Shown here: positions 1 through 64,000 of the stretch, one piece after another
Position numbering within the stretch: the first letter of the stretch is position 1
Layout of the letters: each line of letters opens with the position of its first letter
Source: Terriglobus saanensis SP1PR4
GTDB taxonomy: Bacteria > Acidobacteriota > Terriglobia > Terriglobales > Acidobacteriaceae
Reading direction: 5' to 3'
Assembly: GCF_000179915.2 (NCBI RefSeq)
Contig: NC_014963.1
Span: 1,426,001 to 1,490,000 of the forward strand
Length of the DNA: 64,000 nucleotides
Program-made: the position numbers and the translations under genes
Notes under the pieces: generated by a model
What the model saw: the letters and a program-made list of their open reading frames with translations, nothing else
Databases searched by the model: none
What the model was told of the DNA's origin: nothing

Positions 1-66
1 CAGTATCTATGGCGCGTTTTTCGGCATCCCGTGTGGAGGAAGCATGGGCGGTTCTTGCGCAAAATA

Positions 67-312
67 ATGATCTTGCCTAAAAGTGCGGCAAACGTCTTCA
101 AAGCGCTGGGAGTCATCTTCGCGATGCTCATGGCGTCCGCCATACCAGGCTTCAGATGGTTGGGAATGCTGCTAATTCCGGGTGCTCTCTTAGCCGCGCT
201 ACTATTTCCGGAAGGGATATATTCAGATCATGGTTGGGCTTTCTTAGTGGTGGCTGGGCTCATAGACTGGATCATCATTTGGATCGGCGTCTGGTACGTC
301 CAGGATTACTAA
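67..312 (+). CDS. Small hydrophobic membrane protein, function unknown
   Basis: About 81 residues from the ATG at 67, with a basic N-terminus (MILPKSAANVF) and two to three hydrophobic segments, the second broken by an acidic stretch (FPEGIYSDHG), ending in a third segment rich in Trp and Ile. The reading frame is open from the first base of the window, and a GTG at 31 is also possible, so the true start could lie further left. No catalytic motif is visible. It is probably a small inner-membrane protein, and I do not recognise a named family. Confidence 0.55.
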   Translation: MILPKSAANVFKALGVIFAMLMASAIPGFRWLGMLLIPGALLAALLFPEGIYSDHGWAFLVVAGLIDWIIIWIGVWYVQDY

Positions 313-332
313 GGAGCGGATGAGGCGAGACT

Positions 333-936
333 ATGAAATTTCATATGAGAGACGTTGCTTGCTTACTGTTTGTGAGTATGGCAATGGCCGCACAGCAGCC
401 TAAAGCCCGATGTTTTTCACAATGCACAGCGGCTGTACGACAGCGGTAAATGGCCGGAAGCGGAGAAGAGCTTCGCGAATATCGCCCACGACGATCCTGG
501 CAACGTTGCTGCGCAGATGTACCTTGGGCAGACTCTGTTCCGAGAGGAGAAGTACGCGGCGGCAGTTGTTCCCTACGAGAAGGTGCGGTCGTTAGAAAGA
601 AGTGGAGTGAAGCTGACGCGGACCCAGCACCGAATCCTAGTGGATCAATTGGCGATGGCCTATGGCATTAGTGGGCATACAGTGGACTCGAAGGCACTTC
701 TACAGGAGGCGGTTCGTAGCGATCCTGAATACCCTCTGAATTACTATAATCTCGCCTGTGTGGCTGTGGATGAGAACGACAAACCGGCAGTCTTAAAGAA
801 TCTTACGTTGGCCTTCCAACACCATGCTCAGGTTCTTCTGAACGAACACCTGCCTGACCCTTCTTCCGATCCCTCGTTCCAAAAGTATGCTCAGGACGCC
901 GACTTCAAGGCCCTCGTGGATCGTCTGAAGAGCTGA
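333..936 (+). pseudogene. Secreted TPR-type protein, frameshifted near its N-terminus
   Basis: The ATG at 333 opens a signal peptide (MKFHMRDVACLLFVSMAMAA) that runs into a stop at 447. The +1 frame, read from about 403, continues smoothly with KPDVFHNAQRLYDSGKWPEA and then a helical repeat protein to the stop at 936. Removing one A from the AAA run at 402-404 restores a single protein of about 200 residues. The body shows TPR-like features (AQRLYDSGKWPEAEKSF, LGQTLFREEKYAAAV, YYNLACVAV). It is either a recent pseudogene or a sequence error. Intact, it would be a periplasmic or exported TPR scaffold. The ORF from the ATG at 517 alone would miss the signal peptide and the first repeat. Confidence 0.7.
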
Positions 937-1075
937 GCAAAGGAAGCCTGATGAAGTTCTCTGAGATAGCGAATCGCTTGACGGGTATCTCGACGCCGTT
1001 CGGTAGGGCGTCATGGCAGCCTGCTGAGATGGAGATCGAAGGGGTGCGTCGAGTGATCGTCTTCTGGAGGCAGAA

Positions 1076-1405
1076 ATGGCTATCGATAACAACATAACGA
1101 CGGCAGATTCGACGGAACTGGGCGCTAATCGAAAACGCTATTGGATGTACTGGGCTTCTGCGGTGGCTTCATCGCTGCTCTTCCTCTTTTTCGTGGCTTC
1201 AATGCTCATAGTGCCTGGTGTCACGTCATCCCGCAAGATATGGATGCTGACTGTTATGGGAGTCGGCGCGGCGGCCTCGTTAGGGATTGGACTGTGGCGG
1301 TTCCGCAGCACGGAAGCCCCCGCCACACTTTGGCCGCTCGGCCCTATCATCGGTGTTGTATTGCTGCTGGAATTCGCATACTGTGCGGTGCGCCAGTCTC
1401 TTTGA
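1076..1405 (+). CDS. Small multi-pass membrane protein, unknown function
   Basis: 109 residues. A GGAGG ribosome-binding site lies just upstream of the ATG. After a polar N-terminus of about 23 residues there are three strongly hydrophobic segments (roughly residues 26-45, 55-73 and 85-103), the middle one Gly/Ala-rich. No conserved catalytic motif is seen. The gene follows the broken TPR gene, and its 3' end overlaps the convergent, truncated PqqD-like gene. The last residues may therefore have been altered by the rearrangement that cut that neighbour. Confidence 0.55.
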   Translation: MAIDNNITTADSTELGANRKRYWMYWASAVASSLLFLFFVASMLIVPGVTSSRKIWMLTVMGVGAAASLGIGLWRFRSTEAPATLWPLGPIIGVVLLLEFAYCAVRQSL

Positions 1406-1568
1406 CACGGCTCGCTGCGATAGCCTCTTCGCTCTCGCCTCGCTCCAGTGCTGGCCAGACATATCCACCGGTAGCGTTCAAGGTCGAGATGGTTCCTTGC
1501 TTCGTATCGAGAATGGCGGCTCCATCCTCATTCACGACGGTCCGAAGATGAGTCTCGGCGTTTGCCAT
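1347..1568 (-). pseudogene. PqqD-like peptide-chaperone domain, 3'-truncated
   Basis: Starting at the ATG complement of 1566-1568 (MANAETHLRTV), the product shows the PqqD-fold signature: an acidic strand (VNEDGAAILDTKQG), then STLNATGGYVWPALERG and a helix (EEAIAAS). PqqD-family proteins bind leader peptides for radical-SAM or other RiPP enzymes, or act as stand-alone proteins next to transferases. The typical C-terminal helix pair is missing: after KETG the sequence loses family character and stops within the end of the convergent gene at 1405. No radical-SAM or precursor gene is adjacent. I infer a truncated remnant. Confidence 0.55.
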
Positions 1569-1699
1569 AAACACCCCGCAGCCTTGGACGATCAATTCGC
1601 AACCGGCTGTGAAGGTGAACTTTGTCTCCCTTCTTGCATCGTGCAAGCGAAAGCGGGAAATTGGTCAAACTTACTTCGCCATCGCAGCAGAAGGGTTTG

Positions 1700-1960
1700 G
1701 GAGCGCAAGATGCGCAGTTTCTAGTGCGCTTCTCGCGTACTTTCGGCCAAAGATACTTTTGGGCGAGGAGCTACTCATCGAGAGCTTGGAGCAGGTCTTT
1801 CCGCTTTTCCTATCTTCACGTAGATCTCGTCTACCCGCCACGAAGTGACTGATACGACGAACCCGCGTTGCCAGTTCAGGCACGTAGCTATGGACACTGC
1901 ATGATCGTTGCTGGACTGACCTTCCGCGCCGCTCCCGCGTCATCTATACAAGATCTTGAT
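1700..1960 (-). pseudogene. Degenerate IS6-type transposase fragment
   Basis: Read on the minus strand, pieces of a DDE transposase appear in successive frames: SYVPELATRVRR (about 1890-1855), then TSWRVDEIYVKIGK (about 1845-1803), then KDLLQALDE followed by AQKYLWPKVREKR. The WRVDE.YVK motif holds the first catalytic Asp of IS6/IS26-family transposases, and the order of the pieces matches that family. At least two frame changes and an in-frame stop separate them, so the element is dead. No terminal inverted repeats could be assigned. It fits the local signs of rearrangement, namely the truncated PqqD gene next to it. Confidence 0.5.
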
Positions 1961-2024
1961 GGCTGACACCGTGCTTACGGTACTAGCGACGCAAGCCAGA
2001 ATGATCACAACCGGAAAACGGCGC

Positions 2025-2075
2025 GCTTGAACATGACCCATCGTACCTTCCGGGTGCGATGGGTCATGTTCAAGC
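2025..2075. terminator. Perfect 19-bp inverted repeat hairpin
   Basis: The left arm (2025-2043, gcttgaacatgacccatcg) is perfectly complementary to the right arm (2057-2075) across a 13-base loop. It sits 55 bases beyond the 3' end of the chitinase gene. On the minus strand the stem is followed within a few bases by a short T run, so it may act as the chitinase terminator. The very long perfect stem could instead be a mobile-element end or a small palindromic repeat. Confidence 0.6.
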
Positions 2076-2129
2076 CATAGTTCATGCAACAGGGCGTATT
2101 TGATTACTCCGGGCCCCATTCGGTGTGCT

Positions 2130-3596
2130 TTACGGTAAGGCGTTCAGGCCAGCTTTCACGGTGTTGGCGAAATTGTAGTTAGTTGTTGCGTCCCAACTAA
2201 TACTCCAGGTCATTGCGCCTCGGAGTGTGGGCCACGTCGTCGATGGGCGAAACGCTCCGCACTTTTGTCCCTCGGTGAGGCAGTCGAGAGCATTGACTAC
2301 GACCGAAGGATCTACATAGCCGCCGCCGGCGGCTGCTGACGTCGCTGGGAATCCAAGCCCGATTTGATCCGGGCGCAACCCACCCTGTATGAGAATGCAA
2401 GCCTGCGCCGTTGCGAAGTCTTCGGTGCCTTCCGCGTAAATGTTGCCGTCGCAACCGAACATTGTGCCGGAGTTGTAGTACTGCGTGTTAACTATCGTCA
2501 GGATGTTCTGAATCTTGAGTGCAAGGGCGAAATAGGGACTGCTTGTGTTCGTTACGTCGGTGGTCTGCGGTGCCATCGTGATGATGAGACCGGGCGAAAG
2601 CGCGGCAAGTTGCTGTAGTGCGCTGGCTAGATTTGTGACATTGATCCCGCTCTCCAGATCGATATCTACTCCATCGAATCCGAACTTAGTCATCAATGCG
2701 TGGGCGCTGTTGGCGAAACTGGTTGCGCTGGCCGCGTTATTAATCGCGACGGTTCCATTCGCACCGCCGATGGAGAGGATAACCTTTTGTCCGCGAGAGT
2801 GCAGAGTGCTGATGTCGGAGGTGAACTGCGAATCGTTGTAACCTCCCCCGATACATGCCGCTAATCCCGAATCTGTCGTGTAATCGACGGCACCGGGCGT
2901 TGACGTTGAATTTGCAAACGCCACGGCGGCTATGGTGTAGCTAGTGGGGACTGCGCTTAGACGGGGACACGTCGAGCCGTTAGTGAAGTTTTGCCAGTAT
3001 CCTAGTAATAGGTGCTTGGGTAGGCCCGCCGAACCCCCACCGCTGCTGCCGCCCCCGCCAACCGTTGCCCACGCGAAAGTCTCCCAAGCTTGCGCTGTCG
3101 TGCGATCGGCATTCAGAGGCGCAGTCGACGCGATATTCAGATCGGCGGACACATATTTGCCGTTGCCAACATTCAGTAGATGGATCTGGCCGTTACCGAG
3201 GTCGATCCAGTGAAACTCCTCCCAGGTGTTGAAGACGGTGCGGGACGCCACAAGAGGAGTATTGGCCCCAAGATTCTGGTCCGCCGACACATACTTGCCG
3301 TTGCCGATCGAGAGCAAGGCAACCAATCCTCCGCCAGCGTCGACGACCTGGAACTGCTCCCAGGTGTTTACGGTTGTGCGGTCAGCGACGAGAGGGGCGG
3401 TAGCGTCCAGGTCTTGGTCCGCGGACACGTACAGGTTCGTGGCACTGGCCTTCAAGGAGATGATTTGACCGATGGGTGCCGCCGCAAAGGCCACCCCGCT
3501 CCCTATGGCTACGAATAAAAAGAAACTACAAAGGCTGACTAAGGATTGGTGCCGTCTTGAACAACTCCGGTTGCTGTCTTGTGATTCCGTTCTCAT
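2130..3596 (-). CDS. Secreted GH18 chitinase with N-terminal fascin-like trefoil domain
   Basis: 488 residues. A signal peptide ends near residue 39 (VAFAAAP). Residues 45-178 hold three beta-trefoil-type repeats, each with a YVSAD motif (fascin/actin-cross-linking-like fold, probably carbohydrate binding). A Gly/Ser linker (about 178-190) joins them to a GH18 domain, whose first strand is LLLGYWQNF. The GH18 catalytic signature DGVDIDLE is intact at 308-315, making Glu315 the proton donor. SIGG (about 275-278) and QYYN are also typical. The enzyme should cleave chitin outside the cell with retention. It stands alone as a single transcript, and a CAGGAG ribosome-binding site precedes the start. 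Confidence 0.93.
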   Translation of the reverse strand: MRTESQDSNRSCSRRHQSLVSLCSFFLFVAIGSGVAFAAAPIGQIISLKASATNLYVSADQDLDATAPLVADRTTVNTWEQFQVVDAGGGLVALLSIGNGKYVSADQNLGANTPLVASRTVFNTWEEFHWIDLGNGQIHLLNVGNGKYVSADLNIASTAPLNADRTTAQAWETFAWATVGGGGSSGGGSAGLPKHLLLGYWQNFTNGSTCPRLSAVPTSYTIAAVAFANSTSTPGAVDYTTDSGLAACIGGGYNDSQFTSDISTLHSRGQKVILSIGGANGTVAINNAASATSFANSAHALMTKFGFDGVDIDLESGINVTNLASALQQLAALSPGLIITMAPQTTDVTNTSSPYFALALKIQNILTIVNTQYYNSGTMFGCDGNIYAEGTEDFATAQACILIQGGLRPDQIGLGFPATSAAAGGGYVDPSVVVNALDCLTEGQKCGAFRPSTTWPTLRGAMTWSISWDATTNYNFANTVKAGLNALP

Positions 3597-4935
3597 TTCA
3601 TCGCTCCTGATTAAGATCGCCTTTCGAATAAAGGCGCACTACGACACCGCCGTGACCCTTGGAACGGCCTGAGTGGATCTCGATGCCGTTAGCCAGGCGT
3701 TGTCCACAACATTGCTTGTGCTGAATAACAATTTTTGTTGGAACATCGTTTAATTGATGACCTCGCTCCTCGTCACGCGCAGAGGTTGCTACTCGGATCT
3801 AATCTGAGTAGTCCGTCGCATCGGGGCGAAGAACGCATCACCGCGGCATTGGCCCGGTTAGCTGGTGCTGAGACGACCCAGCAAACTAATGAATGTGATC
3901 TGGAAGCGTTCGATGGTGGTTCTTTACCGGAGTATTTTGAGCATGAATAATAGTCATCCGAAACCTCTCAGCGGGATCCTAGTACTAAGCCAGAACAACA
4001 TGACATCCGGTATGAATCTAAAAAGCAACGCGAAACCGAACGCGAGTAGTATTGCCGCGATCCTGCTTCGCGTCAAGTTAGATTTCTGGGTTTGCCATCA
4101 GGTTTTAGGCGACCGCCAAAGGGCAAGCAGTGCTATATCCTCGTCACCGCTACGAGACCAAGAAAAATTGAAGTGGTGGTCAAACGTAACTCGAGAGTGA
4201 TGTATTTGTGGCAGTTCATGCATGGACAACGTGCGGAACTTGGCGGCCGCCGAGGTTCGCACTAAGCTGGGGAGCTCAGAGTTCCTTCGCTCCAGAAGTC
4301 CGCGAATGTGCTCCACTCGTTCGATGATTTCACCGTAGTCGGCAGGTCGATACATGGCGAAGGCTTCTCCTCTTGATGCTCAACATCGGAGTTGCGAATT
4401 CGCACCAAGCGGAGCCAGACCGTCCTAATGTTCAACAGGCATTCCAAGAGAAACGGTGCTGGCCCAGAGAAGTGCAAATCGTATGCTTGCGTGCAGGTTC
4501 AGACGCATCACGATTCCTTAAAGACGACAAGGAACGTTGGGTTCCAAAACCATCGCGGCACTGTGAGCGAGGACGTTGAAAGCGATTGCGGGGGAAGGCA
4601 CAGGATTGTCACCACGTTCTTTAACTGATCGGCCCGCTTCCATTCGCACTCTATTGGTCCAGTCTGGGCCGGTGCACATTGGGGTCCTCTATATCAGGTG
4701 GCGCTTCCATCTGTCTCACGGCCTCGAAAGCCTGGGAGGAGAACGCAGTCGCCGGGAACGCGACGTTTGCTTTGAATCTCTGGTCGATCTGATTAGGCGT
4801 TGGCCGTGGCGGCTTCAGTTCCATGCAACGGTTGATAGACATCACCCGTTGACCAGAGATGGTGACGCAAGACGGCCAACAATTAAAGGCCGCCAAAATT
4901 CATTATTCAATTTCCGACTCGACGGATGGGCTCTC
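3597..4935. other. Gene-poor, eroded region
   Basis: No convincing intact gene. Several short frames with plausible codon use exist but lack family matches: + strand 3735-3950 (ends in an acidic GGSLPEYFEHE), an uninterrupted + stretch near 4085-4240 encoding KGKQCYILVTATRPRKIEVV, minus-strand 4098-4355, and minus-strand 4651-4896 (contains LKPPRPTPNQIDQRFKANV). Together they look like decayed gene pieces rather than spacer DNA, but I could not name any of them. Confidence 0.4.
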
Positions 4936-5078
4936 ATGATTGAGGTTTCCGTTCCTGGAGAGAGGTGGAGATTGAAGTTCATAGTGATGGCGAAATAGGT
5001 GTGGAGACATTTCTGACTACTAGCCGTCTGCGTGGCGCCGAAGCATTGGCTGATCTTTTTGAGCGTTTTAGTGATTAG
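4936..5078 (+). pseudogene. Small acidic conserved protein, single-base frameshift
   Basis: The ATG at 4936 starts MIEVSVPGERW. In this frame it soon ends at 4998, but the neighbouring frame continues as EIEVHSDGEIGVETFLTTSR and runs on through ALADLFERFSD to the stop at 5076-5078. Adding one G near 4968 (in TGGAGATTG) gives a coherent protein of about 47 residues of the widespread small type that starts with a 'VPGERWEIEF'-like strand. Function is unknown. It is either a decayed gene or a sequence error, and it lies about 100 bases upstream of the PQQ-propeller gene. Confidence 0.5.
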
Positions 5079-5183
5079 GTGTTGTGTTGTTTTCCGAAGT
5101 TTTTGGGTTCAGTCTCCCTTTTGGTGAAGGAGCGTCCGGAATAAACAGGAGTTCCATGTGTTACTCCGGGTAGGAGTTTCACC

Positions 5184-7007
5184 ATGGCAAAGCATTCTCT
5201 CAACGGCCGCGAAGGCACCGATTTGGCTGGTTCGAGAAATCTCGGGCGATATGACTTGAACAAACAAGTCGAAGTACAGCGCACGCTTCGCCGGCACGAG
5301 ACCGAGCTACAGCAAAACGTACACAAGCTCGAACTCAAGGAAGAGATCCCTCCCCTGGATCGTCAAACCTTTGCAAATTCATATCACACTAGCCCAGAAG
5401 ATCTCTCTAACGTGGCTCTCGAAGGTCCAGACGGACGATCCCGGTCCAAGGTGGCACGCGCAGTATTGAGCCTGTTCGCAATCGTTGGTTTCGAATTGGG
5501 ATCTCCCTGGATGGCTGCGGTACACGGTCAGACGTCGGCGACGCCGGAGTGGAACACTGCCAGCTTCAACCCGGCGCGCGATGCGTGGCAGAGGAATGAG
5601 ACCAAAATCAATCCTGAGAACGCTAAGAACCTTCAACTGCTTTGGAAGGCGAAGCTGGAAGTGAAGACGATGGGGATGCAGTCCTTCCGGGAACCCCTGA
5701 TCGTCTCCAGCGGCGGCAAGACGCTGACGATTCTGGCGGGCAGCTCGAACGAGATCTATGCTCTGGACGCCGATAGCGGCGCGGTGGTGTGGAAGAAGAA
5801 GTTGGCGTGGGCGTCGGAGAAGCCCGAGGAGCCGGGCGAAGGTAGCAGCTACATCTGCACGAATGCGTTGAGCGCTACTCCGGTGGTGACACCTTCGGGA
5901 GCAGGCGAGAGATTCGTTTACGTCATTGCCAGCGACGGCTATCTGCACACTCTAGCCTTGGGGAGCGGCGAGGAGAAGGATGCGCCGCTTCAGGTCCTGC
6001 CTGAGCCCCATGGGAAGCCGTATGGGTTGAACCTCGTCAACAACGTTATCTACACGATTACCGGCCGGGCATGCGGCGGAAATCCGAATGCGCTCTATGC
6101 GGTGAATCTGGCCAATAAGAAGGTCACGGTCTCGCAGCCTCCGCAGGCCGGTCTTTGGGGAGTAGCTGGAGCTACCATCGGTGCCGATGGGACGATCTAC
6201 TTTGAGTCCGGAGATGGCGTATACGATGCAAAGTCGGGACGGCTCTCTACCAGTGTCGAGGCTTTTACCTTCTCGAACGATACGCTGACGTTGAAGGACT
6301 ACTACACACCTTCGAACTATGAGTGGCTGACCAAGCGCGATCTGGATATGGATGCCACCGCGGTAATCTTCCCGTACAAGAGCCAGGAGCTGATGGTGGC
6401 TTCGGGTAAAGAGGGCCGCTTCGTGCTGATCGATACGAAGTCGATGGGCGGCGTGGATCATATGACACCTGTGTCCCGGACTCCGTTGATTACGAATACG
6501 AGTGCCAACCTCCAGACAGAGGGCACCTGGGGAAGTCATGCGTCGTGGCTGGATGCAGATGGAACGCGATGGGTGCTTGCACCTACTGGATCACCGGTTG
6601 CGGTCAAGTTTCCCATCACGAATGGCAAGGCTCCGAATGGAGGTGTCATCGCGATGAAGCTGGAGGACAAGGGTGGCAAGTTGGCCCTGGCACCAGTGTG
6701 GCAGTCCAGAAATATGATTACCGCCGAGCCTCCTGTGATCGCCAATGGCGTGGTCTACGTGCTGGCGGCAGGAGAGTTCACTGGGCAGGCGAACGAAACG
6801 GAGGGCGGGTTGTTCAATTCGGAACAGCGAATCCAGAGGTCCGTCCCTGCGAAACTCTTCCTGCTCGATGCCAGGACGGGTAAGGAGTTGTATTCGAGCG
6901 GAGATCAGGTCGCTTCGTTTCTGCATCAGGCCGGCCTTTCGGTAGCGGGCGGGCGAGTTATCTTCGGTACTTTCGATGGCACGATCTATTGCTACGGACT
7001 TAAGTAG
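5184..7007 (+). CDS. PQQ-like beta-propeller protein with cytoplasmic-looking N-terminal extension
   Basis: 607 residues, with ribosome-binding site TAGGAG ahead of the ATG. Residues 1-85 are hydrophilic and partly coiled-coil-like (QRTLRRHETELQQNVHKLEL). A hydrophobic segment at about 88-110 (VARAVLSLFAIVGFELG) looks like a signal or membrane anchor. From about 115 on the protein is an eight-bladed PQQ/BamB-type propeller with repeated blade motifs (EIYALDADSGAVVWKK, TRWVLAPTG, LFLLDARTGKELYSS, GTIYCYGLK). Cofactor ligands of true quinoprotein dehydrogenases cannot be confirmed, so it may be a structural or redox propeller. It is the first of three genes, with a second propeller and a cytochrome c downstream, which suggests periplasmic electron transfer. 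Confidence 0.8.
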   Translation: MAKHSLNGREGTDLAGSRNLGRYDLNKQVEVQRTLRRHETELQQNVHKLELKEEIPPLDRQTFANSYHTSPEDLSNVALEGPDGRSRSKVARAVLSLFAIVGFELGSPWMAAVHGQTSATPEWNTASFNPARDAWQRNETKINPENAKNLQLLWKAKLEVKTMGMQSFREPLIVSSGGKTLTILAGSSNEIYALDADSGAVVWKKKLAWASEKPEEPGEGSSYICTNALSATPVVTPSGAGERFVYVIASDGYLHTLALGSGEEKDAPLQVLPEPHGKPYGLNLVNNVIYTITGRACGGNPNALYAVNLANKKVTVSQPPQAGLWGVAGATIGADGTIYFESGDGVYDAKSGRLSTSVEAFTFSNDTLTLKDYYTPSNYEWLTKRDLDMDATAVIFPYKSQELMVASGKEGRFVLIDTKSMGGVDHMTPVSRTPLITNTSANLQTEGTWGSHASWLDADGTRWVLAPTGSPVAVKFPITNGKAPNGGVIAMKLEDKGGKLALAPVWQSRNMITAEPPVIANGVVYVLAAGEFTGQANETEGGLFNSEQRIQRSVPAKLFLLDARTGKELYSSGDQVASFLHQAGLSVAGGRVIFGTFDGTIYCYGLK

Positions 7008-7100
7008 TTCTCAGAGACGGGTTGGCCTGAACGCTCTTAAAGAATTGGATTCTTCAGATTGAGATATCGTCATTGCACTTTGAATCGAGGACGTGAGCTG

Positions 7101-8675
7101 ATGAGAAATTCCCTGGTTTTATTCGCCGCATTGGCGCTGCCTGTTGCCGTCTTCGCGTCTGGTGCGGCCTTCGCCCAGGGCGGTGGGATCGGTAACTGGA
7201 CTACCGCTGGCGCTGACCCCAGCCATAGTGGCTGGCAGAAGAATGAGAAGAAGATCTCCAAAGAGACTGCCGGAACTCAGTTTAAGTTTCTGTGGAAGCT
7301 CAAGCTGGGCGCGACGGCGAAGGAGACGCAGTCCTTCACGGAACCGCTGCTGGCTTTGCGTTTGATCAACGCGCAGGGGTTCAAAGACCTCGTCCTGTGG
7401 GGGAGCACGGATACGGTATACGCCGTCGACTCAGAGTTGGGCACAATTGTGTGGAAGAAGACCTACGATGTGCCCGCTTCCAACGGCACCGGCGCATGTG
7501 GGGCCCATAATCTCAGCATCGTGATGGAACCTCCGGTGGTAATTAACTTTGGGGCACATCGCGCTCCGGGTGCATCTCCTGCGCCTACGCCTCCTGCATC
7601 TGCTCCGCCACTTCCTCTGAGCCAGCGTCGTCTGGGCGTTACGGCTGGTGGTGGAGGCTTTGGGTTGAAGGGCCTGTATGTGTTGACCGGCGATGGAATC
7701 CTTCATGAGCAGGTTTTGAGCACGGGCATCGATTTCGCTCCCCCAGTCAAATTTCTGCCAATGGCCCATGCAAATCCGGACGGTCTGAGCGTGATTGGAA
7801 AGAAGATGTTCACCATCACAGGCCGTGGCTGTAGTGGAACTAAGAATGGTCTTTGGGCCATCGATCTGGCGAGCCCGGATTACACCACGACCAACTATAT
7901 GACTGACAAGGTTGTTCCGCTGGGGCTCTCTGGCCCAACACTGGACGATGGTGTCGCTTACCTAGTGACCGGCAGCGGCGCTGCGGGCAATGTGCATGCA
8001 GACAGTGTGATCGCAGTAACGGTAAAGGATATGAAAGAGAAAGACTGGTATATGCCTGCGGGCGAGGGCAAAGTGAGGAACATCTCGCCGGTTGCATTTA
8101 CTTTCAAACAGAAGAAGCTTGTTGCAGCGCCGGGCAGGGACGGCAGCTTCGTGTTACTTGACAGCGAGTCACTCGGCGGCGCGGATCACCATACGCCTCT
8201 GTCCGAAAGCGCGAAGATTGCAAAGACAAAGAGTGATAGCTTCGACAGCCTCGCCAGTTGGCAAGATGCCAGTGGTACAGCATGGGTGCTCGCATCGGTC
8301 TCCGGTTCTCTACTTCCCGAGGCAAAGTTTGCGGCCACGAATGGTCCTGCTCCGCACGGAAGCGTGGTTGCATTCAAGGTGGAAGAGAAGGGCGACAAGA
8401 TGATGCTCACACCTGCCTGGGTATCGCGCGACTTGATCCACCCTGCACCGCCTGTGATTACGAATGGAGTGGTCGTAGCCCTCTCGCAGGGAAACTCGAC
8501 GATGCATGCCACCCTTTACGTCCTTGATGCTATGACGGGTAAAGAGCTGTACTCCAGCAAGGATGCTATTTCGACCTATGCGCATTTGACCGGCGTCGCC
8601 GTTGGCGATGGCCATGCTTTCTTCACAACCCATGACAGTACGCTCTATTCCTTCGGTATCGGGTTGGAGCACTGA
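7101..8675 (+). CDS. Secreted PQQ-like beta-propeller protein
   Basis: 524 residues from the ATG at 7101, chosen over 7059 because a clean signal peptide begins there (MRNSLVLFAALALPVAVFAS, cleavage after AFA) and a purine-rich site precedes it. The mature protein parallels its upstream neighbour blade for blade: NWTTAGADPSHSGWQKNE against the neighbour's FNPARDAWQRNE, then VYAVDSELGTIVWKK, RDGSFVLLDSESLGG and YVLDAMTGKELYSS. A Pro/Ala-rich insert (about residues 155-172) interrupts one blade. The two genes are probably an old tandem duplication. Role: periplasmic propeller, possibly a PQQ-dependent oxidoreductase, with its electron acceptor likely the next gene. Confidence 0.8.
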   Translation: MRNSLVLFAALALPVAVFASGAAFAQGGGIGNWTTAGADPSHSGWQKNEKKISKETAGTQFKFLWKLKLGATAKETQSFTEPLLALRLINAQGFKDLVLWGSTDTVYAVDSELGTIVWKKTYDVPASNGTGACGAHNLSIVMEPPVVINFGAHRAPGASPAPTPPASAPPLPLSQRRLGVTAGGGGFGLKGLYVLTGDGILHEQVLSTGIDFAPPVKFLPMAHANPDGLSVIGKKMFTITGRGCSGTKNGLWAIDLASPDYTTTNYMTDKVVPLGLSGPTLDDGVAYLVTGSGAAGNVHADSVIAVTVKDMKEKDWYMPAGEGKVRNISPVAFTFKQKKLVAAPGRDGSFVLLDSESLGGADHHTPLSESAKIAKTKSDSFDSLASWQDASGTAWVLASVSGSLLPEAKFAATNGPAPHGSVVAFKVEEKGDKMMLTPAWVSRDLIHPAPPVITNGVVVALSQGNSTMHATLYVLDAMTGKELYSSKDAISTYAHLTGVAVGDGHAFFTTHDSTLYSFGIGLEH

Positions 8676-8724
8676 CAAGGGATCTATCGGAGAGGTTTTG
8701 GATTATCTATGGTGCGGAGTGAAC

Positions 8725-9279
8725 GTGAACCGATTAGCAAAAGTGGTGATTTCCAATGGCAAGCGCTTCCTGATCCAAATCGCGCTTTGGGGAGTGACCG
8801 TTGGTATGGCTTCCTCTCAGCAGACACCGCCACAGACGCCACCGAAAGACCACGCGCAGCACAGCACAGAGCTTCCGCCCGGTGCAGGGAGAGACACAGT
8901 GGTGCGGGTCTGCGGAAAGTGCCACTCGCCTAACATTTTGGTGGCGAATCCGCGGGATCGGCAGGGATGGGAAGACACCATCACCAAGATGTACGGACTG
9001 GGTGCGGTCGCGACGGATGAAGATTTTACAGAAATTCTTGAGTATCTGGCTAAGAATGTCTCCCAACCGCCGACCGCACCGTCAATGGCCAAAGTCGCTG
9101 TGAATAAGGCGACGGCTGCGGAAATGGAGACTTCTCTGGAACTGTGGGTGAAAGACGCTGAAGCCGTGGTTAGCTATAGAACGAAGAATGGAGATTTCAA
9201 GTCTCTCGAAGACCTGAAGAAGATTCCAGAGTTAGACGTGAAGAAACTGGATGAGAAGAAGGATCGAATTACTTTCTAA
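8725..9279 (+). CDS. Periplasmic cytochrome c with C-terminal helix-hairpin-helix domain
   Basis: 184 residues from a GTG at 8725, chosen because GGAG lies 6 bases upstream and a signal peptide follows (MNRLAKVVISNGKRFLIQIA). A Pro/Gln linker leads to a single c-type haem site, CGKCH, in a small cytochrome c domain. The C-terminal part (about 123-184, VAVNKATAAEMETSLELWVK then DLKKIPELDVKKLDEKK) is a ComEA/PsbU-type helix-hairpin-helix. An HhH joined to cytochrome c suggests a protein-docking or complex-assembly role rather than DNA binding, since it is exported. It lies about 45 bases after the second PQQ-like propeller and probably accepts electrons from one of them. Confidence 0.8.
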   Translation: MNRLAKVVISNGKRFLIQIALWGVTVGMASSQQTPPQTPPKDHAQHSTELPPGAGRDTVVRVCGKCHSPNILVANPRDRQGWEDTITKMYGLGAVATDEDFTEILEYLAKNVSQPPTAPSMAKVAVNKATAAEMETSLELWVKDAEAVVSYRTKNGDFKSLEDLKKIPELDVKKLDEKKDRITF

Positions 9280-9540
9280 GCTAAAGGCGGCATAAAAACT
9301 TATGTCTTGCGATGAGGGTTACTACGCCAAACTTCAAAATCGTATGCTGGTGCCTCGGGAGACCGGCAAGGAGAGTCTTGTGCCGTGAAGGAATGGCAAG
9401 CCACATTGAGTCTGATCATGGATTGTGTACGGCGAAGGGTTGATAGGGAGACTGTAGGCCAGCCATTGAGCCCCGAAAGCTTCAAATTATGAATTCAGTG
9501 TGCCGACGCGCCGTTAGTGTCGTTTCACATTGGTTTGTTT

Positions 9541-9600
9541 TCCGTAGATATACGGACGGTCATTCTTGGACAGGCGACTGCGTGAGCAGTCTTGTTTTTC
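9541..9600 (+). terminator. Two tandem hairpins, the second with a U tract
   Basis: tccgta-GATA-tacgga (9541-9556) is followed by gactgc-GTGA-gcagtc (9576-9591) and then TTGTTTTTC. The second has the shape of an intrinsic terminator for rightward transcription, about 300 bases after the propeller/cytochrome operon. The rest of 9280-9736 shows no gene. Confidence 0.6.
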
Positions 9601-9691
9601 AGATCTTCAAAGGACGTGCAGCGTGAGCAGGTCGAAGTCGCCTCGGCCTGAAAATGCAAGCTGAAAAAGCGAATTCAAGCCCAGATGTTAA

Positions 9692-9707
9692 GCTCACCCG
9701 GGTGAGC
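9692..9707. repeat. 16-bp perfect palindrome
   Basis: gctcacccgggtgagc reads the same on both strands. It lies 30 bases past the 3' end of the leftward aldo/keto reductase gene. It could be a protein-binding site or part of that gene's transcription stop. It has no U tract. Confidence 0.4.
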
Positions 9708-9736
9708 CAGATCCAGGGATCGTGAAAAGCAATACC

Positions 9737-10660
9737 TTACAGCGTGGGATGTATGGTTGGCAGCGTCTGCAGAGATAAGCTGCCCTTCCCGAAGGACTGG
9801 GACAATATATTCAGCGTGTCCACATCATCAGTCGAAAGATAGACGCTGGAAGCTGTTTCGTTTTGGTCGAGATGGTCTACCGAGGAAGTACCGGGGATGG
9901 CGATGATGACCGGTGACCTCTTGAACAGCCAGGCCAAAGCTATCCCCGATGGTGCCACGCCTTCCCGTCTGGCGATAGCTTTTAGCTCTTCCGATTCAAT
10001 AAGTTTCCCGATCTTTAGCGGGTAAAAAGGGATAAATCCGATGTCATGCTTAGTGCAGTAATTGACAACACCATCGTGGGTCCGCGTGCCAAGGTTATAT
10101 TCGTTTTGCACGGTTGCAATCTCAACCGATGACCGCGCCCGCTCAATCTGATCGACACTTACGTCAGAAAGTCCGATGTGACGTATTTTCCCCTCGACCT
10201 GTAGCCGTTGAAGCAGGCCCATTGTGTCTTCAATCGGAATCTTCCGATCGACGCGATGAAGTTGGTATAAATCGATACACTCGACTCCGAGATCACGCAA
10301 ACTACCTTCAATCGCTTGACGCAGATGCGACTCGCTATTATCGACTGCGCTCCGATGATCCTCAGACGTTGCCGGTCCGCTCCGTATCATGCCGCCCTTT
10401 GTCCCGATTACAAGCTCTGCGGGATAGGGCCGCAAGGTATCGCGAATAAGGCGCTCGTTGTCACCGGGGCCGTAAACATCTGCCGTGTCGATGAAGTTGA
10501 TTCCCAATTCAATGACTCTGTGCAGGACTGCTCGGGCGGCTGGCACATCTTCTGGCGGGCCCCAAACGCCTTTGCCGGTGAGTCGCATGGCTCCGAAGCC
10601 AAGTCGGCGAACGGGAAGATCTCCACCGATACTGAATTCATCTATATTCATCATGCTCAT
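9737..10660 (-). CDS. Aldo/keto reductase
   Basis: About 307 residues from the ATG at 10660 (MSMMNIDEF), preferred because TAGGAG lies 8 bases upstream; a start at 10696 is possible. It has the (beta/alpha)8 AKR fold with the catalytic tetrad context: FIDTADVYGPGDNE (Asp, Tyr), LVIGTKGG (Lys) and LYQLHRVD (His). The C-terminal NADPH-binding part contains VIIAIPGTSSVDHLDQN. It belongs to the YdbC/PLR-like AKR group that reduces aldehydes and ketones with NADPH in the cytosol. It is divergent from a MerR-type regulator, which probably controls it in response to an electrophile or stress signal. A decayed paralogue fragment occurs at 37488-37618. Confidence 0.9.
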   Translation of the reverse strand: MSMMNIDEFSIGGDLPVRRLGFGAMRLTGKGVWGPPEDVPAARAVLHRVIELGINFIDTADVYGPGDNERLIRDTLRPYPAELVIGTKGGMIRSGPATSEDHRSAVDNSESHLRQAIEGSLRDLGVECIDLYQLHRVDRKIPIEDTMGLLQRLQVEGKIRHIGLSDVSVDQIERARSSVEIATVQNEYNLGTRTHDGVVNYCTKHDIGFIPFYPLKIGKLIESEELKAIARREGVAPSGIALAWLFKRSPVIIAIPGTSSVDHLDQNETASSVYLSTDDVDTLNILSQSFGKGSLSLQTLPTIHPTL

Positions 10661-10770
10661 CACATCTCCTAACTTCAGACTGCTTCGATTCATCAAGCCG
10701 CACTCATTGCAGCTTTCAAACGCTCGAAGCTTTAGAGTAAGTGTGGAGTGAACTACATGGTCAATACCTT

Positions 10771-11163
10771 ATGCTGATTTCAGAATTTTCCCTCAAGAGC
10801 GGCCTTTCCAGAGAAACGGTTCGTTTCTATGTGCGCCTCGGGTTGTTGCATCCACAGACAACATCGAAGGGCGGTAGAAATCCTTATCAGCAATTCCAGC
10901 AGGACGACCTCGCTGCCGCTGAACTTATTCGAGTCGGCCAGGCGCTTGGTCTTTCTCTCAAAGAGATCGCAGTGCTGACGGAAAAGCGCCGCGGAGGCAA
11001 ACTTCCTCTGAAGGGCCGAATAGAGCTGATGAAAGCACAGTTAACTCAATTAGACCTTAAGGCGATAAAGATTGAGAGATTAAAGACCTACGTTCGTGCC
11101 AAGATCGCTTGGCAGGAACATGGGGAGAAAGGCCCTGAACCGAAGCTCGACCCGGCGATATAG
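10771..11163 (+). CDS. MerR-family transcriptional regulator
   Basis: 130 residues from the ATG at 10771. The N-terminal winged helix-turn-helix is typical (ISEFSLKSGLSRETVRFYVR, then GLLHP and NPYQQF), followed by the wing and a dimerisation helix (LKGRIELMKAQLTQLDLKAI). No Cys cluster for metal binding is present, so it is unlikely to be a metal sensor of the CueR/ZntR type. Divergent from the aldo/keto reductase across a 110-base gap, it is the likely regulator of that gene and itself. The 10-codon extension from the GTG at 10741 has no family support. Confidence 0.88.
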   Translation: MLISEFSLKSGLSRETVRFYVRLGLLHPQTTSKGGRNPYQQFQQDDLAAAELIRVGQALGLSLKEIAVLTEKRRGGKLPLKGRIELMKAQLTQLDLKAIKIERLKTYVRAKIAWQEHGEKGPEPKLDPAI

Positions 11164-11565
11164 CGCAACAGATCCAGCGCTTTGCACCAACGAAGGAAGC
11201 CCTATAAAGAAGCAGAGCGTATTGCCGATGTCTCCATCTCCGTATAAGTGCAGGGTGAGTCATTCGAGTGAGCGCACATATAAGCTTATATAATCGGCTT
11301 ATAGTTGACCTGTAGAAGGGCCGATGGGTAGTAGTCTTGATTTTGTGGTAGAGAATGCAACTGTGCTTGCTGTGCCTGAAACAGGGTCATTTGATGTGAA
11401 GCGCGGCGCTAAGGCTTTGATAAGGAACTTTGCTCCGCCGATGGCTCAGGCACAACAGACGCGGTATGGATATCCTGGCGAGTGTTCGATATGTTGGCGC
11501 GTATGTCTTCCGCCATCACTTATGCCCTGGGAAATCGACCCACAACCTAAGTGGAGAGCTAAACC
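11164..11565. other. Intergenic region upstream of the AraC regulator
   Basis: No gene I would support. A short frame at 11324-11569 (MGSSLDFVVENATVLAVPET) lacks a recognisable family and overlaps the start of the next gene. The stretch 11276-11310 is AT-rich and holds a palindrome, so it probably contains the promoter region of the AraC regulator. Confidence 0.4.
11278..11291. promoter_or_regulatory. 14-bp palindrome in an AT-rich patch
   Basis: atataagcttatat is a perfect palindrome, followed 4 bases later by a second half-like element (cggcttatag). The patch stands out from the GC-rich surroundings. It may be an operator or promoter element for the AraC-type gene that starts at 11566. Confidence 0.35.
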
Positions 11566-12456
11566 GTGACGTCTAACGAATTTCCTGAATCTAAAGAAAT
11601 CAGTGATCTCTTCAAGGGCTCCTCTTTGCGAGAGCGCTCAAGCCTGAAACTTGGGTGGAACGGGATCACTGTAGAACGTCGCAGTACGGAAGCTGGCGAA
11701 CGGCCTGAAGCCGCTTCTGATCACTACTTCATTGTCCTTTGGGAAACTCACTCCACACATGGGGAACGCGAAGACGTTCGCGGACAATTCGCTTCATATA
11801 TAAAACACCCCGGCACGATAAGTACATGCATCCCGGGAATTATTCCGCGAGTACGAGCTTTCTCGAAGACAGAAGCCATCGTCTGTGCGCTCAATCCAGT
11901 GTTCCTAGCTGGCATAGAAGATGAGCTCGATTGCCGTCCCACCGATCCGATGCGCAGCCAGTTAGGAATCACCGACAAGGGACTATGGGGGCTCGTATCG
12001 CTTCTAGCGACGGAAGCAGCGGAGGAAGGACGTTGCGGAAGGCTGTATGCGGACTCCCTGGCACACACTCTCGGTATTCGATTCCTGTATACGACGAGAG
12101 AACAGAGGCAGCAGGAACCACAGAAGATGTCTACTTTGCCGCGTTATCTGCTTCAGCGCATTGTGGAGCTTATGCACACAAATTTAGCGTCGGACCTCAG
12201 TCTCGCAACCTTGGCGTCCGAAAGTGGATACAGTCGCGCCCATTTTGTACGTATGTTCCGGGCAGCAACTGGCCAAACTCCCTACCAATATCTATTGGAT
12301 CTGCGGTTGGAGCGCGCGAGACAGTTCATCAAGAATGGTTCAAGATCGCTTACCGACATAGCTGCCTCCTGCGGATTCGCCAGCCACACCTCGTTCTCAA
12401 AGGCATTCCGTCGCCGGTTCAGAACAACGCCAAGTCTCTATCGCCGCGAAATTTAG
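11566..12456 (+). CDS. AraC-family transcriptional regulator
   Basis: 296 residues with a GTG start; GTGGAG lies about 9 bases upstream. The N-terminal ~190 residues are a variable sensor domain. The C-terminal ~100 residues contain the two AraC helix-turn-helix motifs: LATLASESGYSRAHFVRMFR with TGQTPYQYLLDLRLERA, and LTDIAASCGFASHTSFSKAF with RRFRTTPSLYR. Gene order (GMC oxidoreductase 76 bases downstream on the same strand, then an RND efflux operon) suggests that it activates one or both. The inducer is unknown, though an aromatic or alcohol compound is plausible given the neighbours. Confidence 0.92.
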   Translation: MTSNEFPESKEISDLFKGSSLRERSSLKLGWNGITVERRSTEAGERPEAASDHYFIVLWETHSTHGEREDVRGQFASYIKHPGTISTCIPGIIPRVRAFSKTEAIVCALNPVFLAGIEDELDCRPTDPMRSQLGITDKGLWGLVSLLATEAAEEGRCGRLYADSLAHTLGIRFLYTTREQRQQEPQKMSTLPRYLLQRIVELMHTNLASDLSLATLASESGYSRAHFVRMFRAATGQTPYQYLLDLRLERARQFIKNGSRSLTDIAASCGFASHTSFSKAFRRRFRTTPSLYRREI

Positions 12457-12497
12457 CACTTAAGATCTAAGGTGAGCGTTTAGGTGGAGCGCCACGC

Positions 12498-12524
12498 CCC
12501 AGCCCTATCTACATTGGGGCTGGG
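12498..12524 (+). promoter_or_regulatory. Hairpin overlapping the ribosome-binding site of the GMC gene
   Basis: cccagccc (12498-12505) pairs with gggctggg (12517-12524). The right arm overlaps the GGGAG that serves as ribosome-binding site for the ATG at 12533. When folded it would hide that site. It could also be the terminator of the AraC gene, but there is no U tract. Confidence 0.45.
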
Positions 12525-12532
12525 AGTACACA

Positions 12533-14170
12533 ATGCCTTTTAAGAAGATAAGCGATCACGCGGCCAACGCATCGGACGCAGCTTTTGTAGAAAAAGTTCG
12601 TTCGAATCAACTGAAGCTATCACAAGATCTCCGCGCGAGCTATGACTTCATCGTTTGTGGATCGGGCTCATCCGGAGCCGTTGTAGCGCGCAGACTTGCA
12701 GAGAATACGGCGGCTAGGGTTCTCTTACTTGAAGCGGGTGGCAGCGATGATCTTCCGAATATCACCGAACCCCATTTGTGGTTTACGAACCTTGGAAGCG
12801 AGAGGGATTGGGGATTTCAGGCTCGACCAAACCCAGATCTGAAAGATCGTGTTGTATCCCTGAACATGGGAAAGGTGCTCGGCGGAGGATCGAGTATCAA
12901 CTTGATGGCTTGGGCCCGCGGCCACAAGAACGATTGGGATTATTTTGCGCAGGAAGCCGCCGATCCAGCATGGAACTACGCATCTGTGCTGGAGATCTAT
13001 CGCCGTGTAGAAGATTGGCATGGCACCCCTGATCCGCAGCATCGAGGATCGGGAGGACCCGTGTTTGTTGGCCAGGGACCAGACCCAAACCCTATTGCCC
13101 CAGCCATGCTCGAGGCTGCAAGACTGTTGGGCATTCCTACTTTTGCGAATCAAAACGGAGAGATGATGGAGGGCGAAGGGGGTGGTTCTATCACCGATGT
13201 GCGCATCCACGATGGACGCCGGCTATCGGTCTTCCGTTCTTACACCTTCCCGTATATGGATAGGCCAAACCTGACGGTATTGACCGACGCGCTCGTGACA
13301 CGGTTGATCTTTGACGGCAAGAAGGTCTCCGGCGTCGAAGTGGCGATCGGAAACCAAGTACATCGGATCGCAGCCGATTCGGAAGTTGTGCTTTCCCTAG
13401 GAGCCATCAACACGCCGAAGGTTCTGATGCAGTCCGGAATCGGTGACGAAGCTGAGTTGAAGCGGCTGGGGATTCCAGTGGTTCAGCATCTTCCTGGAGT
13501 AGGACAAAATTTCCAGGACCACTGTATGGTCGCATCCTGCATGTGGGAGTATGAGGAGCCGCTAGCACCTCGTAGCAACGCCAGCGAGGCTACACTCTTC
13601 TGGAAGAGCGATCCAAATCTCGACACGCCCGACCTGCAGATCGCACAGATCGAAGTGCCATTCACGAGCCCTGAGACCGCGAAGCTCAATCCGCCTGCAG
13701 GGGCATGGGGAATCTGTCCCGGCCTTGTAAGGCCGAAGAGCCGTGGAAGGCTTCATCTGACCGGACCGAACCCTCATGATCCGATCGAGATCGAGGCGAA
13801 CACTTTGAGCCATCCTGACGATCTCGAAGCCATGCTTCGATGTGTGGAACTTTCAAGGGAAATCGGAAACTCCGCGCCGCTCCGAGCTTTTGTGAAGCGG
13901 GAGGTGATGCCGGGCAAGCTCAAAGGAGCAGCTCTTGAAGATTTCATTCGGAGCGGCATTGTGAGCTATTGGCACCAGACCTGCACGGCGAAGATGGGAC
14001 GCGATGAGATGTCCGTTGTCGACGGCAATCTCAAGGTTTACGGAATCGAAAAGCTTCGCATTGCGGATGGCTCAATTATGCCGCGCGTGACTGCAGGCAA
14101 CACGATGGCTCCCTGTGTGGTCATTGGTGAAAGAGCAGGAGAAATCCTCAAGAAAGAATACAAATTCTGA
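12533..14170 (+). CDS. GMC-family FAD-dependent alcohol oxidoreductase
   Basis: 545 residues. The dinucleotide-binding motif GSGSSGAVVARRLAE begins near residue 43, followed by LLEAGGSDD. The GMC signature 1 region (MGKVLGGGSSINLMAWARG) and signature 2 (LSLGAINTPKVLMQSGIG) are both present. The catalytic His lies in SYWHQTCTAKMG and the partner Asn in GNTMAPCVVIGERAG near the C-terminus. It belongs to the choline dehydrogenase/aryl-alcohol oxidase class, oxidising a primary or secondary alcohol at the FAD. No signal peptide is seen, so it is probably cytosolic. The AraC gene upstream is the likely regulator. The substrate cannot be told from sequence. Confidence 0.92.
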   Translation: MPFKKISDHAANASDAAFVEKVRSNQLKLSQDLRASYDFIVCGSGSSGAVVARRLAENTAARVLLLEAGGSDDLPNITEPHLWFTNLGSERDWGFQARPNPDLKDRVVSLNMGKVLGGGSSINLMAWARGHKNDWDYFAQEAADPAWNYASVLEIYRRVEDWHGTPDPQHRGSGGPVFVGQGPDPNPIAPAMLEAARLLGIPTFANQNGEMMEGEGGGSITDVRIHDGRRLSVFRSYTFPYMDRPNLTVLTDALVTRLIFDGKKVSGVEVAIGNQVHRIAADSEVVLSLGAINTPKVLMQSGIGDEAELKRLGIPVVQHLPGVGQNFQDHCMVASCMWEYEEPLAPRSNASEATLFWKSDPNLDTPDLQIAQIEVPFTSPETAKLNPPAGAWGICPGLVRPKSRGRLHLTGPNPHDPIEIEANTLSHPDDLEAMLRCVELSREIGNSAPLRAFVKREVMPGKLKGAALEDFIRSGIVSYWHQTCTAKMGRDEMSVVDGNLKVYGIEKLRIADGSIMPRVTAGNTMAPCVVIGERAGEILKKEYKF

Positions 14171-14231
14171 GTAGCTTTCGTTTTAGGAAAGAGCCGCTGG
14201 AATCAGAAGGCTTTTCCTATCCAGCAACGAT

Positions 14232-14279
14232 GACTTTCAAGACTCGCAGATCTTTGTTGGCATGCGAGTCTTGAAAGTC
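14232..14279. repeat. Perfect 17-bp inverted repeat hairpin between GMC and efflux genes
   Basis: gactttcaagactcgca (14232-14248) is exactly complementary to 14263-14279, with a 14-base loop. It lies 61 bases after the GMC stop and 41 bases before the TTG start of the efflux adaptor gene. It has no U tract. It may separate the two transcripts or act as an operator or RNA control element for the efflux operon. Confidence 0.6.
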
Positions 14280-14320
14280 TATGAAGTCGCATCGGGCACT
14301 CAGCCCCGGAGTCTAGTCTT

Positions 14321-15577
14321 TTGCCCCTTACAGCTCTCTCGCCAGATGGCCGTTGGAATCACGCCAGCGGCCGCGTCCTCTCTTGTGTCCTTGTTGTTGG
14401 CGGCCTTGCGACGTTGTCTGGGTGTCAAAAAGACACTTCTAAAGCGGCTGCTCCTATTGTGCCTGAGGTGATTGTTGCTCAGGTCTCGTGCCAGCAATTG
14501 GGACAGGCCGAAGAGTTCACGGGACGTGTAGAAGCAGTCAATACGGTCGAAGTGAGGCCTCGAGTCTCGGGGTACTTGCAGCGAGTTAACTTTCGCGAAG
14601 GAGATATGGTGCATCGCGGAGACCTCCTGTTCGAATTAGATCCACGGCCATTTCAAGCCGAGGTAGACAGGCTCAGCGGAGATTTGGAAGTAGCACAGGC
14701 TGAAGTGGCCAGGACCGACGCCGACCAGCATCGGGCAGAGCGCCTCCGAGATAACGAAGGTATGTCCAGGGAGGAATACGACCGCAGGGTTGCGGCGCAT
14801 ACAGAAGCTGGTGCAAAAGTATCTACAGCCGAAGCAGCCCTGCGTGCTGCGAATCTGCGCCTTAGCTTCACTCGTATCACTGCAGCAATCGATGGGCGCA
14901 TCGGCAGAGCGCAGGTAACCGAAGGCAACCTTGTCCAAGAGGGGCCTGCGCAGATCATACCTCTCACTACGCTTCTGTCTGTCAATCCCGTGTATGTCTA
15001 CTTTGATGTGGACGAAGCAAGTTATCTCACAATCAAGCAACTTCCTGGCGCGGGAGTACAGTCGGCTCTTCTTGGCTTGGCGGATGAGACTGGATTTCCG
15101 CATAAAGGCCAGTTGAGTTTTGTCGACAATCAGGTGAACCGCAACACTGGCACAATCCGGCTGCGGGCTACTTTCGCGAATTCGAATCTGCGCATGACTC
15201 CCGGCCTCTTCGCCCGAATCCGACTCGAAGAAAACAAGACCTACAGGGGGTGCTTAGCTCGGGACGAGGCGGTTGTCACCGACCTCGATCAGAAATACGT
15301 TTACGTGCTCTCGAGAGGAAACTCCCTTGTGTACAGACCTGTTACTCTTGGCCCCTTGCAAAATGGGCTACGGGTCATACGATCGGGCCTTATGGACTCG
15401 GACGTGATTGTCATCTCTGGTTTGCAACGAGTGCGGCCTGGCATCAACGTCATTCCAAAGCGCGTCCCGATGGAACCGGCCTCTCCAACCAAGTCGAGCC
15501 GCCTCGCGGTTCCTAAGCCACTGCGGTCGATGAATCAAGCAAGTGGATCAAACGGAGCTGGTATTGAACATCTCTAA
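14321..15577 (+). CDS. RND efflux periplasmic adaptor lipoprotein (MFP)
   Basis: 418 residues from a TTG at 14321 with CCGGAG about 10 bases upstream; no ATG or GTG in this frame precedes the lipobox. The lipobox LATLSGC places it as an inner-membrane lipoprotein. It then follows the AcrA/MexA layout: a lipoyl half-motif (VEVRPRVSGYLQRVNF, GDLLFELDPRPF), a coiled-coil hairpin (about 110-175), the second lipoyl half, a beta-barrel domain and a membrane-proximal domain. It links the RND pump to the outer-membrane channel. Its end overlaps the pump gene, indicating one operon. A Pro/Ser-rich tail of about 35 residues is unusual. Confidence 0.92.
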   Translation: MPLTALSPDGRWNHASGRVLSCVLVVGGLATLSGCQKDTSKAAAPIVPEVIVAQVSCQQLGQAEEFTGRVEAVNTVEVRPRVSGYLQRVNFREGDMVHRGDLLFELDPRPFQAEVDRLSGDLEVAQAEVARTDADQHRAERLRDNEGMSREEYDRRVAAHTEAGAKVSTAEAALRAANLRLSFTRITAAIDGRIGRAQVTEGNLVQEGPAQIIPLTTLLSVNPVYVYFDVDEASYLTIKQLPGAGVQSALLGLADETGFPHKGQLSFVDNQVNRNTGTIRLRATFANSNLRMTPGLFARIRLEENKTYRGCLARDEAVVTDLDQKYVYVLSRGNSLVYRPVTLGPLQNGLRVIRSGLMDSDVIVISGLQRVRPGINVIPKRVPMEPASPTKSSRLAVPKPLRSMNQASGSNGAGIEHL

Positions 15578-18500
15578 TTTCTTCATCAAGAGACCTATTT
15601 TCGCAGCCGTCTTTTCAATCACCATCTTCGTGATTGGCGCCGTCGCCTATTTCAGACTTCCACTGAGTGAATACCCTGACGTCGTTCCGCCAACAGTGAT
15701 TGTTAAAGCAACGTTTCCGGGCGCGAATCCGAGAGTCATCGCCGACACTGTCGCTTCACCGCTGGAGCAACAGATCAACGGCGTCGAGAACATGCTTTAT
15801 ACATTTTCCCAAGCGACATCGGACGGAGCGATGACGCTGACGATCACATTTCGACTCGGTACAGACCTGGACAAAGCGCAAGTGCAGGTTCAGAACCGCG
15901 TGGCACAAGCACTTCCGCGATTGCCAGAAGTTGTGCAGCGACTGGGCGTAACCACAGAGAAGAGCTCGCCTGATCTCTTGTTACTCGTTCATCTCGTGTC
16001 TCCGAATAACCGCTACAACATGCTGTACCTCGCAAACCTTGGCGTTCTGCAAGTCAAGGATGAATTGAAGCGCCTACCGGGGGTGGGCGATGTGACCATC
16101 TTCGGTGCTGGTGACTTCAGCATGAGGATTTGGCTCGATCCAGACAAGCTGAATACCCATAATCTGACGGTGAACGACGTTGTCCAGGCAGTGCGCGATC
16201 AAAACCTGCAAGTAGCTGCCGGCGTACTAGGCACCCCGCCGTTGAAGACAGGGGAAACTGCGTTCCAACTCCTCGTCAACACGCAAGGAAGACTCACAAC
16301 CGTCGAACAATTCGACAACATCATCATCCGGTCGACAAAAGACGGCGCACTCACCCGTGTTCGAGACGTAGGTCACACCGAAATGGGGTCGAGTAATTAC
16401 GCACTTAGAAGCCTTCTCGATCTTCGACCGGCGGCTGCAATCAGCGTGTATCTGCGCCCAGGATCGAATGCCCTAGCTACAGCTCAGCAAGTTCGCGACA
16501 CAATGGCCCGCCTGAAGAAGAGCTTTCCAGATGGTGTCGATTACCAGATGCCCTACGACCCAACAGTCTTCGTACGCAACTCGCTTCTTGCGGTAGCGCA
16601 CACATTTGTCGAAGCGCTGATTCTGGTTGTTCTTGTTGTCCTCGTCTTTCTGCAGACGTGGCGCGCTTCGATCATCCCAATCTTGGCACTCCCTGTCTCC
16701 CTGGTCGGAACCTTTTCGATCATGCTCCTGCTAGGGTTCTCTCTCAATACGCTTTCGCTCTTTGGACTGGTTCTTGCCATCGGAATTGTGGTCGATGACG
16801 CCATCGTAGTGGTAGAGAACGTTGAACGAAATATAGAGCTTGGATACGAGCCAAAAGAGGCCACCAGGCGGGCCATGCATGAGGTCAGCGGTCCCATCAT
16901 CGCGATTGCTCTCGTATTGTGCGCCGTGTTTATCCCAACGGCCTTCATCGTGGGTGTGTCGGGCCAGTTCTATAAACAGTTCGCGCTCACGATTGCGATT
17001 TCGACGGTCATCTCCGCCTTCAGTTCGTTGACTCTCAGTCCGGCAATGGCTGCTCTGTTGCTGAAGCCAAAAGGCTCCGAGCCGGATGCCCTCACCAGAG
17101 GGATTGATTTTGCGTTTGGCTGGTTCTTCCGGCTGTTCAACCATGCTTTCGAGACCAGCTCCAATAGATACCGTGGATTGGTGAAGAAAAGCCTGCGAGG
17201 CAGCATCGTAGTGGTCATCATCTATTTTGGCTTCACTGCGCTTACAGGACTTGGCTTCTATCGCGTGCCTTCCGGGTTCATCCCGAACCAGGACAAGGGT
17301 TATCTTGTAGCCTTTGCTCAGTTGCCAAACGGTGCGTCTCTCGATAGGTCAGAGGAAGTCATCCGTAAGATCTCCGCCATTGGGTTGAAACATCCGGGAG
17401 TGGCTCACGCCGTTGCGTTTCCCGGCCTCTCCATCAACGGCTTTACGAATAGTACGAATGCAGGAGCGATCTTTTTTCCTTTGAAATCGCCCGACGAGCG
17501 GGCGAAGTCAGTCGACCAATCCGCTATAGCGATTGCGGCGGACATTCGTCGCGAGGTTGCAAATATCCCCGAAGCTTATATCGCGATCTTCCCACCGCCC
17601 CCAATCGAGGGGATTGGAACCACGGCCGGATTCAAACTGTACATCGAGGACAGAGCGAGCCTTGGCCTGGAGGCTCTCTACCGGGAAGCATCACGAACTT
17701 CCGTCGGCGCCAATCAGGCGCCGGCGCTTGCTGGAGTCTATTCCAGCTTCGATGTAAACGTCCCAGAGGTCAATGCGAATGTTGATCGCGACAAGGTGAA
17801 ATCCTACGGCCTGAATATTTCGGATGTCACGGACACATTGCAGGTTTATCTCGGATCGCTGTACGTCAATGACTTCAACAGCTTCGGGCGAACCTATCAG
17901 GTCAACTTGCAGGCCGACTATCCGTTCCGACTCCAACCGGAGGCAATAGGTACGCTCCGCACACGCAACAGAGATGGGATGATGATCCCGCTCAGTTCCG
18001 TGGTCTCTGTATCCAGGACGTTCGGCCCGGATCGTGTCATGCACTATAACGGGTACCCGGCCGCTGATATTAATGGGGCTGCAGCCGAAGGCTTCTCCAG
18101 CGGCCAGTCCGAAGCGGCCATCTCTAGCGTTCTAGATCGCGATCTGCCCAAAGGCATGACCTATGAGTGGAGCGAGTTGACCTTCCAAAAGATCCTGGCC
18201 GGCAATACGATGATCTACATCTTCCCGTTGTCGGTCTTCTTGGTCTACCTAGTTTTGGCCGCTCAATATGAAAGTTGGTCGCTTCCGTTCGTCATCATTT
18301 TGATCGTGCCGATGACCCTATTCTCCGCGATCGGTGGTGTATGGCTAACGCATGGTGATAACAACATCTTCACCCAAATCAGCCTTATCGTTCTCGTCGG
18401 TTTGGCATGTAAGAACGCAATTCTGATTGTCGAGTTTGCGAGAGAGCGCGAGATTTTAGAAGGCATGAACCGAGTCGATGCCGTGCTCGAAGCCTGCCGC

Positions 18501-18764
18501 CTGCGATTGCGACCGATCTTGATGACTTCCTTTGCTTTCACGATGGGCGTGGTTCCTCTGGTGTTTTCGAACGGGGCGGGATCAGAGATGCGTCGGGCCA
18601 TTGGAGTCGCCGTCTTTTTCGGAATGCTCGGCGTCACGCTCTTTGGACTCCTCTTTACGCCTGTGTTTTATGTATTGGTCACGAGAGAACGAAAGCGGAC
18701 CGCAACCGAGGAGGATTTAAGCGCAAACAACCCCACTCAGCTGAACGCTCCCACGGAGGCTTGA
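15543..18764 (+). CDS. RND multidrug efflux pump, HAE1 family
   Basis: 1073 residues from a GTG at 15543, or TTG at 15564, which has GGAG 6 bases upstream and would give the usual HAE1 N-terminus (LNISNFFIKRPIFA). The 12-helix AcrB layout is complete. The proton-relay residues are present: the Asp pair in GIVVDDAIVVVEN (helix 4) and the Lys in GLACKNAILIVEFA (helix 10). The RND motif FIPNQDKGYLVAFAQLPNGA is typical. It exports hydrophobic compounds by proton antiport across the inner membrane as a trimer. It overlaps the adaptor gene by 35 bases (14 with the TTG start) and is followed 4 bases later by the outer-membrane factor. Confidence 0.96.
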   Translation: MDQTELVLNISNFFIKRPIFAAVFSITIFVIGAVAYFRLPLSEYPDVVPPTVIVKATFPGANPRVIADTVASPLEQQINGVENMLYTFSQATSDGAMTLTITFRLGTDLDKAQVQVQNRVAQALPRLPEVVQRLGVTTEKSSPDLLLLVHLVSPNNRYNMLYLANLGVLQVKDELKRLPGVGDVTIFGAGDFSMRIWLDPDKLNTHNLTVNDVVQAVRDQNLQVAAGVLGTPPLKTGETAFQLLVNTQGRLTTVEQFDNIIIRSTKDGALTRVRDVGHTEMGSSNYALRSLLDLRPAAAISVYLRPGSNALATAQQVRDTMARLKKSFPDGVDYQMPYDPTVFVRNSLLAVAHTFVEALILVVLVVLVFLQTWRASIIPILALPVSLVGTFSIMLLLGFSLNTLSLFGLVLAIGIVVDDAIVVVENVERNIELGYEPKEATRRAMHEVSGPIIAIALVLCAVFIPTAFIVGVSGQFYKQFALTIAISTVISAFSSLTLSPAMAALLLKPKGSEPDALTRGIDFAFGWFFRLFNHAFETSSNRYRGLVKKSLRGSIVVVIIYFGFTALTGLGFYRVPSGFIPNQDKGYLVAFAQLPNGASLDRSEEVIRKISAIGLKHPGVAHAVAFPGLSINGFTNSTNAGAIFFPLKSPDERAKSVDQSAIAIAADIRREVANIPEAYIAIFPPPPIEGIGTTAGFKLYIEDRASLGLEALYREASRTSVGANQAPALAGVYSSFDVNVPEVNANVDRDKVKSYGLNISDVTDTLQVYLGSLYVNDFNSFGRTYQVNLQADYPFRLQPEAIGTLRTRNRDGMMIPLSSVVSVSRTFGPDRVMHYNGYPAADINGAAAEGFSSGQSEAAISSVLDRDLPKGMTYEWSELTFQKILAGNTMIYIFPLSVFLVYLVLAAQYESWSLPFVIILIVPMTLFSAIGGVWLTHGDNNIFTQISLIVLVGLACKNAILIVEFAREREILEGMNRVDAVLEACRLRLRPILMTSFAFTMGVVPLVFSNGAGSEMRRAIGVAVFFGMLGVTLFGLLFTPVFYVLVTRERKRTATEEDLSANNPTQLNAPTEA

Positions 18765-18767
18765 ACC

Positions 18768-20156
18768 ATGCATTCATCGATTCGAGTCACCTCCTTTGCC
18801 ACACTTCTGTTGACTGTGGGATGCTCAGTTGGACCACATTACCGATCACCACGGCAGCAGATCTCTCAATTCCACGAGGCCCCGCCTGAATTGACCACCA
18901 GCGGTTCCGTCGATCCGCGCTGGTGGCAGCAATTGGATGATCCCATACTCGATTCGGTGATTCAGGCATCTCTCAAATCGAACAACGACATCGCCATGAG
19001 TCTTGCGCATCTTCAAGAAGTTAGATCAATCTTCGATGAGCGAAAACTGGACAGATATCCCGTGGCTCCAGTGGATGCCTCATACTCTTACGCACGAGAG
19101 CAGGTACCTGGTTTCTTCAACAAGCCAGCAACCATAAACACCTTTCGGACTGGATTCGATGCGGTTTGGGAGACCGATATATTCGGCGGTGTGAAGCATG
19201 GAGTGGCAGCGGCACAGCACGCCACGGAAGCGGCAGCAGCAGACGTCCAGGCACTAAAGGTAAGTATCGCGGCAGAAGTCGCAATGAACTACTTTGTGAT
19301 ACGCAGCGCCCAGTGGCGGCTGGAAGTTGCTCAACACACCGTTAGTAACCAAAAGGACACATTGCGGGTGACGCAGAATCGTAGAGATGCCGGTCTCGGC
19401 GAAACACAAGATGTGGCGAGTGCGGCTGCGCGGGTAGCCGCCGTGGAAGCCACGATTCCTCCGCTAGAGTTTGAGATCAAACGAGCGCAATATCGGATTT
19501 CCGTACTCTCAAACGTGAAGCCGGGAGAGCTTGCCGTAGACCTTTCTCCCCACGCGTACCAGCCGATATCAAAGATGCTCGCCATTGGGAAACCCGATGA
19601 ACTGCTGCAGAGACGTCCTGATGTTCTAGCGGCCGAACGTCGACTGGCCCAGGCATCAGAGACAGTCGGAGTTGCCCGAGCCCAGGAGTTTCCGCAAGTC
19701 AGCGTTTCTGCATTCATTGGATTTCTTGCAGGACGCGGCAGCACGTTCTTCACGCCGGATTCGTTGGGTGCAAGTGTGGGACCTTCGATCTCATGGTCGG
19801 CCTTTGACCTGGGAAGAAATCGCGCTCGCTTGCGCGGAGCGAAGGCGAACCTGGATGAGTCAACAGCCGCTTATCAGGACATAGTCCTTCGCGCACTCGA
19901 AGAGACTGAAGATTCGTTTGCGGAGTATAGGTCACAGCACAAAAGACTCGTCAAGCTGATGATGCAAGCTAATGAAAGCAAGCGGGCCGCCGACATCGCT
20001 CGGCTGCGTTATCGAGAAGGCGTCATTGACTTTCTGACTCTCCTCGACACCGAACGAACAGAACTCGAGGCGGAGAACGGTGTCGCAACTACGGAGGGAG
20101 AAGAATACATTTCGATCGTTCGCATTTACAAAGCTCTCGGTGGAATTCCTCGATAG
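18768..20156 (+). CDS. RND outer-membrane factor, NodT/OprM-type lipoprotein
   Basis: 462 residues. The lipobox LLTVGC near residue 19 is followed by the SVGPHYRSP start typical of NodT-family outer-membrane channels, then WWQQLDDPILDSVIQASLKSN. Two TolC-like halves follow, each with long helices and a short barrel part; the second includes GARAN-equivalent residues (LAQASETVGVARAQEFPQVS) and a late REGVIDFLTLLDTER. It forms a trimeric outer-membrane duct for the pump encoded just upstream. It is the last gene of the three-gene efflux operon, and no specific substrate is evident. Confidence 0.94.
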   Translation: MHSSIRVTSFATLLLTVGCSVGPHYRSPRQQISQFHEAPPELTTSGSVDPRWWQQLDDPILDSVIQASLKSNNDIAMSLAHLQEVRSIFDERKLDRYPVAPVDASYSYAREQVPGFFNKPATINTFRTGFDAVWETDIFGGVKHGVAAAQHATEAAAADVQALKVSIAAEVAMNYFVIRSAQWRLEVAQHTVSNQKDTLRVTQNRRDAGLGETQDVASAAARVAAVEATIPPLEFEIKRAQYRISVLSNVKPGELAVDLSPHAYQPISKMLAIGKPDELLQRRPDVLAAERRLAQASETVGVARAQEFPQVSVSAFIGFLAGRGSTFFTPDSLGASVGPSISWSAFDLGRNRARLRGAKANLDESTAAYQDIVLRALEETEDSFAEYRSQHKRLVKLMMQANESKRAADIARLRYREGVIDFLTLLDTERTELEAENGVATTEGEEYISIVRIYKALGGIPR

Positions 20157-20162
20157 TTCTCC

Positions 20163-21200
20163 CTAAATGTCTTTATCGACAAGGATGGCGTGGTGCAGGC
20201 ACGACTTCAACTCAGTACTGGTTCGGCCAGCACCCATCGGCTTTCCTGTAATTGGATCATTTCGAGATCGGACGATTCCAGCTCCTGCCACGCCGCAGAC
20301 CCGTCGCAGTTGAGAGAGTTCGCTGATGCCGAACACGACCCTTTCACGCCCTCCGCCCGTCGCGCTTAGGAATGCCAAGCTGCTTCCTTCGCTATCCAGA
20401 TATCCGAACACATGCTCCAGTCCACGGCGCATGGCGTAGAGAGGTCGCGACCAGCCTCGCTTGCTCCAATCGCTCCGTACATCCGGGATACCAGAAAGCT
20501 CCTCCAAAGAGCACCCACGATCCAGGTCGGAGACTCGGTTGAAAGCCAGTCAACGACGTCTCCTCGCCCATGCGCACCACTCGCTCTTCGAGAAGGCTCG
20601 GCTGCGGAAATTTCAGAGCGAATAATGCCGCATACTCTCCGATTTCCGTACCTTGCGTCCCATACTTCGGAGGGCACGGGAGCGGCGGTCTTGGTGCGCA
20701 TCTCCGCCAGATCCGAAAAACGTCGCGCTCGTAACATTGCTTCCAGAGAGAAATGACCCGCGTCGCGGAACGCGTAGCCTCCGGTTCTCAACGCATCGCT
20801 ATAGCTTGCAAAGTGCTCAATGCTCATCTGAATTAAGGCGTCGGCATGAGGCTCGGAGTCCGTGTCACGACGGTAGCGGCGCCTTGTTCTCTCGCTGAGC
20901 TTTGAGTTGAGCCTCGCCTGAAGTAACTCCTGGACAGAGCGCTTCTGTTCGCTCGATCGGACAAACCTTTTATGCTTGGTTGAGAACAGTTTTCCGCGAG
21001 AACGGTGTTCCCACGGAAGGATGAGTTCCGCATTGCCGTCATATGCCCCAGATCCTCGCAGGGAGCGATCTTCCAGCACCGGCAACCCCACCGCTAAGGC
21101 ACGCACGCGTCCCGCGATCCGTACCGAACCAGGATAGAGAAATTCCTCCGTGCCGAAGTAGGAATAGTCCGCGGTAAGCGGTTGCAATTTGCCTCGCGTC
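20163..21200 (-). pseudogene. Multiply frameshifted gene, family not recognised
   Basis: Minus-strand coding-like sequence jumps between frames. One frame reads MSIEHFASYSDALRTGGYAF and on through DLAEMRTKTAAPVPSEVWDA. The next continues EIGEYAALFALKFPQPSLLE and PSLRPGSWVLFGGAFWYPG. A third continues GYLDSEGSSLAFLSATGGG and RERVVFGISELSQ to the stop at 20163. Joined, these give a coherent protein of roughly 300 residues or more, but I do not recognise the family. An uninterrupted 342-codon frame crosses the region (20366-21394) but mixes unrelated pieces and should not be annotated as one gene. Confidence 0.5.
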
Positions 21201-21205
21201 GCCAC

Positions 21206-21310
21206 ACAGCGGCTACAGCGATATCCGTTGCCAGAGTCCGACGCATCACTTGGAAGGTGACGAGGCGATCCGGGATGCCGAGTTGTCGAGCAATGGGCCG
21301 CATCGTACTT
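21206..21310 (-). pseudogene. Scrap of a tyrosine-recombinase-type integrase
   Basis: The minus-strand segment encodes MRPIARQLGIPDRLVTFQVM followed by RRTLATD. The FQVMRRT motif resembles the region around the conserved Arg in the C-terminal catalytic domain of phage-type integrases. It follows directly on the broken peroxiredoxin, with no separate start of its own. Too short for certainty; it suggests that an integrated element was lost here. Confidence 0.4.
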
Positions 21311-21499
21311 GAGCAATTCGGGAAAAATTTCGTTGAAGATACTGAGTTCGTCTCCGCAGACCGGACTCCATTCGGCTGGGTAGAACGCGAGCACAACGGG
21401 GCTCCCGCGCAGTTCGCTTCAGAGAAGCTTTTGATCCTGTGCGACATGCAGGCTGAACTCAGGTGCTGTTTTGCCAGCAGTGAGGATTGTGGCGAACAT
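21310..21499 (-). pseudogene. Peroxiredoxin (AhpC/TSA type) N-terminal fragment with in-frame stop
   Basis: From the ATG complement of 21497-21499 the frame reads MFATILTAGKTAPEFSLHVA. An in-frame TGA (21419-21421) then precedes SELRGSPVVLAFYPAEWSPV, followed by CGDE with the peroxidatic Cys. After LLKYDAA the family match ends at a junction with integrase-like sequence. It lacks about two thirds of a normal peroxiredoxin and carries a stop, so it is dead. Confidence 0.65.
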
Positions 21500-21597
21500 G
21501 TGTGCTCATGCATCCAGCATGGCATTGCTAAAGGGAAGACTGTATAGCTTTGCACACATCGTCTTCGATTCGGAGACCTTGACCATGATGAGTGCGC

Positions 21598-22353
21598 TTA
21601 GGTCTTCTTGATTGCGGAGGACGTTTTTTTCGCCGCCTTCGTCTTGTCTTGTTTGACGTCAAGGAGCGCGGCGCTCATCGAATTGGGACCTGGCCGTTGG
21701 TCGTGGAGAACGACGTTAAGTAATGATTTGTGAACATGAATACGTCCATTGTATTCAATGAATCCCATTTTTCGGAACCGGTTCATGAAAAAGTTCACCC
21801 TGGAACGGGTGGTCCCGATCATGTCCGCCAAGGTCTCTTGCGTAATGCGCGGAATGACCGTCTCTGGTTCGCCAGACTTTCCGAAGTCTGCCATGAGAAG
21901 CAAAATTCTCGCCAATCGTCTTTCGCTGGAGTTAAAGAGTTGATCGACAAGATCGGCCTGTGTCCGCATGGAACGTGCCAGAAGGAAAGCGACAAACAGG
22001 TCGGAGAAAGCGTGTTCAGCATGGAGGACTCGCATCATTTCCGCCCGTTCTATTTTGAGTGCAGAACAGGCAGTGATGGCCGTGGCAGTGGACATGTGCA
22101 AACCCGCGATGGCCGTCACTGATTCCTCTCCAACGAAGTCGCCCGCGGAGATCAGAGTGATTGTCGCTTCCTTCCCAGCCTTAGATACGACCGTAAGTTT
22201 TGCCCGCCCCTTTTGAAGGTAGAAAACTGAATCGGCAGCACTTCCTTGCGAGAATAGGGTTCCATTGGCTTTTATCTGAACGATCCGGCGACCCATGCCT
22301 GAGTTGGCGAGAAAGGCAATCGGATCGAAATCCTGCTTCTTCCGGTGTGGCAT
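21598..22353 (-). CDS. Crp/Fnr-family transcriptional regulator with Lys-rich tail
   Basis: 251 residues. The N-terminal cyclic-nucleotide-binding-fold domain (about 25-140) has GTLFSQGSAADSVFYLQKGR and GDFVGEES. The long dimer helix leads into a winged HTH (TQETLADMIGTTRSRVNFFM, NRFRKMGFIEYNG). No N-terminal Cys cluster is present, so it is not an oxygen-sensing FNR. The last ~27 residues are a Lys/Ala-rich tail absent from its close paralogue at 42937-43587. It is divergent from the alcohol dehydrogenase and electron-transfer genes across 475 bases and is a candidate regulator of them. Confidence 0.92.
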   Translation of the reverse strand: MPHRKKQDFDPIAFLANSGMGRRIVQIKANGTLFSQGSAADSVFYLQKGRAKLTVVSKAGKEATITLISAGDFVGEESVTAIAGLHMSTATAITACSALKIERAEMMRVLHAEHAFSDLFVAFLLARSMRTQADLVDQLFNSSERRLARILLLMADFGKSGEPETVIPRITQETLADMIGTTRSRVNFFMNRFRKMGFIEYNGRIHVHKSLLNVVLHDQRPGPNSMSAALLDVKQDKTKAAKKTSSAIKKT

Positions 22354-22828
22354 TTAGGCCTCTTCCTGTTCGCGGGCTACAGAGCGAACACGTGACCTTT
22401 ATCTAACGCATGGTACGTATACGTGGAGCTGAAGCCGAAAGTTTAGGGCGATCACGCTCACGGCGCGATGGCCCAATGCTGCACTGATCATACCGACAGG
22501 CAGGGAACTGGCCTATGTTGTGAGCAGAAAACGCAGTATTCGTCGTTCGTCACAGCGAGACTGACTGTAGATCCGCCGGCCGCCAGCCACGGCGAGTCCA
22601 CGGCGTGAGCAGTAAACGAGAAGGAAAGAAGCCCCTTATTTGCGATCTGAAACGGGAAACGATTCGATTTTCAAGGCACCGGACGTTCCAACACTAGCGA
22701 AGTAACGAAATTGCGTGCAATCCGATACAGTTTCTTTCTTCCAGGTAGTCCACACTTCAACTCGAGTAACCTGTCGCGTTCCCAATCGATTGTCGATGTG
22801 GCGAGGTCGCTTAGGGAGAAAACGAGCG
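22354..22828. other. Intergenic region between Crp/Fnr and alcohol dehydrogenase
   Basis: No gene is seen. Two similar short strings occur, gtgagcagaaaacgcag near 22519 and gtgagcagtaaacgag near 22604. No clean Crp or Fnr consensus half-site pair was found by eye. Promoters for both flanking genes should lie here. Confidence 0.35.
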
Positions 22829-23857
22829 ATGAAGATGCAAGCAGCTGTCGTCGAGGCATTCGGTCAACCTTTAGTACTGCGCGAGTGGGACATTCCCGTT
22901 GCTGGACCGGGGCAAATCGTGATCAAAACCGAGGCCTGCGGCGTATGTCACACAGACCTGCATGCGGCAAACGGAGACTGGCCTCTCAAACCTGGCTTGC
23001 CATTTATCCCCGGCCACGAAGCCATCGGAAAGGTCACTGAAGTCGGCGCGGGCGTGACAATCGTCAAGGAGGGTGACCGTGTGGGAGTTCCGTGGCTCTA
23101 CTCTGCCTGCGGCCATTGCGAATACTGCCTCAATGCATGGGAGACGGTCTGTCCCGATGCAAAGTTTGGCGGGTATACCAGGAATGGCGGTTTTGCCGAA
23201 TACATCTTGGCGGACCCGAACTACGTAGCCCACATACCGAACGGACTCGCTCCATCGGAAGCTGCGCCTCTCATTTGCGCTGGTATCACTACCTACAAGG
23301 GACTGAAGCAGACCTCGGCGAAACCGGGGCAGTGGGTTGCGATCTCCGGTTGCGGCGGCCTCGGTCATCTTGCAATTCAATATGCCAAAGCTATGGGATT
23401 ACTTGTCTGCGCTGTTGATATCGATGATGGAAAGTTGACGCATGCGAAAGCCCTCGGGGCGGATGTAATTGTCAATGCAAAGCATGAAGATCCGGCCGCA
23501 GCGGTCAAGAAGAGCACCGGTGGCGGGGCGCACGGTGTTCTTATCACGGCGCCGTCGCTGATTGCCTTCAAGCAGGGCATCGGGATGGCCCGTAAACTTG
23601 GCACCTGCGTCCTGGTTGGCCTCCCTCCGGGAGAGTTTCCGGTCCCCCTATTCGACGTGGTTGCGAACTGTATTACCGTCCGCGGATCCTTCGTAGGTAC
23701 TCGCGCGGATATGGCGGAAGCATTGGCTTTTGCTGTCGACGGTAAAGTAAGAGCGGACATCGAACTGCAGCCCTTGTCAGCCATTAACGAAGTCTTCAAT
23801 CGCCTTAGGCACGGAGATGTCCCGGCCCGTGTTGTTCTAAATTTCCAAAGCGCCTGA
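22829..23857 (+). CDS. adhP: Zinc-dependent alcohol dehydrogenase (AdhP/AdhA type)
   Basis: 342 residues from the ATG at 22829, with AGGGAG just upstream; the longer frame from 22715 is not supported. It is a medium-chain dehydrogenase. Catalytic zinc region: CGVCHTD (37-43) and GHE (62-64). Structural zinc Cys: CGHCEYC with a fourth Cys in TVC (94, 97, 100, 108). NAD-binding motif: SGCGGLGHLAIQYAKA. It is close to the cytosolic ethanol-active AdhP group, oxidising short alcohols to aldehydes with NAD. Together with the aldehyde dehydrogenase at 29707-31089 it brackets the electron-transfer genes, which suggests alcohol oxidation feeding this chain. Confidence 0.93.
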   Translation: MKMQAAVVEAFGQPLVLREWDIPVAGPGQIVIKTEACGVCHTDLHAANGDWPLKPGLPFIPGHEAIGKVTEVGAGVTIVKEGDRVGVPWLYSACGHCEYCLNAWETVCPDAKFGGYTRNGGFAEYILADPNYVAHIPNGLAPSEAAPLICAGITTYKGLKQTSAKPGQWVAISGCGGLGHLAIQYAKAMGLLVCAVDIDDGKLTHAKALGADVIVNAKHEDPAAAVKKSTGGGAHGVLITAPSLIAFKQGIGMARKLGTCVLVGLPPGEFPVPLFDVVANCITVRGSFVGTRADMAEALAFAVDGKVRADIELQPLSAINEVFNRLRHGDVPARVVLNFQSA

Positions 23858-23982
23858 TAAAGCACCACTCGATAGTTAAGTCTAATAGTGTGCTTAACTG
23901 CACAGTATCCATTTCGCATCGGGCTCATGCTTGAAGTGTTCTTGTGTTGGACTTCATAAGCTATAGAAGTTCTTTGGCAATC

Positions 23983-24007
23983 GAAATCTCTCAAGAGGAG
24001 AGATTTC
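23983..24007 (+). promoter_or_regulatory. 10-bp stem hairpin ahead of the decaheme cytochrome gene
   Basis: gaaatctctc (23983-23992) pairs exactly with gagagatttc (23998-24007) over a 5-base loop. It ends 31 bases before the ATG at 24039. No U run follows, so it is more likely a leader-RNA element or operator than a terminator. Confidence 0.5.
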
Positions 24008-24038
24008 AGAAGTTGCTCCAGGTCTCAGAAGGCGTGCA

Positions 24039-24956
24039 ATGAAACGATGGCTGACGATTCCGTTGTTGGTAGTCGCTGCCACTTTATGGCCGACGTCTCC
24101 CGGGATGGCCCAGGCCGCCCCCTCAGTGGCAAAGTATACCGCTGCTGCCTCGATGACTGTAGGTTATGTAGGTGCTGAGACCTGCGCCATGTGTCACGCA
24201 GATATCTCAAAGAAGTTTGGTTCAAATCCTCACTCTGAAATGGCACTGACACACGGCGGGAAGGGCGTTACCTGCGAAAGCTGTCACGGTGCGGGGCAGG
24301 CGCACGTAGAATCCGGCGGCGATAAAACAAAGATCTTCAGCTTCCGTACAGCAACACCCAAGATGGTCAATACAAAATGCCTTTCCTGTCATCTTGGAAC
24401 GCATGCGGACTTCGATCGTTCGGCTCACGCTCTCGCAGGAATAGGATGCACGTCCTGTCACAGCAATCACAGCCCGCAGAGTGAACTGCACCTATTGAAG
24501 GTGGCGGAACCCAAGCTTTGTTACACATGCCACACCGATGTGAAGGCGTCGTTCTCGCAACCTTTTCATCACAAGGTGAATGAGGGAGTTATGACTTGCA
24601 GCGATTGTCATAATCCGCATGGCACGTTGCAGGACAAGCTGCTTCGGGCCAACGCCGATCAAAACGCCATTTGTACCAAATGCCATGTCGAAGCGTTGGG
24701 ACCATTCGTCTATGAGCATCCGCCGCTCAAAACCGAAGGCTGCACCGCCTGCCATTTCCCGCACGGTTCTCCAAACGTACGCCTGCTCACGAAGAACAAC
24801 GTCAACTCGCTTTGTCTGCAATGCCACTCGGCATCGATGAACTTCAGCGCGCCAGGCACGCCTTCGTTTCATAACCAGGCAAACCAGTACCAGTCTTGTA
24901 CCAGTTGTCACACCCAGATTCACGGCTCAAATGCCGATCTCGATTTCTTCAAATGA
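24039..24956 (+). CDS. Periplasmic decaheme cytochrome c (MtrA/DmsE type)
   Basis: 305 residues. The signal peptide (MKRWLTIPLLVVAATLW) is cleaved near MAQA. Ten CXXCH haem sites are visible: CAMCH, CESCH, CLSCH, CTSCH, CYTCH, CSDCH, CTKCH, CTACH, CLQCH, CTSCH. Length and haem number fit the DmsE/MtrA/PioA family, which forms a haem wire inserted in an outer-membrane barrel. The barrel gene follows 14 bases downstream. Role: carry electrons between periplasm and cell exterior, in either direction. The Shewanella-type CxxCH spacing pairs are preserved. No outer-surface cytochrome (MtrC/OmcA-like) is encoded nearby. Confidence 0.95.
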   Translation: MKRWLTIPLLVVAATLWPTSPGMAQAAPSVAKYTAAASMTVGYVGAETCAMCHADISKKFGSNPHSEMALTHGGKGVTCESCHGAGQAHVESGGDKTKIFSFRTATPKMVNTKCLSCHLGTHADFDRSAHALAGIGCTSCHSNHSPQSELHLLKVAEPKLCYTCHTDVKASFSQPFHHKVNEGVMTCSDCHNPHGTLQDKLLRANADQNAICTKCHVEALGPFVYEHPPLKTEGCTACHFPHGSPNVRLLTKNNVNSLCLQCHSASMNFSAPGTPSFHNQANQYQSCTSCHTQIHGSNADLDFFK

Positions 24957-24970
24957 GAGGAGAGCCGCAT

Positions 24971-27250
24971 ATGACGAACTCATTGCTGACGCTCCACATT
25001 TTGAAGGCCCCACGCCTGGGCGGGTTCGCGATGGTTGCGTTCTGCATGGGGATGTTTTCGATGGCATTTCCCCGCGCGGAAGCACAGACCAGCCAACCGC
25101 CAGCTACGAGAAGTACCGCACCATCGGCTCCTCTTACTGTTCCGCCCCCTGCTCAGACCCCCACAAAGCCTTCTCCTGATTCCGCTCCAGTGACTCCCAC
25201 AGACAATATTCGCTTTGGATATGCAATCCATCAATCCATCGATTTCGGCACTCACGTCGTCTCACAAAGCGGCAGCGGCGCCATGTATGCCACGCTGGTC
25301 AATATTCAATCTGGCCCTCGTATTCTCGATTTCTCCCTGAATATGGTTTGGGCTCACCCCGGTCACCCTCTTTTGTTCGATCATCTGTCCTCAACCAGCT
25401 TCGGCTATGGTGGAGATCCGAACAACGTTTCCACGCTCAACTTCTCCAAGGGAAAGCTGTACGATTTCCGCGGGACGTTTCGTCGTGACCGCCAGTACTC
25501 CGACTACGATCTCCTCGTGAACCCATTGATACCGTCGACATCGCTTCCTTACGTTCCGGTGCTCCATTCTCCACATCTTTTCAATACGGTTCGCCGTATG
25601 ACGGACTTGAACCTGACGCTGGAGCCTCTGGCAAGGTTCAGCGTTCGGACCGGATACTCGCACATTATCAGCCAGGGTCCCTCGAACAGCACCATCCACG
25701 AAGGGGGGGAAGGCCTTCTCACGCAATTTTGGCGCAACGGTACGGACACCTGGAACGGTGGACTTGACTGGAAAGTCGATCCCCACACAACCATCAGCTT
25801 CGACGAGTTCATTATGCACTACAAGGGTGATACTCACTGGCAACTGACGGGGCTCAACAACGTGCTTTCGAATGGAGCTCCCGTTGCACTCGGAATCGAT
25901 TTGTCGTCGGTATGGGCGACTCCCTGTGCCGCTCCGTTTACCACCAGCGGTACCGTCAATCCAACCTGCAACGCTTTCCTCGGATACAGTCGTTCGGCAC
26001 CGACGCGCACGCTCACACCAACGGAGCAACTGCGCTTTCAGAGTGCTTCGATTCCACGACTCACCTTGAATGGGCGCGTTCTCTACAGTGCCACGACCAG
26101 CAATCTGAGCAACTATAACGAGACATTCAATGGGCTGGTATCGCGCTCTGCGTTGCGAGAATCGGTGGTGACCGGCTCTGCACGCATACGCCGTATTAAC
26201 GTCAATGGTGACCTGAGCTTGACATGGCAGATTACGCCAAAGCTGGCGGCGACGAACCTATATAACTTTGCTGACTTTCGCATCCCAGGCACAAATTCCT
26301 TTACGGAAACTAACTACGCCGGAACAACCTTGCTTGCCGCTCCTGGCGCAACAACGACAACCACGACGCAGGACCATCAGTTTCTCAACCAAAAGACCAA
26401 GACTGATACGTTTCTGATGATCTGGGATGCAACACCTCGTGCGCGTGTGGACGGTGGATTCCGTTATCGCAGTCGCATAATTACCAACGCAGCTGGAGAA
26501 TTTGTTCCGATTCATGAAGACTGGGGTTTGTTCGGTGTCGCGCTGCGTCCTACTCCTTTGCTACGCGTCAACTTCAACGTAGAGGCCATGTATGCGGACA
26601 AATCATTCACCCGCATTAGTCCGCGGCAGATGCAGCACTACATCTTGCGTACGACCTACAAGCCGCACGACTGGTTGACCTTCAACGGCACGGTGAATAT
26701 TCGAGAGAGCCGTGACAACGTACAGACGGTCAACCATCTCGAACATAATCGGGATTTCTCGTTTGGTACATCCTTCTCGCGTAACAGTCATTGGTCGTTT
26801 GACGTCAATTACTCGTACGACGATGTTTTCGCAAGCACACTGCAATGCTATGCCTCGACTCCGGCTCCTCCTACGGCCATAGTCGCGCCTGCCGTTTGCG
26901 TTGCGGCGGCGACACCCTTCGCGAGCACCGGCTACTACAATGCACCCACCCAGTTTGTGTCCTTTGGCTTTATGGTGAACCCAGTCAAGAAGGTACATCT
27001 TAACGGCGGCTATCGCGTGAGCGCGGTCAATGGCACAACCGACGCCATCAATATCCGCCAGGTGCCCGGCTCTCTCCAGTCGCAGTTCCATACTCCCTAC
27101 GCGAATGTTGCTTATGATCTTGCCCCCAACTGGATGTGGAAAGGCGACTACAACTTCTACGGTTATGGGGAGGGCGGTCCGAGCGGACCTACCCTGCCTC
27201 GCAGCTTCCACGGAAATATCTGCACGCTCGCAGTTCATTACGCCTTCTAA
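24971..27250 (+). CDS. MtrB/PioB-type outer-membrane beta-barrel of a porin-cytochrome conduit
   Basis: About 760 residues from the ATG at 24971, with GAGGAGAGCC ahead. Signal peptide MTNSLLTLHILKAP to AEAQ, then a Pro/Thr-rich spacer (about 42-70). The rest alternates amphipathic strands typical of a large barrel (FSVRTGYSHI, FDVNYSYDDVF, KKVHLNGGYRVSA) and ends in a terminal aromatic strand (CTLAVHYAF). Size and position next to the decaheme gene match MtrB/PioB, the sleeve that holds the cytochrome across the outer membrane. No N-terminal CXXC pair of the Shewanella MtrB type was seen. Transcribed with its neighbours in one operon. Confidence 0.88.
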   Translation: MTNSLLTLHILKAPRLGGFAMVAFCMGMFSMAFPRAEAQTSQPPATRSTAPSAPLTVPPPAQTPTKPSPDSAPVTPTDNIRFGYAIHQSIDFGTHVVSQSGSGAMYATLVNIQSGPRILDFSLNMVWAHPGHPLLFDHLSSTSFGYGGDPNNVSTLNFSKGKLYDFRGTFRRDRQYSDYDLLVNPLIPSTSLPYVPVLHSPHLFNTVRRMTDLNLTLEPLARFSVRTGYSHIISQGPSNSTIHEGGEGLLTQFWRNGTDTWNGGLDWKVDPHTTISFDEFIMHYKGDTHWQLTGLNNVLSNGAPVALGIDLSSVWATPCAAPFTTSGTVNPTCNAFLGYSRSAPTRTLTPTEQLRFQSASIPRLTLNGRVLYSATTSNLSNYNETFNGLVSRSALRESVVTGSARIRRINVNGDLSLTWQITPKLAATNLYNFADFRIPGTNSFTETNYAGTTLLAAPGATTTTTTQDHQFLNQKTKTDTFLMIWDATPRARVDGGFRYRSRIITNAAGEFVPIHEDWGLFGVALRPTPLLRVNFNVEAMYADKSFTRISPRQMQHYILRTTYKPHDWLTFNGTVNIRESRDNVQTVNHLEHNRDFSFGTSFSRNSHWSFDVNYSYDDVFASTLQCYASTPAPPTAIVAPAVCVAAATPFASTGYYNAPTQFVSFGFMVNPVKKVHLNGGYRVSAVNGTTDAINIRQVPGSLQSQFHTPYANVAYDLAPNWMWKGDYNFYGYGEGGPSGPTLPRSFHGNICTLAVHYAF

Positions 27251-27277
27251 GGCCATGCCCACATCACGGAGATCACT

Positions 27278-27592
27278 ATGAAATTTCTTTACGCTGCCAC
27301 TCTCTCTGCAGTTGCTATTTTTTGCATGGCTACTGTCAGTCACGCGCAAGCGCCCACAAATCCCTACGCCGCAAAATGCCAGATGTGCCATGGCGCGACG
27401 GGATTAGGGGACACCCCCGCAGGAAAGATGATGGGTGCTCGTGCATTCAATGCGCCGGATGTGATCAAACAATCAGACTCAGATCTTCTCACTGTAATCA
27501 AGAGCGGTAAGGGCAAGATGCCTGCCTTTGCTGGTAAGTTGACCGACCCGGAGATGACGGCATTGGTCGCTTACATCCGCAAACTGCAATAG
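27278..27592 (+). CDS. Small periplasmic monoheme cytochrome c
   Basis: 104 residues, with signal peptide MKFLYAATLSAVAIFCMAT to SHAQA. One haem site, CQMCHG, is followed by the class I cytochrome fold with the axial-Met region GKGKMPAFAGKLTD and the C-terminal helix MTALVAYIRKLQ. It is placed 27 bases after the outer-membrane barrel and 63 before the Rieske gene. It is a natural shuttle between the quinol oxidoreductase encoded downstream and the decaheme conduit encoded upstream. Confidence 0.92.
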   Translation: MKFLYAATLSAVAIFCMATVSHAQAPTNPYAAKCQMCHGATGLGDTPAGKMMGARAFNAPDVIKQSDSDLLTVIKSGKGKMPAFAGKLTDPEMTALVAYIRKLQ

Positions 27593-27655
27593 ACGACGGC
27601 GATATTCGTCGACGAACTGATTCAAATATTACGCGTCAGCAGGGATGGGAAGAAC

Positions 27656-28207
27656 ATGGAAGAACTGATCGAAAAGCGGGAAGACACGGAAGTCGCAGAG
27701 CCGACCGGGAGACGCTCGTTCGTCATGGCAATGTTCGCGGTATGTGGAAGTGTGGTGGCCGCGTTATTGGCTGTCCCACTCTTCCGTTTTGCCACCTTTC
27801 CGCTTCGTAAAACTGAAAGTGAGACCGAATGGTCCGATGTCGGACTGGTCTCTGAATTCACGTCACTGACTGCGCCTGTTGCAAAGACCATCACGTTGGA
27901 ACGGCGGGACGCGTGGCAAACGACCTCCTCACAAACCGCTGTCTACGTATTGCCGGCCAAGAATGGAGAGCTTCGGGTGCTTTCGCCGATATGCCCACAT
28001 CTTGGTTGCTCCGTGCAGTGGCAGGATGCGCAAAATAAATTCATCTGCCCTTGTCACTCGGGATCGTTCACTGCGGAGGGCGAGCGCCTCGGTGGGCCGC
28101 CACCGCGTTCGATGGATGCCCTCGAAGCGAAGGTGGAGGATGGCACCTTGAAGGTCCGTTACCAATACTTCCGTCAACTGGTCTCCAACAAAGAACCAAT
28201 GGCTTAG
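27656..28207 (+). CDS. Rieske iron-sulfur subunit of a quinol:cytochrome c oxidoreductase
   Basis: 183 residues. An N-terminal cytoplasmic stretch ends in GRRSFVMAMF, a Tat-like start of the single membrane anchor (about 20-45). The Rieske cluster ligands are in CPHLGC (113-118) and CPCHSGSF (131-138), and the disulfide Cys pair is present. GGPPPRSMDALEAKVEDG is the usual Pro loop. It takes an electron from quinol at the outer face of the inner membrane. Cytochrome b follows 13 bases downstream, and no separate cytochrome c1 gene is seen. Confidence 0.94.
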   Translation: MEELIEKREDTEVAEPTGRRSFVMAMFAVCGSVVAALLAVPLFRFATFPLRKTESETEWSDVGLVSEFTSLTAPVAKTITLERRDAWQTTSSQTAVYVLPAKNGELRVLSPICPHLGCSVQWQDAQNKFICPCHSGSFTAEGERLGGPPPRSMDALEAKVEDGTLKVRYQYFRQLVSNKEPMA

Positions 28208-28220
28208 GCGAGGAAAGATC

Positions 28221-29687
28221 ATGTCGAATCAACTCATCCCTGAACAGGACAAGAAGCCCAAAATCGTGGACCGGGTCGATTCCTGGTTTGACGATCGCAC
28301 CGGGATTGACTCGATCCTCCACGAGTCGTTGGATGAACCGATCCATGGTGGCGCAAGCTGGGCCTATATCTTCGGCTCTGGCCTCCTGTTCTTGTTCATG
28401 TCACAGGTCATCACGGGCGTCTTCCTGGCGCTTTACTATGTCCCGTCGGCGGACCATGCACACACGGTGGTGTCGTATATCGTCAAGGTTGTTTCGGCAG
28501 GTTCGTTCATTCGCAGTATCCATGCCTACGGATCGAGCGGCATCATCATCCTATTGTGCCTGCATATTGGACAGACCGTACTCTATGGGTCCTATAAAGG
28601 ACGCCGCGAGCTGCTTTGGCTATCGGGCTGCATTCTGATGGCGCTTATGCTCGGCATGGCCTTCACGGGTTATCTTCTGCCCTGGGATGAAAAGGCTTAC
28701 TTCGCGACCGCCGTTGGAACAAACCTCATTGCGGAAGTTCCCTGGATCGGTCCGATTCTGCAGAAACTCGTGCGCGGCGGCGACCAAATGGGAACGCTTA
28801 CTCTGTCGCGCTTCTTTGTGTTTCACGTCTTCATTCTGCCTGGAATGTTGATCGCGTTCATCGTTGGCCATATCTTCTTTTTCCGTAAGGCCGGAGCAGC
28901 GGGGCCTATCAAGGAAGATCCCGTGAACCCGCGTCTTCCCTCCGTGCCTTTTTATCCGCGCCAGGTATTCATGGATGCGGCGTTCGCTATCGTATTAATA
29001 GGCATTCTTGCTGTGATTGCGAAGACGATCCCGATGGATCTTGGGCCAGCTGCTAATCCTGCCGACACTCATTTTCTGCCGCGTCCGGAATGGTATTACC
29101 GGCCTGCTTTCCAATGGCTGAAGTACCTCAGTGGGCGCTGGTCGTTGGTCGGCGGAATTATGCTTCCCGCGTTGCTCGCGCTTATTTTTGCTGCGGCTCC
29201 CTTCCTCGATCGTCGCCTGGAGCGTAGACCCTGGAAGCGTCCCATCTCGGTTGGCGCATTCTTCCTCTTTCTCATCGTCTACACGGGCCTTGGAATTGCC
29301 AGCTACCGCGATGACTACAGTGATCCATCCATGGCCTCCCAGATGCACGCGCAGGATGCGGACGCTCGCCGCTTCATGGCAGCTCCCTTTGTTCCGGAGT
29401 CCACGGCAGGAAGCGTCTCTGCCAACCTTGCTTCCGCGGATCCAATGGTGGCGAAGGGGCATGCCCTGTTTCAAGCGCAGTCGTGCAACTCCTGCCATGG
29501 AGAAGGCGGAGTTGGCACCGCCGCGGCAGGCGCATTGACTGGGGTTGCTGGGAAATACACCGACGCCCAGCTTGAGGCGCTCTTGCAGGCGCCCAATAGC
29601 ACGATGAGCGGAGGCGGAATGCAGCCCGTCGTGATGAAGCCGGCAGACCTCGAAGCGCTAAGCACCTATCTTCGCCAACTTCATTAA
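28221..29687 (+). CDS. Cytochrome b fused to a C-terminal cytochrome c domain
   Basis: 488 residues. The four-helix haem b core has His pairs at 101/115 and 202/217. The spacing of 13 and 14 intervening residues is the b6-like pattern. The quinol-site motif PEWY is intact (289-292). Further helices resembling subunit IV span about 300-360. A periplasmic linker then leads to a single cytochrome c site, CNSCHG (422-427), with a Met-bearing region (GGGMQPVVMKP). The fused cytochrome c replaces cytochrome c1. With the Rieske protein it forms a compact bc complex that oxidises quinol, or could run in reverse if electrons enter through the conduit upstream. Confidence 0.94.
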   Translation: MSNQLIPEQDKKPKIVDRVDSWFDDRTGIDSILHESLDEPIHGGASWAYIFGSGLLFLFMSQVITGVFLALYYVPSADHAHTVVSYIVKVVSAGSFIRSIHAYGSSGIIILLCLHIGQTVLYGSYKGRRELLWLSGCILMALMLGMAFTGYLLPWDEKAYFATAVGTNLIAEVPWIGPILQKLVRGGDQMGTLTLSRFFVFHVFILPGMLIAFIVGHIFFFRKAGAAGPIKEDPVNPRLPSVPFYPRQVFMDAAFAIVLIGILAVIAKTIPMDLGPAANPADTHFLPRPEWYYRPAFQWLKYLSGRWSLVGGIMLPALLALIFAAAPFLDRRLERRPWKRPISVGAFFLFLIVYTGLGIASYRDDYSDPSMASQMHAQDADARRFMAAPFVPESTAGSVSANLASADPMVAKGHALFQAQSCNSCHGEGGVGTAAAGALTGVAGKYTDAQLEALLQAPNSTMSGGGMQPVVMKPADLEALSTYLRQLH

Positions 29688-29706
29688 TCGAACGGAAGGA
29701 ATACCT

Positions 29707-31089
29707 ATGCCATACGAAAGCACTAATCCTTACACAGGGGAGCGCACGATGCAGTTCCCGGAACATACGAGCGCCCAGGTTGAATCAGCCGTCGCACAAG
29801 CCGATACATGTTTTGCAAGCTGGAAGGAAACTTCATACGCGCAAAGGAAGTCCATCCTCGAAAAGGCAGCAAAAATCCTACGATCACGAACGGATGAGTT
29901 CGCCAATTTGATCACGTTGGAGATGGGGAAGCTGATTGGAGAGAGTCGAGGTGAAGTAGCTCTCAGTGCAGACATCATCGATTATTACGCTGAGAATGGA
30001 GAATCCTTTCTCGCTCCAGTGCAGCTTTCTCCAAAGAACGGCGAGGCGGTCATCGCGAGCGCTCCTATTGGTGTCCTCTTCGGGATCGAGCCATGGAATT
30101 TCCCCTACTACCAACTCGCGCGTTTCGTTGCACCGAATCTGATGGCTGGCAACGTCGTGATGGTAAAGCACGCGCCGTCTGTGCCTCAGTGTGCTCTTGC
30201 CTTTGTCGCGTTGTTCAAGGAAGCGGGCGCGCCCGAAGGAGCCTACACGAATCTCTTCGTATCCGACGAGGAGGCCGATCGGCTTATCGATGATCCGCGC
30301 ATCAAGGGGGTGGCTGTTACTGGCAGTGAACGCGCGGGATCTGCGGTCGCGGCACAGGCTGGCAGGAACCTCAAGAAATCTACGATGGAACTCGGAGGGA
30401 GTGATGCGTTCATCGTCCTCGAAGATGCAGAAATGGATAAGACCGTGGAGTGGGCGGTTTGGGGAAGAATGAATAACACCGGACAATGCTGCGTGGCTGC
30501 GAAGCGGTTCATCGTGGTTGAAAGCGTTGCCGATGTCTTTCTCGCTAAGTTTCAGGCGGCACTCCAGTCACTGATCCCGGGAGACCCGATGGAAGCTGCA
30601 ACAACTCTGGGCCCGCTCTGCTCAGAAGCTGCTCTCCTCCATCTCCTCGACCAGGTCAAACGTTCGGTCAGCGCGGGGGCTCACGTGTTGATCGGGGGAG
30701 GAAGATTGGACCGGAAGGGAGCCTTCATGCAGCCGTCGATTCTGACCGATATCAAGAAAGGTACGCCCGCCTACGATGAGGAATTCTTCGGGCCCGTAGC
30801 ACTCTTCTTTCGCGTCGCGAATGAGGATGAGGCGGTACAGCTTGCGAATGATTCCAAGTACGGCCTGGGCGGTTCTGTTTTCACCGCGGATACCGTTCGA
30901 GGAAAGCGGATTGCCGATCGAATAGAAACCGGAATGGTTTTCATCAACCATCCGACGTGGACCGCGCCTGAATTGCCATTCGGCGGTGTCAAGAACTCGG
31001 GCTATGGCCGGGAGCTCTCCAGTCTGGGCATCCAAGAATTCGTTAACAAGAAGTTGGTTTGTGTCGTTCCAATTGACGCTCCGGCCTAG
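29707..31089 (+). CDS. NAD(P)-dependent aldehyde dehydrogenase (succinate-semialdehyde type)
   Basis: 460 residues. The ALDH landmarks are present: FGIEPWNFPYYQLARFVAPN, TGSERAGSAVAAQAG, the general-base Glu in MELGGSDAF, the nucleophile in NNTGQCCVAAKR, and EEFFGPVALFF near the C-terminus. Closest type: the succinate-semialdehyde/YneI-like group. It oxidises an aldehyde to the acid in the cytosol and makes NAD(P)H. It starts 19 bases after the cytochrome b/c gene on the same strand, so it is probably in the same transcript. With the upstream alcohol dehydrogenase it may deliver reducing equivalents to the respiratory module. Confidence 0.93.
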   Translation: MPYESTNPYTGERTMQFPEHTSAQVESAVAQADTCFASWKETSYAQRKSILEKAAKILRSRTDEFANLITLEMGKLIGESRGEVALSADIIDYYAENGESFLAPVQLSPKNGEAVIASAPIGVLFGIEPWNFPYYQLARFVAPNLMAGNVVMVKHAPSVPQCALAFVALFKEAGAPEGAYTNLFVSDEEADRLIDDPRIKGVAVTGSERAGSAVAAQAGRNLKKSTMELGGSDAFIVLEDAEMDKTVEWAVWGRMNNTGQCCVAAKRFIVVESVADVFLAKFQAALQSLIPGDPMEAATTLGPLCSEAALLHLLDQVKRSVSAGAHVLIGGGRLDRKGAFMQPSILTDIKKGTPAYDEEFFGPVALFFRVANEDEAVQLANDSKYGLGGSVFTADTVRGKRIADRIETGMVFINHPTWTAPELPFGGVKNSGYGRELSSLGIQEFVNKKLVCVVPIDAPA

Positions 31090-31124
31090 CCTCCGCTATG
31101 TCGAGGAAAGTACATTACATCCCT

Positions 31125-31153
31125 CCGGGAAGCGCCTGACGAGGCGTTTCCGG
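31125..31153 (+). terminator. GC-rich hairpin after the aldehyde dehydrogenase
   Basis: gggaagcgcct (31127-31137) pairs with aggcgtttcc (31142-31151), with one G-U pair, around a GACG tetraloop. It lies about 35 bases past the stop codon. No strong U tract, but position and stability suggest the end of the electron-transfer operon. Confidence 0.5.
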
Positions 31154-31687
31154 AGCGAACATTGAATTCCGATCTTGAAGTGATGCTGACGTCGCCTTTC
31201 ACGGAGCACCCGAAACAGTCCGCCGTGGCTCTTTTTCGCAGGCGGGTTTTCTGATCCGAAGACCATGATCGTGTAGTGCCAAAGTCGCCGATCATAACTG
31301 TGGCGATCACTAGATGCGGAGGCCGTCTCTTAGTGTCTGTCTGATCTGTCTCATCTGTTCTTGAGTCGCATCGAGATAAGCTTTTACCCGTGTCGTGTCG
31401 GGTCGTTCGTGCTATGTTCGGCGAGATAGATAAGGTCCTCAAGATCCGGCTCCGGAACTTGCTGGAGCCACTGTCTGGGTACATTCCTGTCCGTATGCTG
31501 ATGAAGAATCCCGCTCTCGCGTCGGAATCAATAACTCTATTTACTCTGAATTCGTTAGCGCTGACTAGATGAAATCCTGCGACATCTGCCAAAACACCAG
31601 CAATATTCGCAATATTTCTATAGAGATACTTAACAGCAGATGATACTGTTGCCACTCCCGCAGAGAACTGAATGGGAGGGGTACAAG
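31154..31687. other. Intergenic region, no gene seen
   Basis: Open frames on both strands here lack codon bias, a ribosome-binding site and family motifs. I see no tRNA or mobile-element remnant. Confidence 0.4.
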
Positions 31688-31966
31688 ATGGCGAATTTCC
31701 TGGTGCGTGTAGAGTTGCAAGGCAACCCCATCGATGGAACATACGACAAGCTCCACAGTTGTATGGAGAGCCTTGGTTTTAAACAAACCTTCACTTCCGC
31801 AGGAGAGGAACTCACTCACCTGCCTCACGCTATGTACGAGGGCAGTTGGGCAAGTAGTACGAGCAGCCTCTGTGTAGCGGTCAAGAATACCGTCAAGGCG
31901 AACATCTGGCCGAAGCCGGTCATTCTGGCGATTGAGTACAACACGTTTGCTCTGTTCAAGGCCTAA
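31688..31966 (+). CDS. Small conserved protein, unknown function
   Basis: 92 residues from the ATG at 31688 (MANFLVRVELQG), chosen because GGGAGGGG lies just upstream. The N-terminal strand, then IDGTYDKLHSCMESLGFKQT and a strand-turn-strand part, suggest a small alpha/beta (ferredoxin-like) fold, as in short stand-alone proteins related in look to GhoS/DUF2622. No catalytic residues stand out. It stands alone between the respiratory operon and the leftward response regulator. Cytosolic. Confidence 0.55.
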   Translation: MANFLVRVELQGNPIDGTYDKLHSCMESLGFKQTFTSAGEELTHLPHAMYEGSWASSTSSLCVAVKNTVKANIWPKPVILAIEYNTFALFKA

Positions 31967-32254
31967 ACAGGTCTCCATGGAGATGAGCATCTAGCGGAAT
32001 TTGTTGCTCTTCGTCAACAACCGGAGGATCCCGTACCAACTACGTTTCATCATGGTGCCTTCCGATATTCGTCGCACGGGTCTCTGGTTCCGGCATCGGG
32101 AAGAGGGTGACGGCCTTGAGTTGAGCGTGAGCCACCACTCGTGCTCTCTTGTGACGCCCGCGCTACAGGCGATCATAAGCAGCTTAAGATAGACGTCTCT
32201 GACAGGACGCACTTGGAGGCAGCCCTATTCAAATAATCCGGCGTCGAGAATGGT

Positions 32255-32929
32255 TTATCCATCAAGGATTCCTCGGCGAAGTGCGGTCATCACTGCATCC
32301 AAACGGTCATTCGCTCCCAGCTTCGCCAGTATGGTCCGCATGTGACCTTTCACCGTATCCTCGGAAATGGCCAGCTTATCCGCGACAATTTTGTTTGACC
32401 ATCCGCGAGAGACAGAGCGGAGGACTTCAAGCTCACGCGCAGACAGGGCTTCGGACGAGAAATGCCGTGTAAGTTCGGACGCAATCTCAGTAGGCACATA
32501 GCGTAAGCCACCATGTACAGCCCGAATAGCTTGTGCGAGTTCCTTGCGAAGCATTGTTTTAAGTAAGTATCCGACCGCGCCCGCTTTGAATGCTCGTGCA
32601 GCTTGCACATCACCGCGATAGGTGGTTAGCACGATGCAACGTGCTCTGGGATTAATTTGCAAGATCTGGCAAATCACGTCAATGCCGTTCAGTCCCGGCA
32701 TTTGTAGATCTATCAATGCAACGTCAGGTCTATGGAGACGGAACGTCTCAACGGCCTCAACCCCAGTTGCCGCTTCGGCAACCACCAGCATGTCGGGCTC
32801 CCGCTCCAATGAGCGAGCGACGCCGTCTAGGATCAGCGGGTGGTCATCGGCACACATCACGCGGATGCGACTAGTCGTCACGAAACGGCTTTCCGGGAAA
32901 CTGCGCGTCGATGTTGAGAGATTTGCCAT
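32255..32929 (-). CDS. NarL/FixJ-family response regulator
   Basis: About 224 residues from the ATG at 32929; the longer frame to 33118 overlaps the kinase gene and lacks support. Receiver domain: IRVMCADDHPLILDG, phospho-acceptor Asp74 in LIDLQMPGLNG, TTYRGDVQAARAFKAGAVGYLLK. C-terminal LuxR-type HTH: LSARELEVLRSVSRGWSNKI and VADKLAISEDTVKGHMRTIL. It lies 118 bases downstream of the large propeller kinase on the same strand and is its natural partner. It probably controls transcription of nearby genes in response to a periplasmic ligand. Confidence 0.93.
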   Translation of the reverse strand: MANLSTSTRSFPESRFVTTSRIRVMCADDHPLILDGVARSLEREPDMLVVAEAATGVEAVETFRLHRPDVALIDLQMPGLNGIDVICQILQINPRARCIVLTTYRGDVQAARAFKAGAVGYLLKTMLRKELAQAIRAVHGGLRYVPTEIASELTRHFSSEALSARELEVLRSVSRGWSNKIVADKLAISEDTVKGHMRTILAKLGANDRLDAVMTALRRGILDG

Positions 32930-33047
32930 AGAGGGAAGACGGATTCTACTTTCGTGGAGTGTTCTCTGTCGATGCTTAGGCTGCCCACCGCCGATAAGCG
33001 TGTTAGCTTTCAAAAAATCGAAACGCGGAGCGTGAAACCAGGTTGAA

Positions 33048-36000
33048 TCAGTTCCGATGCAGCAGCCTCTGCCAGAAACTCTTAGGCGAAGTAGTGTAGG
33101 CGACCACAGCAGGTACAACGAGGAGAATCAACGTGCCCCCTTCCGCCGGAGACGAGATCCTGAATTCGGCTCTGAGGTTTTCCGCGCGCTCATGCATACC
33201 CGCAATTCCCCAATGGTCGGAAGTCCCTTTAAACTGTCTCGTGTCGGGAGGGATTCCGCGTCCGTCGTCGAGGACACGAACAGTGAGTCGACGCGGATTA
33301 AACGCAATGGTGACCTCTATTTTAGTAGCGCGACTGTGCTTATAGGCGTTCAGGATCCCTTCACGGGCAATGGCGTATATCTCTGGGTAGCTGAGTGGGT
33401 TTAAGTCTCGCGCGGCGCCTTGGGCAGTGACTGAGAATCGGGCGCTGCCATGGGAACCGAGCTCTTCCTGTAATTGTGAAACGGCTTCGTACAACGACAA
33501 CGGCACGAGCGTCTCATAGCGCAGGTGTTTAATTTGATCCCTGCTCTCGATCAGAAGTTCATCCGCGCGGTCCAGCGCTTGTTCCATCTCGGCTCGGGAA
33601 GGTTCACTTCTGGGAATCGCCTGAGTGGCAAGATGGAAGCGCATCATCAGCCCCTGAAATCCTTGAAGTAAGCCATCGTGGAGCTCGCGTGCAACGCGCT
33701 CCCTCTCTGCCAGCCGTTCCGACAACCGCGAATGCAATTGTTCGGTAACGAATCGTGTGCGCGCACTCAGAATCAGCCAGGCGCAGGCGCCGAGGGCAAG
33801 AACGCAGAGAGCCCGGAACCACCCCGTTTGATAAAAAGCGGGTTCCACTTCGATCCTTAGTGGAGCTGCCAAGTCACTCCACTCCCCGCCATTGCTTGCT
33901 GAGACTTGGAATTGATACGTTCCAGGGCTGAGCCGAGTGTAGAAGGCCTGCCTGCGGCTTCCGGCATCCTGCCAAGTCATATTCTCCCCCATAAGGCGGT
34001 AGCGGTAACGGACCCTTTCGGGCGCACTTAGATTTATTCCGATGTAATTGATTTCCAGATCATGGAAGCGGGCCGAAGACGTGTGCAAGACCGCGCCAGG
34101 AAGACCAGGCGCCTGAACGACCGGCCGTCCATCCACAAGCACATTCTCAATCAGGACGCTGGGGAGCGTTGCTCTCACACCAAGACGGCTCGGGTCGAGG
34201 CTGACGACATTACCCGAAGTTGCGAACCAGAGATTACCGCGACTATCGGTTATGGCAGAAGGGGTACGCTTGTACTGGGTAGGTAGTCCCACTAATCCGT
34301 CGTTTTCGTCGAAGACTTCAGCCCTCACGAGGTAGGATGGATCCTTCTTTAAGCGGATGATTTCGTTAGGTGTAATACGCAGTACGCCAGCTGCGCTGTT
34401 GAGCCACATGCTCCCGAAGCGATCAAAGGCGATCCCGGATGTGCCGAGCAACAGGTCGCGATCCAAAGTGTGCATCCGGTGAAGGCTCTGTCCATCCACG
34501 AAGCACACTCCATTGGATCCACCCAGCCAAATCGTCGCTGCCCCTTCTGCGAACGCAAGAGTATTGCTCCACAATCCGTCTTGAACGTGGAGTTCTTTGT
34601 AAGAGCCTTCATCACGGACCACGACCTTGTTTTCTCCGTAGCCTAACCACAGTCTGCCTGAGGCGTCTGAGTATAGGGACCAAGGACCACCGAGTGAGTG
34701 CCCGACCTGGTTGAATGGTGCCCATTGTCGGTCTGCATACCTCCAGATGCCTTTGCCTTGTGTTGCAAGGATCAAGGACCCATCGGTGTCCTCTATCAAG
34801 CTCTTCGGCGGGACATGTTGCATCGCGTCTGGCAGCTTTTCACGGGTTGCGGAAGAGCCATAGCACTGCAGTTCATAGGCTGTCAGATCTGCGAAACAGA
34901 TATCGCCATTGCGGCGCTTACCCAGAGGGCCCGTGTTGACATGAGGTCCGATGGGGGTTGTTTTGCCATCGAGAACACGCATCAACGAGGAGCCGTGTGA
35001 ATTGATCCAAACGGAACCATCATCTGCAGCAATGAGGGACGGGAAAAAGCGCAGTTCAGTCGCACGAAACGGAATAAACGGAGTCTTCTTAAACCGGTCG
35101 AGACCGCGATCGGTGCCCACCCAAACGTTGCCCTCTCGGTCTTCTAAAAGCGCGTGAGTTTCCCGCGCGCTTAAGTCAGCAAGGCCGGCAGTTTCTATCG
35201 AGAGCTTCTTTCCGGGATCCGAGATGTTTCGGATGCGCGCAAGTCCCTCGTCATCTTGAGCGATCCAGAGGGTATCCTCTCTGTCTACAAGAAGTTCGGC
35301 CTTACCTTCAAGGTGAAAAGCACCTTTCGAACTCTTGTCCGAAAGAGAACGTACAGATCGCCATGCGTCCGCTACCCATATCTCGCCCGTTTTGCTTTGC
35401 ACGATGGAGCTGACGTAATGCACTGCATAGGGCAAGTCCTCAAACCTGTTTGCCCCCTTCCTGAGGATCGCGAGTCTCTTGTCCCGACCGACCCAGATAT
35501 TTCCTTCACGGTCAAAGAGAACCGAAAAGATCCCTCCACTGAAAAGGCCGTCCTTCTCTCTTAGATCGATCCATCGTTCTCCTTCCAAACGAAACAGTCT
35601 ACTGCCGCCTGTTACCCATACTGAGCCATCTGGGCGCACGAAGATTCCATCCAACGTGTTTGGTATCAATCCGCTATCACGACCATAGTGCGTGCTGGTC
35701 CCATTCGCGTTGAGATGAACGACAGCTGTGTTTCGCAACGCTATCCACAAACCTCCGCTCGGGTCGGCTGAAAGTGCCGCTATGTCCAGAGAGGGCAGTT
35801 GCCGGTCCGCGGGGCCAAATGGATATGTGGCGAAACGAAGACCGTCGAACCGGTATAGGCCGAGCGAAGAGCCAATCCACAGATAGCCATCTTTGGTTTG
35901 AGCGAGACTCGTGATGCTGCCGGGCGCGCCATCCCGACGAGTCCAGAAGGTGTGTGTCGTTCCCTCAAATGCTGGCGCAGGAAGAGGAGGAAGCAACCCG

Positions 36001-36137
36001 GCTCCAGGCGAGTTCGCTTCGTCTGCGCTCGTCATGTTTCCTGGGGAGGCTTCAGACATTTCTCCTCGCGCACCGAAGGATGCACTGACCATCAGCAAGA
36101 GCAACACCATGAACAATAGCTTTTGAGGCCGCCTCAT
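33048..36137 (-). CDS. Large sensor histidine kinase with periplasmic two-component-regulator propeller
   Basis: 1029 residues from the ATG at 36137, where a signal peptide starts (MRRPQKLLFMVLLLLMVSAS). The periplasmic part is a string of Reg_prop blades (GYLWIGSSLGLYRFDGLRFA, GNVWVGTDRGLDRFK, GRLWLGYGENKVVVRDEG), about 14 in two propellers, followed by a Y_Y_Y domain (RYRYRLMGENMTWQDAGS). One membrane helix (GWFRALCVLALGACAWLI) leads to a HisKA_3 domain with His820 in VARELHDGLLQGF and a HATPase with DDGRGIPP. It detects an extracellular, often carbohydrate-like ligand and phosphorylates the regulator encoded downstream. Confidence 0.93.
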   Translation of the reverse strand: MRRPQKLLFMVLLLLMVSASFGARGEMSEASPGNMTSADEANSPGAGLLPPLPAPAFEGTTHTFWTRRDGAPGSITSLAQTKDGYLWIGSSLGLYRFDGLRFATYPFGPADRQLPSLDIAALSADPSGGLWIALRNTAVVHLNANGTSTHYGRDSGLIPNTLDGIFVRPDGSVWVTGGSRLFRLEGERWIDLREKDGLFSGGIFSVLFDREGNIWVGRDKRLAILRKGANRFEDLPYAVHYVSSIVQSKTGEIWVADAWRSVRSLSDKSSKGAFHLEGKAELLVDREDTLWIAQDDEGLARIRNISDPGKKLSIETAGLADLSARETHALLEDREGNVWVGTDRGLDRFKKTPFIPFRATELRFFPSLIAADDGSVWINSHGSSLMRVLDGKTTPIGPHVNTGPLGKRRNGDICFADLTAYELQCYGSSATREKLPDAMQHVPPKSLIEDTDGSLILATQGKGIWRYADRQWAPFNQVGHSLGGPWSLYSDASGRLWLGYGENKVVVRDEGSYKELHVQDGLWSNTLAFAEGAATIWLGGSNGVCFVDGQSLHRMHTLDRDLLLGTSGIAFDRFGSMWLNSAAGVLRITPNEIIRLKKDPSYLVRAEVFDENDGLVGLPTQYKRTPSAITDSRGNLWFATSGNVVSLDPSRLGVRATLPSVLIENVLVDGRPVVQAPGLPGAVLHTSSARFHDLEINYIGINLSAPERVRYRYRLMGENMTWQDAGSRRQAFYTRLSPGTYQFQVSASNGGEWSDLAAPLRIEVEPAFYQTGWFRALCVLALGACAWLILSARTRFVTEQLHSRLSERLAERERVARELHDGLLQGFQGLMMRFHLATQAIPRSEPSRAEMEQALDRADELLIESRDQIKHLRYETLVPLSLYEAVSQLQEELGSHGSARFSVTAQGAARDLNPLSYPEIYAIAREGILNAYKHSRATKIEVTIAFNPRRLTVRVLDDGRGIPPDTRQFKGTSDHWGIAGMHERAENLRAEFRISSPAEGGTLILLVVPAVVAYTTSPKSFWQRLLHRN

Positions 36138-36458
36138 TCTTGAAACTTCGCCTGATGCGTTCAAGAGTCCTCGCAGATGTACCCCCAAGGATAACGGCAC
36201 CACTATAGTCTCGCGCTGGCTGTTCGTAACCCCACCTAAGTATTGCTTCGGATTGTTTTATTTCTGCCGTACGAGCAGTCCAAGATAGTCGCGCGCCCAC
36301 ATTGATTCCTTCGGAGCAAGCCCTAGGTGGGATGCGTCAGACCACCAGTTGGTGTCTTCTTTGATCAGCTGGCCGAACACGAGGCGAACGTTCACGTATC
36401 GCGTCCGCAAGTCAATTTGGCGCAGGCTACAGACAACTTCAAGACAGGAGATAAGCAC
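36138..36458. other. Divergent intergenic region
   Basis: No gene is supported. It separates the leftward kinase gene from the rightward hydrolase gene and should hold both promoters. Codons upstream of the hydrolase ATG are open but show no family similarity. Confidence 0.35.
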
Positions 36459-37280
36459 ATGAGCACGATTAGGGTTAAGGATGGAACGGAGATCTATTAC
36501 AAGGACTGGGGCACTGGCCAACCTCTCTTCTTTCACCACGGCTGGCCGCTTTCAGCAGATGACTGGGACACCCAGATGATGTTCTTTCTGGAACGGGGCT
36601 TTCGTGTAATTGCTCATGACCGTCGTGGCCACGGCCGTTCGACACAAACCTACAACGGACACGACATGGATACCTATGCTGCCGATGTAGCGGAGCTTGT
36701 CGAAGCACTGGATCTAAAAAACTCAATTCACATAGGACATTCGACTGGAGGTGGTGAGGTCACCCGCTATGTTGCGCGCCATGGCGCAGGCCGCGTCACC
36801 AAAGCAGTCCTCATCAGTTCGATCCCGCCAACCTTCATGCAGTCAGAAAGAAATCCCGACGGGGTTCCCAAGGAAGTCGTCGATAGTATCCGGAATGGGA
36901 CAGCCTTCAACAGGGCGCAGTTCTACAAAGACATCACCGTACCGTTCTACGGCTTCAACCGGCCTGGTGCGATTGTCTCTGAGGGGATCCGTGAAAACTG
37001 GTGGCGGCAGGGCATGATGGGTGCGGTGACGGCTCACTACCAATGCGTAAAGGTGCTTTCAGAAACCGAGTTTTACGACGATCTGAAGATGATCAACATT
37101 CCGGTTCTTGTCATGCACGGCGAGGATGATCAGATCTGCCCATTTCCAACTACGGGGGCGAGATCCGTCAAGCTTCTGAGGCACGGCACGCTAAAGTCGT
37201 ACCCAGGCTTGCCGCACGGGATGCCGACCACGCATGCAGACCTGATAAACGCAGACCTGCTCTCATTTATTCGGGCTTGA
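36459..37280 (+). CDS. Alpha/beta hydrolase, non-haem chloroperoxidase/esterase type
   Basis: 273 residues from the ATG at 36459, with CAGGAG upstream. The fold is typical: oxyanion region FHHGWPLSADDWD, then RVIAHDRRGHGRS, nucleophile Ser in GHSTGGGEVTRY, the acid Asp in MHGEDDQICPF and the His in GLPHGMPTTHAD. This pattern belongs to cofactor-free 'haloperoxidase'-like serine esterases (perhydrolases). Cytosolic, no signal peptide. It is monocistronic in appearance and is followed by decayed sequence. Confidence 0.92.
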   Translation: MSTIRVKDGTEIYYKDWGTGQPLFFHHGWPLSADDWDTQMMFFLERGFRVIAHDRRGHGRSTQTYNGHDMDTYAADVAELVEALDLKNSIHIGHSTGGGEVTRYVARHGAGRVTKAVLISSIPPTFMQSERNPDGVPKEVVDSIRNGTAFNRAQFYKDITVPFYGFNRPGAIVSEGIRENWWRQGMMGAVTAHYQCVKVLSETEFYDDLKMINIPVLVMHGEDDQICPFPTTGARSVKLLRHGTLKSYPGLPHGMPTTHADLINADLLSFIRA

Positions 37281-37487
37281 GAAACTCCATGCCCGGTGGT
37301 CGAGCGCGAGTTCTCACCGGGCGCGTTCCTGAGATCGGAATTTCCACTGGCACCGAGGCCCGACGTACGGCAATTCCGGTGAACATCCAATCGACACTAT
37401 TCGGAGCAACCACCATTCGTAAGTCGTCCCCGCGGAACGGATTAGGTCACCTGACGAGAAGACGCCGGGGAACAGCAAAAAAGTTAG

Positions 37488-37618
37488 ATTACCGTTTCCG
37501 TCTTCCCACAGAGCCGAAGATTTCTATTGAGGACGCGATGGGCGTGCTCGGACGGCTGCAGGACGAGGGGAAGATACGCCAGATCGGACTCTCGGCCGTG
37601 AGTGTCCAGATGTCGTAA
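37488..37618 (+). pseudogene. Aldo/keto reductase internal fragment
   Basis: The segment KISIEDAMGVLGRLQDEGKI followed by RQIGLSAVSV is nearly the same as KIPIEDTMGLLQRLQVEGKI and RHIGLSDVSV of the intact reductase at 9737-10660. Nothing upstream or downstream matches the rest of the fold: the barrel start, catalytic residues and cofactor site are gone. A stop follows at 37616. This is a leftover of a deleted paralogue. Confidence 0.7.
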
Positions 37619-37637
37619 GTGCTGATGTCGTGAACAG

Positions 37638-37802
37638 ATGCACCGATGTGATCCAATTTGGCCTCTCATCCTTCACAACCGTTTGACCGCAGAATATCGC
37701 TGGAATCCGGAACATAATGCGCGCTATGGCCCGAGCGTAGGAGCGTATCCTGACCACCCTGGCGTCATGAAAGCAATCATTTCTTCAATTTCGCAAGAGT
37801 GA
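37638..37802 (+). other. Short open frame, possible gene remnant
   Basis: 54 codons (MHRCDPIWPLILHNRLTAEY, later NARYGPSVGAYPDHPGVMK) with coding-like composition but no ribosome-binding site and no family I can name. It lies in the decayed stretch between the aldo/keto reductase fragment and the ice-binding-like gene. The rest of 37281-37920 shows nothing further. Confidence 0.3.
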
Positions 37803-37920
37803 GCAATATAGCTCAGACATTGAAAACCTGGCTCGTTACGGTGATCAAGGGTCAGTGTTGTTTCACGCAGCAGGTTTAGGGATCGATCCTGCGCCGTTAC
37901 ACGACTCTTAGAGGATCAAA

Positions 37921-40788
37921 ATGAATAAGGGCAGAATTGGCACCGCGTCCATAGTCGGTATGTTGCTGGTACTTTTCCTGACTGGATGTGGTCAGGAGGC
38001 GATCAATTTGCCGGATACGACGCGGCCTACCGTTGTCTCGACCACTCCGGCGCAAGGTGCCACCGGGGTAAGTGTGACAACCGTCCCGACGGCAACTTTC
38101 AGCAAGGCGATGAATTCCGCCACCATTAATGCGACCACTTTCACGCTTGCCGGGCCAGGTGGAGCAGTGGTAGCCGGGACGGTGTCCTATGCCGCGACGG
38201 GCTCGATTGCAACTTTCGTTCCTGCGGCCAATCTTGCAACGAGTACAACGTATGTGGCCACTATTACGACTGGCGCACAGGACGCGGCCAGCCCATCGAA
38301 CTCGTTGCTGGCCAACTATGTCTGGACCTTTACAACCTCCCCTGCCGCCACAGTTATTGTCCCCACAGTGACGGGGAGCAATCCGGCGAATGGAGCGACG
38401 GGTGTGGCGCTTGCCACGGCGTTCAATGCTACTTTCAGCACCGCCATGAACGCCTCTACTTTGAATGCAAACACCTTCAAACTGACCGGACCCGGCGGTG
38501 TGGTAGTACCCGGAACCATTGCGTATACGGCGACCGGATCCGTTGCTACCTTCACACCCCTTCTCCCTCTCGCTACAAATACGACCTATGTGGCAACCAT
38601 CACGACGGGCGCCCAGAGCCAGGCGGGCGTTGCGCTTGCGAACAACTTCGTTTCGACCTTTACAACAGTCCCACCGGCTACAGTGCCTGTACCGCCGGTT
38701 GTTGTTTCCACCATTCCGCTGAACGGCGCTACGGGTGTTCCATTGAACCAGACCCTGAGTGCTGTCTTTAGCAACGTCATGAATCCAGCCACACTCAATA
38801 CGACGACGTTCAGGCTGACTTCTTCGGCTGGAACGGCGATCACGGGTACCGTTGGCTATGTTGCAGGTGGAAATACGGCAACATTCACTCCTTCCGCGGC
38901 TCTTCTTCCCAGCACCACCTATGTTGCGACCATTACAACGGGCGCGCAGGACACGACAGGAACGCCGCTGGCTGCTCTCTACCAGTGGGCCTTCCGAACG
39001 GTTCCCGCACCAACGCCACCCACGGTGATCTCGACCACCCCCGCCAACAATGCAGCTGGCGTTCCGGTCAATCAGAGCATTCTTGCCACCTTCAGCGAAG
39101 CGATGAATCCGACAACGATCAATGGCACCAGCTTTACGCTCACAGCACCTGGGGGCGTTGTGGTTGCCGGTACTGTGTCTTATCTCGCAACCGGTTCTAT
39201 CGCCACCTTCGCTCCGGCCGAGAATCTCGCAATCAGCACAACGTATGTTGCGACGATCACGACAGGCGCACAGGATTTGCTTGGCATCGGCATGGCCAAT
39301 AACTATGTGTGGACATTCACGACTGCCGCGACTTCCGATACGACGAAGCCGACGGTGATCTCCACGATCCCGGCCAATGGCGCAACGGGAGTGGCCTTCA
39401 ATACGGCCGTAACCGCAACGTTCAGCGAAGCAATGGATCCGTCAACCATTACTGCGGCGAGCTTCACGGTGACCGGTCCGGGAACCACGCCGGTCGCAGG
39501 TTCCGTGACCTACGCCGCTGTAGGGAACACCGCTACCTTTACCCCAACCGTGAACCTTGTTCCCGGAACGTTATTTACCGGGACCATCACAACAGTGGCG
39601 TCGGACCTGGCTGGAAATACGCTCGCCGTCAATTATGTCTGGACGTTTACTACTGGAGCCGCTCCCGACACGACACCTCCCACCATTACACAAACCAATC
39701 CTGTGAGCGGAGCTACGGGCGTCGCTTTGACGCAGACAATCAGCGCAACATTCAGCGAAGCGATGGATCCACTGACGATCACCACTGCAACGTTCAAGCT
39801 CGCAACCGCGGGTGGTGATGCGGTGGCTGGAACGGTTTCCTACGACGCCCTCAGTTTCATCGCCACCTTTACGCCTTCTAGTTCGCTCGAAGGAGGTACT
39901 TCCTATCTCGCAACTGTCACAGGAGCGAAGGATTTGGCTGGGAACGCCCTTGCAGGCGGTACTATACCGAATCCCTGGAACTTTGCTACGGGCGCAGTTG
40001 TTGTTCCACCGCCGGTAAATCTCGGCACCGCATCGCTCTTCGGTGGCTTTGGTGGAGGCGCTGGTATGACCAACCAGGGAACCGAAACCGTCGTCAACGG
40101 CAACATTGGAACGACCGCTGTTTCGACGCTGATCACTGGCTTCCACGACAACACGCCCAACTGCATCTACACGGAAACTCCACTCAACGTCGGATTGGTG
40201 AACGGATCCATCGATACGGCGCCGCCGCCACCTACGGTCGGATGCCCGAACGAAGGGACGGCGGTGACCTCCGCGATCGCCGCTCAGGCTGCCGCCGACG
40301 CATTGACTGCCTACAATGCTCTCGTCGCCTTTCCCAACGGTCTTGACGTATCGACCTGCCCCGGCTGCGGGGGAGGATCCGCTGGAGAGCTTGGCAATCG
40401 CGTTCTGGCACCTGGGATCTATAAATCCGCCCCAGGAAGCTTCGACATCACGCAGGGCGATCTCACGCTGGATGCTCAAGGCGATCCAAATGCCTTCTGG
40501 GTATTTCAGATGGCGACGACCTTCGGTGTTGGCACGCCGTCCGTCTCCAGGAGCGTCCTGCTCGTCAATGGAGCCCAGGCTAAGAATGTCTTCTGGCAGG
40601 TTGGGACCGCTGCAACGATCAACGGAATCGTGGGTGGCGGCACTCTGCAGGGCACAGTCATCTCTCAGGCCGGTACTGCGGTGTCCACTGCTGGCGTGGT
40701 CGCGGTGACCACGATCAACGGGAGACTTCTGGTCCTAAGCGGGCCGGTGACACTCGTCAATACCGTGATCAATGTCCCCGCTCCTTAG
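37921..40788 (+). CDS. Lipoprotein with six Ig-like (SbsA/Big_5) repeats and ice-binding-type domain
   Basis: 955 residues. The signal peptide ends in the lipobox LFLTGC. Six repeats of about 105 residues follow, beginning near residues 34, 146, 260, 365, 477 and 581, each with the pattern PTV.STTPA.GATGV and ATFS.AMN. The C-terminal ~250 residues (from NLGTASLFGGFGGGAGM) form a DUF3494-type beta-solenoid, with LGNRVLAPGIYKSAPGSFDI and AKNVFWQVGTAATING. That domain occurs in ice-binding proteins and in many adhesin-like surface proteins. Likely surface-anchored, on a long stalk; ice binding is possible but not shown. An OmpA-family gene follows. Confidence 0.9.
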   Translation: MNKGRIGTASIVGMLLVLFLTGCGQEAINLPDTTRPTVVSTTPAQGATGVSVTTVPTATFSKAMNSATINATTFTLAGPGGAVVAGTVSYAATGSIATFVPAANLATSTTYVATITTGAQDAASPSNSLLANYVWTFTTSPAATVIVPTVTGSNPANGATGVALATAFNATFSTAMNASTLNANTFKLTGPGGVVVPGTIAYTATGSVATFTPLLPLATNTTYVATITTGAQSQAGVALANNFVSTFTTVPPATVPVPPVVVSTIPLNGATGVPLNQTLSAVFSNVMNPATLNTTTFRLTSSAGTAITGTVGYVAGGNTATFTPSAALLPSTTYVATITTGAQDTTGTPLAALYQWAFRTVPAPTPPTVISTTPANNAAGVPVNQSILATFSEAMNPTTINGTSFTLTAPGGVVVAGTVSYLATGSIATFAPAENLAISTTYVATITTGAQDLLGIGMANNYVWTFTTAATSDTTKPTVISTIPANGATGVAFNTAVTATFSEAMDPSTITAASFTVTGPGTTPVAGSVTYAAVGNTATFTPTVNLVPGTLFTGTITTVASDLAGNTLAVNYVWTFTTGAAPDTTPPTITQTNPVSGATGVALTQTISATFSEAMDPLTITTATFKLATAGGDAVAGTVSYDALSFIATFTPSSSLEGGTSYLATVTGAKDLAGNALAGGTIPNPWNFATGAVVVPPPVNLGTASLFGGFGGGAGMTNQGTETVVNGNIGTTAVSTLITGFHDNTPNCIYTETPLNVGLVNGSIDTAPPPPTVGCPNEGTAVTSAIAAQAAADALTAYNALVAFPNGLDVSTCPGCGGGSAGELGNRVLAPGIYKSAPGSFDITQGDLTLDAQGDPNAFWVFQMATTFGVGTPSVSRSVLLVNGAQAKNVFWQVGTAATINGIVGGGTLQGTVISQAGTAVSTAGVVAVTTINGRLLVLSGPVTLVNTVINVPAP

Positions 40789-40796
40789 GCCCGAGT

Positions 40797-40824
40797 TGAG
40801 GCCGCTCATATATGAGCGGCCTCA
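40797..40824. terminator. 28-bp near-continuous palindrome
   Basis: tgaggccgctca-tata-tgagcggcctca is self-complementary, starting 8 bases after the stop of the ice-binding-type gene. Its stem is GC-rich and stable. It lacks a U tract but probably ends that transcript or protects its 3' end. The OmpA gene starts 64 bases later. Confidence 0.55.
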
Positions 40825-40887
40825 GTACTCGATCGTTTCACGGCGCTGTTAGATGACAGTCGCAACGTGCAAGTTCAGGAGAACCAC

Positions 40888-42672
40888 ATGATTCGCAAAT
40901 CGCAAACCTCGATCGCATTGGCCTTTGTCTCTGTACTCGCATCGACCCTCTGCCTTCAGGCGCAGCAGCCTCAATCCAAAGATTTTCCCAAGACGGAAGT
41001 ATTTCTTGGTTATAGCTATCTGCGTGCTGTGCCGACGCTCGCGGACGGAAATCGGCTGGTTACATTGAACGGCGGGAACGCATCCGTCGCTTATAACCTG
41101 AATCGATATCTGGGGCTCGTTACCGACTTCGCGGGCTTTGCCGACTCTGAAATACGTCTATCTGGACCCGGAGCGAATCCCGCTAGAATTGAAGACTCGA
41201 CGGGCACCGCGTATACGTTCCTCTTTGGCCCTCGCCTTTCCTTCCGGCAACACCAGCGGTTCACACCTTTCGTGCAGGTCCTGGCAGGTGGCGCATACGC
41301 GACCGCTGTACCGCTAGATAGTTGCCATGCCGCACCCTGTACACCGCTTCCAGAGCAAGGTTCCTTTGCGATGACGGCAGGAGGCGGATTGGATCTGAAG
41401 GTATCTCGTCATCTGGCCCTTCGCTTAGTTCAAGCGGAGTATCTTATGACTCGATTTGCCGATGTGACGACCACGACGAGGCAAAATCAGAACGATCTGC
41501 GGCTTTCCGCCGGCCTGGTCTTCCGCTTCGGTGGTCATAGAATGGAATTCATCCCCAACCGTGCTCCTGTTTCTGTGTGCTCTGCTGACAAGCAGGTGGT
41601 CTACGTTGGATCGATGGAGACGGTCGGTGTCCACGCGAGGGCTGTTGACGCCGACAACGATGCGTTGATCTACGCATGGACGGCAAGCAGCGGTACCGTG
41701 ACGGGTTCAGGTCCCGACGCGCAGTGGAACTATGCTGATGCTCCCGCTGGGGCCTATACGGTGAAGGTTCACGTGGAGGACGGCAAGGGCGGCACGTCAG
41801 ATTGTGCTGTCGATATACAGGTCGCCCCTAAGGTCAACCATGTCCCGGTGCTGACTTGCTCTGTAGACCAGGCCTCCGTTGAAGCTGGAGAGATCGTTCA
41901 TCTGACAGCCAATGGCTCGGATGCAGACAACGACGCTCTTACTTACACATGGGAAACAACAGGCGGCCAGCTTGCAGGATCTGGTGCAGCGGGAACTCTA
42001 CAAACTCCGACTGGAGCGGGAAGTTCTTATACCGTGATGGGCCATGTCAATGACGGCCATGGCGGATCCGCAGATTGCTCCCTTACTGTCACCACCCATC
42101 CTTCGGCTGCAATGATCAAGCTCGAAGAGCGTCTGGAACTCCACAGTATTTACTTCCCGACTGCCGAGCCCACAGAAAAGGAACCGAATCGCGGTCTTGT
42201 CCCTAGCCAGCACAAAACACTTCTTTCACTTGCAGCAGATTTTTCAGAGTACTTGAAAGCAAGACCAGATGCTCATCTGATTCTGGAAGGTCACGCAGAC
42301 CCCAGGGGATCTGTTGAATACAACCAAAAGCTCTCTGGTTTGCGTGTCGAGATCACGAAGCGATTTCTGGTAGAGCACGGAGTTCCAGAACAGAGCATCG
42401 ATCAGAAGGCGTTCGGCGATCAGCACAATCTGAGCAAGGCGCAGGTGACGGATGCGATTGAGCACACCCCAGAGTTGGGACCGGAAGATCGCGCTCGGGC
42501 ACTTCGCAATATGACGACGATCCTCCTTGCAAGCAATCGCCGCGTGGATGTCACGCTCAGTACCACGTCACAACATTCTCTGCGGCAATATCCGTTCAAC
42601 GCAGCGGATTCGATGACTCTTCTTAGTCGGCAGAAACCCACTCGGTCTGCGAGAGGAAGCAAGAAGCGCTAA
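40888..42672 (+). CDS. OmpA-family outer-membrane protein with two PKD-like domains
   Basis: 594 residues from the ATG at 40888, with AGGAGAACC upstream. Signal peptide MIRKSQTSIALAFVSVLAST. Residues about 35-220 form an eight-strand OmpA-type barrel (VFLGYSYLRA to LRLSAGLVFRFGGHR). Two Ig/PKD-like repeats follow (ADNDALIYAWTASSGTVTGS and ADNDALTYTWETTGGQLAGS). The C-terminal OmpA domain has the peptidoglycan-binding core (LEGHADPRGSVEYNQKLSGL, then VPEQSIDQKAFGDQ). It tethers the outer membrane to peptidoglycan. It may share a role with the adjacent Ig-repeat lipoprotein at the cell surface. Confidence 0.92.
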   Translation: MIRKSQTSIALAFVSVLASTLCLQAQQPQSKDFPKTEVFLGYSYLRAVPTLADGNRLVTLNGGNASVAYNLNRYLGLVTDFAGFADSEIRLSGPGANPARIEDSTGTAYTFLFGPRLSFRQHQRFTPFVQVLAGGAYATAVPLDSCHAAPCTPLPEQGSFAMTAGGGLDLKVSRHLALRLVQAEYLMTRFADVTTTTRQNQNDLRLSAGLVFRFGGHRMEFIPNRAPVSVCSADKQVVYVGSMETVGVHARAVDADNDALIYAWTASSGTVTGSGPDAQWNYADAPAGAYTVKVHVEDGKGGTSDCAVDIQVAPKVNHVPVLTCSVDQASVEAGEIVHLTANGSDADNDALTYTWETTGGQLAGSGAAGTLQTPTGAGSSYTVMGHVNDGHGGSADCSLTVTTHPSAAMIKLEERLELHSIYFPTAEPTEKEPNRGLVPSQHKTLLSLAADFSEYLKARPDAHLILEGHADPRGSVEYNQKLSGLRVEITKRFLVEHGVPEQSIDQKAFGDQHNLSKAQVTDAIEHTPELGPEDRARALRNMTTILLASNRRVDVTLSTTSQHSLRQYPFNAADSMTLLSRQKPTRSARGSKKR

Positions 42673-42682
42673 ACCTGTCGTG

Positions 42683-42703
42683 CGTGGGCAGGACAGGCCC
42701 ACG
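42683..42703 (+). terminator. 7-bp stem hairpin after the OmpA gene
   Basis: cgtgggc (42683-42689) pairs with gcccacg (42697-42703) over a 7-base loop, 10 bases after the stop codon. No U run. The remaining bases to 42936 hold no gene I can support. Confidence 0.4.
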
Positions 42704-42936
42704 TCACGGCTAACTCAATCAAGTATGTAAGGGGTAAACAGTCTTTATGGCTGTGTGAAATCTGTTTCTGCGTCCTGATCTACATTGACAGAGATCGAGG
42801 TGTATTGGCTGCTATCCTCAGCGTCATCAGCGTGGCATATATTTTTTGCGGATTGCTCGCACGATGGGGAAATGTCTTTAGCTCCAGGGTTCTTCGCTCA
42901 TATCGCCACTAGCATTTACGAAGGGCGAGCGATCTT

Positions 42937-43587
42937 ATGCAGTCTTCAACGGACTTCGATCCGAAGATCTTTCTGGCGAGTGCCGGTTTTGGGCGCAAGA
43001 TGGTCACCGTAAAAGGCGGAAGCGTATTCTTTGCCCAGGGGGCGGAAGCTGATTCTGTTTTTTATTTGCAAAAAGGTCGTGCTAAAGTCACCGTCGTTTC
43101 GACTGCCGGGAAAGAAGCCACCATCTCACTTCTGGCCGCAGGCGAATTTATAGGGGAGGAAGCGGTGAGCGCCGTCCCCGGTTTACGCTTATCCACTGCG
43201 ACCGCGATTGGGCCTTGTTCCGCGCTCAAGATCCAGCGCGCTGAGATTCTTCGCGCGATCCATGAGGAGCATACTTTCTCCGACATGTTTTTGACGTTTC
43301 TCCTTGCCCGCAGTATGCGGACACAGGCGGACCTGGTCGATCATCTGTTCAACTCAAGCGAAAAACGTCTCGCAAGGATTCTCCTGCTCATGGCCGAGTT
43401 TGGAAAGCCGGACGATCAAGATAGGCTGATCCCGCACATCACACAGGAAACGCTCGCGGAGATGATAGGAACAACCCGATCGCGAGTGAGTTTCTTTATG
43501 AACCGTTTCCGTAAGTTGGGATTCATCGACTATGACGGCCGGATCACCGTTCGTAAGTCTCTGCTTAATATCGTGCTCCATGATTGA
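42937..43587 (+). CDS. Crp/Fnr-family transcriptional regulator
   Basis: 216 residues. It is a clear paralogue of the regulator at 21598-22353: the same cNMP-fold core (ADSVFYLQKGRAKVTVVS), the same LARSMRTQADLVDHLFNSSE hinge and an almost identical HTH (TQETLAEMIGTTRSRVSFFM, NRFRKLGFIDYDG), but no Lys-rich tail. No Fe-S Cys set. The near-identity of recognition helices suggests overlapping DNA sites. It stands between the OmpA gene and the convergent flippase gene; its targets are unknown. Confidence 0.92.
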   Translation: MQSSTDFDPKIFLASAGFGRKMVTVKGGSVFFAQGAEADSVFYLQKGRAKVTVVSTAGKEATISLLAAGEFIGEEAVSAVPGLRLSTATAIGPCSALKIQRAEILRAIHEEHTFSDMFLTFLLARSMRTQADLVDHLFNSSEKRLARILLLMAEFGKPDDQDRLIPHITQETLAEMIGTTRSRVSFFMNRFRKLGFIDYDGRITVRKSLLNIVLHD

Positions 43588-43805
43588 CTACAGACATAAT
43601 CCCCATCGGTCTTAGTCTGTTCTCCAAGATGCCACAATCTTCGGTATTGTCCTCGCACAAAGGTGTGAACTCCATTCACCCTACATTTTGATTGCGGATC
43701 GTCTGTTCATTCTGGAAACGGCCGGCCATGAAATTCACGCATCCGCTCTGGATGTAGTTATGGTGCGAGTAGCACCCTTCCGCCAGACTGCGGGCCTCTT
43801 CGTAT

Positions 43806-45332
43806 TTATTTGAAATCTAAGAACTGCTGAATCCGAGCCGGAAAGAGATGCAACAACTGTGGTGAGCGCCTGAGCATGGGGCGCAGCAGAGTTTTGGAGA
43901 AGAGTGAGAAGGCTCCGAGGACCAAGATCGCTGCACCGCCGCCGACGCAGACTAGGCGCAGAAAATCAGGCATCGGGGGCAACAACAGCTCGAGGCCTTT
44001 TGAGACCGCTGCCGCAAAGAGAGCGAGGAGGAGACCTGGAGTTGAGGTCTCCATGAGATCTGTCCAACGAATACGAATCTCGCGATGGACCGCCGTTGTG
44101 AGCAGGAAGAAGCGGAAGAGATATAAGCCAAGCACGGTCCAACTAAGCGCCAGCACCGAATACCGGATCGCGATGACATAACCCGCTACCGCAAGGACGG
44201 CGACGATGAGTTGAGCGCCAAAGTCAATCTGCGGCTTTCCACGCGCTATCAGGAGCGGTTCGGAGAGGCTCATCACAGCGTTGACCGCCATGGCGAGTGC
44301 AATAGGACGCATATAAGGCACCGCATTCGCCCACATTTTTCCATACAGTCCAAGGACCACAACGTCGGCTGCCGCTGCAACTGCGGCAAACATGGGCAGG
44401 ATTACGAGCAGTAAAAGCCCAAAGACGGAGGCGTAGACCCTGCGCAGCTTTTCTTCGTCTGTCTGCACGCGGGAGAAGGCTGGGAGAAGGACGCCGAGCA
44501 AGCTGGAGGTGATGGTTTCGGTCGTGTTGCCGAGCGTCGTGAAAGCTCGGCTATACAAGCCGAGAGCGAGCGGTCCTGCGACGCGTCCGACGACCGTGTT
44601 ATCCAGATTGCTGATGCCCCAACGACATACGTTCGCCCCGAAGACACGGATCCCGAAGTGGAGTAACGGAAGATGGTCGGGATGGAAGAGCGGTTTGATC
44701 GAGTGCGGCTGACGGAGAAAGACGAGGACGCTATACAGGAAAGACTGCGTGAGCCAGGCAGCAACGAGACTCCACACCCCGGCACCCATTAAGGCGAGCG
44801 AGAGGCCGACCAAGGGGTATCCGACGACATAGGAGAGGATGGCGATGGCCTGGACCGATCGGGCATCCTGGCGTCGGTTGAGCAAAGCCAGGGCCGTGGT
44901 TCCAAATGCCTGGAGGACAAACAGCAGCGAGCAGACGCGTAACAGGAGCATCAGCTTCGGCTCATGGAAGAAGCGTGAGAGGATGGGCGCTCCGCAGAAG
45001 AGGAGCGTGGTCATCAGTATGCCGAAGGCCATTTGACAGGTGAAGCAGAAGCGGATGTCGCCTTCCGCCAAGTCTTCCTTTTGGAGCAGTGCAGAACTGA
45101 GGCCTACGTTCGAGAGCAGACTTCCAAAACCGAAGACGATCATCGCCACAGCGAGTTCGCCGAAAGGCCTTGGGCCTAGCAGGCGTGAGAGCAAGGTATT
45201 AATTCCAAAAGACAAAACCATCTTAACGACTGAGCCGATGTAGTTCCATCCGAGGGCTCGGCCTGTGGTCGTGGTGAGACTTTCCTGGAGATTGGGCACC
45301 GTGATCCTCTTATAGGCACTGGCGACGTTCAC
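43806..45332 (-). CDS. Polysaccharide/lipid-linked glycan flippase (Wzx/MOP superfamily)
   Basis: 508 residues from a GTG start. 12 to 14 hydrophobic segments are predicted by eye. The N-terminal half has the family look (RALGWNYIGSVVKMVLSFGI, TLLSRLLGPRPFGELAVAM, SNVGLSSALLQKEDL). It flips undecaprenyl-linked oligosaccharide units across the inner membrane. It is the last gene of the leftward arm, 9 bases after the NUDIX gene. Its presence implies that the product of the cluster is a glycan or glycolipid that leaves the cytosol, rather than a soluble small molecule. Confidence 0.9.
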   Translation of the reverse strand: MNVASAYKRITVPNLQESLTTTTGRALGWNYIGSVVKMVLSFGINTLLSRLLGPRPFGELAVAMIVFGFGSLLSNVGLSSALLQKEDLAEGDIRFCFTCQMAFGILMTTLLFCGAPILSRFFHEPKLMLLLRVCSLLFVLQAFGTTALALLNRRQDARSVQAIAILSYVVGYPLVGLSLALMGAGVWSLVAAWLTQSFLYSVLVFLRQPHSIKPLFHPDHLPLLHFGIRVFGANVCRWGISNLDNTVVGRVAGPLALGLYSRAFTTLGNTTETITSSLLGVLLPAFSRVQTDEEKLRRVYASVFGLLLLVILPMFAAVAAAADVVVLGLYGKMWANAVPYMRPIALAMAVNAVMSLSEPLLIARGKPQIDFGAQLIVAVLAVAGYVIAIRYSVLALSWTVLGLYLFRFFLLTTAVHREIRIRWTDLMETSTPGLLLALFAAAVSKGLELLLPPMPDFLRLVCVGGGAAILVLGAFSLFSKTLLRPMLRRSPQLLHLFPARIQQFLDFK

Positions 45333-45341
45333 GGGAACGCT

Positions 45342-45977
45342 TTAATCACAGAGGGTTGGGAGAGTAGGATCCTCTGCGAAGCGGAACAGTACCTCGAGTT
45401 GCGAGTGCGTGACGCGGTCGGTCGAAAGATCGAGCTCGGCGAGGTCCTCTTGACTGAACCACCGCGCCCCACCGGTCTCGGAGGTCTCCTCCGCAAGTGT
45501 GCCGCCCTCGATTTTGCAGAGGATGAAGGCCTTGTAGACATACCAAGGCTGCGGCGGATGAGGATATTTTTTCTTGTCGCAGAGCATCAACAAACGCTCG
45601 GCTCGAACGTGGAGTCCCGTCTCCTCTTCGGTCTCCTTCTCTGCTACTTCAAAAGGAGTGTGGCCGACGTCTGCCCAACCCCCCGGTACGGTCCATCGCC
45701 CTTGGTCGACCTTTTCTTTAACGAGCAGAATCTGTCGCGACTCATTGAACATCACGGCTCGGATGTCGACCTTTGGAGTTTGGTATCCCGTTTCGGAAGC
45801 GAAGACACGGATGATCTTCTCGTAGGGCTCGTCGCTAAGTGACTGCAACAGATCGACGCTCAGTGCTCGCAGTTGTTGATATCGTTCGAGGTCGTACGCG
45901 TTGGTCGCGTAGGCAATCCCGGCCTGGGAGATGGCCTGGATGCGCTGGGCGCAGAGCAGCAATTCGGCGGAGGTCAT
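45342..45977 (-). CDS. NUDIX hydrolase with N-terminal helical domain
   Basis: 211 residues from the ATG at 45977, with AAGGTGA upstream; a start 8 codons earlier is possible. The N-terminal 60 residues match the helical part of ADP-ribose/nucleotide-sugar NUDIX proteins. The NUDIX box is GGWADVGHTPFEVAEKETEE followed by ETGL; the usual Arg of REUXEE is Lys here, while the Glu residues for metal binding remain. It cleaves a nucleoside diphosphate linked to some moiety, perhaps a nucleotide-sugar of this cluster. It sits between the flippase and the beta-helix gene, in the same transcript. Confidence 0.9.
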   Translation of the reverse strand: MTSAELLLCAQRIQAISQAGIAYATNAYDLERYQQLRALSVDLLQSLSDEPYEKIIRVFASETGYQTPKVDIRAVMFNESRQILLVKEKVDQGRWTVPGGWADVGHTPFEVAEKETEEETGLHVRAERLLMLCDKKKYPHPPQPWYVYKAFILCKIEGGTLAEETSETGGARWFSQEDLAELDLSTDRVTHSQLEVLFRFAEDPTLPTLCD

Positions 45978-46092
45978 GGAGCGGTCACCTTGAAGCGGCA
46001 TGGCAATTCCTTGTCATCTGCTGTGGAGTCGGACTGCGGCTTTGCGGAATATAGCATGCGACGGAGAATAGGTGTCCGGCTTCGCGGAGTCT

Positions 46093-47268
46093 TTATGTCT
46101 GGAGGTGTACTCCGAGATGAGTGCCAGCCGCATGCATGGCGCGTTGGGGCAATTGGCTATCGACGTCGGCGATCCAGGCCTCAGCGTCAGCGACAGTTGC
46201 GGGTGTAAGGGCGGCGATAGTCTGGGGAAAAGAACATGTTCGGCGATGTTGCTTGACTTCTGCGAGGAGCCGATCGGAGATCGGCGCAACGACAGGATCG
46301 AACTGAGCGATCTCAACGATGTTGGCGCCATAGTCGCGGATGGTCTCCAGTGCTGCGGCTGCTGTGATGCGGGCGACATAGCGTTGAAGTTCCGCGATGC
46401 GCCATTCCAGGTGAGTTTGTAGCTGAACGATAGCTCCTGCGTAGAGGCGAGCTTCGCAAGGGTCGGCGAAGGGAAGCCGGAGGTGCCGGTACCAGGCCAG
46501 CGTGGTGTGTAGGGTACTGATGAACTGAATGGTTCTGAAGCATTTACGAACGAATCCTGTGAACTCCGTTGCAGGGTTACGCTCATCGCGAAGAGTTGTT
46601 CCGGCGGGAACGATGGATCCGAAGGCGATCACCTGGGGAGCGACGATGCCAGCGTTCCCGCCGATAAAGACTGGTTGCGAACGCTCGAGAAGACCGGACG
46701 CATCGCCGAAGAGGCTGGCGAACTTGTCTCGTTTGGGGCTGAAGTTGAAGTGGATAGCTCCGGAACCGATCTCGGTGTGGTCCATGCGTGAGGTGCCACC
46801 GGTGACGTAGACATCGCAGAAGTTGATCAGGGATCCCGCGACGACGGATGCGGCAAAGAAGGAGTTCTTGAGACCGACTGCGTGGCCAACTTCGACACCC
46901 TCTTCGAGTACGGTGCCGCGACGAATCTCGGCCGCGCCGCGCACCTTTGTGCCATCCAGCAGTGCGCAGTCGGTGAAACTACCCGCGTCGAGCTGGACTT
47001 CGCGACCGACCTGAACATTCGCGAGGGAAGCGATGCCGTACGCGCCGATCATCGAGCCCCTGCCCACGGAGGTAGTCTGGCCTCGAACAATCGCGTTCAT
47101 CAAACATACGCCGGCTTCGATGAAGGGAAGTGTTACTTCGGGGCCGATGAAGACGCGCTGCGGACTGGAGATGACGACACCCTGGTCACGAAGGGCGGCG
47201 ACGCGCTGGCTATTTCCCAGCTCATCCTGGAGTGAGTTCTGCTCGTCCTTAAGCGCATCGAAGTTCAC
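46093..47268 (-). CDS. Left-handed beta-helix (GlmU C-terminal-like) protein without nucleotidyltransferase domain
   Basis: 391 residues from a GTG at 47268, chosen because AGGAAG lies 8 bases upstream (an alternative GTG at 47301 is less likely). Residues about 30-235 carry hexapeptide repeats (VFIGPEVTLP, GSMIGAYGIASLANVQVG, VLEEGVEVGHAVGLKNSFF) and the GlmU-like stretch DHTEIGSGAIHFNFSPKRD. The C-terminal ~150 residues are helical and not typical of GlmU. It may transfer an acyl group to an amino sugar or amino-cyclitol, or act as a sugar-1-phosphate enzyme partner. First gene of the leftward arm. Confidence 0.8.
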   Translation of the reverse strand: MNFDALKDEQNSLQDELGNSQRVAALRDQGVVISSPQRVFIGPEVTLPFIEAGVCLMNAIVRGQTTSVGRGSMIGAYGIASLANVQVGREVQLDAGSFTDCALLDGTKVRGAAEIRRGTVLEEGVEVGHAVGLKNSFFAASVVAGSLINFCDVYVTGGTSRMDHTEIGSGAIHFNFSPKRDKFASLFGDASGLLERSQPVFIGGNAGIVAPQVIAFGSIVPAGTTLRDERNPATEFTGFVRKCFRTIQFISTLHTTLAWYRHLRLPFADPCEARLYAGAIVQLQTHLEWRIAELQRYVARITAAAALETIRDYGANIVEIAQFDPVVAPISDRLLAEVKQHRRTCSFPQTIAALTPATVADAEAWIADVDSQLPQRAMHAAGTHLGVHLQT

Positions 47269-47460
47269 GGACAGTCTTCCTGTGTCGCCTAGAGGCCACA
47301 CTGCAGAAATAGATATTCAAATTGTGTCCCAGCGCATGTTAGCGTTGTCTCGCTCAGAGACAGTGCCGGGAACCAAATTACCACGGACCTCTTGATCGAC
47401 TTTTGACACTTCCGTGAAAGCAAGGGCCAGGTGTACTGCGAAGCTTTTCTTAGGGGGAGC
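47269..47460. promoter_or_regulatory. Divergent promoter region of the cyclitol cluster
   Basis: The 192 bases between the leftward beta-helix gene and the rightward aminotransferase must hold both promoters. An AT-rich patch lies at 47307-47330 (agaaatagatattcaaattg). A TTGACA-like -35 box faces right at 47403-47408, although no good -10 box sits at the ideal distance. Confidence 0.45.
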
Positions 47461-48573
47461 ATGTTCATAAGTCCACGGTATAACTACCCTGCGCAGTTCG
47501 GAGAGAGCATTGACTCCCTGATGTCTGACCTGCGCGCCATGCTGCTTGGCGGGAAGTATATTCTCACCACCGAGGTTCGAGATTTTGAAGAGTCGTTCGC
47601 CGCATACAACGGGGTTGAGTTCGCCCGTGGGGTGAATAGCGGCACCGATGCGCTTGTCATCGCGCTGCTTGCGCTTGGGATTGGGCGTGGCGACGAGGTC
47701 ATCACGCACGCGAACAGCTTCCATGCGACGGCGGCGGCGATCGACCTTGTGGGGGCGACCCCGGTCCTGGTCGACGCGGACGAAGACACGTATCTGATGG
47801 ATGTGACCCAGGTTGCGGACGCCATCACGGAGCGTACGCGCGCCATTATTCCAGTCCATCTCTTTGGAAAGCCAACGCCGATGGGTGAACTGCTCAAGCT
47901 GGCGAAGTCGATGGGCGTCGTGGTGGTGGAGGATGCCGCGCAAGCCCATGGGGCGGTGATCGATGGGCGTCGCGCGGGTTCGTTCGGTGTGGCGGGATGT
48001 TTCAGCTTTCATCCCAGCAAGAACCTGGCGGCTGCGGGCGACGGTGGAGCGATCATCAGCGATGATCCTGAGCTCATGGAGAAGGTCGATCAGTTCCGTG
48101 CGCTCGGACAACGTGCGCAAAACGAGCATGTGGAGGTTGGATTCAACAGTAAGCTGGATGCGATCCAGGCGCGCATCCTCTCCTGCAAGCTGGAGCGGCT
48201 TGATGCCTGGAACAGTGCAAGAGCCTGGGTGGCGGAGAGGTACAGGAGCGGGCTGGCCGGACTTCCGTTGAGCATGCAACGCCATGATCCTGATGAGATA
48301 CATGTCTATCACCTGTTTCAGGTGAGGACGAAGCATCGAGACGCGCTGCTGAAATCTCTAGTGGGGGAAGGCGTTGATGCAGTCATCCGGTATCCGACGC
48401 CCATCCATCTGCAACCTGCTTTTGCGCAATTCGGTTGGAAGCGAGGACAGTTCCCAGTGGCTGAGTCGCTCTCCGAAGAACTGATCTGCCTTCCACTTCG
48501 ACCGGATATGGAGGAGGGCGAGATCGATTATGTGACTTCCAAAGTGCACGCGTTTTATGAGTCTGTTGTGTAA
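47461..48573 (+). CDS. DegT/DnrJ/EryC1/StrS-family PLP aminotransferase
   Basis: 370 residues from the ATG at 47461, with AGGGGGAG upstream. Substrate region NSGTDALVIALLALGIGRGD is followed by EVITHANSFHATAAAIDLVG, the PLP-binding Asp in VVVEDAAQAHGA and the Schiff-base Lys in FSFHPSKNLAAAGDGGA. Enzymes of this type transfer an amino group from Glu or Gln to a keto-sugar or keto-cyclitol. First gene of the rightward arm. Next to a sugar-phosphate cyclase it could install the nitrogen of an aminocyclitol, as ValM/AcbV-like enzymes do. Its exact substrate cannot be told. Confidence 0.94.
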   Translation: MFISPRYNYPAQFGESIDSLMSDLRAMLLGGKYILTTEVRDFEESFAAYNGVEFARGVNSGTDALVIALLALGIGRGDEVITHANSFHATAAAIDLVGATPVLVDADEDTYLMDVTQVADAITERTRAIIPVHLFGKPTPMGELLKLAKSMGVVVVEDAAQAHGAVIDGRRAGSFGVAGCFSFHPSKNLAAAGDGGAIISDDPELMEKVDQFRALGQRAQNEHVEVGFNSKLDAIQARILSCKLERLDAWNSARAWVAERYRSGLAGLPLSMQRHDPDEIHVYHLFQVRTKHRDALLKSLVGEGVDAVIRYPTPIHLQPAFAQFGWKRGQFPVAESLSEELICLPLRPDMEEGEIDYVTSKVHAFYESVV

Positions 48574-48663
48574 GCTCGTCGATGTTTTGTCTTTCGCAAG
48601 AACCATGCAAGAAGCTCTTCAATGCAATCAACATTTAGGTCACTTCACTTGAAAGGCCTCTTC

Positions 48664-49023
48664 ATGATGAAAGCCTCTTTTACTTCTGTCCTTGCTATAC
48701 CGGCCATCGAACGGGGCAATGAGCATGGGGGTCTAGGGCCGATCTCTTTCAGGCGTCTGCTACGAGAGACCGACTTCAAGGCTCCAATCGACTTTGTCGA
48801 TTACACGATTGTGCCTTCGGGGTCAGCTATTGGAATGCATCAGCATGTCGGCAACGAAGAGATGTATTTTGTGGTGTCGGGCGAACCTCTAATGCGTGTG
48901 AATGGTTACGAAGCACGGCTTGCAAAGGGATCGCTTTCGGTAGTGCGGGATGGGGAGTCGCATGAGTTGATCAACGACAGGGGCGGTGACGTTGAGATTC
49001 TTGTCATCCAAGTGCGGGTATAG
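48664..49023 (+). CDS. Single-domain cupin protein
   Basis: 119 residues from the ATG at 48664 (the next ATG at 48667 is also possible). The cupin motifs are present: GMHQHVGNEEMYFVVSGEPL (metal-ligand His, His, Glu) and DGESHELINDRGG (second His). Small cupins act as isomerases, epimerases or dioxygenases, or bind sugars. In this operon an epimerase or isomerase step on the cyclitol or sugar is plausible, but no specific family is recognised. It ends 4 bases before the cyclase start. Confidence 0.85.
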   Translation: MMKASFTSVLAIPAIERGNEHGGLGPISFRRLLRETDFKAPIDFVDYTIVPSGSAIGMHQHVGNEEMYFVVSGEPLMRVNGYEARLAKGSLSVVRDGESHELINDRGGDVEILVIQVRV

Positions 49024-49027
49024 CAAC

Positions 49028-50791
49028 GTGCAGACATCCACTCTGGTGATCGAACAGGCCGCTTCGGGTTGGGTGGCGCACCGTTTTGGAGAGGATCCAG
49101 TCGCGATGAGGGGGCTTGACGCGGATGCCTTACCGCAGGGTCTGATTGAGTTTGCCTCGCACGTCGCGAGACGCCTCGGTCAATCTTCGGCACAATGCAC
49201 GATGGTAGTCACCCATGAGAACTCAGAAGCGAAGCCCACTCGTGGCAGTGCAGGCTTCATCGTACCTCTGACCCGTACGCTAGCCCTCGCCTATCTCGCA
49301 CCAGCAAACTGGGATAAGTTTCTTGTGCTGGAAATGGGTGCGAGGCCGGTGGCAAGCCTCGCCATGCGGCACGATGGCTCGTTGAGGGAAGAGCGTCTTG
49401 CAGGCGCCACGCTCGAAGAACTGATCAGCCTGGTGAAGATGTTGGAAGTCCGGTTCATGCTGGTTCACTCGACGGAGCCGTTTGTAACCACACCGGATTT
49501 TTTTCCGGAGACGTCTGGTCTTCAGATTGAATCGGTGCACAACGCGGGAGCAATTGTTGAAGGTGCGAGGCGGGCTGCCACCCACTTTGAGCGTGGCTCT
49601 GGCGTGTGGCAGGTTGCATCCGGACATACGCGCATGCGGGCGAACCATACGTCGAGTTACGATCTCTACCGTCCCAACCTTGCGACCTTCGATCTCAACG
49701 AGGACACGCTGGAGCGCATCGTTAGCTCCCGTCCAGTCTTCTTCGTCATCGACCAGGTCATTGAGGCGATGCATGGGAGTGCGATTCGGTGCTATGGGCG
49801 AAAGCGTCTGAACATGATCGGCGAGTTTGTCTGTGCTGGGACGGAAGCCGAGAAGACGGTGAAGATGGCGGAGGATATCTGCCGTGCGGCTCTCAGTGCG
49901 GGCCTTCGCCGCGATGGCCTGATCGTTGCTGTGGGCGGTGGTGTAACGCTCGATGTGGCGGGCTTTGCAGCTTCGATTTTGCGCCGAGGGGTTCGCTATG
50001 TCCGTGTTCCCACGACGCTCATTGGTCTGGTCGACGTCTCGGTAGGAGTGAAACAGGCAGTCAACGCCTTCGGAACGAAGAATGTGCTGGGCTCTTTCTA
50101 TCCTCCGCTCGCCTGCGTGCTGGATTATGGGTTTCTGAAGACGCTGCCGGCCTGTCACATCGCGGCGGGATTTTCAGAGGTGATCAAGATGGCGATCCTC
50201 TGCGATGGCCCTCTCTTCGAAGAGATTGAACGTCATGGCCCGACCCTGACCTTCTCTTCTTTTCAAGAACCGAAGGAAGTTGGGATGCGGATTGCCGAGA
50301 CGGCTGAACTGCTCATGATGCAGGAGCTTGCGCCGAATCTGTTTGAAGACGATCTTGCTAGGCGCGTGGACTTCGGCCATACGTTCAGCCCAGTCATCGA
50401 GATTGATAGCGATTTCAGAATAAGCCACGGTGAAGCGGTCGGTCTGGACATGCTCCTCTCGACCGCCATCGCCGCCAATTGCGGTCTCTGCAATTCGGAT
50501 GTGTTGGATCGGTTGGCGCGATTGTTGGATGCGTTGAGCCTGCCTGTCTGGCATGAAGAGATGCCATCGCCCTCGCGGTTAATGATCGCGTTGTCGAAGG
50601 CCCGAGATCATCGTGGCGGAGCGCTCAACCTTGTTGTTCCGCGTTCGGCGGGGTCGGTTGCGTTTCTCCAGGATGTGAGCGTGGAAGAGCTCGTCCGCGC
50701 ATGTAACGATCTTCAGCGATTCGCCATAACAGAAAGGCTAGCCAGTCCAAACCCAATGGAGAGAAGCGATGGTCCAAGCCTTAGCATTTGA
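49028..50791 (+). CDS. Sugar-phosphate cyclase (2-epi-5-epi-valiolone-synthase-like) with novel N-terminal domain
   Basis: 587 residues from the GTG at 49028, four bases after the cupin stop. Residues about 200-570 are a DHQ-synthase-superfamily cyclase: NAD site AVGGGVTLDVAGFAASILRR (about 300-320), VPTTLIGLVDVSVGVK, and zinc ligands Glu384 (GFSEVIKM), His451 (DFGHTFSP) and His467 (ISHGEAVGLDM). The GHTFSP form, in place of GHTFGHA, points to the sedoheptulose-7-phosphate cyclases (EEVS/DDGS type) rather than AroB. Residues 1-190 form an extra domain I do not recognise (TLVIEQAASGWVAHRF, FLVLEMGARPVASL). It should make a C7 cyclitol from sedoheptulose 7-phosphate. The kinase gene overlaps its end. 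Confidence 0.88.
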   Translation: MQTSTLVIEQAASGWVAHRFGEDPVAMRGLDADALPQGLIEFASHVARRLGQSSAQCTMVVTHENSEAKPTRGSAGFIVPLTRTLALAYLAPANWDKFLVLEMGARPVASLAMRHDGSLREERLAGATLEELISLVKMLEVRFMLVHSTEPFVTTPDFFPETSGLQIESVHNAGAIVEGARRAATHFERGSGVWQVASGHTRMRANHTSSYDLYRPNLATFDLNEDTLERIVSSRPVFFVIDQVIEAMHGSAIRCYGRKRLNMIGEFVCAGTEAEKTVKMAEDICRAALSAGLRRDGLIVAVGGGVTLDVAGFAASILRRGVRYVRVPTTLIGLVDVSVGVKQAVNAFGTKNVLGSFYPPLACVLDYGFLKTLPACHIAAGFSEVIKMAILCDGPLFEEIERHGPTLTFSSFQEPKEVGMRIAETAELLMMQELAPNLFEDDLARRVDFGHTFSPVIEIDSDFRISHGEAVGLDMLLSTAIAANCGLCNSDVLDRLARLLDALSLPVWHEEMPSPSRLMIALSKARDHRGGALNLVVPRSAGSVAFLQDVSVEELVRACNDLQRFAITERLASPNPMERSDGPSLSI

Positions 50792-51776
50792 TCTCGGGGG
50801 CACTCACCTGCGCGGCGCCTTGGTGAAGGGAAACAACCTGAGTCGCTCCGCAAGCTACCGTCTCCAGAACTCGGAGCAGGTATCGCGGCATTCTGATGTG
50901 TGGGACGTGATTGTGCGTCACATGCTTCTCTATGAGCGCGCCAGCGTGGAGTTTCTGGCCGCTTCGGATCCGATCGTGGTGTCGTTTCCCGGGCCAGTGC
51001 GGAAAGGCCGCCATATTGTTCAGGCGCCCACCGTGACTGGTGCTGGCGCGGGTCCTCGCGATCTGGCTCTGGAACTGGAACAGAAGACAGGCAGGGGAGT
51101 GCATCTGCTGAACGATGTTTCGGCTGCTGCATGGCATCTGAGTGGTCGGACCGCTGCCGATCGATTCATGGTGGTGACGGTCAGCAGCGGGATAGGTGCC
51201 AAGATTTTTGACCGGTCTCATTTTGCGGGTGTGATGGACGAGCCGATGTATGCGGGAGAGATAGGCCATGTAGTAGTGGATGACCGGCCAGCTGCTCCGA
51301 TGTGCGATTGCGGGGGACGAGGCCACCTGGGAGCGATCGCTTCCGGGCGTGGTATCGAACGCGCGGCCCGTATTCGTGCGCGGGAGTTTCCCCAGGATTT
51401 CTCGCAGTCGATACTCCATGCGCAAGTGGGCGCAGCGACGGAGACTCTTACCAACGAGCAGCACATCGTCCCAGCGGCGCTGGCGGGAGATGACTGGACG
51501 CTGAGGCTGATCCGCGAAAGCACACGACCGCTGGCGCGTGTGCTTCTGGCGAATGTGCTCGGCGTCGGTTTGCAGAAGGTCTTCATCATTGGTGGGTTCG
51601 CCCAGGCCCTGGGCAGCTTGTATCTGCAGATGCTCACAGATCTCATGGGCGAGATGAGCCAGTATGCTGTGCTCGAGGATGCAATTCCGACATTGGTGGA
51701 GGCTGGATATTTGCACGGCGAATGTTGCTTGATGGGATGTGGAGCCTTCCTCCAGGCAAAGGAGCAAAGCCGATGA
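50769..51776 (+). CDS. ROK-family (glucokinase-like) kinase
   Basis: 335 residues. ATP-binding phosphate loop FDLGGTHLRGALVK, catalytic Asp116 in LLNDVSAAAWH, and the ROK signature AGEIGHVVVDD (162-172) are all present. The zinc motif CXCGXXGC reads CDCGGRGH (179-186), with His in place of the third Cys. Glucokinase-like kinases phosphorylate the cyclase product at C7 in validamycin and acarbose biosynthesis, which is the likely role here. It overlaps the cyclase by 23 bases and the next gene by ATGA. Confidence 0.9.
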   Translation: MVQALAFDLGGTHLRGALVKGNNLSRSASYRLQNSEQVSRHSDVWDVIVRHMLLYERASVEFLAASDPIVVSFPGPVRKGRHIVQAPTVTGAGAGPRDLALELEQKTGRGVHLLNDVSAAAWHLSGRTAADRFMVVTVSSGIGAKIFDRSHFAGVMDEPMYAGEIGHVVVDDRPAAPMCDCGGRGHLGAIASGRGIERAARIRAREFPQDFSQSILHAQVGAATETLTNEQHIVPAALAGDDWTLRLIRESTRPLARVLLANVLGVGLQKVFIIGGFAQALGSLYLQMLTDLMGEMSQYAVLEDAIPTLVEAGYLHGECCLMGCGAFLQAKEQSR

Positions 51777-53020
51777 TCTTCACGATTCTGGGAGGCAGTG
51801 CACCGAGTACACCTGTTGTCGTTGAAGCATTGGCCCGCCTTGTTCCGGACGAGATGCTGACGATCCGTTTGGCAGGCCGCCAGCGTGACCGGTTGGAGGC
51901 AGTTGGGCGTGCCTGCCGATTGCTGTCGCAAGGAAGCTGTTTCGACGTGGAGGTCTATGGGCCGGGTGAGTGGCGTGCGGCGATCGAAGGAAGCAATCTC
52001 ATTCTGATCCAAAGCCGGATCGGTAACTATGAGGCGCGCGGCTTCGACGAAGCTTTTCCTATCGAGTTCGGCATACCGGGAGACGAGGGACTGGGACCTG
52101 GAGGGCTTTCGGCTGCGTATCGGACATGGCCCCAGTTGAAAGAGATTTGCTGCAGGATTCAGGCGCATGCGCCGAAGGCACAGACCGTATTGCTCACCTC
52201 GCCAAGCGGTCTGCTGGTTCGCCTTGCGGCGCTTGAGTTTTCCGGTTGGCCCCTGCTCGCAACCTGCGAACTGCCTTACACCACATTGAAGGCACTCTGC
52301 TCGATTGCGGGGGAAGATCCGGACGATATGACTTTCGACTACACCGGGGTGAATCACCTTGGCTATCTTTATAACCTGCATGCGAAGCGGGATTTGCTCG
52401 CTACCTACCAAGAACGGGCTGACGCAAAAAACTTTCCCTCGGCTGCACTGCTCGCTCGGCTCAATGCTTTTCCTTTGAAGTATCTCAGGCTCCACTACGA
52501 GCAGGAAGAGGTTGTGCAGGAACAACGCGACCGAATGGTCCCGCGGGCTCATGAGCTTGGCAAGATTGCTTCTCATGCGCTGGAGTGCTTCCATTTCGGA
52601 GATGAGGCTGTCATCCGCGAAGCGCTGAGCCAAAGGCGAGCGGACTGGTACGAGTTCGCGGTGATTCCGCTGGTCCTCTTCCATTTGAAGAGGGAAGTGA
52701 GGCAACCGATATTTCTCACCTCGGCAGACGATGCAGGGGAGGTGCGGGAGAGAGCGTTTCGCGTACGCAAGAGTGCCCTGGCCTATGTGCCTCCGAAAGC
52801 CCCGGCGACAGATGAGGTGGAGGACCTGGTGAATGCGTTTGCAAGGTATGAGCGCGTCGCGGCCGAAGCCGTTCTAGCAGGAACGGAGGAGGCGCTTTCG
52901 AGCGCGCTGGCACTTCACCCCTGGGTTAAGACAGGGAGCGAGCATGAGCTTGCAAGCATCATTCTTTCGCAGCCTTTCGAGCGCAGGACGAGTGAGGGGG
53001 AAAAGTTATGGCAGAACTGA
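51773..53020 (+). CDS. GH4-like NAD-dependent enzyme
   Basis: 415 residues from the ATG at 51773, overlapping the kinase stop (ATGA). The GH4 outline is visible: TILGGSAPSTP for NAD; SRIGNYEARGFDEAFPIEFG and IPGDEGLGPGGLSAAYR; metal ligands Cys165 (ATCELPY) and His195 (GVNHLGYLYN). The usual sNP motif is TSPSG. GH4 enzymes work by oxidation at C3, elimination and re-reduction, with NAD and Mn. In a biosynthetic operon it may eliminate or epimerise at a cyclitol or sugar rather than hydrolyse a glycoside. An unusual partner for a cyclase cluster. Confidence 0.85.
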   Translation: MIFTILGGSAPSTPVVVEALARLVPDEMLTIRLAGRQRDRLEAVGRACRLLSQGSCFDVEVYGPGEWRAAIEGSNLILIQSRIGNYEARGFDEAFPIEFGIPGDEGLGPGGLSAAYRTWPQLKEICCRIQAHAPKAQTVLLTSPSGLLVRLAALEFSGWPLLATCELPYTTLKALCSIAGEDPDDMTFDYTGVNHLGYLYNLHAKRDLLATYQERADAKNFPSAALLARLNAFPLKYLRLHYEQEEVVQEQRDRMVPRAHELGKIASHALECFHFGDEAVIREALSQRRADWYEFAVIPLVLFHLKREVRQPIFLTSADDAGEVRERAFRVRKSALAYVPPKAPATDEVEDLVNAFARYERVAAEAVLAGTEEALSSALALHPWVKTGSEHELASIILSQPFERRTSEGEKLWQN

Positions 53021-53964
53021 GAGTAGCGATCTTTGGCTGTGGCCGCATGGGGAACGAACGGGCGCGCTGCGTCCAGGAGGCCGGGGCAACCGTGGTCTTT
53101 GTCTACGATCCGGATGCCGAACGCGCGGCGAAGATGGCGCTCGAGTTCGGAGCGGAAGCAATCGCAACGCAGGATGACCTTCCCTGGTCCGATGTTGACG
53201 CAGTCTTCTTTTGCACGCCGCCCCATTGCCGTGAGGCACAGGCACTGGCCGCGATCCGGGCGAAGGTTCCCTTCCTGGCGGAGAAGCCCATTGGAATCTC
53301 GCATGCGGCTTCAGACCGAGTGCTCGCTGCTCTGACAGACGCGCCAGTCGTGAACGCCATTGGCTATATGAATCGATGCCGTGCATCCATCCTGCAGGCG
53401 AAGGCATTGCTCGAGGACTGCCGCTTGCTTGGCATCTCCGCACACTGGGTATGTAGGCAGTACACAGTCCCCTGGTGGCTGGATGAAAGTGCGAGTGGCG
53501 GACCCATGAACGAGCAGGCAACCCATCTCTTCGACCTCTGTCGCTTTCTGGGTGGAGAGGTGGAAGAGGTCACTTCACTGGCGGCGTTGAACGGAAGTCA
53601 TGCGGTTCAGCCTCTTGGATCGGCCTCCGCATTGCGCTTCTCCTCTGGCATTCTAGGAACCATCTTTTACTCATGCGAAAGCTCGGTCAAGGACATTGGC
53701 TTGCACCTTTTTACGGATAAGGGCGGCATAGAGCTTTCAGGCTGGGACTTTCAGATGACGTCGAACATGGTGACGAACACGCTGCCTCTACCCTCGGATG
53801 AAAATGTCTTCCTGACCGAGACGCGAGTCTTTCTGGAAGCCGTTGAGTCCGGCAGCAGAGAGAAGGTTGCATGCGACTGGGAGGAAGCAGCGCGTACTCA
53901 ACTCTTGGTCGATGCGGCACGGCGCTCGATGAGCGAAGAAAGGGAGCTGGAGTTGCAGACATAG
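53008..53964 (+). CDS. Gfo/Idh/MocA-family NAD(P)-dependent oxidoreductase
   Basis: 318 residues, with GAGGGGG just upstream of the ATG, inside the end of the GH4-like gene. Rossmann motif VAIFGCGRMGNERARCVQEA; the EKP motif in FLAEKPIGISH (about 90-100); and the C-terminal domain contains ASGGPMNEQATHLFDLCRFL with the catalytic His. Family members oxidise or reduce sugar and inositol hydroxyls. Here it may oxidise or reduce the cyclitol to set up transamination, as in scyllo-inosamine or aminocyclitol pathways. Cytosolic. Confidence 0.92.
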   Translation: MAELRVAIFGCGRMGNERARCVQEAGATVVFVYDPDAERAAKMALEFGAEAIATQDDLPWSDVDAVFFCTPPHCREAQALAAIRAKVPFLAEKPIGISHAASDRVLAALTDAPVVNAIGYMNRCRASILQAKALLEDCRLLGISAHWVCRQYTVPWWLDESASGGPMNEQATHLFDLCRFLGGEVEEVTSLAALNGSHAVQPLGSASALRFSSGILGTIFYSCESSVKDIGLHLFTDKGGIELSGWDFQMTSNMVTNTLPLPSDENVFLTETRVFLEAVESGSREKVACDWEEAARTQLLVDAARRSMSEERELELQT

Positions 53965-54003
53965 TTCTTCGTGCTTGCATCGCGTTTCTTAGGAGACACA
54001 TCG

Positions 54004-54759
54004 ATGTTCGAATCACATTGCGCGGGATTGGTGATGGCTGGGGGACGTTCCTCCAGGATGCGGCGTATTTGTGCCACGCATAAGAGCCTGCGCACGGTGG
54101 AAGGCGTTCCCCTGATTGAGTGGAATATCTCCTCTCTTCTCTTCCACGGGATAAGAAATATCTTTGTCGCTGTCAATGCCCGGGAGATCGAACTGAGCGA
54201 ATGGATTCGCGGGTACGGAACGGACCTGGCCCATTCGGCGGGGGCGCGGCTTACGACGATCGTGGAAGATGTTCCCCTTGGAACGATCGGTGCGGTCACT
54301 CGCTTGCCGTCGGAAATTGATCCGGTGCTTGTGGTCAATGTCGATAACCTCACCGACTTGCCGCTCGCACGGATGGTCGAATTTCATATCGGGCGCGGTG
54401 CTGCCGCTACGATCGCAACGCACGCCGAGCCATTCAAGATTCCCTTTGGCCGGTTGGAGACAAAGCAGGACGACGTCACTGCCTATGAGGAAAAGCCCGA
54501 TATCTTCGTACAGATCTCAAGCGGCACCTGCGTCTTCTCACGCCGTGCGATCGACTCGATGGCGCTAAAATCCCGAACGGATGTGCCCGACTTAATACGG
54601 ACTCTGATTGCAAGCCGCGAGAGAGTAGCTGCCTTTCGGCATAACAGCCGATGGATTGATGTGAACGACGAGGAAGCTCTTGGGCGCGCCCACGTATTGC
54701 TGGAAGATCGAGGCGACTTGTGGCCCGGAGCTGAGTTCCGCAGGAACGCACATGCATGA
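54004..54759 (+). CDS. Sugar (or cyclitol) phosphate nucleotidyltransferase
   Basis: 251 residues from the ATG at 54004, with TAGGAGAC upstream. Nucleotide-binding loop AGLVMAGGRSSRMR with conserved Lys in HKSLRTVEGVPLIEW; metal Asp in LVVNVDNLTDLP; product-site region FKIPFGRLETK and YEEKPDI, typical of RfbA/RmlA/GCD1-like enzymes. It joins an NTP to a sugar-1-phosphate. In the validamycin pathway ValB activates valienol-1-phosphate in the same way. The GT gene starts inside its last codons. Confidence 0.92.
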   Translation: MFESHCAGLVMAGGRSSRMRRICATHKSLRTVEGVPLIEWNISSLLFHGIRNIFVAVNAREIELSEWIRGYGTDLAHSAGARLTTIVEDVPLGTIGAVTRLPSEIDPVLVVNVDNLTDLPLARMVEFHIGRGAAATIATHAEPFKIPFGRLETKQDDVTAYEEKPDIFVQISSGTCVFSRRAIDSMALKSRTDVPDLIRTLIASRERVAAFRHNSRWIDVNDEEALGRAHVLLEDRGDLWPGAEFRRNAHA

Positions 54760-55993
54760 TCGACGCATCAAAGTGCTCTCGTTGGTTCCTGACCTCGGCC
54801 TCGGCGGAGGCGAAAACCGCGTGCTCAATCTTGCGAGAACGATTGATCGCAGCAAATTCGATCTGACCGTTGGGACCTTCTTCTCACGCGATCCAATCGC
54901 GGAAGCCAAGTGGGGAAGCCTGCATCCCGAGTTTGAGAGTGCGGGCATCGACGTGGTCGATCTGAGGCTGACGCGACCGAAGAAGCGGTTCCAGTCGCGC
55001 CCTCTCCAGGTGGTCAGTACGTTGATCGCTCTGGTGCGCGCGGCGGTTCACCTGCGTCGCTTCATTCGTGAACGAGAGATCGATGTCGTGGACGCTCACA
55101 TGGATGGATCGCTTCTGATCGCGGTCGCGGCTGCGGTCTCTGCACGTGTACCGGTCGTGGTTACGCTTTATCACGTGCAGACCATCCCTCCGAAGCCCCT
55201 GCTCCAGCCCTTTAGGATTCTGTGCCTGCACTTGATCGCTGCGTTGATCACGGATTCACAGGCCCGCGTCCATGACTTCGAAGCGGTAATGCCACGGGTG
55301 CATGCGCCGATCTTCTACATCCCGAATGGTGTTCGCCTGGAACCGCCCAAGAAGACGCGGGAGGAGGTCCTCGCGTTCTTTGACATTCCGTCGAACGCCA
55401 ACACGATCATCGGACAAGTCAGCGGGCTTTCACCCTTCAAAGGGCACCGATTTTTAATTGAGGCCGCCGTCCAGGTGGTGGCCGAAAACGAGAAGATGTA
55501 CATCCTTTGCGCAGGGTTTTCGCGTGGATTTGATGCTCATATTGATGAACTCTGGATACAGGCTAAGGACCTTGGCATTGCCGACCGCGTGCGCATCGCA
55601 TCTTATCCCGGAAGCATCGCGGACGTCTGGCAGATCATCGACGTGCATGTCCATGCGTCCACCTTCGACTCCCTGCCCAACGCAATCATCGAAAGCATGT
55701 CCCTCGGCAAGCCGGCAGTAGTGACGTCGGTCGGAGGCATTCCTGACGTGGTGGAGAACGGAAAGACCGGCATCGTCGTTCCGCCAGGAGATGCGGCTGC
55801 ATTGGCCGAAGCCCTGCTTTGTCTACTCAACGACCCGGAGTTCGCTACGTGTCTCGGCCATGCAGCCTCTCTTCGTTACTTTGAAACCCTCACGCCGGAG
55901 TGCTGCACGCGCGCCGTGGAACGTTGCTTTCTGGAGATCACTTCGACGCCTGCCGAGAAGAAGGCGGCGTTGTTCCGTGAGCCAATCACATGA
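54752..55993 (+). CDS. GT4-family glycosyltransferase
   Basis: 413 residues from the ATG at 54752, overlapping the upstream stop by 8 bases. GT-B fold: N-terminal LVPDLGLGGGENRVLNLART; acceptor domain; the C-terminal donor domain has GQVSGLSPFKGHRFLIEA, then DVHVHASTFDSLPNAIIESM and SLGKPAVVTSVGGIPDVVEN, the EX7E motif region of family 4. It uses a nucleotide-activated sugar or cyclitol and retains anomeric configuration. With the flippase at the other end of the cluster it supports a glycan or glycolipid product. Confidence 0.93.
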   Translation: MHDRRIKVLSLVPDLGLGGGENRVLNLARTIDRSKFDLTVGTFFSRDPIAEAKWGSLHPEFESAGIDVVDLRLTRPKKRFQSRPLQVVSTLIALVRAAVHLRRFIREREIDVVDAHMDGSLLIAVAAAVSARVPVVVTLYHVQTIPPKPLLQPFRILCLHLIAALITDSQARVHDFEAVMPRVHAPIFYIPNGVRLEPPKKTREEVLAFFDIPSNANTIIGQVSGLSPFKGHRFLIEAAVQVVAENEKMYILCAGFSRGFDAHIDELWIQAKDLGIADRVRIASYPGSIADVWQIIDVHVHASTFDSLPNAIIESMSLGKPAVVTSVGGIPDVVENGKTGIVVPPGDAAALAEALLCLLNDPEFATCLGHAASLRYFETLTPECCTRAVERCFLEITSTPAEKKAALFREPIT

Positions 55994-56934
55994 GCTCCGT
56001 GCAGGAGCAAAGCCGAGACATGGTGCTGGTTACCGGAGCTGCGGGCTTCATCGGACGTCATGTCGCGCATGCGCTCACCGAAGCAGGATTCGGCGTGCGG
56101 AAGCTTCTCGAACCGGCCAGTGGTTCGAACGAGGCTCTAAACGCGCTCTCATCCGATGAAGCATACGGCGACATCTGTGATCGTGCACTGCTCGCGCGAC
56201 TCGCCTCGGGAGTAGACATCGTCGTGCATCTCGCGGGGTCTCCCTCGGTGTCCGAATCGTTCGAGAACGCGGCAGAGTGCGCGCGCGTTCATCTCCAGGG
56301 AACGATCTGTGTTCTGGACGCTTGCCGCAAAGCAGGCGTGAGGCGACTGATCTATATGTCCTCTGCCGAGGTGTATGGCAGACCGGAGACAGACTACGTC
56401 GCTGAAACGCATGCCTTGAACGCACGCTCTCCTTACGCCGCGGCAAAGATCGGGGCGGAGGCCATGATGAGCGCATATAGCTCAGCCTTCGCGATGGATG
56501 TGATCATCGTGCGGCCCTTCTCCGTCTACGGACCCGGAGCCTCTCCCCATGCGTTGCTTTGCGAGGCGCTTGCGACTACTGCGCGCGGGGAAGAGGTGAA
56601 GGTCCGCAATCTACGGCCTGTGCGAGATTACATCTTCGTCAGTGATGTGGCCGATGCTGTCGTCAAAGCATGCTCGATCGAACCGGCGGCCCACTTGTTG
56701 GTCTTCAATCTCGGCACCATGCGGGGCACGAGCGTCGCCGATCTCTGCAGACTCGTGCTTGCAGCATTCGATCGTCCGGGACAGGCCATAGAAGAGGGCG
56801 AGCAAAGACCGGGAGCCAGCGAGATCTACCGCCTCGTCTCCGATAACAGGTGTGCCCAGGAAGGACTGGGCTGGACACCTCGGACGTCTTTAGAGCAAGG
56901 TATCCATCAAATGGCCGAGGTATACAAGCGATGA
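55990..56934 (+). CDS. NAD-dependent epimerase/dehydratase (extended SDR)
   Basis: 314 residues, with ATGA overlap with the GT gene. Extended-SDR marks: VLVTGAAGFIGRHVAHALTE; VVHLAGSPSVSES; SSAEVYGRPETDYV; catalytic Tyr/Lys in SPYAAAKIGAEAMM; and RPFSVYGPGASPH. Substrates in this family are nucleotide sugars (UDP-glucose 4-epimerase and dTDP-dehydratase relatives). It may set stereochemistry on the activated sugar used by the adjacent transferase. Confidence 0.92.
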   Translation: MSSVQEQSRDMVLVTGAAGFIGRHVAHALTEAGFGVRKLLEPASGSNEALNALSSDEAYGDICDRALLARLASGVDIVVHLAGSPSVSESFENAAECARVHLQGTICVLDACRKAGVRRLIYMSSAEVYGRPETDYVAETHALNARSPYAAAKIGAEAMMSAYSSAFAMDVIIVRPFSVYGPGASPHALLCEALATTARGEEVKVRNLRPVRDYIFVSDVADAVVKACSIEPAAHLLVFNLGTMRGTSVADLCRLVLAAFDRPGQAIEEGEQRPGASEIYRLVSDNRCAQEGLGWTPRTSLEQGIHQMAEVYKR

Positions 56935-57920
56935 GATATCTGATCACTGGAGCACAGGGATTCGTTGGGCGCTATCTCACGGCAGCAATCCTGGAGCGCG
57001 ATGCACAGGCGCAAGTTCTCGGGCTGGGGCGCTCTCCCCGACTCGATGGCTGCTTCTCCCACGCGCTCTCTGGAGGTGCGCTGGCGAAGTTGCCACAGGA
57101 GATGGATCGGTCGCTCGATCCTCGCTTCTGCTACAGGCAGATAAGCATCCTCGACCAAGATAAGATCTTCGCGGCGCTGGAGGAGTTCAGGCCGGATGTC
57201 ATCTTTCATCTCGCATCAGGTCTGCGCAACGATCCACCTGCCGATCTGATTTCGAACAACATCGAGGGTACAGCCGCCTTGATGTCTGCAGTGGAAGCGA
57301 TCCCAGGAGCAAAGCCCAAGGTGGTACTCGGATCCACCGGGGGAGTTTACGGAAGGATTGATCCCGGCAGCTTTCCCTTGAGCGAATCGTGTCTCTGCGA
57401 TCCGGCCGATATGTATGCGATCACCAAGCTCGCCGCGGAACAGATGGCTCGGTTGTCCGGACGATCGAGTGGGATGCCGGTTGTCGTCGGACGCATCTTC
57501 AACATCGTGGGAGCGGGACAGAGCGAGCGACATGTGTGTGGGAATTTCGCGGCTCGCTTGCTGGCGTTGAAGGCCTCCGGCGGAACTCGACTGGAGGTGG
57601 GGGATGTTGCGGCCACCCGGGATTTTGTGGATGCTCGAGATGTTGCTTCCGCCCTCATCGTCCTCGCTGAGCTTGGGGTTGCCGATCACGTGTACAACAT
57701 CGCTTCGGGCGTGGAGACCTCGGTTGGTGAGGTTTTGCAGAAGCTGATTCGCGTGGTTGGGTTTCAGGGCGAATGGAGTTCTTCGGCGGGGAGCACTGGG
57801 ACGGATAGGGTTCCAAGGCATTGGGCGAAGATGACGAAACTGGAGGAACTAGGATTCGTTCCGCGGCACTCCCTTGATGCGAGTCTGACGGATTTAGTGC
57901 GGTATTACCAGATGCGTTAG
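56931..57920 (+). CDS. NAD-dependent epimerase/dehydratase, GDP-mannose 4,6-dehydratase-like
   Basis: 329 residues from the ATG at 56931 (ATGA overlap with the preceding gene). Extended SDR with ITGAQGFVGRYLTAAIL; FHLASGLRNDPPAD; GSTGGVYGRIDPG; active Tyr/Lys in DMYAITKLAAEQMA; and a late RDFVDARDVASAL. It is related to GDP-mannose dehydratase/reductase (Rmd) proteins that make GDP-deoxysugars. It differs clearly in sequence from the SDR just before it, so this is not a recent duplication. Last gene of the rightward arm; the kinase gene begins 49 bases later. Confidence 0.92.
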   Translation: MRYLITGAQGFVGRYLTAAILERDAQAQVLGLGRSPRLDGCFSHALSGGALAKLPQEMDRSLDPRFCYRQISILDQDKIFAALEEFRPDVIFHLASGLRNDPPADLISNNIEGTAALMSAVEAIPGAKPKVVLGSTGGVYGRIDPGSFPLSESCLCDPADMYAITKLAAEQMARLSGRSSGMPVVVGRIFNIVGAGQSERHVCGNFAARLLALKASGGTRLEVGDVAATRDFVDARDVASALIVLAELGVADHVYNIASGVETSVGEVLQKLIRVVGFQGEWSSSAGSTGTDRVPRHWAKMTKLEELGFVPRHSLDASLTDLVRYYQMR

Positions 57921-57968
57921 TCGATAGGCTGGCGCAATCAGGTCGCTTACAGGCAGACTTGACTTGGC

Positions 57969-60920
57969 ATGATCGTCTTTCGGAACCTCACGACACTTTG
58001 GTTGGTATGGACACTGCTTGTTTTCGCGCAGTGCCTGCGCGCGGCCCAATCGCCTATGCAAAGTGGGCCTCAGTTCACACGCGACCTCTGGCGGGTGTCG
58101 GACGGGTTGCCGGAAGACACGGTGCAGGCGCTTGCTGTGGCGAAGGACGGCGTTCTGTGGCTCGGGTCGACGGGGGGATTGGTCCGGTTCGATGGATTTC
58201 ATATGCAGGCCTATGGTGCTGGCCAGTCTGCTCCTTTGCCCGTGAATAGTATCTTCTGCCTGGTTGCCGATGGTGATGGCGATCTCTGGGCCGGAACGGA
58301 AGGTGGCGGTCTGCTGCGCATTCGCAGCAACGCTTTGAAGAGTTACTCCGTGGAGGAAGGGCTCACCGACGGCTTTGTTCGCAGTATTTTGCTGGACAGT
58401 CAGAAGCGCCTTTGGGTTGGAACGGATGACGGTCTCTTCAGAATGAATGACGGACGTTTGCAGCGCGTAGATCGAAGCAACGGCATTCCGGCTGTGGCCG
58501 TGCATGTCATCGCAGAAGATCGTGAGCACCGTATCTGGGTCGGCGGATCTCGTCTCATGGCGATCAATCCCGACGGGACGGCAAAGCAGTATGAACTTCC
58601 CGGAGCGTATAGCGAGAACCGCGTCAAGACGATCGTTGAGGATCACAATGGAACGATCTGGGTAGGCACCGTCGGCGGTTTGCAGCAGCTGGAAAATGGG
58701 CAGTTCCATACGGTGCATGGCATTCATGCTACGGTGCGCAGTCTATTACAGGCGAGCGATGGCACGCTATGGATCGGCACCATTGGACGGGGCCTGTGGA
58801 GTTTTAGTAATGGGCGTTTGAGTCAGCCGCTGTCTCAGGGACTACTCCCAAGTAATACGATTCTCAGTCTTCTGGAGGATCCGCAGAAGCAGATCTGGGT
58901 AGGGACGCAAGCGGGGCTTGCCCGTCTCCAGCAATCGCCTGTTCACCTGATTCCTCTAGCTGAGGGAAGCGATCCCGACTTCGAGACGATCTCCGGTGAC
59001 GCACGGGGAAATCTGTGGGTTGCTGCACAGAGCTTGTATCTCATTCATGACAGCGTGGCCAACCGGACTCACTACAACGAAGTGGGAAGTGCCAAAATTC
59101 GTAATGTCTTCCGAGCTCGCGACGGTGCACTCTGGCTTGGGACCGACGGAGAAGGTGCGTTTCGTCTTGGAGAGAACAAAGTGAACCATTACTCCGCTCC
59201 CAAAGATCTGACGAATAACTTCATCCGCGGCTTCCTCGAAACGCGTAGCGGAGAAATCTGGCTGGCGACGGACGAAGGCATCAACCGTGTGAAGGACGAA
59301 AAAGTACAGAAGCTGGGCGCAGCGGACGGCCTGGCTTATTTTAGTACGCGATGTTTGATGGAGGACCGGCACGGCCAGGTATGGATCGGCACAGAGCGTG
59401 GGCTCAGCATGTGGCGGGCGGGGCGATTCCAGCAAAACGCTGCAACTCGCGCCCTCGCGCAGGAAAAAACCTGGTCTATCCTCGAAGACCGTAAAGGGAC
59501 CTTGTGGTTCGCGACACGCGACCATGGCCTATTTCGTGTGCGTGGAGATGTGGTTGAGCAGTTCACCATGGGCCAGGGGCTGCCGACGAATAGCTTCTAC
59601 CAGATTCTGCAGGATAAGCGTGGTGTGTTCTGGATGACGGGACCGAATATCATCGCCTCGGCGACGGAATTGGAGATGGAGCGAAGTGTTCCTCCGTCCG
59701 ATCATCCCCTGGGCGTCACAGTTTTGCGCATGCCCTACGGTGCGGAGAACGCACAGATGTATGGTGGCCGACAGCCCTCGGGTTATGTTGCTCCGGATAA
59801 CAGCGTCTGGTTTCCAACGAACCGCGGGGCTGCGCATATCGTCTCCATGCCACAGACCTCGACACCTGGTCCGCAGGCTGCTCTCGAGCAGATCGTTGCA
59901 GACGGCAATCGCATCGCGGTCGCAGACGAGGCCCACTTGCCAGCGCGTGTAAGCCGCCTTGGCTTTGGCTTTTCAGCGATCTTTCTGCGCTCACAACAAG
60001 AGGTCCGCTTCCGCTATAAGCTGGAGAACTTCGACCACGAATGGAATCTCGCCGGATCCACGCGCTCCGCGCTCTATACGAATCTTCCAGCGGGGAGATA
60101 TCGCTTTCGTTTGGTCGCATTCGACGTGGCACAACCGGACAAGACGAGTGAAGTCAGCATCCTTGTAGTGAAGGCACCTTTCTTCTACCAGACGTGGTGG
60201 TTCTATACGCTCTGCGCGCTCTTGCTTGCTGCTGCGGGATGGACGATCTATCAGATTCGGATCGCGCAAATCCGCACACGATTTGCTGCAGTGCTGGAGG
60301 AGCGTAATCGCCTTGCACGCGAGATGCACGACACGGTGATCCAGGGGTGCACTGGGATCTCCGCACTACTGGAAGCCATCGCGATCACTCCCGAAACGAA
60401 TCAGACAGCGCAGAAAAAGTTATTGGATGTCGCTCGTGACCAGGCCCGCCGCACCATTGATGACGCACGGGATGCGGTATGGGACCTCCGTCACGAACGC
60501 GAGGCGGAGATTGATCTGGTGGCCGCGATTCAGACGGTGGCCCAACAAACGATGCGCGAGTCTGGCAACACCGTGACGGTGACCGGCGATTCGAAACAAG
60601 TCGAAGTACCCGCGTCGATCTCGCACGAAGTTCTCATGACCGTGCGCGAGGCGGTCTATAACTCCGTCCAGCATAGTGGCGCGCGCGCCGTCGAGATTAC
60701 TATTTGCAGCTCCGCAGAGAGCTCCGTGATCGCCATCGTCGATCAGGGCTCCGGATTTATCGATTTGGCGCAGGAGGGACACTATGGCATCCTCGGAATG
60801 CGCGAACGGATGCGGCGAGCAGGCGGCGAGTTCGATCTGGTAAGTGTGCCGGGCGAGGGCACACGTATCACGTTGTCGCTCAAACGTTCTGTCAGACCGC
60901 AGCGCAGAAAGCAGGATTGA
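57969..60920 (+). CDS. Large sensor histidine kinase with periplasmic propeller, cluster-linked
   Basis: 983 residues. Signal peptide MIVFRNLTTLWLVWTLLVFA. About 14 Reg_prop blades (GVLWLGSTGGLVRFDGFHM, GDLWAGTEGGGLLRI, GTIWVGTVGGLQQLENGQF) form two periplasmic propellers to about residue 640. A Y_Y_Y domain (RYKLENFDHEWNLAGSTRS) and one membrane helix (about 740-765) follow. HisKA_3: AREMHDTVIQGCTG with His787; HATPase with DQGSGFIDLAQEGHYGILGM. Same architecture as the kinase at 33048-36137. It lies between the cyclitol cluster and a GH35 gene, so it probably senses a carbohydrate that induces one of them. Confidence 0.94.
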   Translation: MIVFRNLTTLWLVWTLLVFAQCLRAAQSPMQSGPQFTRDLWRVSDGLPEDTVQALAVAKDGVLWLGSTGGLVRFDGFHMQAYGAGQSAPLPVNSIFCLVADGDGDLWAGTEGGGLLRIRSNALKSYSVEEGLTDGFVRSILLDSQKRLWVGTDDGLFRMNDGRLQRVDRSNGIPAVAVHVIAEDREHRIWVGGSRLMAINPDGTAKQYELPGAYSENRVKTIVEDHNGTIWVGTVGGLQQLENGQFHTVHGIHATVRSLLQASDGTLWIGTIGRGLWSFSNGRLSQPLSQGLLPSNTILSLLEDPQKQIWVGTQAGLARLQQSPVHLIPLAEGSDPDFETISGDARGNLWVAAQSLYLIHDSVANRTHYNEVGSAKIRNVFRARDGALWLGTDGEGAFRLGENKVNHYSAPKDLTNNFIRGFLETRSGEIWLATDEGINRVKDEKVQKLGAADGLAYFSTRCLMEDRHGQVWIGTERGLSMWRAGRFQQNAATRALAQEKTWSILEDRKGTLWFATRDHGLFRVRGDVVEQFTMGQGLPTNSFYQILQDKRGVFWMTGPNIIASATELEMERSVPPSDHPLGVTVLRMPYGAENAQMYGGRQPSGYVAPDNSVWFPTNRGAAHIVSMPQTSTPGPQAALEQIVADGNRIAVADEAHLPARVSRLGFGFSAIFLRSQQEVRFRYKLENFDHEWNLAGSTRSALYTNLPAGRYRFRLVAFDVAQPDKTSEVSILVVKAPFFYQTWWFYTLCALLLAAAGWTIYQIRIAQIRTRFAAVLEERNRLAREMHDTVIQGCTGISALLEAIAITPETNQTAQKKLLDVARDQARRTIDDARDAVWDLRHEREAEIDLVAAIQTVAQQTMRESGNTVTVTGDSKQVEVPASISHEVLMTVREAVYNSVQHSGARAVEITICSSAESSVIAIVDQGSGFIDLAQEGHYGILGMRERMRRAGGEFDLVSVPGEGTRITLSLKRSVRPQRRKQD

Positions 60921-60923
60921 GGC

Positions 60924-61556
60924 GTGGAGAAGGAAGCGAAAGCAATCCGTGTCCTGATTGTGGATGATCATCCGATCATGCGCGTCGGCATTGCTGCCAT
61001 CATCAACGCGCAGGGAAATATGCAAGTGGTGGGTGAGGCTGGGACCGCCAGCGAAGCGATTCGTCTCCACGCAAAGCTATTGCCTGACATTACGCTCATG
61101 GATCTCCGTTTGCCCGATGGCAATGGTGCCGAGGCCATTCGCGTGATCTGCGCCGCATCGCCTTCCGCACGCATCATTGTGCTGACAACGTACGAAGGGG
61201 ATGAAGACATCCATCAGGCTATGGAGGCGGGCGCACGAGGCTATCTCATCAAGGGTATGCCGCATGATGCTTTGATTCGCGCGATGCATCGCGTGCACAC
61301 AGGACACCGCTTTCTCCCGCAGGTAATCTCCGAAGCGCTCTCTTCTCGCGTCCCTGGATCGAACCTCAGCCAGCGCGAGCAGGAGGTGCTGCAGCTTCTT
61401 TTCGCAGGCAAGAGCAATCGTGAGATCGCCGAGGAGTTGCAGATCAAGGAGACCACGGTGAAGACCCATGTGAGCGTGATTCTGATGCGCTTGAATGTAG
61501 AAGACCGGACACAGGCCGTGGTGGAAGGTCTGAAGCGTGGCTTAGTGCATTTATAG
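60924..61556 (+). CDS. NarL/FixJ-family response regulator
   Basis: 210 residues from a GTG at 60924, four bases after the kinase stop. Receiver domain: IRVLIVDDHPIMRVGIAAII, phospho-acceptor Asp60 in LMDLRLPDGNG, TTYEGDEDIHQAMEAGARGY. LuxR HTH: LSQREQEVLQLLFAGKSNRE and IAEELQIKETTVKTHVSVIL. Partner of the kinase immediately upstream and a close relative of the regulator at 32255-32929. Likely targets: the GH35 gene downstream or the biosynthetic operon upstream. Confidence 0.95.
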   Translation: MEKEAKAIRVLIVDDHPIMRVGIAAIINAQGNMQVVGEAGTASEAIRLHAKLLPDITLMDLRLPDGNGAEAIRVICAASPSARIIVLTTYEGDEDIHQAMEAGARGYLIKGMPHDALIRAMHRVHTGHRFLPQVISEALSSRVPGSNLSQREQEVLQLLFAGKSNREIAEELQIKETTVKTHVSVILMRLNVEDRTQAVVEGLKRGLVHL

Positions 61557-61670
61557 ACCGCTCCTCCTTTCGTCGGATTCGTTCCGTACTCTTCTCTCCT
61601 TATAGTTTCGTGTGCGCTTCCTTCCGCTGGAACAGCGTTTTGAAATTCACGATGCGGCATGAGGATCCGA

Positions 61671-64000
61671 ATGAAACTGTCTTGCCTCTTCGTTATGGCC
61701 TGTGTAGCTGCTGTGTTGTCCGTCTCCGCGGGTTCGCAGTCGAGTAGTCATCGCGTGATGATTGATGCATCCTCTCCCGCGCCCGTCCCCGCACCGGTCC
61801 TGGCAAAACTAGGCAGCTCTCGTAATCCGGCAGGCGACCAGATTGGCGTGAACTCGCAATATCTCACCCTCAACGGGAAGCCATGGCTGCCTGTCATGGG
61901 TGAGTTCCACTTCTCTCGCTTCCCAGAGCCGCAGTGGGAGCAGGAGATCCTCAAGATGAAGGCGGCGGGCGTCGACATCATCTCCACGTATGTGATCTGG
62001 ATTCACCATGAGCAGGTGGAAGGCGTTTTCGACTGGAAGGGGCAACGCGATCTTCGTCACTTCGTGGAACTGTGCAAGCAGCACGGTATGTATGTGTATC
62101 CGCGCATCGGTCCCTGGGCGCATGCAGAGGTTCGCAACGGAGGTTTCCCTGACTGGTTACTGAAGAAGGGAGTCGTGCGAACGAACGACCCCGCTTACCT
62201 GCAGGAGGTGCAACGCTTCTATGCCGAGATCGGTGAACAGTTGCAAGGCCTGCTCTGGAAAGACGGCGGTCCGGTTGTCGGAACGCAGATCGAGAACGAG
62301 TATCGCGGCTCCAATAAAGCCGTAGGCGAGGAACACATCCGCACGCTGAAGCAGATGGCGATTGCTGCCGGCATCGATGTGCCTCTCTACACCGTGACGG
62401 GATGGGATGGCGCTGCGATTCCTCTCGACGCTGTTCTGCCGGTCTATGGCGGCTACGCCGATGCTCCGTGGGATGCCTCTGCGGAAAAGCTTCCGCCCAA
62501 CGAGGTCTATGCCTTTCGCTTCGCGAATCGCATTGCGGGAAGCATGGGCGCGATTGGTGGCAAGGGGCAGAGTGCTGCCGAGAGTTATCGTGGCACCCCC
62601 TTTCTAACCGCCGAAGTCGGAGCGGGAACGCAGGACACGTACTTCCGCAGGCCCGTTCTCAGCACCGACGATGTGGCCGCGATGGCGCCAGTGATGCTGG
62701 GCAGCGGCGTGAACCTGCTGGGCTATTACATGTTTCATGGAGGCCGCAATTCGAGCGGCGGCAGCATCACCTTGCAAGAGTCACAGAAGACCGGTTATCC
62801 CACGGACGTTCCTGTAAAGTCGTACGACTTTCAGGCTCCGCTCGGCGAGTTTGGACAGGAGCGCGACTCTTTGCGGAAGCTGAAACTGGTGCACTATTTT
62901 CTGCATGACTTTGGCGACGTGCTGGCTCCCATGACGCCTCACCAGCCGCAGGAGACTCCTATAAATCCAGCGGACGGGACGGTACCCAGAGTCTCTGTGC
63001 GTACTTCGGGCGAGCAGGGCTTTATCTTCTTCAACAATCACGTTCGTGGTCTGGAGATGCCGATACGACGACAGTTCCAAATCGAGGTGAAGTTGCCCTC
63101 TGGAACGGTTCGCGTTCCAGAGACTCCAATCGATCTGCCATCCGGGGCTTATGGAATCTGGCCTCTCAACTATTCGCTGAACGGCACGCTCCTGCGCTAC
63201 AGCACCGCGCAGCTCTTCAAGCGTGTGCAACGCAAGGGAGAGACGTACTATTTCTTCTTCTCTGTCCCAGGCATGCCTTCGGAGTTTCTGTTTGCGGCTG
63301 GGACGAAGTTTCTGAAGATATCGAAAGAGATTACTCTGACTCACACGGCAGACGGAGTTCGACTCCGTTTGGATTCAAACCGGGAAACAGAAGTGCAGCT
63401 TGCTGGCGGAGTACACCTTGTCCTTCTGCCGGAAGCCGAGGCAGAGCAGGTCTGGGCCGTTGACGACCCCGGTGTACTGGTCATGACTCCGGCGGACTTC
63501 TTCTCCGATTCGGGTACGTGGACGCTGCAGTCTTTAGGCAAGGCCGAGATTCCCTTTGCCGTCTTCGGTGACCACGGTGTACCGACCGCAGCGGGAGCGA
63601 AGGTCATCGCAAAGAGAAGGGAAGGCGTCTTCCAGCGATACGGCGTGACATTGCCTGACATTCCTCTCGACGTGAAGGTCACTCCACTTCGGCAGGCGAC
63701 GGAGCGTTCTCCGTGGGAGTTTGGGCCCGCATTTTCGTGGCGTCCTAAACCGACTCCTCTCGCTCCAGAGGACACCGAATTCGAGCATGCTGCGATGTGG
63801 AAGATAGAACTCCCCGATCTTCTCAAGAGCGACCATATCGCGGATGTCCTTCTGCAGATTAGGTACCAGGGGGATGTTGGCCGACTCTATGGAGGAGATT
63901 GTCTTCTGGATGATGATTTCTGGAATGGTCTTCCCTGGACGATAGGGCTACGTGAGCTTCGAGAGGACACCTGCGGCCAAGGAAAGGAGTTTCATCTCTC
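61671..64000 (+). CDS. GH35 beta-galactosidase, secreted, incomplete at window end
   Basis: At least 776 residues; the frame is open to the last base. The ATG at 61671 follows GAGGATCC, and the signal peptide is MKLSCLFVMACVAAVLSVSA. The GH35 barrel is clear: LPVMGEFHFSRFPEPQWEQE, STYVIWIHHEQVEGVFDW, RIGPWAHAEVRNGGFPDWL. Acid/base Glu210 is in TQIENEY and the nucleophile Glu315 in LTAEVGAGTQ. Beta-sandwich domains follow from about 480. It removes beta-linked galactose from plant or microbial polysaccharides in the periplasm or outside. It follows the response regulator by 114 bases and is a likely target of the kinase/regulator pair. Confidence 0.94.
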   Translation, partial: MKLSCLFVMACVAAVLSVSAGSQSSSHRVMIDASSPAPVPAPVLAKLGSSRNPAGDQIGVNSQYLTLNGKPWLPVMGEFHFSRFPEPQWEQEILKMKAAGVDIISTYVIWIHHEQVEGVFDWKGQRDLRHFVELCKQHGMYVYPRIGPWAHAEVRNGGFPDWLLKKGVVRTNDPAYLQEVQRFYAEIGEQLQGLLWKDGGPVVGTQIENEYRGSNKAVGEEHIRTLKQMAIAAGIDVPLYTVTGWDGAAIPLDAVLPVYGGYADAPWDASAEKLPPNEVYAFRFANRIAGSMGAIGGKGQSAAESYRGTPFLTAEVGAGTQDTYFRRPVLSTDDVAAMAPVMLGSGVNLLGYYMFHGGRNSSGGSITLQESQKTGYPTDVPVKSYDFQAPLGEFGQERDSLRKLKLVHYFLHDFGDVLAPMTPHQPQETPINPADGTVPRVSVRTSGEQGFIFFNNHVRGLEMPIRRQFQIEVKLPSGTVRVPETPIDLPSGAYGIWPLNYSLNGTLLRYSTAQLFKRVQRKGETYYFFFSVPGMPSEFLFAAGTKFLKISKEITLTHTADGVRLRLDSNRETEVQLAGGVHLVLLPEAEAEQVWAVDDPGVLVMTPADFFSDSGTWTLQSLGKAEIPFAVFGDHGVPTAAGAKVIAKRREGVFQRYGVTLPDIPLDVKVTPLRQATERSPWEFGPAFSWRPKPTPLAPEDTEFEHAAMWKIELPDLLKSDHIADVLLQIRYQGDVGRLYGGDCLLDDDFWNGLPWTIGLRELREDTCGQGKEFHL

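Follow-up and report, generated by a model that had tools for sequence, protein, structure and literature searches.

A putative decahaem-barrel conduit in one run with a b6-like bc complex in Terriglobus saanensis SP1PR4: a probable electron-transfer line between the cell outside and the quinone pool

Acid and tundra soils are rich in Acidobacteriota, whose oxidation or reduction of iron and humic substances is an unsettled question. A run of five genes in Terriglobus saanensis SP1PR4 brings this question to a single locus: do a putative outer-membrane conduit and a bc complex, encoded side by side, constitute one electron-transfer line, and in which direction would electrons travel along it? 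The locus lies within a stretch of 64,000 nucleotides (the window; contig NC_014963.1, positions 1,426,001 to 1,490,000) of a complete genome of 5,095,226 bases. Judged from the sequence, it quite probably encodes one line between the cell outside and the quinone pool, which is a statement about wiring and not about direction. With one cultured aerobic strain that carries one decahaem gene set and a linked bc complex, the iron/humic question becomes experimentally testable.

The run starts with a DmsE-family decahaem cytochrome c (24039-24956, + strand, 305 aa) that has ten CXXCH motifs, a signal-peptide-like N terminus and a TIGR03508 score of 262.5 bits (cut-off 192.2), which confirms the ten-haem MtrA/DmsE-type cytochrome named in the preliminary description. 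Next is the decahaem-associated, outer-membrane-type barrel (24971-27250, + strand, 759 aa), which is without CXXCH, has the C-terminal end YAF and in relatives has DmsE immediately 5' of it. A 784-aa reading of the barrel gene, from 24896, overlaps the decahaem gene and was rejected, the barrel ATG being at 24971. More generally, ORFs were read from the first possible start, so that some proteins are too long N-terminally and alignment A1 carries a surplus residue at the window start. The barrel is followed by a periplasmic monohaem cytochrome c (27278-27592, + strand, 104 aa, CQMCH; PF13442 50.5 bits, PF00034 36.7 bits), a Rieske [2Fe-2S] subunit (27656-28207, + strand, 183 aa, CPHLGC...CPCHSGSF; PF00355 45.1 bits) and a cytochrome b, composed of a b6-like and a subunit IV-like part, with a fused C-terminal monohaem cytochrome c (28221-29687, + strand, PEWY; PF00033 156.8, PF00032 31.4 and PF00034 36.9 bits). 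These last three proteins all exceed the cut-offs of their Pfam families. The order, the common + strand and the short gaps (14, 27, 63 and 13 nt) were all verified.

The Rieske ligands and disulphide cysteines (CPHLGC...CPCHSG) and the RPEWYY motif of cytochrome b are those of a bc complex, and PF00355 and PF00033 both score over cut-off. The separate cytochrome c1 subunit of the bc1 type is missing; there is instead the C-terminal monohaem domain on cytochrome b, and CNSCH at residue 422 is the sole CXXCH of this protein. Its histidine spacings, H-x13-H and H-x14-H as read from the sequence, follow what we take to be a b6-like pattern, and among the NCBIfam models one for cytochrome b6 matches it best, though under cut-off. 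The window Rieske protein is without the Ser and Tyr residues by which the potential of such proteins is raised. Elsewhere in the host genome there is a second bc complex, 27-29% identical, which adjoins an oxidase and can serve normal respiration. Five COX1 matches (haem-copper oxidases) were found, and T. saanensis is listed as 'aerobic' with five type-A oxidases (PMC5900883). No NapC/NrfH/CymA-type gene is over cut-off in the host genome, and the window bc complex is therefore the obvious inner-membrane partner. The reported absence of a surface MtrC-like cytochrome nearby holds for the five-gene run; genome-wide the evidence consists of the PF09699 model, which in a search of the whole genome returned the decahaem gene only and no further multihaem gene. 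A weak second match to the DmsE model in the same genome (G000:C1:4844752-4844919, L004) lies in an open frame of 308 aa and, at 19.8 bits, stays below cut-off.

The assignment of the barrel to the MtrB/PioB type has to be divided: it fails by curated models and stands as distant homology. Neither PF11854 nor TIGR03509 matches the window barrel, and TIGR03509 has no match at E<=10 on the host genome; the barrels of two relatives, L140 and L036, are scored by PF11854 at 1e-97 and 7e-93. When 70 window-type barrels were compared by hhalign with 30 checked PF11854 members, 614 columns were aligned at Prob 99.1 and E 5.1e-19, with unrelated-barrel controls at 0.5% (Cyc2-like) and 1.25% (TonB-type). 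Five of the 35 candidate MtrB rows (L212, L218, L221, L223, L226), unmatched by a five-row MtrB profile, had been dropped; with all 35 the values were Prob 98.9 and E 1.8e-17. A first comparison with few rows (36 vs 5 true MtrB rows) had given 19.6%. A PDB profile search with the barrel returned nothing at E<=10, and AlphaFold2, run on an alignment of 5 rows with a 26-strand barrel around the decahaem as the fold in question, gave a mean pLDDT of 28.4. Because there is no curated match yet homology at the profile level, together with a decahaem-type gene 5' of the barrel in relatives, the barrel is by profile comparison a sister family of MtrB/PioB, a distant homologue and not a member. The barrel follows a decahaem-kind multihaem gene also in other acidobacterial families (6/6 loci, L192-L197, some cut short). 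Across a phylum sample, window-type barrels at E<=1e-20 occur in 44/297 genomes and PF11854 over cut-off in 68/297. A group of decahaem conduits that occurs widely in the host's family therefore escapes the MtrB/PioB models. Tandem conduits were seen in L250 and L251, where DmsE and a true MtrB lie right beside DmsE and a window-type barrel; in L250 the same run also includes Rieske and cytochrome b genes and one for a 6-haem protein.

Is the link between conduit and bc complex kept in relatives? The cytochrome b-c protein has matches at E<=1e-60 in 84/398 genomes of the host's family, and 43 bc loci were examined (the window, L036, L087 and 40 fetched regions, L138-L177), which represent the top of the similarity ranking and no random draw. 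A conduit gene is present within ~6 kb in 36 of the 43. The five-gene order is intact in nine distinct acidobacterial loci (the window, L087, L138, L139, L141, L142, L144, L145 and L146), which makes a chance arrangement very unlikely; the flanks of these nine vary. DmsE with a true MtrB is found in two further loci (L036, L140) and a Cyc2-like fused cytochrome-porin in 24 (21 rows of the cytochrome b tree plus L161, L164 and L169), while L147 has a different monohaem porin as its conduit. At 9586-11340 of L147 a monohaem barrel-like protein (IPAYARRYNLRCYACH) and a 128-aa monohaem gene stand in the conduit place. The seven loci with no recognised conduit include L143, whose contig ends just upstream, and L148, L149, L152, L154 and L157, in which cytochrome c, Rieske and cytochrome b-c genes have no conduit found nearby. 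Two conduits surround one bc module in L176 (Cyc2-like gene, Rieske, cytochrome b, DmsE and barrel, all adjacent), and in L238, from another acidobacterial family, Rieske, cytochrome b-c, DmsE and MtrB genes lie in a row.

Relatives, and relatives only, were checked for the motif AXPXFAR[Q/K][T/Y] before CXXCH in a protein of at least 365 aa, the motif being the defining one for Cyc2 (PMC8406198). The exact motif occurs in 15/40 fetched bc loci, L161, L164 and L169 all among them, and a relaxed pattern in 24/40, L147 included; L162 fails both patterns and L153 has only a 320-aa ORF. Of the 24 Cyc2-like loci, 15 have the exact motif and the rest variants. In the Cyc2-linked relatives L160, L163, L165, L167, L168 and L170-L177 the cytochrome b is ~860-1120 aa long with four or five CXXCH, vs ~490 aa with one.

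A tree of cytochrome b (40 bc rows, rooted against an outgroup of 2; L161, L164 and L169 were left out, no ORF being labelled there) places all decahaem-linked bc rows except L036 within one set of 12 rows with support 100/99. The same set also holds L140 with its true MtrB, L147 with the other porin and the cut contig L143. Within it L140 (DmsE and a true PF11854 barrel) is sister to the five-gene locus L096 (99/91), and L146 (DmsE and barrel) and L147 (monohaem porin) have near-identical cytochromes b, on branches of 0.013 and 0.028. L036, which has a true MtrB, pairs with L176 among the Cyc2-linked rows (100/100). Mixed conduits inside supported sets of the bc tree therefore indicate that the outer conduit was exchanged while the bc module stayed.

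The exchange can be followed from the conduit side as well. In 60 regions around the best decahaem matches, 52 have the window-type barrel, and the genes downstream of these 52 are ImcH-like (17 loci), CbcL-like together with ImcH-like (6), CbcL-like only (4), NrfH-like (4), a cytochrome b accompanied by a 9-haem cytochrome (3, in one of them on the opposite strand) or a bc module (1); in 13 none was recognised, and 4 are cut by the contig end. For one or two representatives of each kind the module names come from Pfam/NCBIfam scans, for the others from haem counts. From this side the link to a bc complex is rare, one barrel in 52. ImcH itself is marked by three transmembrane segments and CX3CH; among the relatives, the ImcH-like proteins of L045 and L061 have CX3CH and a NapC/NirT-type domain, with transmembrane segments read by eye. 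In a tree of 51/66 barrels (2 duplicates, 6 contig-end-cut barrels and 7 of 15 without a recognised partner were dropped) a quick method counts 5 or more changes of the bc label, even when only supported branches are considered, and bc-linked and ImcH-linked barrels are interleaved near the window barrel. An ImcH-like gene follows the DmsE/barrel pair at L045 3853-5283 and in 16 similar loci. A published survey of quinol modules found no mtrAB adjoining imcH (PMC6295460); here DmsE/barrel pairs do adjoin ImcH-like genes, but their barrel is outside the MtrB models. We propose, with confidence that stops somewhat short of even, that conduits (decahaem and barrel, MtrAB, Cyc2-like, monohaem porin) and quinol modules (bc, ImcH-, CbcL- and NrfH-like) may be exchanged like plug-in parts, with a small cytochrome c at the centre, and that soil Acidobacteriota may have a bc complex dedicated to outside exchange, Q-cycle-coupled or in reverse.

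How do these arrangements compare with known systems? As in MtoAB, PioAB and MtrAB, a decahaem of the DmsE/MtrA kind is followed by an outer-membrane-type barrel, and as in MtoAB and PioAB there is no MtrC in the window run; the differences are that the window barrel falls outside PF11854/TIGR03509, related by profile comparison only, and that the inner-membrane partner is a bc complex and not CymA/MtoC or HiPIP. The co-encoding of conduit and bc complex had been presented as unusual, which as worded does not hold: in the Geobacter extHIJKLMNOPQS cluster, porin (ExtI), multihaem cytochromes, Rieske (ExtO) and cytochrome b (ExtP) are already joined (PMC5877670, PMC2825233), and a porin-bc cluster as such is therefore known. 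The ext cluster differs in that the accounts cited describe several multihaems and no pair of decahaem and MtrB-like protein with a monohaem shuttle; ExtP is a 23 kDa cytochrome b and the porin has 45 kDa. In a limited sequence comparison the ExtP model gives the window cytochrome b 180.6 bits, against a cut-off of 290. With the Cyc2 pathway and its reverse bc1 the locus shares a bc module that in relatives adjoins Cyc2-motif porins, but the window unit has no Cyc2-like gene and uses decahaem and barrel. ImcH, CbcL/MtoC/MtrH and CymA are represented by the ImcH-, CbcL- and NrfH-like genes that fill the slot after DmsE/barrel in relatives; they are multihaem quinol dehydrogenases without Rieske, and the window uses a bc complex. 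In T. saanensis itself, mtrA/mtrB candidates without a complete mtr/omc set have been listed (PMC5900883) and a peat metagenome study has the species among its acidobacterial decahaem sequences (PMC3669403), thus the decahaem/barrel pair is not new. In the open-access literature searched we found no report of such a pair and a bc complex encoded in a single run, which does not prove that there is none, and no report of Cyc2-like genes beside this bc module or of the two-way swapping.

The proposed path would connect an outside partner with menaquinone by way of the barrel-held decahaem, the small and then the tethered cytochrome c, and the Rieske protein with cytochrome b. The decahaem, held by the large barrel, would cross the outer membrane, the small monohaem cytochrome c would span the periplasm as far as the cytochrome c domain attached to the b6-like bc complex, and this complex would exchange electrons with menaquinone. 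The comparisons show the gene set, its conservation and the swapping at its two ends; that the proteins touch as proposed, that menaquinone is the quinone and which way electrons flow are inferred. As a wiring plan, the earlier proposal of a path from quinol via bc complex, cytochrome c and decahaem to the outside, or its reverse, is supported, bc complex and conduit being repeatedly linked and each swapped for functional equivalents in relatives. The complex might also be an ordinary aerobic respiratory one, its decahaem/barrel neighbourhood reflecting co-regulation or accident, and the five loci listed above with no conduit nearby, within 7/43 in all where none was recognised, speak for this; conduits of four kinds in 36/43 loci, their replacement inside a supported set and the other bc complex beside an oxidase in the same genome make it improbable. 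The DmsE-family membership of the decahaem would suit an extracellular DMSO-type reductase (DmsEF-like) with its catalytic subunits elsewhere, and yet none of the eight proteins scanned at the locus is a molybdenum reductase, so this reading deserves very little credence.

Regarding direction, inward flow is slightly favoured and is given an even chance, because the bc module has Cyc2-like partners, the host is aerobic with five oxidases and there is a precedent for bc1 in reverse: Cyc2 oxidizes Fe(II), and reverse operation of a bc1 complex has been proposed for Fe oxidizers (PMC8406198, PMC7029218). Electrons of Fe(II) or reduced humics would enter by the decahaem, most of them passing via cytochrome c to the aerobic oxidases and a part going uphill via the bc complex to the quinone pool; if so, an aerobic heterotroph would be drawing electrons from Fe(II) or humics. 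No RuBisCO was found in the host, therefore there is no obvious need for uphill electrons, which counts against inward flow, as do the ImcH-like or CbcL-like genes in 27/52 DmsE/barrel relatives, modules known or proposed for outward flow. Outward respiration, to which we give roughly one chance in three, would have the bc complex oxidize menaquinol with a Q cycle and send the electrons on by cytochrome c to the decahaem and barrel, with Fe(III), humics or some other outside acceptor receiving them at low oxygen. Quinol oxidation is the normal bc chemistry, a Rieske protein without the potential-raising Ser/Tyr would suit menaquinol, and homologous conduits in the family are then followed by ImcH-like (CX3CH), CbcL-like and NrfH-like quinol modules. 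However, the host is on record only as aerobic, anaerobic respiration being given as untypical of its subdivision (PMC5900883), and bc-module relatives adjoin Cyc2-like proteins. Transfer from a high-potential cytochrome c to a low-potential decahaem is an uphill step, and outward flow would be uphill if the cytochrome c here feeds the decahaem in that way. If true, outward flow would mean extracellular respiration in which the quinol oxidase, in contrast to CymA or ImcH, conserves energy; a small share of our expectation is left to something other than either direction.

The unit is bordered by same-strand genes for an alcohol and an aldehyde dehydrogenase. Upstream lies a zinc alcohol dehydrogenase (AdhP-like; 22832-23857, + strand, PF00107, PF08240, 342 bits on the AdhP model with a cut-off of 344), and the aldehyde dehydrogenase (29707-31089, + strand, PF00171 461.6 bits) starts just 19 nt 3' of the cytochrome b-c gene and is possibly co-transcribed with the five genes. 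Both were considered as members of the unit and left out, because neither is conserved next to it in relatives. Further upstream a Crp/Fnr-type regulator (21598-22353, - strand, PF00027, PF13545) is divergent. A sigma-70-like promoter was not matched in 22300-31300, a null of little weight. In the same genus, 0/18 genomes listed have the bc protein at E<=1e-60, so that the unit is unevenly distributed and may have been acquired or have been lost many times. Inverted repeats upstream of the unit were spotted by eye.

Follow-up and report, generated by a model that had tools for sequence, protein, structure and literature searches.

A candidate modular gene cluster for a C7-aminocyclitol in the acidobacterium Terriglobus saanensis SP1PR4

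Organization of the gene cluster

The window analyzed here, a 64,000-nucleotide stretch of the Terriglobus saanensis SP1PR4 genome (NC_014963.1, positions 1,426,001 to 1,490,000), contains a cluster of 13 genes, all of which were found by ORF and family searches at the positions given in a preliminary description. Its family calls and its arrangement of two divergent operons were likewise borne out. The minus strand carries a Wzx/MOP-type flippase of the Polysacc_synt_3 family (43806..45332; PF13440, E 3.7e-71), a NUDIX hydrolase with a Nudix_N domain (45342..46001; PF12535, E 5e-20, and PF00293, E 7e-17), and a left-handed beta-helix protein of uncertain function related to the GlmU acetyltransferase domain (46093..47301; GlmU models, E 8e-18, residues 29-240). 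The plus-strand operon begins with a DegT/DnrJ/EryC1 aminotransferase (ORF 47431-48573, likely start 47461; PF01041, E 5e-109), a Cupin_2 protein (ORF 48622-49023, likely start 48664/48667; PF07883, E 9e-11), and the cyclase (ORF 48986-50791, likely start GTG 49028). Downstream are a ROK-family kinase, predicted to be a cyclitol 7-kinase (50769..51776; PF00480, E 1e-23), a GH4-like NAD/metal enzyme (ORF 51722-53020, likely start 51773; PF02056, E 2e-14), a Gfo/Idh/MocA oxidoreductase (53008..53964; PF01408, E 1e-16), and a sugar-1-phosphate nucleotidyltransferase (NTase) resembling mannose-1-P guanylyltransferases (ORF 53971-54759, likely start 54004; PF00483, E 1e-16). The operon ends with a GT4 glycosyltransferase (ORF 54680-55993, likely start 54752; PF13692, E 4e-27) and two extended SDRs: SDR1, with an SSAEVYG motif (55990..56934; PF01370, E 3e-52), and SDR2, related to GDP-4-keto-6-deoxymannose reductase (ORF 56850-57920, likely start 56931; PDB RMD, E 6e-30).

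The rightward genes had been described as mostly overlapping from the cyclase on, and with the better-supported starts 6 of the 7 junctions do overlap: cyclase/ROK by 23 nt, ROK/GH4 by 4 nt, GH4/Gfo by 13 nt, NTase/GT4 by 8 nt, and GT4/SDR1 and SDR1/SDR2 by 4 nt each. The only spaced junction is Gfo/NTase, with a gap of 39 nt. A promoter and terminator scan gave fewer sites than were obtained in shuffles. The flank genes were of no use for dating the insertion because Crp is multi-copy in the genus, and, at the threshold applied, the genus genomes contained no close relative of the flanking sensor kinase.

The cyclase and its N-terminal extension

The best PDB sequence match of the C-terminal domain of the cyclase (49701..50791) was ValA (4p53, E 3e-57), and ValA and DDGS outscored DHQS by far as matches to this domain. 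An AF2 model of the cyclase superposed on ValA with a TM score of 0.94 in a fold search, and the Foldseek matches shown for the model all had the cyclase fold. The metal ligands E, H, and H were invariant in the alignment. The window sequence DFGHTFSP resembles DFGHSFSP of ValA, as against YGHTWSP of DDGS and GHTFGHAIE of DHQS; the active-site comparison between EEVS and DDGS consisted of this GHTFSP/GHTWSP motif alone. In 2014, Kean reportedly described 14 active-site fingerprint residues separating EEVS from EVS and DDGS. In the cyclase tree, the window protein fell among the sedoheptulose 7-phosphate (SH7P) cyclases, in its own clade with those of the related loci L016, L017, and L018, and apart from the AroB of the same genome, which is located elsewhere in a housekeeping locus. 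By family, the cyclase is thus an SH7P cyclase of the EEVS type, as had been proposed, with its exact product a matter of prediction. An enzyme accepting only DAHP is, as far as sequence tells, disfavored by the ValA-like character of the cyclase and the separate housekeeping AroB. The match to ValA, the tree position, and that AroB led to the rejection of a second AroB as well. Although Pfam and NCBIfam label the protein DHQ_synthase, it is highly improbable that it is a DHQ synthase isozyme or other DAHP-type enzyme whose neighbors make an unrelated polysaccharide sugar, given the scores, tree grouping, and resident AroB described above and a ROK neighbor such as is found in cyclitol clusters.

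Approximately 200-220 residues (49028..49700), overlooked in the preliminary description, are fused to the N-terminus of the cyclase domain. This extension had no Pfam or PDB match, but it is homologous to that of the L016 cyclase (E 1e-11), and its DNA has a coding-like base composition. The L018 cyclase carries at the same position a ROK-like domain (HMM E 4.8e-8; best decoy 0.45), which is degenerate and without the usual catalytic motif. The N-domain was of low confidence in the full-length model of the window cyclase, and the L018 N-domain model had a pLDDT of 35. Direct comparison of the window extension with ROK proteins gave no significant similarity; a ROK origin is for this reason proposed as a hypothesis only, and the extension is possibly a decayed ROK-like domain. 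The extension might dock or regulate the neighboring kinase.

Gene modules in related genomes and known cyclitol systems

Related loci were found by a profile scan of genome contigs; a single-protein scan returned none. The genes can be grouped into a putative module A (cyclase, ROK kinase, and GH4-like enzyme, usually with the cupin), module B (Gfo/Idh and DegT), and module C (NTase, SDR1, SDR2, and GT4, with the NUDIX and GlmU-like beta-helix proteins). Modules A, B, and C occur in the window and in G648, a MAG of the same family, in which 10 of the 13 genes (GT4, NTase, cyclase, SDR2, SDR1, beta-helix, Gfo, DegT, GH4, and ROK) and a NUDIX remnant lie within 18 kb. The Acidobacteriaceae MAGs L016 and L017 have loci collinear with the window, ordered DegT-cupin-cyclase-ROK-(GH4)-Gfo-NUDIX-NTase-(SDR1)-SDR2, with no GH4-like gene in L016. 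L062 has modules A and C without DegT/Gfo, L030 (Ca. Burkholderia verschuerenii) has modules A and B with HAD and GNAT genes, and Methylobacterium and G319 have sub-modules in common with the window. The G648 cyclase belongs to another cyclase lineage, together with those of G319, L059, and Methylobacterium (100/99), whereas its ROK kinase groups with that of the window (100/100). Therefore, cyclases of two lineages supply one and the same set of downstream genes. The same families recurring together in other genomes, and the distribution of SDR2 given below, rule out chance neighbors; judged by sequence, the gene set noted earlier in the window is real and co-inherited, being kept together in G648 and collinear in L016 and L017.

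The ROK kinase has intact motifs (AFDLGGT, the DxGGT phosphate motif; LLNDVSAA, with the ND catalytic Asp), and its gene adjoins that of the cyclase in the window, L016, L017, L018, L029, L030, L059, L062, and G319. The cupin gene immediately precedes the cyclase gene in L016, L017, L018, L029, and L062. Oxidation by GH4 enzymes depends on NAD+ and a metal and takes place at a ring carbon beside an acidic C-H of a 6-phospho-sugar. The GH4-like protein, the sole GH4 in the genome, matched 6-phospho-beta-glucosidases with E 4e-29, and alignments showed that it shares with BglT/GlvA the NAD-binding Gly-rich loop, the metal Cys and His (C-x-x-P, N-H), and the catalytic Tyr; a phosphorylated substrate is expected for both. 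On the other hand, the cluster proteins have CELP for CN-P, D-E for Q-E-T before GPGG, and in most members 'KY' before the Tyr helix. They are encoded in anabolic cyclitol operons and form a separate clade on one side of a 100/99 branch. This divergence argues for a reaction other than 6-phospho-glycoside/galactoside hydrolysis.

The nearest solved relatives of the DegT protein were glutamine-scyllo-inositol transaminase, the DesV-type transaminase (2oga), and QdtB, and NtdA was among its PDB matches. It is 54-64% identical to the DegT proteins of L016, L017, G648, and L030, and the Gfo/Idh protein, which is inositol dehydrogenase-like, is 41-48% identical to its counterparts in the same four loci. 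In the NtdC/NtdA/NtdB kanosamine pathway, a sugar phosphate undergoes Gfo/Idh oxidation and then DegT transamination. Module B may work in the same way, but a carbocyclic substrate is expected here and the window cluster has no NtdB-like phosphatase.

In module C, the PDB matches of the NTase were mannose-1-P guanylyltransferases, and it is 43-51% identical to the NTases of L016, L017, and G648 and 39% to that of L062. GDP-valienol is the product of the known cyclitol nucleotidyltransferases ValB/VldB and AcbR, and AcbR and ValB resemble glucose-1-P adenylyltransferases (PMC9200736), a type to which the window NTase does not belong. GT4 identities were 36-37% in L016, L029, L062, and G648. SDR1, which has SSAE where 4,6-dehydratases carry T-D/S-E, has orthologues in L016 and L062 that share its motif, and a further orthologue in G648. 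SDR2 was found at E<1e-45 in only 2 of 397 genomes of the order, those of the window and G648, adjoining the cyclase in both, and like the NTase it resembles GDP-sugar enzymes. A Nudix_N remnant lies beside the G648 cluster, and in L016 and L017 different NUDIX genes lie ahead of the NTase gene. The beta-helix protein matched PDB GlmU with E 1e-8, but the GlmU catalytic His is not at the aligned position; a 40% identical orthologue lies inside the G648 cluster, the gene is absent from 18 other genus genomes, and a plasmid search gave GlmU-type matches only.

Validamycin/acarbose biosynthesis had been named as a parallel. The window shares with those clusters an EEVS-type cyclase, a cyclitol 7-kinase, a nucleotidyltransferase, a glycosyltransferase, and an aminotransferase, but no AcbL/AcbN/AcbU equivalents were recognized, and GH4-like and Gfo/Idh proteins are present instead. 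The absences remarked on earlier also held: PF00982 (GT20-type pseudoglycosyltransferase) had no match in the whole genome, no VOC domain of a ValD-type 2-epimerase was found among the cluster genes, and these include no secondary-metabolite exporter, the flippase aside. A validamycin-type pathway with a GT20-type pseudoglycosyltransferase is thereby rejected, the sole glycosyltransferase of the cluster being the GT4. The gene set is rare, and the textbook pathways to acarbose and validamycin have no such combination. Judged by gene families, the closest described type is instead the kirkamide-type cluster of Psychotria leaf-nodule Burkholderia, with its cyclase-ROK-DegT-GH4-Gfo core. In L030, presumed from its gene content to be the kirkamide cluster, a single operon encodes the EEVS, ROK, DegT (58%), GH4-like, Gfo/Idh (43%), and cupin families, as in the window. 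L030 ends in a HAD phosphatase and a GNAT acetyltransferase, and a free N-acetyl aminocyclitol is expected there. The window cluster contains no HAD phosphatase or GNAT, the GlmU-like beta-helix protein being a doubtful replacement; it has the NTase, two SDRs, GT4, NUDIX, beta-helix, and flippase genes instead, and the fused cyclase domain.

Proposed pathway and alternative interpretations

We consider it probable that the cluster encodes a horizontally shuffled, modular C7-aminocyclitol pathway, in which a 7-phospho-aminocyclitol is activated with a nucleotide and then transferred by a GT4 of the normal type. The cyclase would form 2-epi-5-epi-valiolone, or an isomer close to it, from sedoheptulose 7-phosphate, and the ROK kinase, by analogy with ValC/AcbM, would phosphorylate the cyclitol at C7. 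The GH4-like enzyme may act on this 7-phospho-cyclitol and could epimerize and/or dehydrate the ring, thereby taking the place of AcbO/ValD and AcbL, which the cluster lacks. Module B would oxidize a ring hydroxyl and then transaminate it, yielding a phosphorylated aminocyclitol by the logic of NtdC/NtdA and of kirkamide-type clusters. In module C, the cyclitol would be converted to a nucleotide-linked donor, probably GDP-linked, adjusted while nucleotide-bound, and transferred to an acceptor by the GT4.

This pathway is supported by the ValA-like cyclase, the co-inheritance of the genes, the location of SDR2 beside the cyclase, the GH4 clade, the resemblance of the NTase and SDR2 to GDP-sugar enzymes, and the module combinations. 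NDP-cyclitol formation requires 1-phosphorylation, and the proposal is weakened in that no gene for this step (AcbU-like kinase or mutase) was recognized, the GH4-like gene is missing from L016, the NTase differs in type from ValB/AcbR, and the beta-helix protein is without the aligned GlmU His. In addition, SDR1/SDR2 and the NTase could equally make an ordinary NDP-deoxysugar.

A more specific version is put forward tentatively, at somewhat less than even confidence: outside actinomycetes, a nucleotide-activated amino-C7-cyclitol (a carbocyclic GlcNAc-like donor) and an ordinary GT4 may put a carbasugar into a glycan or glycoside without a pseudoglycosyltransferase, a repurposed GH4 replacing the epimerase and dehydratase and a fused dead ROK domain tethering the cyclase to the kinase. 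The last part is weakened by the lack of significant ROK similarity in the window extension. If true, C7-cyclitol biosynthesis would extend, in modular and transferable form, to Acidobacteriota, Methylobacterium, and other phyla. The GH4-like clade would then have a new function, acting on 7-phospho-cyclitols as an NAD-dependent epimerase or dehydratase, and a way would be open to supply common glycosyltransferases with carbasugar donors. Since C7-cyclitol compounds such as acarbose and kirkamide are typically glycosidase inhibitors, the gene set offers a concrete starting point for finding inhibitors and for glycan tagging with non-hydrolysable sugar mimics.

It is unlikely, though credible, that the cyclase, ROK, GH4, Gfo, and DegT proteins instead make a free aminocyclitol, to which the GT4 adds an NDP-6-deoxyhexose made by the NTase, SDR1, and SDR2. 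The product would be a soluble pseudodisaccharide like streptol glucoside, a glucosylated C7 cyclitol that provides a precedent (PMC8599487, PMC10131216). The affinities of SDR2 to GDP-4-keto-6-deoxymannose reductase and of the NTase to mannose-1-P guanylyltransferase, the membership of SDR1 in the 4,6-dehydratase/epimerase family, and relatives without a conserved flippase or polymerase are consistent with such a glycoside, but the near confinement of the SDR2 subfamily to cyclase-bearing genomes is better fitted by a cyclitol substrate, and the SSAE of SDR1 departs from the 4,6-dehydratase motif.

The preliminary description had inferred a lipid-linked glycan or surface polymer from the flippase. 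This was its weak step. A surface polymer, with the cyclitol in a lipid-linked repeat unit flipped by Wzx and polymerized, is improbable. The flippase gene is divergently transcribed beside the cluster, but, within the DNA retrieved, Wzx was present in no related cluster examined; the best matches in the relatives' genomes were 22-27% identical and lay outside the retrieved cluster loci. Unlike a Wzx/Wzy-dependent polysaccharide locus, the window cluster has no Wzy polymerase, priming transferase, or chain-length gene, and only a single glycosyltransferase. Given this lack of flippase conservation, a surface polymer is no more than one possibility among several; in the window strain, the flippase may export the product. 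A glycan product is nevertheless conceivable, since this type of GT4 recurs and the L016 cluster adjoins more glycosyltransferases and a polysaccharide-deacetylase-like gene. The flippase and the cupin were the least conserved parts of the cluster.

The sugar-phosphate cyclase and its N-terminal extension

ORF and family matches bore out the two divergent operons (window 43806-57920) and the gene families named in the preliminary description. The overlap of the genes from the cyclase on was also found; with start codons re-chosen by Shine-Dalgarno-like sequences, of the seven junctions between the cyclase and the final SDR gene, six overlapped. Residues ~245-600 of the cyclase ORF had ValA (4p53; E 3e-57) as their best match, ahead of desmethyl-4-deoxygadusol synthase (DDGS; E 4e-48) and of any DHQ synthase (DHQS). 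The cyclase part of the AlphaFold model had high confidence and a target-normalised TM of 0.94 to ValA. The metal ligands E398, H465, and H481 were invariant across 28 relatives, and the motif DFGHTFSP is ValA-like, unlike that of DDGS (YGHTWSP) or DHQS (GHTFGHAIE). That this cyclase is of the sedoheptulose-7-phosphate type is, together with the co-inheritance of the gene set, our most secure conclusion; we infer the exact stereochemistry of its product. The genome, a single contig of 5.1 Mb, carries two paralogues elsewhere. One, at 735144, is AroB in a housekeeping neighbourhood, and the window cyclase is therefore dispensable for aromatic biosynthesis. The other (G000:C1:1769286-1769888; L015:5085-6188) resembles sugar-phosphate cyclase genes and is, besides the window gene, the second one without a housekeeping setting; it belongs to a different sugar locus, together with genes for a DegT protein, an RfbF-like nucleotidyltransferase, and a protein resembling a thiamine-diphosphate enzyme.

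Approximately 220 residues with coding-like base composition stand ahead of the cyclase domain and gave no match in Pfam or PDB. They are homologous to the extension encoded at L016, a locus in an Acidobacteriaceae MAG (28-31% identity, E 1e-11); the cyclase of a second such locus, L017, belongs to the same clade and has no extension. The counterpart in the sister locus L018 is a ROK-kinase homologue over its full length (hmmsearch E 4.8e-8, best decoy 0.45; hhalign score 47, shuffles ≤22) without the usual ND catalytic motif. This degenerate ROK domain (L018:8978-10000, + strand) is the N-terminal part of a 694-aa protein, fused ahead of an EEVS-type cyclase, and an intact ROK kinase gene adjoins. 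The L018 counterpart is ROK-like but the similarity of the window extension itself to ROK was not significant; therefore, we only hypothesize that the latter is a decayed ROK domain that formerly docked on the neighbouring ROK kinase.

Distribution and modularity of the cluster

The cyclase, at the level of the window protein, was found in none of the 18 other genomes of the genus, and in 2 of 398 and 2 of 396 genomes sampled from the family and phylum, respectively (window genome counted in each). Where it occurs, its cluster neighbours recur, and the gene set is kept together in relatives. Gene order in L016 and L017 is collinear with the window. In G648, a MAG found by the family search, 18 kb contain the genes for GT4, nucleotidyltransferase, cyclase, SDR2, SDR1, a methyltransferase, the beta-helix protein (40% identity to that of the window), Gfo/Idh, DegT (56%), GH4-like enzyme, and ROK kinase (44%), and a Nudix_N remnant. 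The sharpest test of co-inheritance is the distribution of SDR2, which at E<1e-45 was present in 2 of 397 genomes of the order, both copies being inside the cyclase cluster and that of G648 immediately next to the cyclase.

Elsewhere, Methylobacterium tarhaniae has cupin-cyclase-ROK-GH4, GT4, and nucleotidyltransferase-SDR1-SDR2 without DegT or Gfo; G319 and L059 have cyclase-ROK-GH4; and the Ca. Burkholderia verschuerenii locus (L030) has the order cyclase-ROK-DegT-GH4-Gfo-HAD-cupin-GNAT. The cluster is modular, consisting of cyclase, ROK, and GH4 (A), DegT and Gfo (B), and nucleotidyltransferase, SDR1, SDR2, and GT4 (C). Among the clusters examined, and within the DNA retrieved for each, the flippase was found in the window only.

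In trees, the G648 ROK kinase clustered with those of the window, L016, and L017 (100/100), and its cyclase with those of G319, L059, and Methylobacterium (100/99), an apparent gene displacement within the cluster, taken as horizontal shuffling. The enzymes downstream are the same for both cyclase lineages, an argument that the two lineages make a common product. On this contig (G648:C139; L125), the cyclase lineage differs from that suggested by the other cluster genes, a methyltransferase gene is additional, and the NUDIX gene is broken.

Proposed pathway and known systems

The GH4-like protein, the sole GH4 in the genome, resembles 6-phospho-beta-glucosidases. Eight such proteins from cyclitol clusters were split from canonical GH4 by a 100/99 branch, and all eight retain Cys (as CELP), the N-H pair, and Tyr. 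GH4 enzymes act through transient NAD+ oxidation at C3, C2 proton abstraction, and elimination. This chemistry, with phosphate on an exocyclic carbon, would fit a 7-phospho-cyclitol substrate and may underlie an epimerase/dehydratase role. In acarbose biosynthesis, AcbO performs epimerisation and AcbL dehydration (PMC9200736); the GH4-like enzyme could supply steps of both types on the 7-phospho-cyclitol.

The solved structures nearest to DegT are scyllo-inositol transaminase, a DesV-type transaminase (2oga), and QdtB, and the Gfo/Idh protein is nearest to inositol dehydrogenases. Similarity to the acetyltransferase domain of GlmU was found for the beta-helix protein, but the catalytic His of that domain is absent at the aligned position, which makes N-acetylation uncertain. 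The nucleotidyltransferase is nearest to mannose-1-phosphate guanylyltransferases and SDR2 to GDP-4-keto-6-deoxymannose reductases; these relationships, and GDP-valienol as the activated cyclitol in acarbose and validamycin (PMC9200736), make a GDP-linked aminocyclitol plausible. No AcbU-like kinase or mutase for a 1-phosphate was recognised, leaving a gap in the pathway.

Kirkamide is an N-acetylglucosamine-like C7 aminocyclitol produced by Burkholderia of leaf nodules; symbionts of Psychotria share the cyclitol genes of these bacteria (PMC8599487). From its gene content, we infer that L030 is the kirkamide cluster. It shares the EEVS-ROK-DegT-GH4-Gfo core with the window, whereas its terminal phosphatase and GNAT are replaced in the window by an activation-and-transfer module. 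Within the open library searched, the Ebo-operon paper (PMC5133447) was the sole one on valiolone and Acidobacteria, and the lack of others there is weak evidence of novelty; the Ebo cyclase lineage differs from that of the window cyclase. The observation in the preliminary description was confirmed, and its reading as a cyclitol-containing glycan cluster was supported in part: we file the cluster as a variant of C7-aminocyclitol biosynthesis, the variant itself being new, and the order of steps, the nucleotide, the acceptor, the flippase role, and the kind of domain fused to the cyclase are the least secure elements.

Genome setting and other observations

The G+C content of the cluster (57-59%) differs mildly from that further left (about 54-55%). 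Immediately 3' of the cluster (window 57969-61556) are genes for a Reg_prop/Y_Y_Y hybrid sensor kinase, with no close relative at E<1e-150 in the 18 other genomes of the genus, and a LuxR-type response regulator; both are candidate regulators of the cluster. Crp-type regulators at window 42937-43587 and ~21700-22338 (-) are 70% identical to each other, and a third copy (83%) is located at G000:C1:3583662, all being paralogues in a single genome.

On a Sinorhizobium symbiotic plasmid (NZ_CP023065.1; L126:7421-11932), genes for tagatose-6-P kinase, cupin, DegT (52% to the window DegT), HAD, and DeoR, with no annotated cyclase nearby, possibly form a related aminocyclitol or aminosugar operon. 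The protein encoded at window 37921-40788 is 955 aa long and combines six Ig-like (Big_5) repeats with an ice-binding-like domain at its C-terminus. The genes at window 24039-29687 may specify an alternative respiratory complex: a multihaem cytochrome (paired CXXCH) is followed by an ORF of 784 aa and by a fusion of cytochrome b with cytochrome c.

Follow-up and report, generated by a model that had tools for sequence, protein, structure and literature searches.

The window analysed here, a 64,000-nucleotide stretch of DNA from Terriglobus saanensis SP1PR4 (NC_014963.1), contains a run of genes on one strand encoding an aminotransferase, a cupin protein, a sugar-phosphate cyclase, a ROK-family kinase, a GH4-like protein, a MocA oxidoreductase, a nucleotidyltransferase, a GT4 glycosyltransferase and an SDR protein (Table 1). 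The cyclase ORF begins with a GTG located 5 bases 3' of the cupin stop codon, and its frame can be extended upstream to a second GTG at 48986, within the cupin gene.

Table 1. Coordinates of the cyclase, its domains and motifs, and the neighbouring genes (window positions).
Feature	Position	Strand	Evidence or remark
Hexapeptide-repeat (GlmU C-terminal-like) protein, divergent	46093..47301	-	Profile match; 40% identical orthologue in G1075 cluster
DegT/DnrJ/EryC1-type aminotransferase	47431..48573	+	PF01041, 5e-109
Small cupin protein, directly upstream of cyclase	48622..49023	+	PF07883
Fused cyclase ORF, 587 aa	49028..50791	+	ORF list, sequence; full-length 585-aa homologue in L010/L029/L030
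Orphan N-terminal domain, residues 1-198	49028..49621	+	No family match; in-frame conservation with G788; low-confidence models
EEVS-type sugar-phosphate cyclase domain, residues ~199-576	49622..50755	+	PF01761/PF24621; ValA best by sequence and structure
GGGVTLD NAD-binding motif, residues 303-309	49934..49954	+	Alignments
Glu384, predicted metal ligand (with His451, His467)	50177..50179	+	Invariant column
DFGHTFSP motif, residues 448-455, EEVS type	50369..50392	+	Residue table; ValA and 5tpr alignments
ROK-family kinase, overlaps cyclase end by 23 bases	50769..51776	+	PF00480
GH4-like protein	51722..53020	+	PF02056
Gfo/Idh/MocA oxidoreductase	53008..53964	+	PF01408; 41-48% identity in related clusters
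Sugar (cyclitol) phosphate nucleotidyltransferase	53971..54759	+	PF00483; 42-51% identity in related clusters
GT4-type glycosyltransferase	54758..55993	+	PF13692/PF00534
SDR epimerase/dehydratase	55990..56934	+	PF01370; 45-49% identity in G788, G1075

Related gene sets and the predicted pathway

Orthologues of this gene set are clustered in three other genomes, G788, G812 and G1075. The aminotransferase is 56-64% identical across the three related clusters, and the cupin protein is 58-59% identical in G788 and G812 and was not found in the G1075 cluster. Orthologues of the ROK kinase occur in the cyclase gene sets of all three and also in Streptomyces. The GH4-like gene is present in G812 and G1075 and was not found in the 20 kb examined in G788, where the MocA gene directly follows the ROK kinase (L029:7906-9952). 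In G788 and G812 a stand-alone Nudix gene lies next to that for the nucleotidyltransferase; the G1075 nucleotidyltransferase (L122:5988-7151, minus strand, 387 aa) appears by eye to have a Nudix-like domain fused at its C-terminus. Further afield, Streptomyces sp. NBC_00467 has cyclase, cupin, aminotransferase, nucleotidyltransferase, ROK and Nudix genes, and S. clavuligerus has a ROK gene and a cyclase together with a DegT aminotransferase of 51% identity.

Acarbose biosynthesis is among the pathways that open with valiolone synthase. In acarbose biosynthesis AcbC, AcbM (ROK-like), AcbR and AcbV hold roles matching the window gene set (PMC9200736), and a sedoheptulose-7-phosphate (SH7P) cyclase, a ROK-type cyclitol kinase, a nucleotidyltransferase and an aminotransferase are common to both; in the window, however, no AcbS/AcbI-type pair was identified, and GH4-like, cupin and MocA genes are found instead. 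Because of this gene content, including the acarbose parallels, we infer that a C7-aminocyclitol pathway is encoded, in which the ROK kinase probably has an AcbM/ValC-like role. The cyclase product, predicted from sequence to be 2-epi-5-epi-valiolone or a close C7 cyclitol, would be phosphorylated by the ROK kinase and then aminated by the DegT enzyme, while the MocA, GH4-like and cupin proteins would adjust the cyclitol and the nucleotidyltransferase would activate it to an NDP-cyclitol that the neighbouring glycosyltransferase could use.

The C-terminal part resembles ValA

All recognisable homology lies in the C-terminal part of the protein. Pfam places DHQ_synthase (PF01761) at residues 269-378 (8.8e-34) and DHQS_C (PF24621) at residues 381-514 (9.8e-20), the AroB profile covers residues 230-557, and ValA, the closest protein by sequence, aligns to residues 236-559 (2.9e-57), so that cyclase homology sets in at residue ~225-236. 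In these coordinates a ValA-type protein would be expected to start at about residue 166 and an AroB-type protein at about 215, giving an N-terminal excess of ~165-215 residues, which agrees with the ~190 extra residues proposed from the sequence-only reading.

The predicted metal ligands E384, H451 and H467 are invariant, and the conserved Lys, Asn and Arg positions are intact. DFGHTFSP is common to this protein, ValA and the close actinobacterial cyclases, and the corresponding motif is AYGHTWSP in mycosporine-type DDGS and NFGHT[F/I]GH in DHQS; the D, F and P of the window protein are thus of the EEVS type, whereas DDGS has A and W, and DHQS has N and H. PMC4426668 credits Kean et al. 2014 with a 14-residue ValA fingerprint. 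The model fold was also closest to ValA (Z 39.0, rmsd 3.1 over 354 residues). Assignment as AroB (3-dehydroquinate synthase) was rejected, as the TIGR01357 score of 209.7 bits fell below the cut-off of 305; the genome has two more DHQS-like genes at other loci. Motif and tree ruled out the Ebo-type and mycosporine-type cyclase families. From sequence and model, the C-terminal part is best read as an otherwise normal EEVS-type cyclase, a label that spans EEVS, EVS and other C7 outcomes. It would catalyse NAD+/metal-dependent oxidation, phosphate elimination, reduction and aldol ring closure. The likeness to ValA extends over residues ~200-566, the best match in both sequence and model fold, and takes in the metal ligands and the DFGHxFSP motif; in contrast, ValA has 420 residues and lacks the ~165-200-residue N-terminal extension, and the window cyclase lies among surface-sugar-type genes.

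The N-terminal region is protein-coding

A class-level genome search returned one close relative, in G788 (the MAG 'Acidobacteriaceae bacterium isolate CP_BE_RX_54', L030), with 50% cyclase identity and an open frame of 589 codons. Its 585-residue protein has the same layout as the window protein. Over the 600 bases at the 5' end of each gene, the Smith-Waterman score was 106 in the annotated frame and at most 61 in any other pair of frames, and shuffles gave 31±4.8 (maximum 55). As the region aligns with its homologue only in the annotated frame, it is protein-coding, and the 587-residue reading frame is confirmed as real. The sequence-only reading is thereby upheld in its in-frame, unrecognised N-terminal domain, which is conserved and joined to a cyclase of the EEVS type; one further genome carries this fusion too.

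These data bear on whether translation might instead begin at about residue 190-195, the upstream frame being an untranslated or degenerating remnant. The cyclases of G812 and G1075 do begin at the equivalent of residues ~189-203, a GTG lies in frame at residue 193, and no obvious ribosome-binding site precedes GTG 49028. However, the N-terminal region is conserved in frame as protein, with identity to G788 higher at second codon positions than at third (48% v 29%; 0.479 v 0.292); no stop codon interrupts the upstream frame in either genome; and both fusions begin 5-13 bases past the cupin stop. We therefore regard a late start as very improbable. Homologues starting near residue 195, with a conserved start codon and ribosome-binding site there, had been named as what would overturn the fusion; two homologues do start near residues 189-203, which answers to half of this, but they are genuinely shorter proteins of other genomes and do not discredit the start here.

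Identity between the window and G788 proteins was 26% in the N-terminal domain and 49.5% in the cyclase. On these sequence comparisons the N-terminal domain is fast-evolving, diverging at about double the rate of the cyclase.

Distribution of the fusion

The cyclases of this gene set number four (window, G788, G812 and G1075), and two of the four carry the N-terminal domain. G812, of the same genus as G788, has a 406-residue cyclase without the domain, its GTG start overlapping the cupin stop; no other copy of the domain was found in the G812 genome, which is 93% complete, so that a separate copy could sit in the missing sequence. G1075, of the same family as the window genome, has a cyclase of 393 residues, also without the domain.

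No further fusion was found in ~1,900 genome look-ups (with overlapping draws). An alignment scan of genome contigs recovered one fusion, on the G788 contig, while a single-protein scan of genome contigs found no relatives and viral contigs yielded none. Among plasmids, 101 records had cyclases; none of the 101 covered 80% of the query, and the N-terminal domain was unmatched. Phylum-level matches (E 0.004-0.009) and a match in G1011 (E 0.002) were at chance level for ~400 genomes. We found no papers on this fusion.

In the tree, the G788 and G812 cyclases are sisters (95/94) and the window cyclase lies outside them. The simplest history is a single origin followed by loss in G812, the domain having come down from an ancestor shared by the window and G788 genes; otherwise, recruitment of a homologous domain would have had to happen twice. 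Thus, the domain is old and was probably lost at least once. It also appears, from sequence, to be lineage-restricted and dispensable, as the same gene set occurs with ordinary cyclases of 393-406 residues in G812 and G1075.

The N-terminal domain matches no known family

Residues 1-195 matched no Pfam or NCBIfam family, and searches with the domain alone or with its homologue found nothing credible in Pfam, NCBIfam or PHROGs. With the two sequences together and a cut-off of E 10, the sole result was one chance Pfam match (E 0.16), and a profile search of PDB sequences gave chance ribosomal-protein matches (E ~0.8). The earlier statement that the N-terminal part matches no recognised family therefore holds in all four collections. 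The window and G788 copies share no Cys, no His and no glycine-rich nucleotide motif. Residues 1-235 matched no kinase family, NF010627 covering the DHQS part only; a shikimate kinase-DHQS fusion was rejected, there being no shikimate kinase domain at the N-terminus. hhalign against three neighbouring ROK kinases (Prob 0.3%) gave no support for the domain being a ROK kinase or descending from the adjacent one.

AlphaFold models of the domain were poor, with block-mean pLDDT of ~29-63 in the whole protein, and pLDDT 48.8 and pTM 0.55 for the domain alone from two sequences. Secondary-structure elements from residue 83 to ~139 were consistent between both runs, and the low-confidence models predict beta-beta-alpha-beta-alpha followed by beta-beta-beta-alpha-beta-alpha. 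With the model of pLDDT ~49, structural searches gave no significant fold match (lowest Foldseek E = 0.036; best VIA-align Z 4.8).

Role of the N-terminal domain

We favour, with a probability of roughly 0.6, an EEVS-type sedoheptulose-7-phosphate cyclase carrying a ~200-residue accessory domain that is most likely non-catalytic and dispensable. Our best guess for the domain is an accessory role in stability, docking or regulation; by default, it would stabilise the cyclase or dock it to a pathway partner. The domain might instead be a second pathway enzyme, joined to the cyclase in the manner of AROM or shikimate kinase-DHQS proteins. It is domain-sized and conserved in frame across a long divergence, the pathway uses many small enzymes, and DHQS-like proteins do occur in fusions (NF010627, NF010556). 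With just two N-domain sequences, functional residues could go unrecognised, which leaves a catalytic role conceivable. We nevertheless consider this unlikely: no credible enzyme family matched up to E 10, no catalytic motif is visible, G812 holds the gene set complete without the domain, and the domain diverges about twice as much as the cyclase (26% v 49% identity). The 'second activity' suggested from the sequence-only reading is accordingly not supported; its other suggestion, a partner-binding module, may yet be right.

It is equally doubtful that the domain is a diverged actin-like or RNase H-like (ASKHA) pseudo-kinase, perhaps derived from a sugar kinase, that senses a nucleotide or product. 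By our own count RNase H/actin-like folds make up ~39 of the 50 best VIA-align rows, and in the models each half is a strand hairpin followed by a helix and strand. We take this resemblance as an insignificant leaning, since it comes from a model of pLDDT ~49, the top Z is just 4.8 and Foldseek gave nothing below E 0.036; the sequence moreover has no glycine-rich phosphate loop of the DxGGT or GTG type, and the profile probability against the ROK kinases is the 0.3% given above. Similarly improbable, in our view, is a degenerate actin-like ATPase, or a fold not described before with a regulatory or scaffolding function, controlling or channelling C7-cyclitol production; sugar-phosphate cyclases are not known to be controlled in this way.

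The accessory reading has a would-be functional analogy in BtrC. BtrC is a 2-deoxy-scyllo-inosose synthase and BtrC2 a separate PdxT-like protein, an accessory chain of ~20 kDa that supports the cyclase; unlike BtrC2, the window domain matches no PdxT-like family. Shikimate kinase-DHQS and AROM proteins likewise join an extra domain to a DHQS-fold domain, but the window protein differs in its partner, which shows no match to a shikimate kinase or AROM domain, and in having a cyclase of the EEVS type.

The architecture is real and unusual, an EEVS-type cyclase extended at its N-terminus by an orphan domain that evolves fast and is dispensable. This acidobacterial C7-cyclitol gene set occurs naturally with fused and unfused EEVS-type cyclases, and the sister sequences of G788 (fused) and G812 (unfused) offer a direct test of what the domain does.

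To judge from its genes, the set would lead to an aminocyclitol product not yet characterised. A flippase-like gene, named by eye from sequence, lies at 43806-45332, and together with the glycosyltransferases it leads us to guess at a surface glycan or glycolipid as the destination of that product. Elsewhere in the window, a probable ice-binding adhesin of 955 aa (37921-40788, plus strand) combines six Big_5 Ig-like repeats with an Ice_binding domain (PF11999) at its C-terminus. Two large Reg_prop/Y_Y_Y/HisKA_3 sensor kinases flank the cyclitol region (33048-36203, minus strand; 57969-60920, plus strand), the latter followed by a LuxR-type response regulator (60924-61556).
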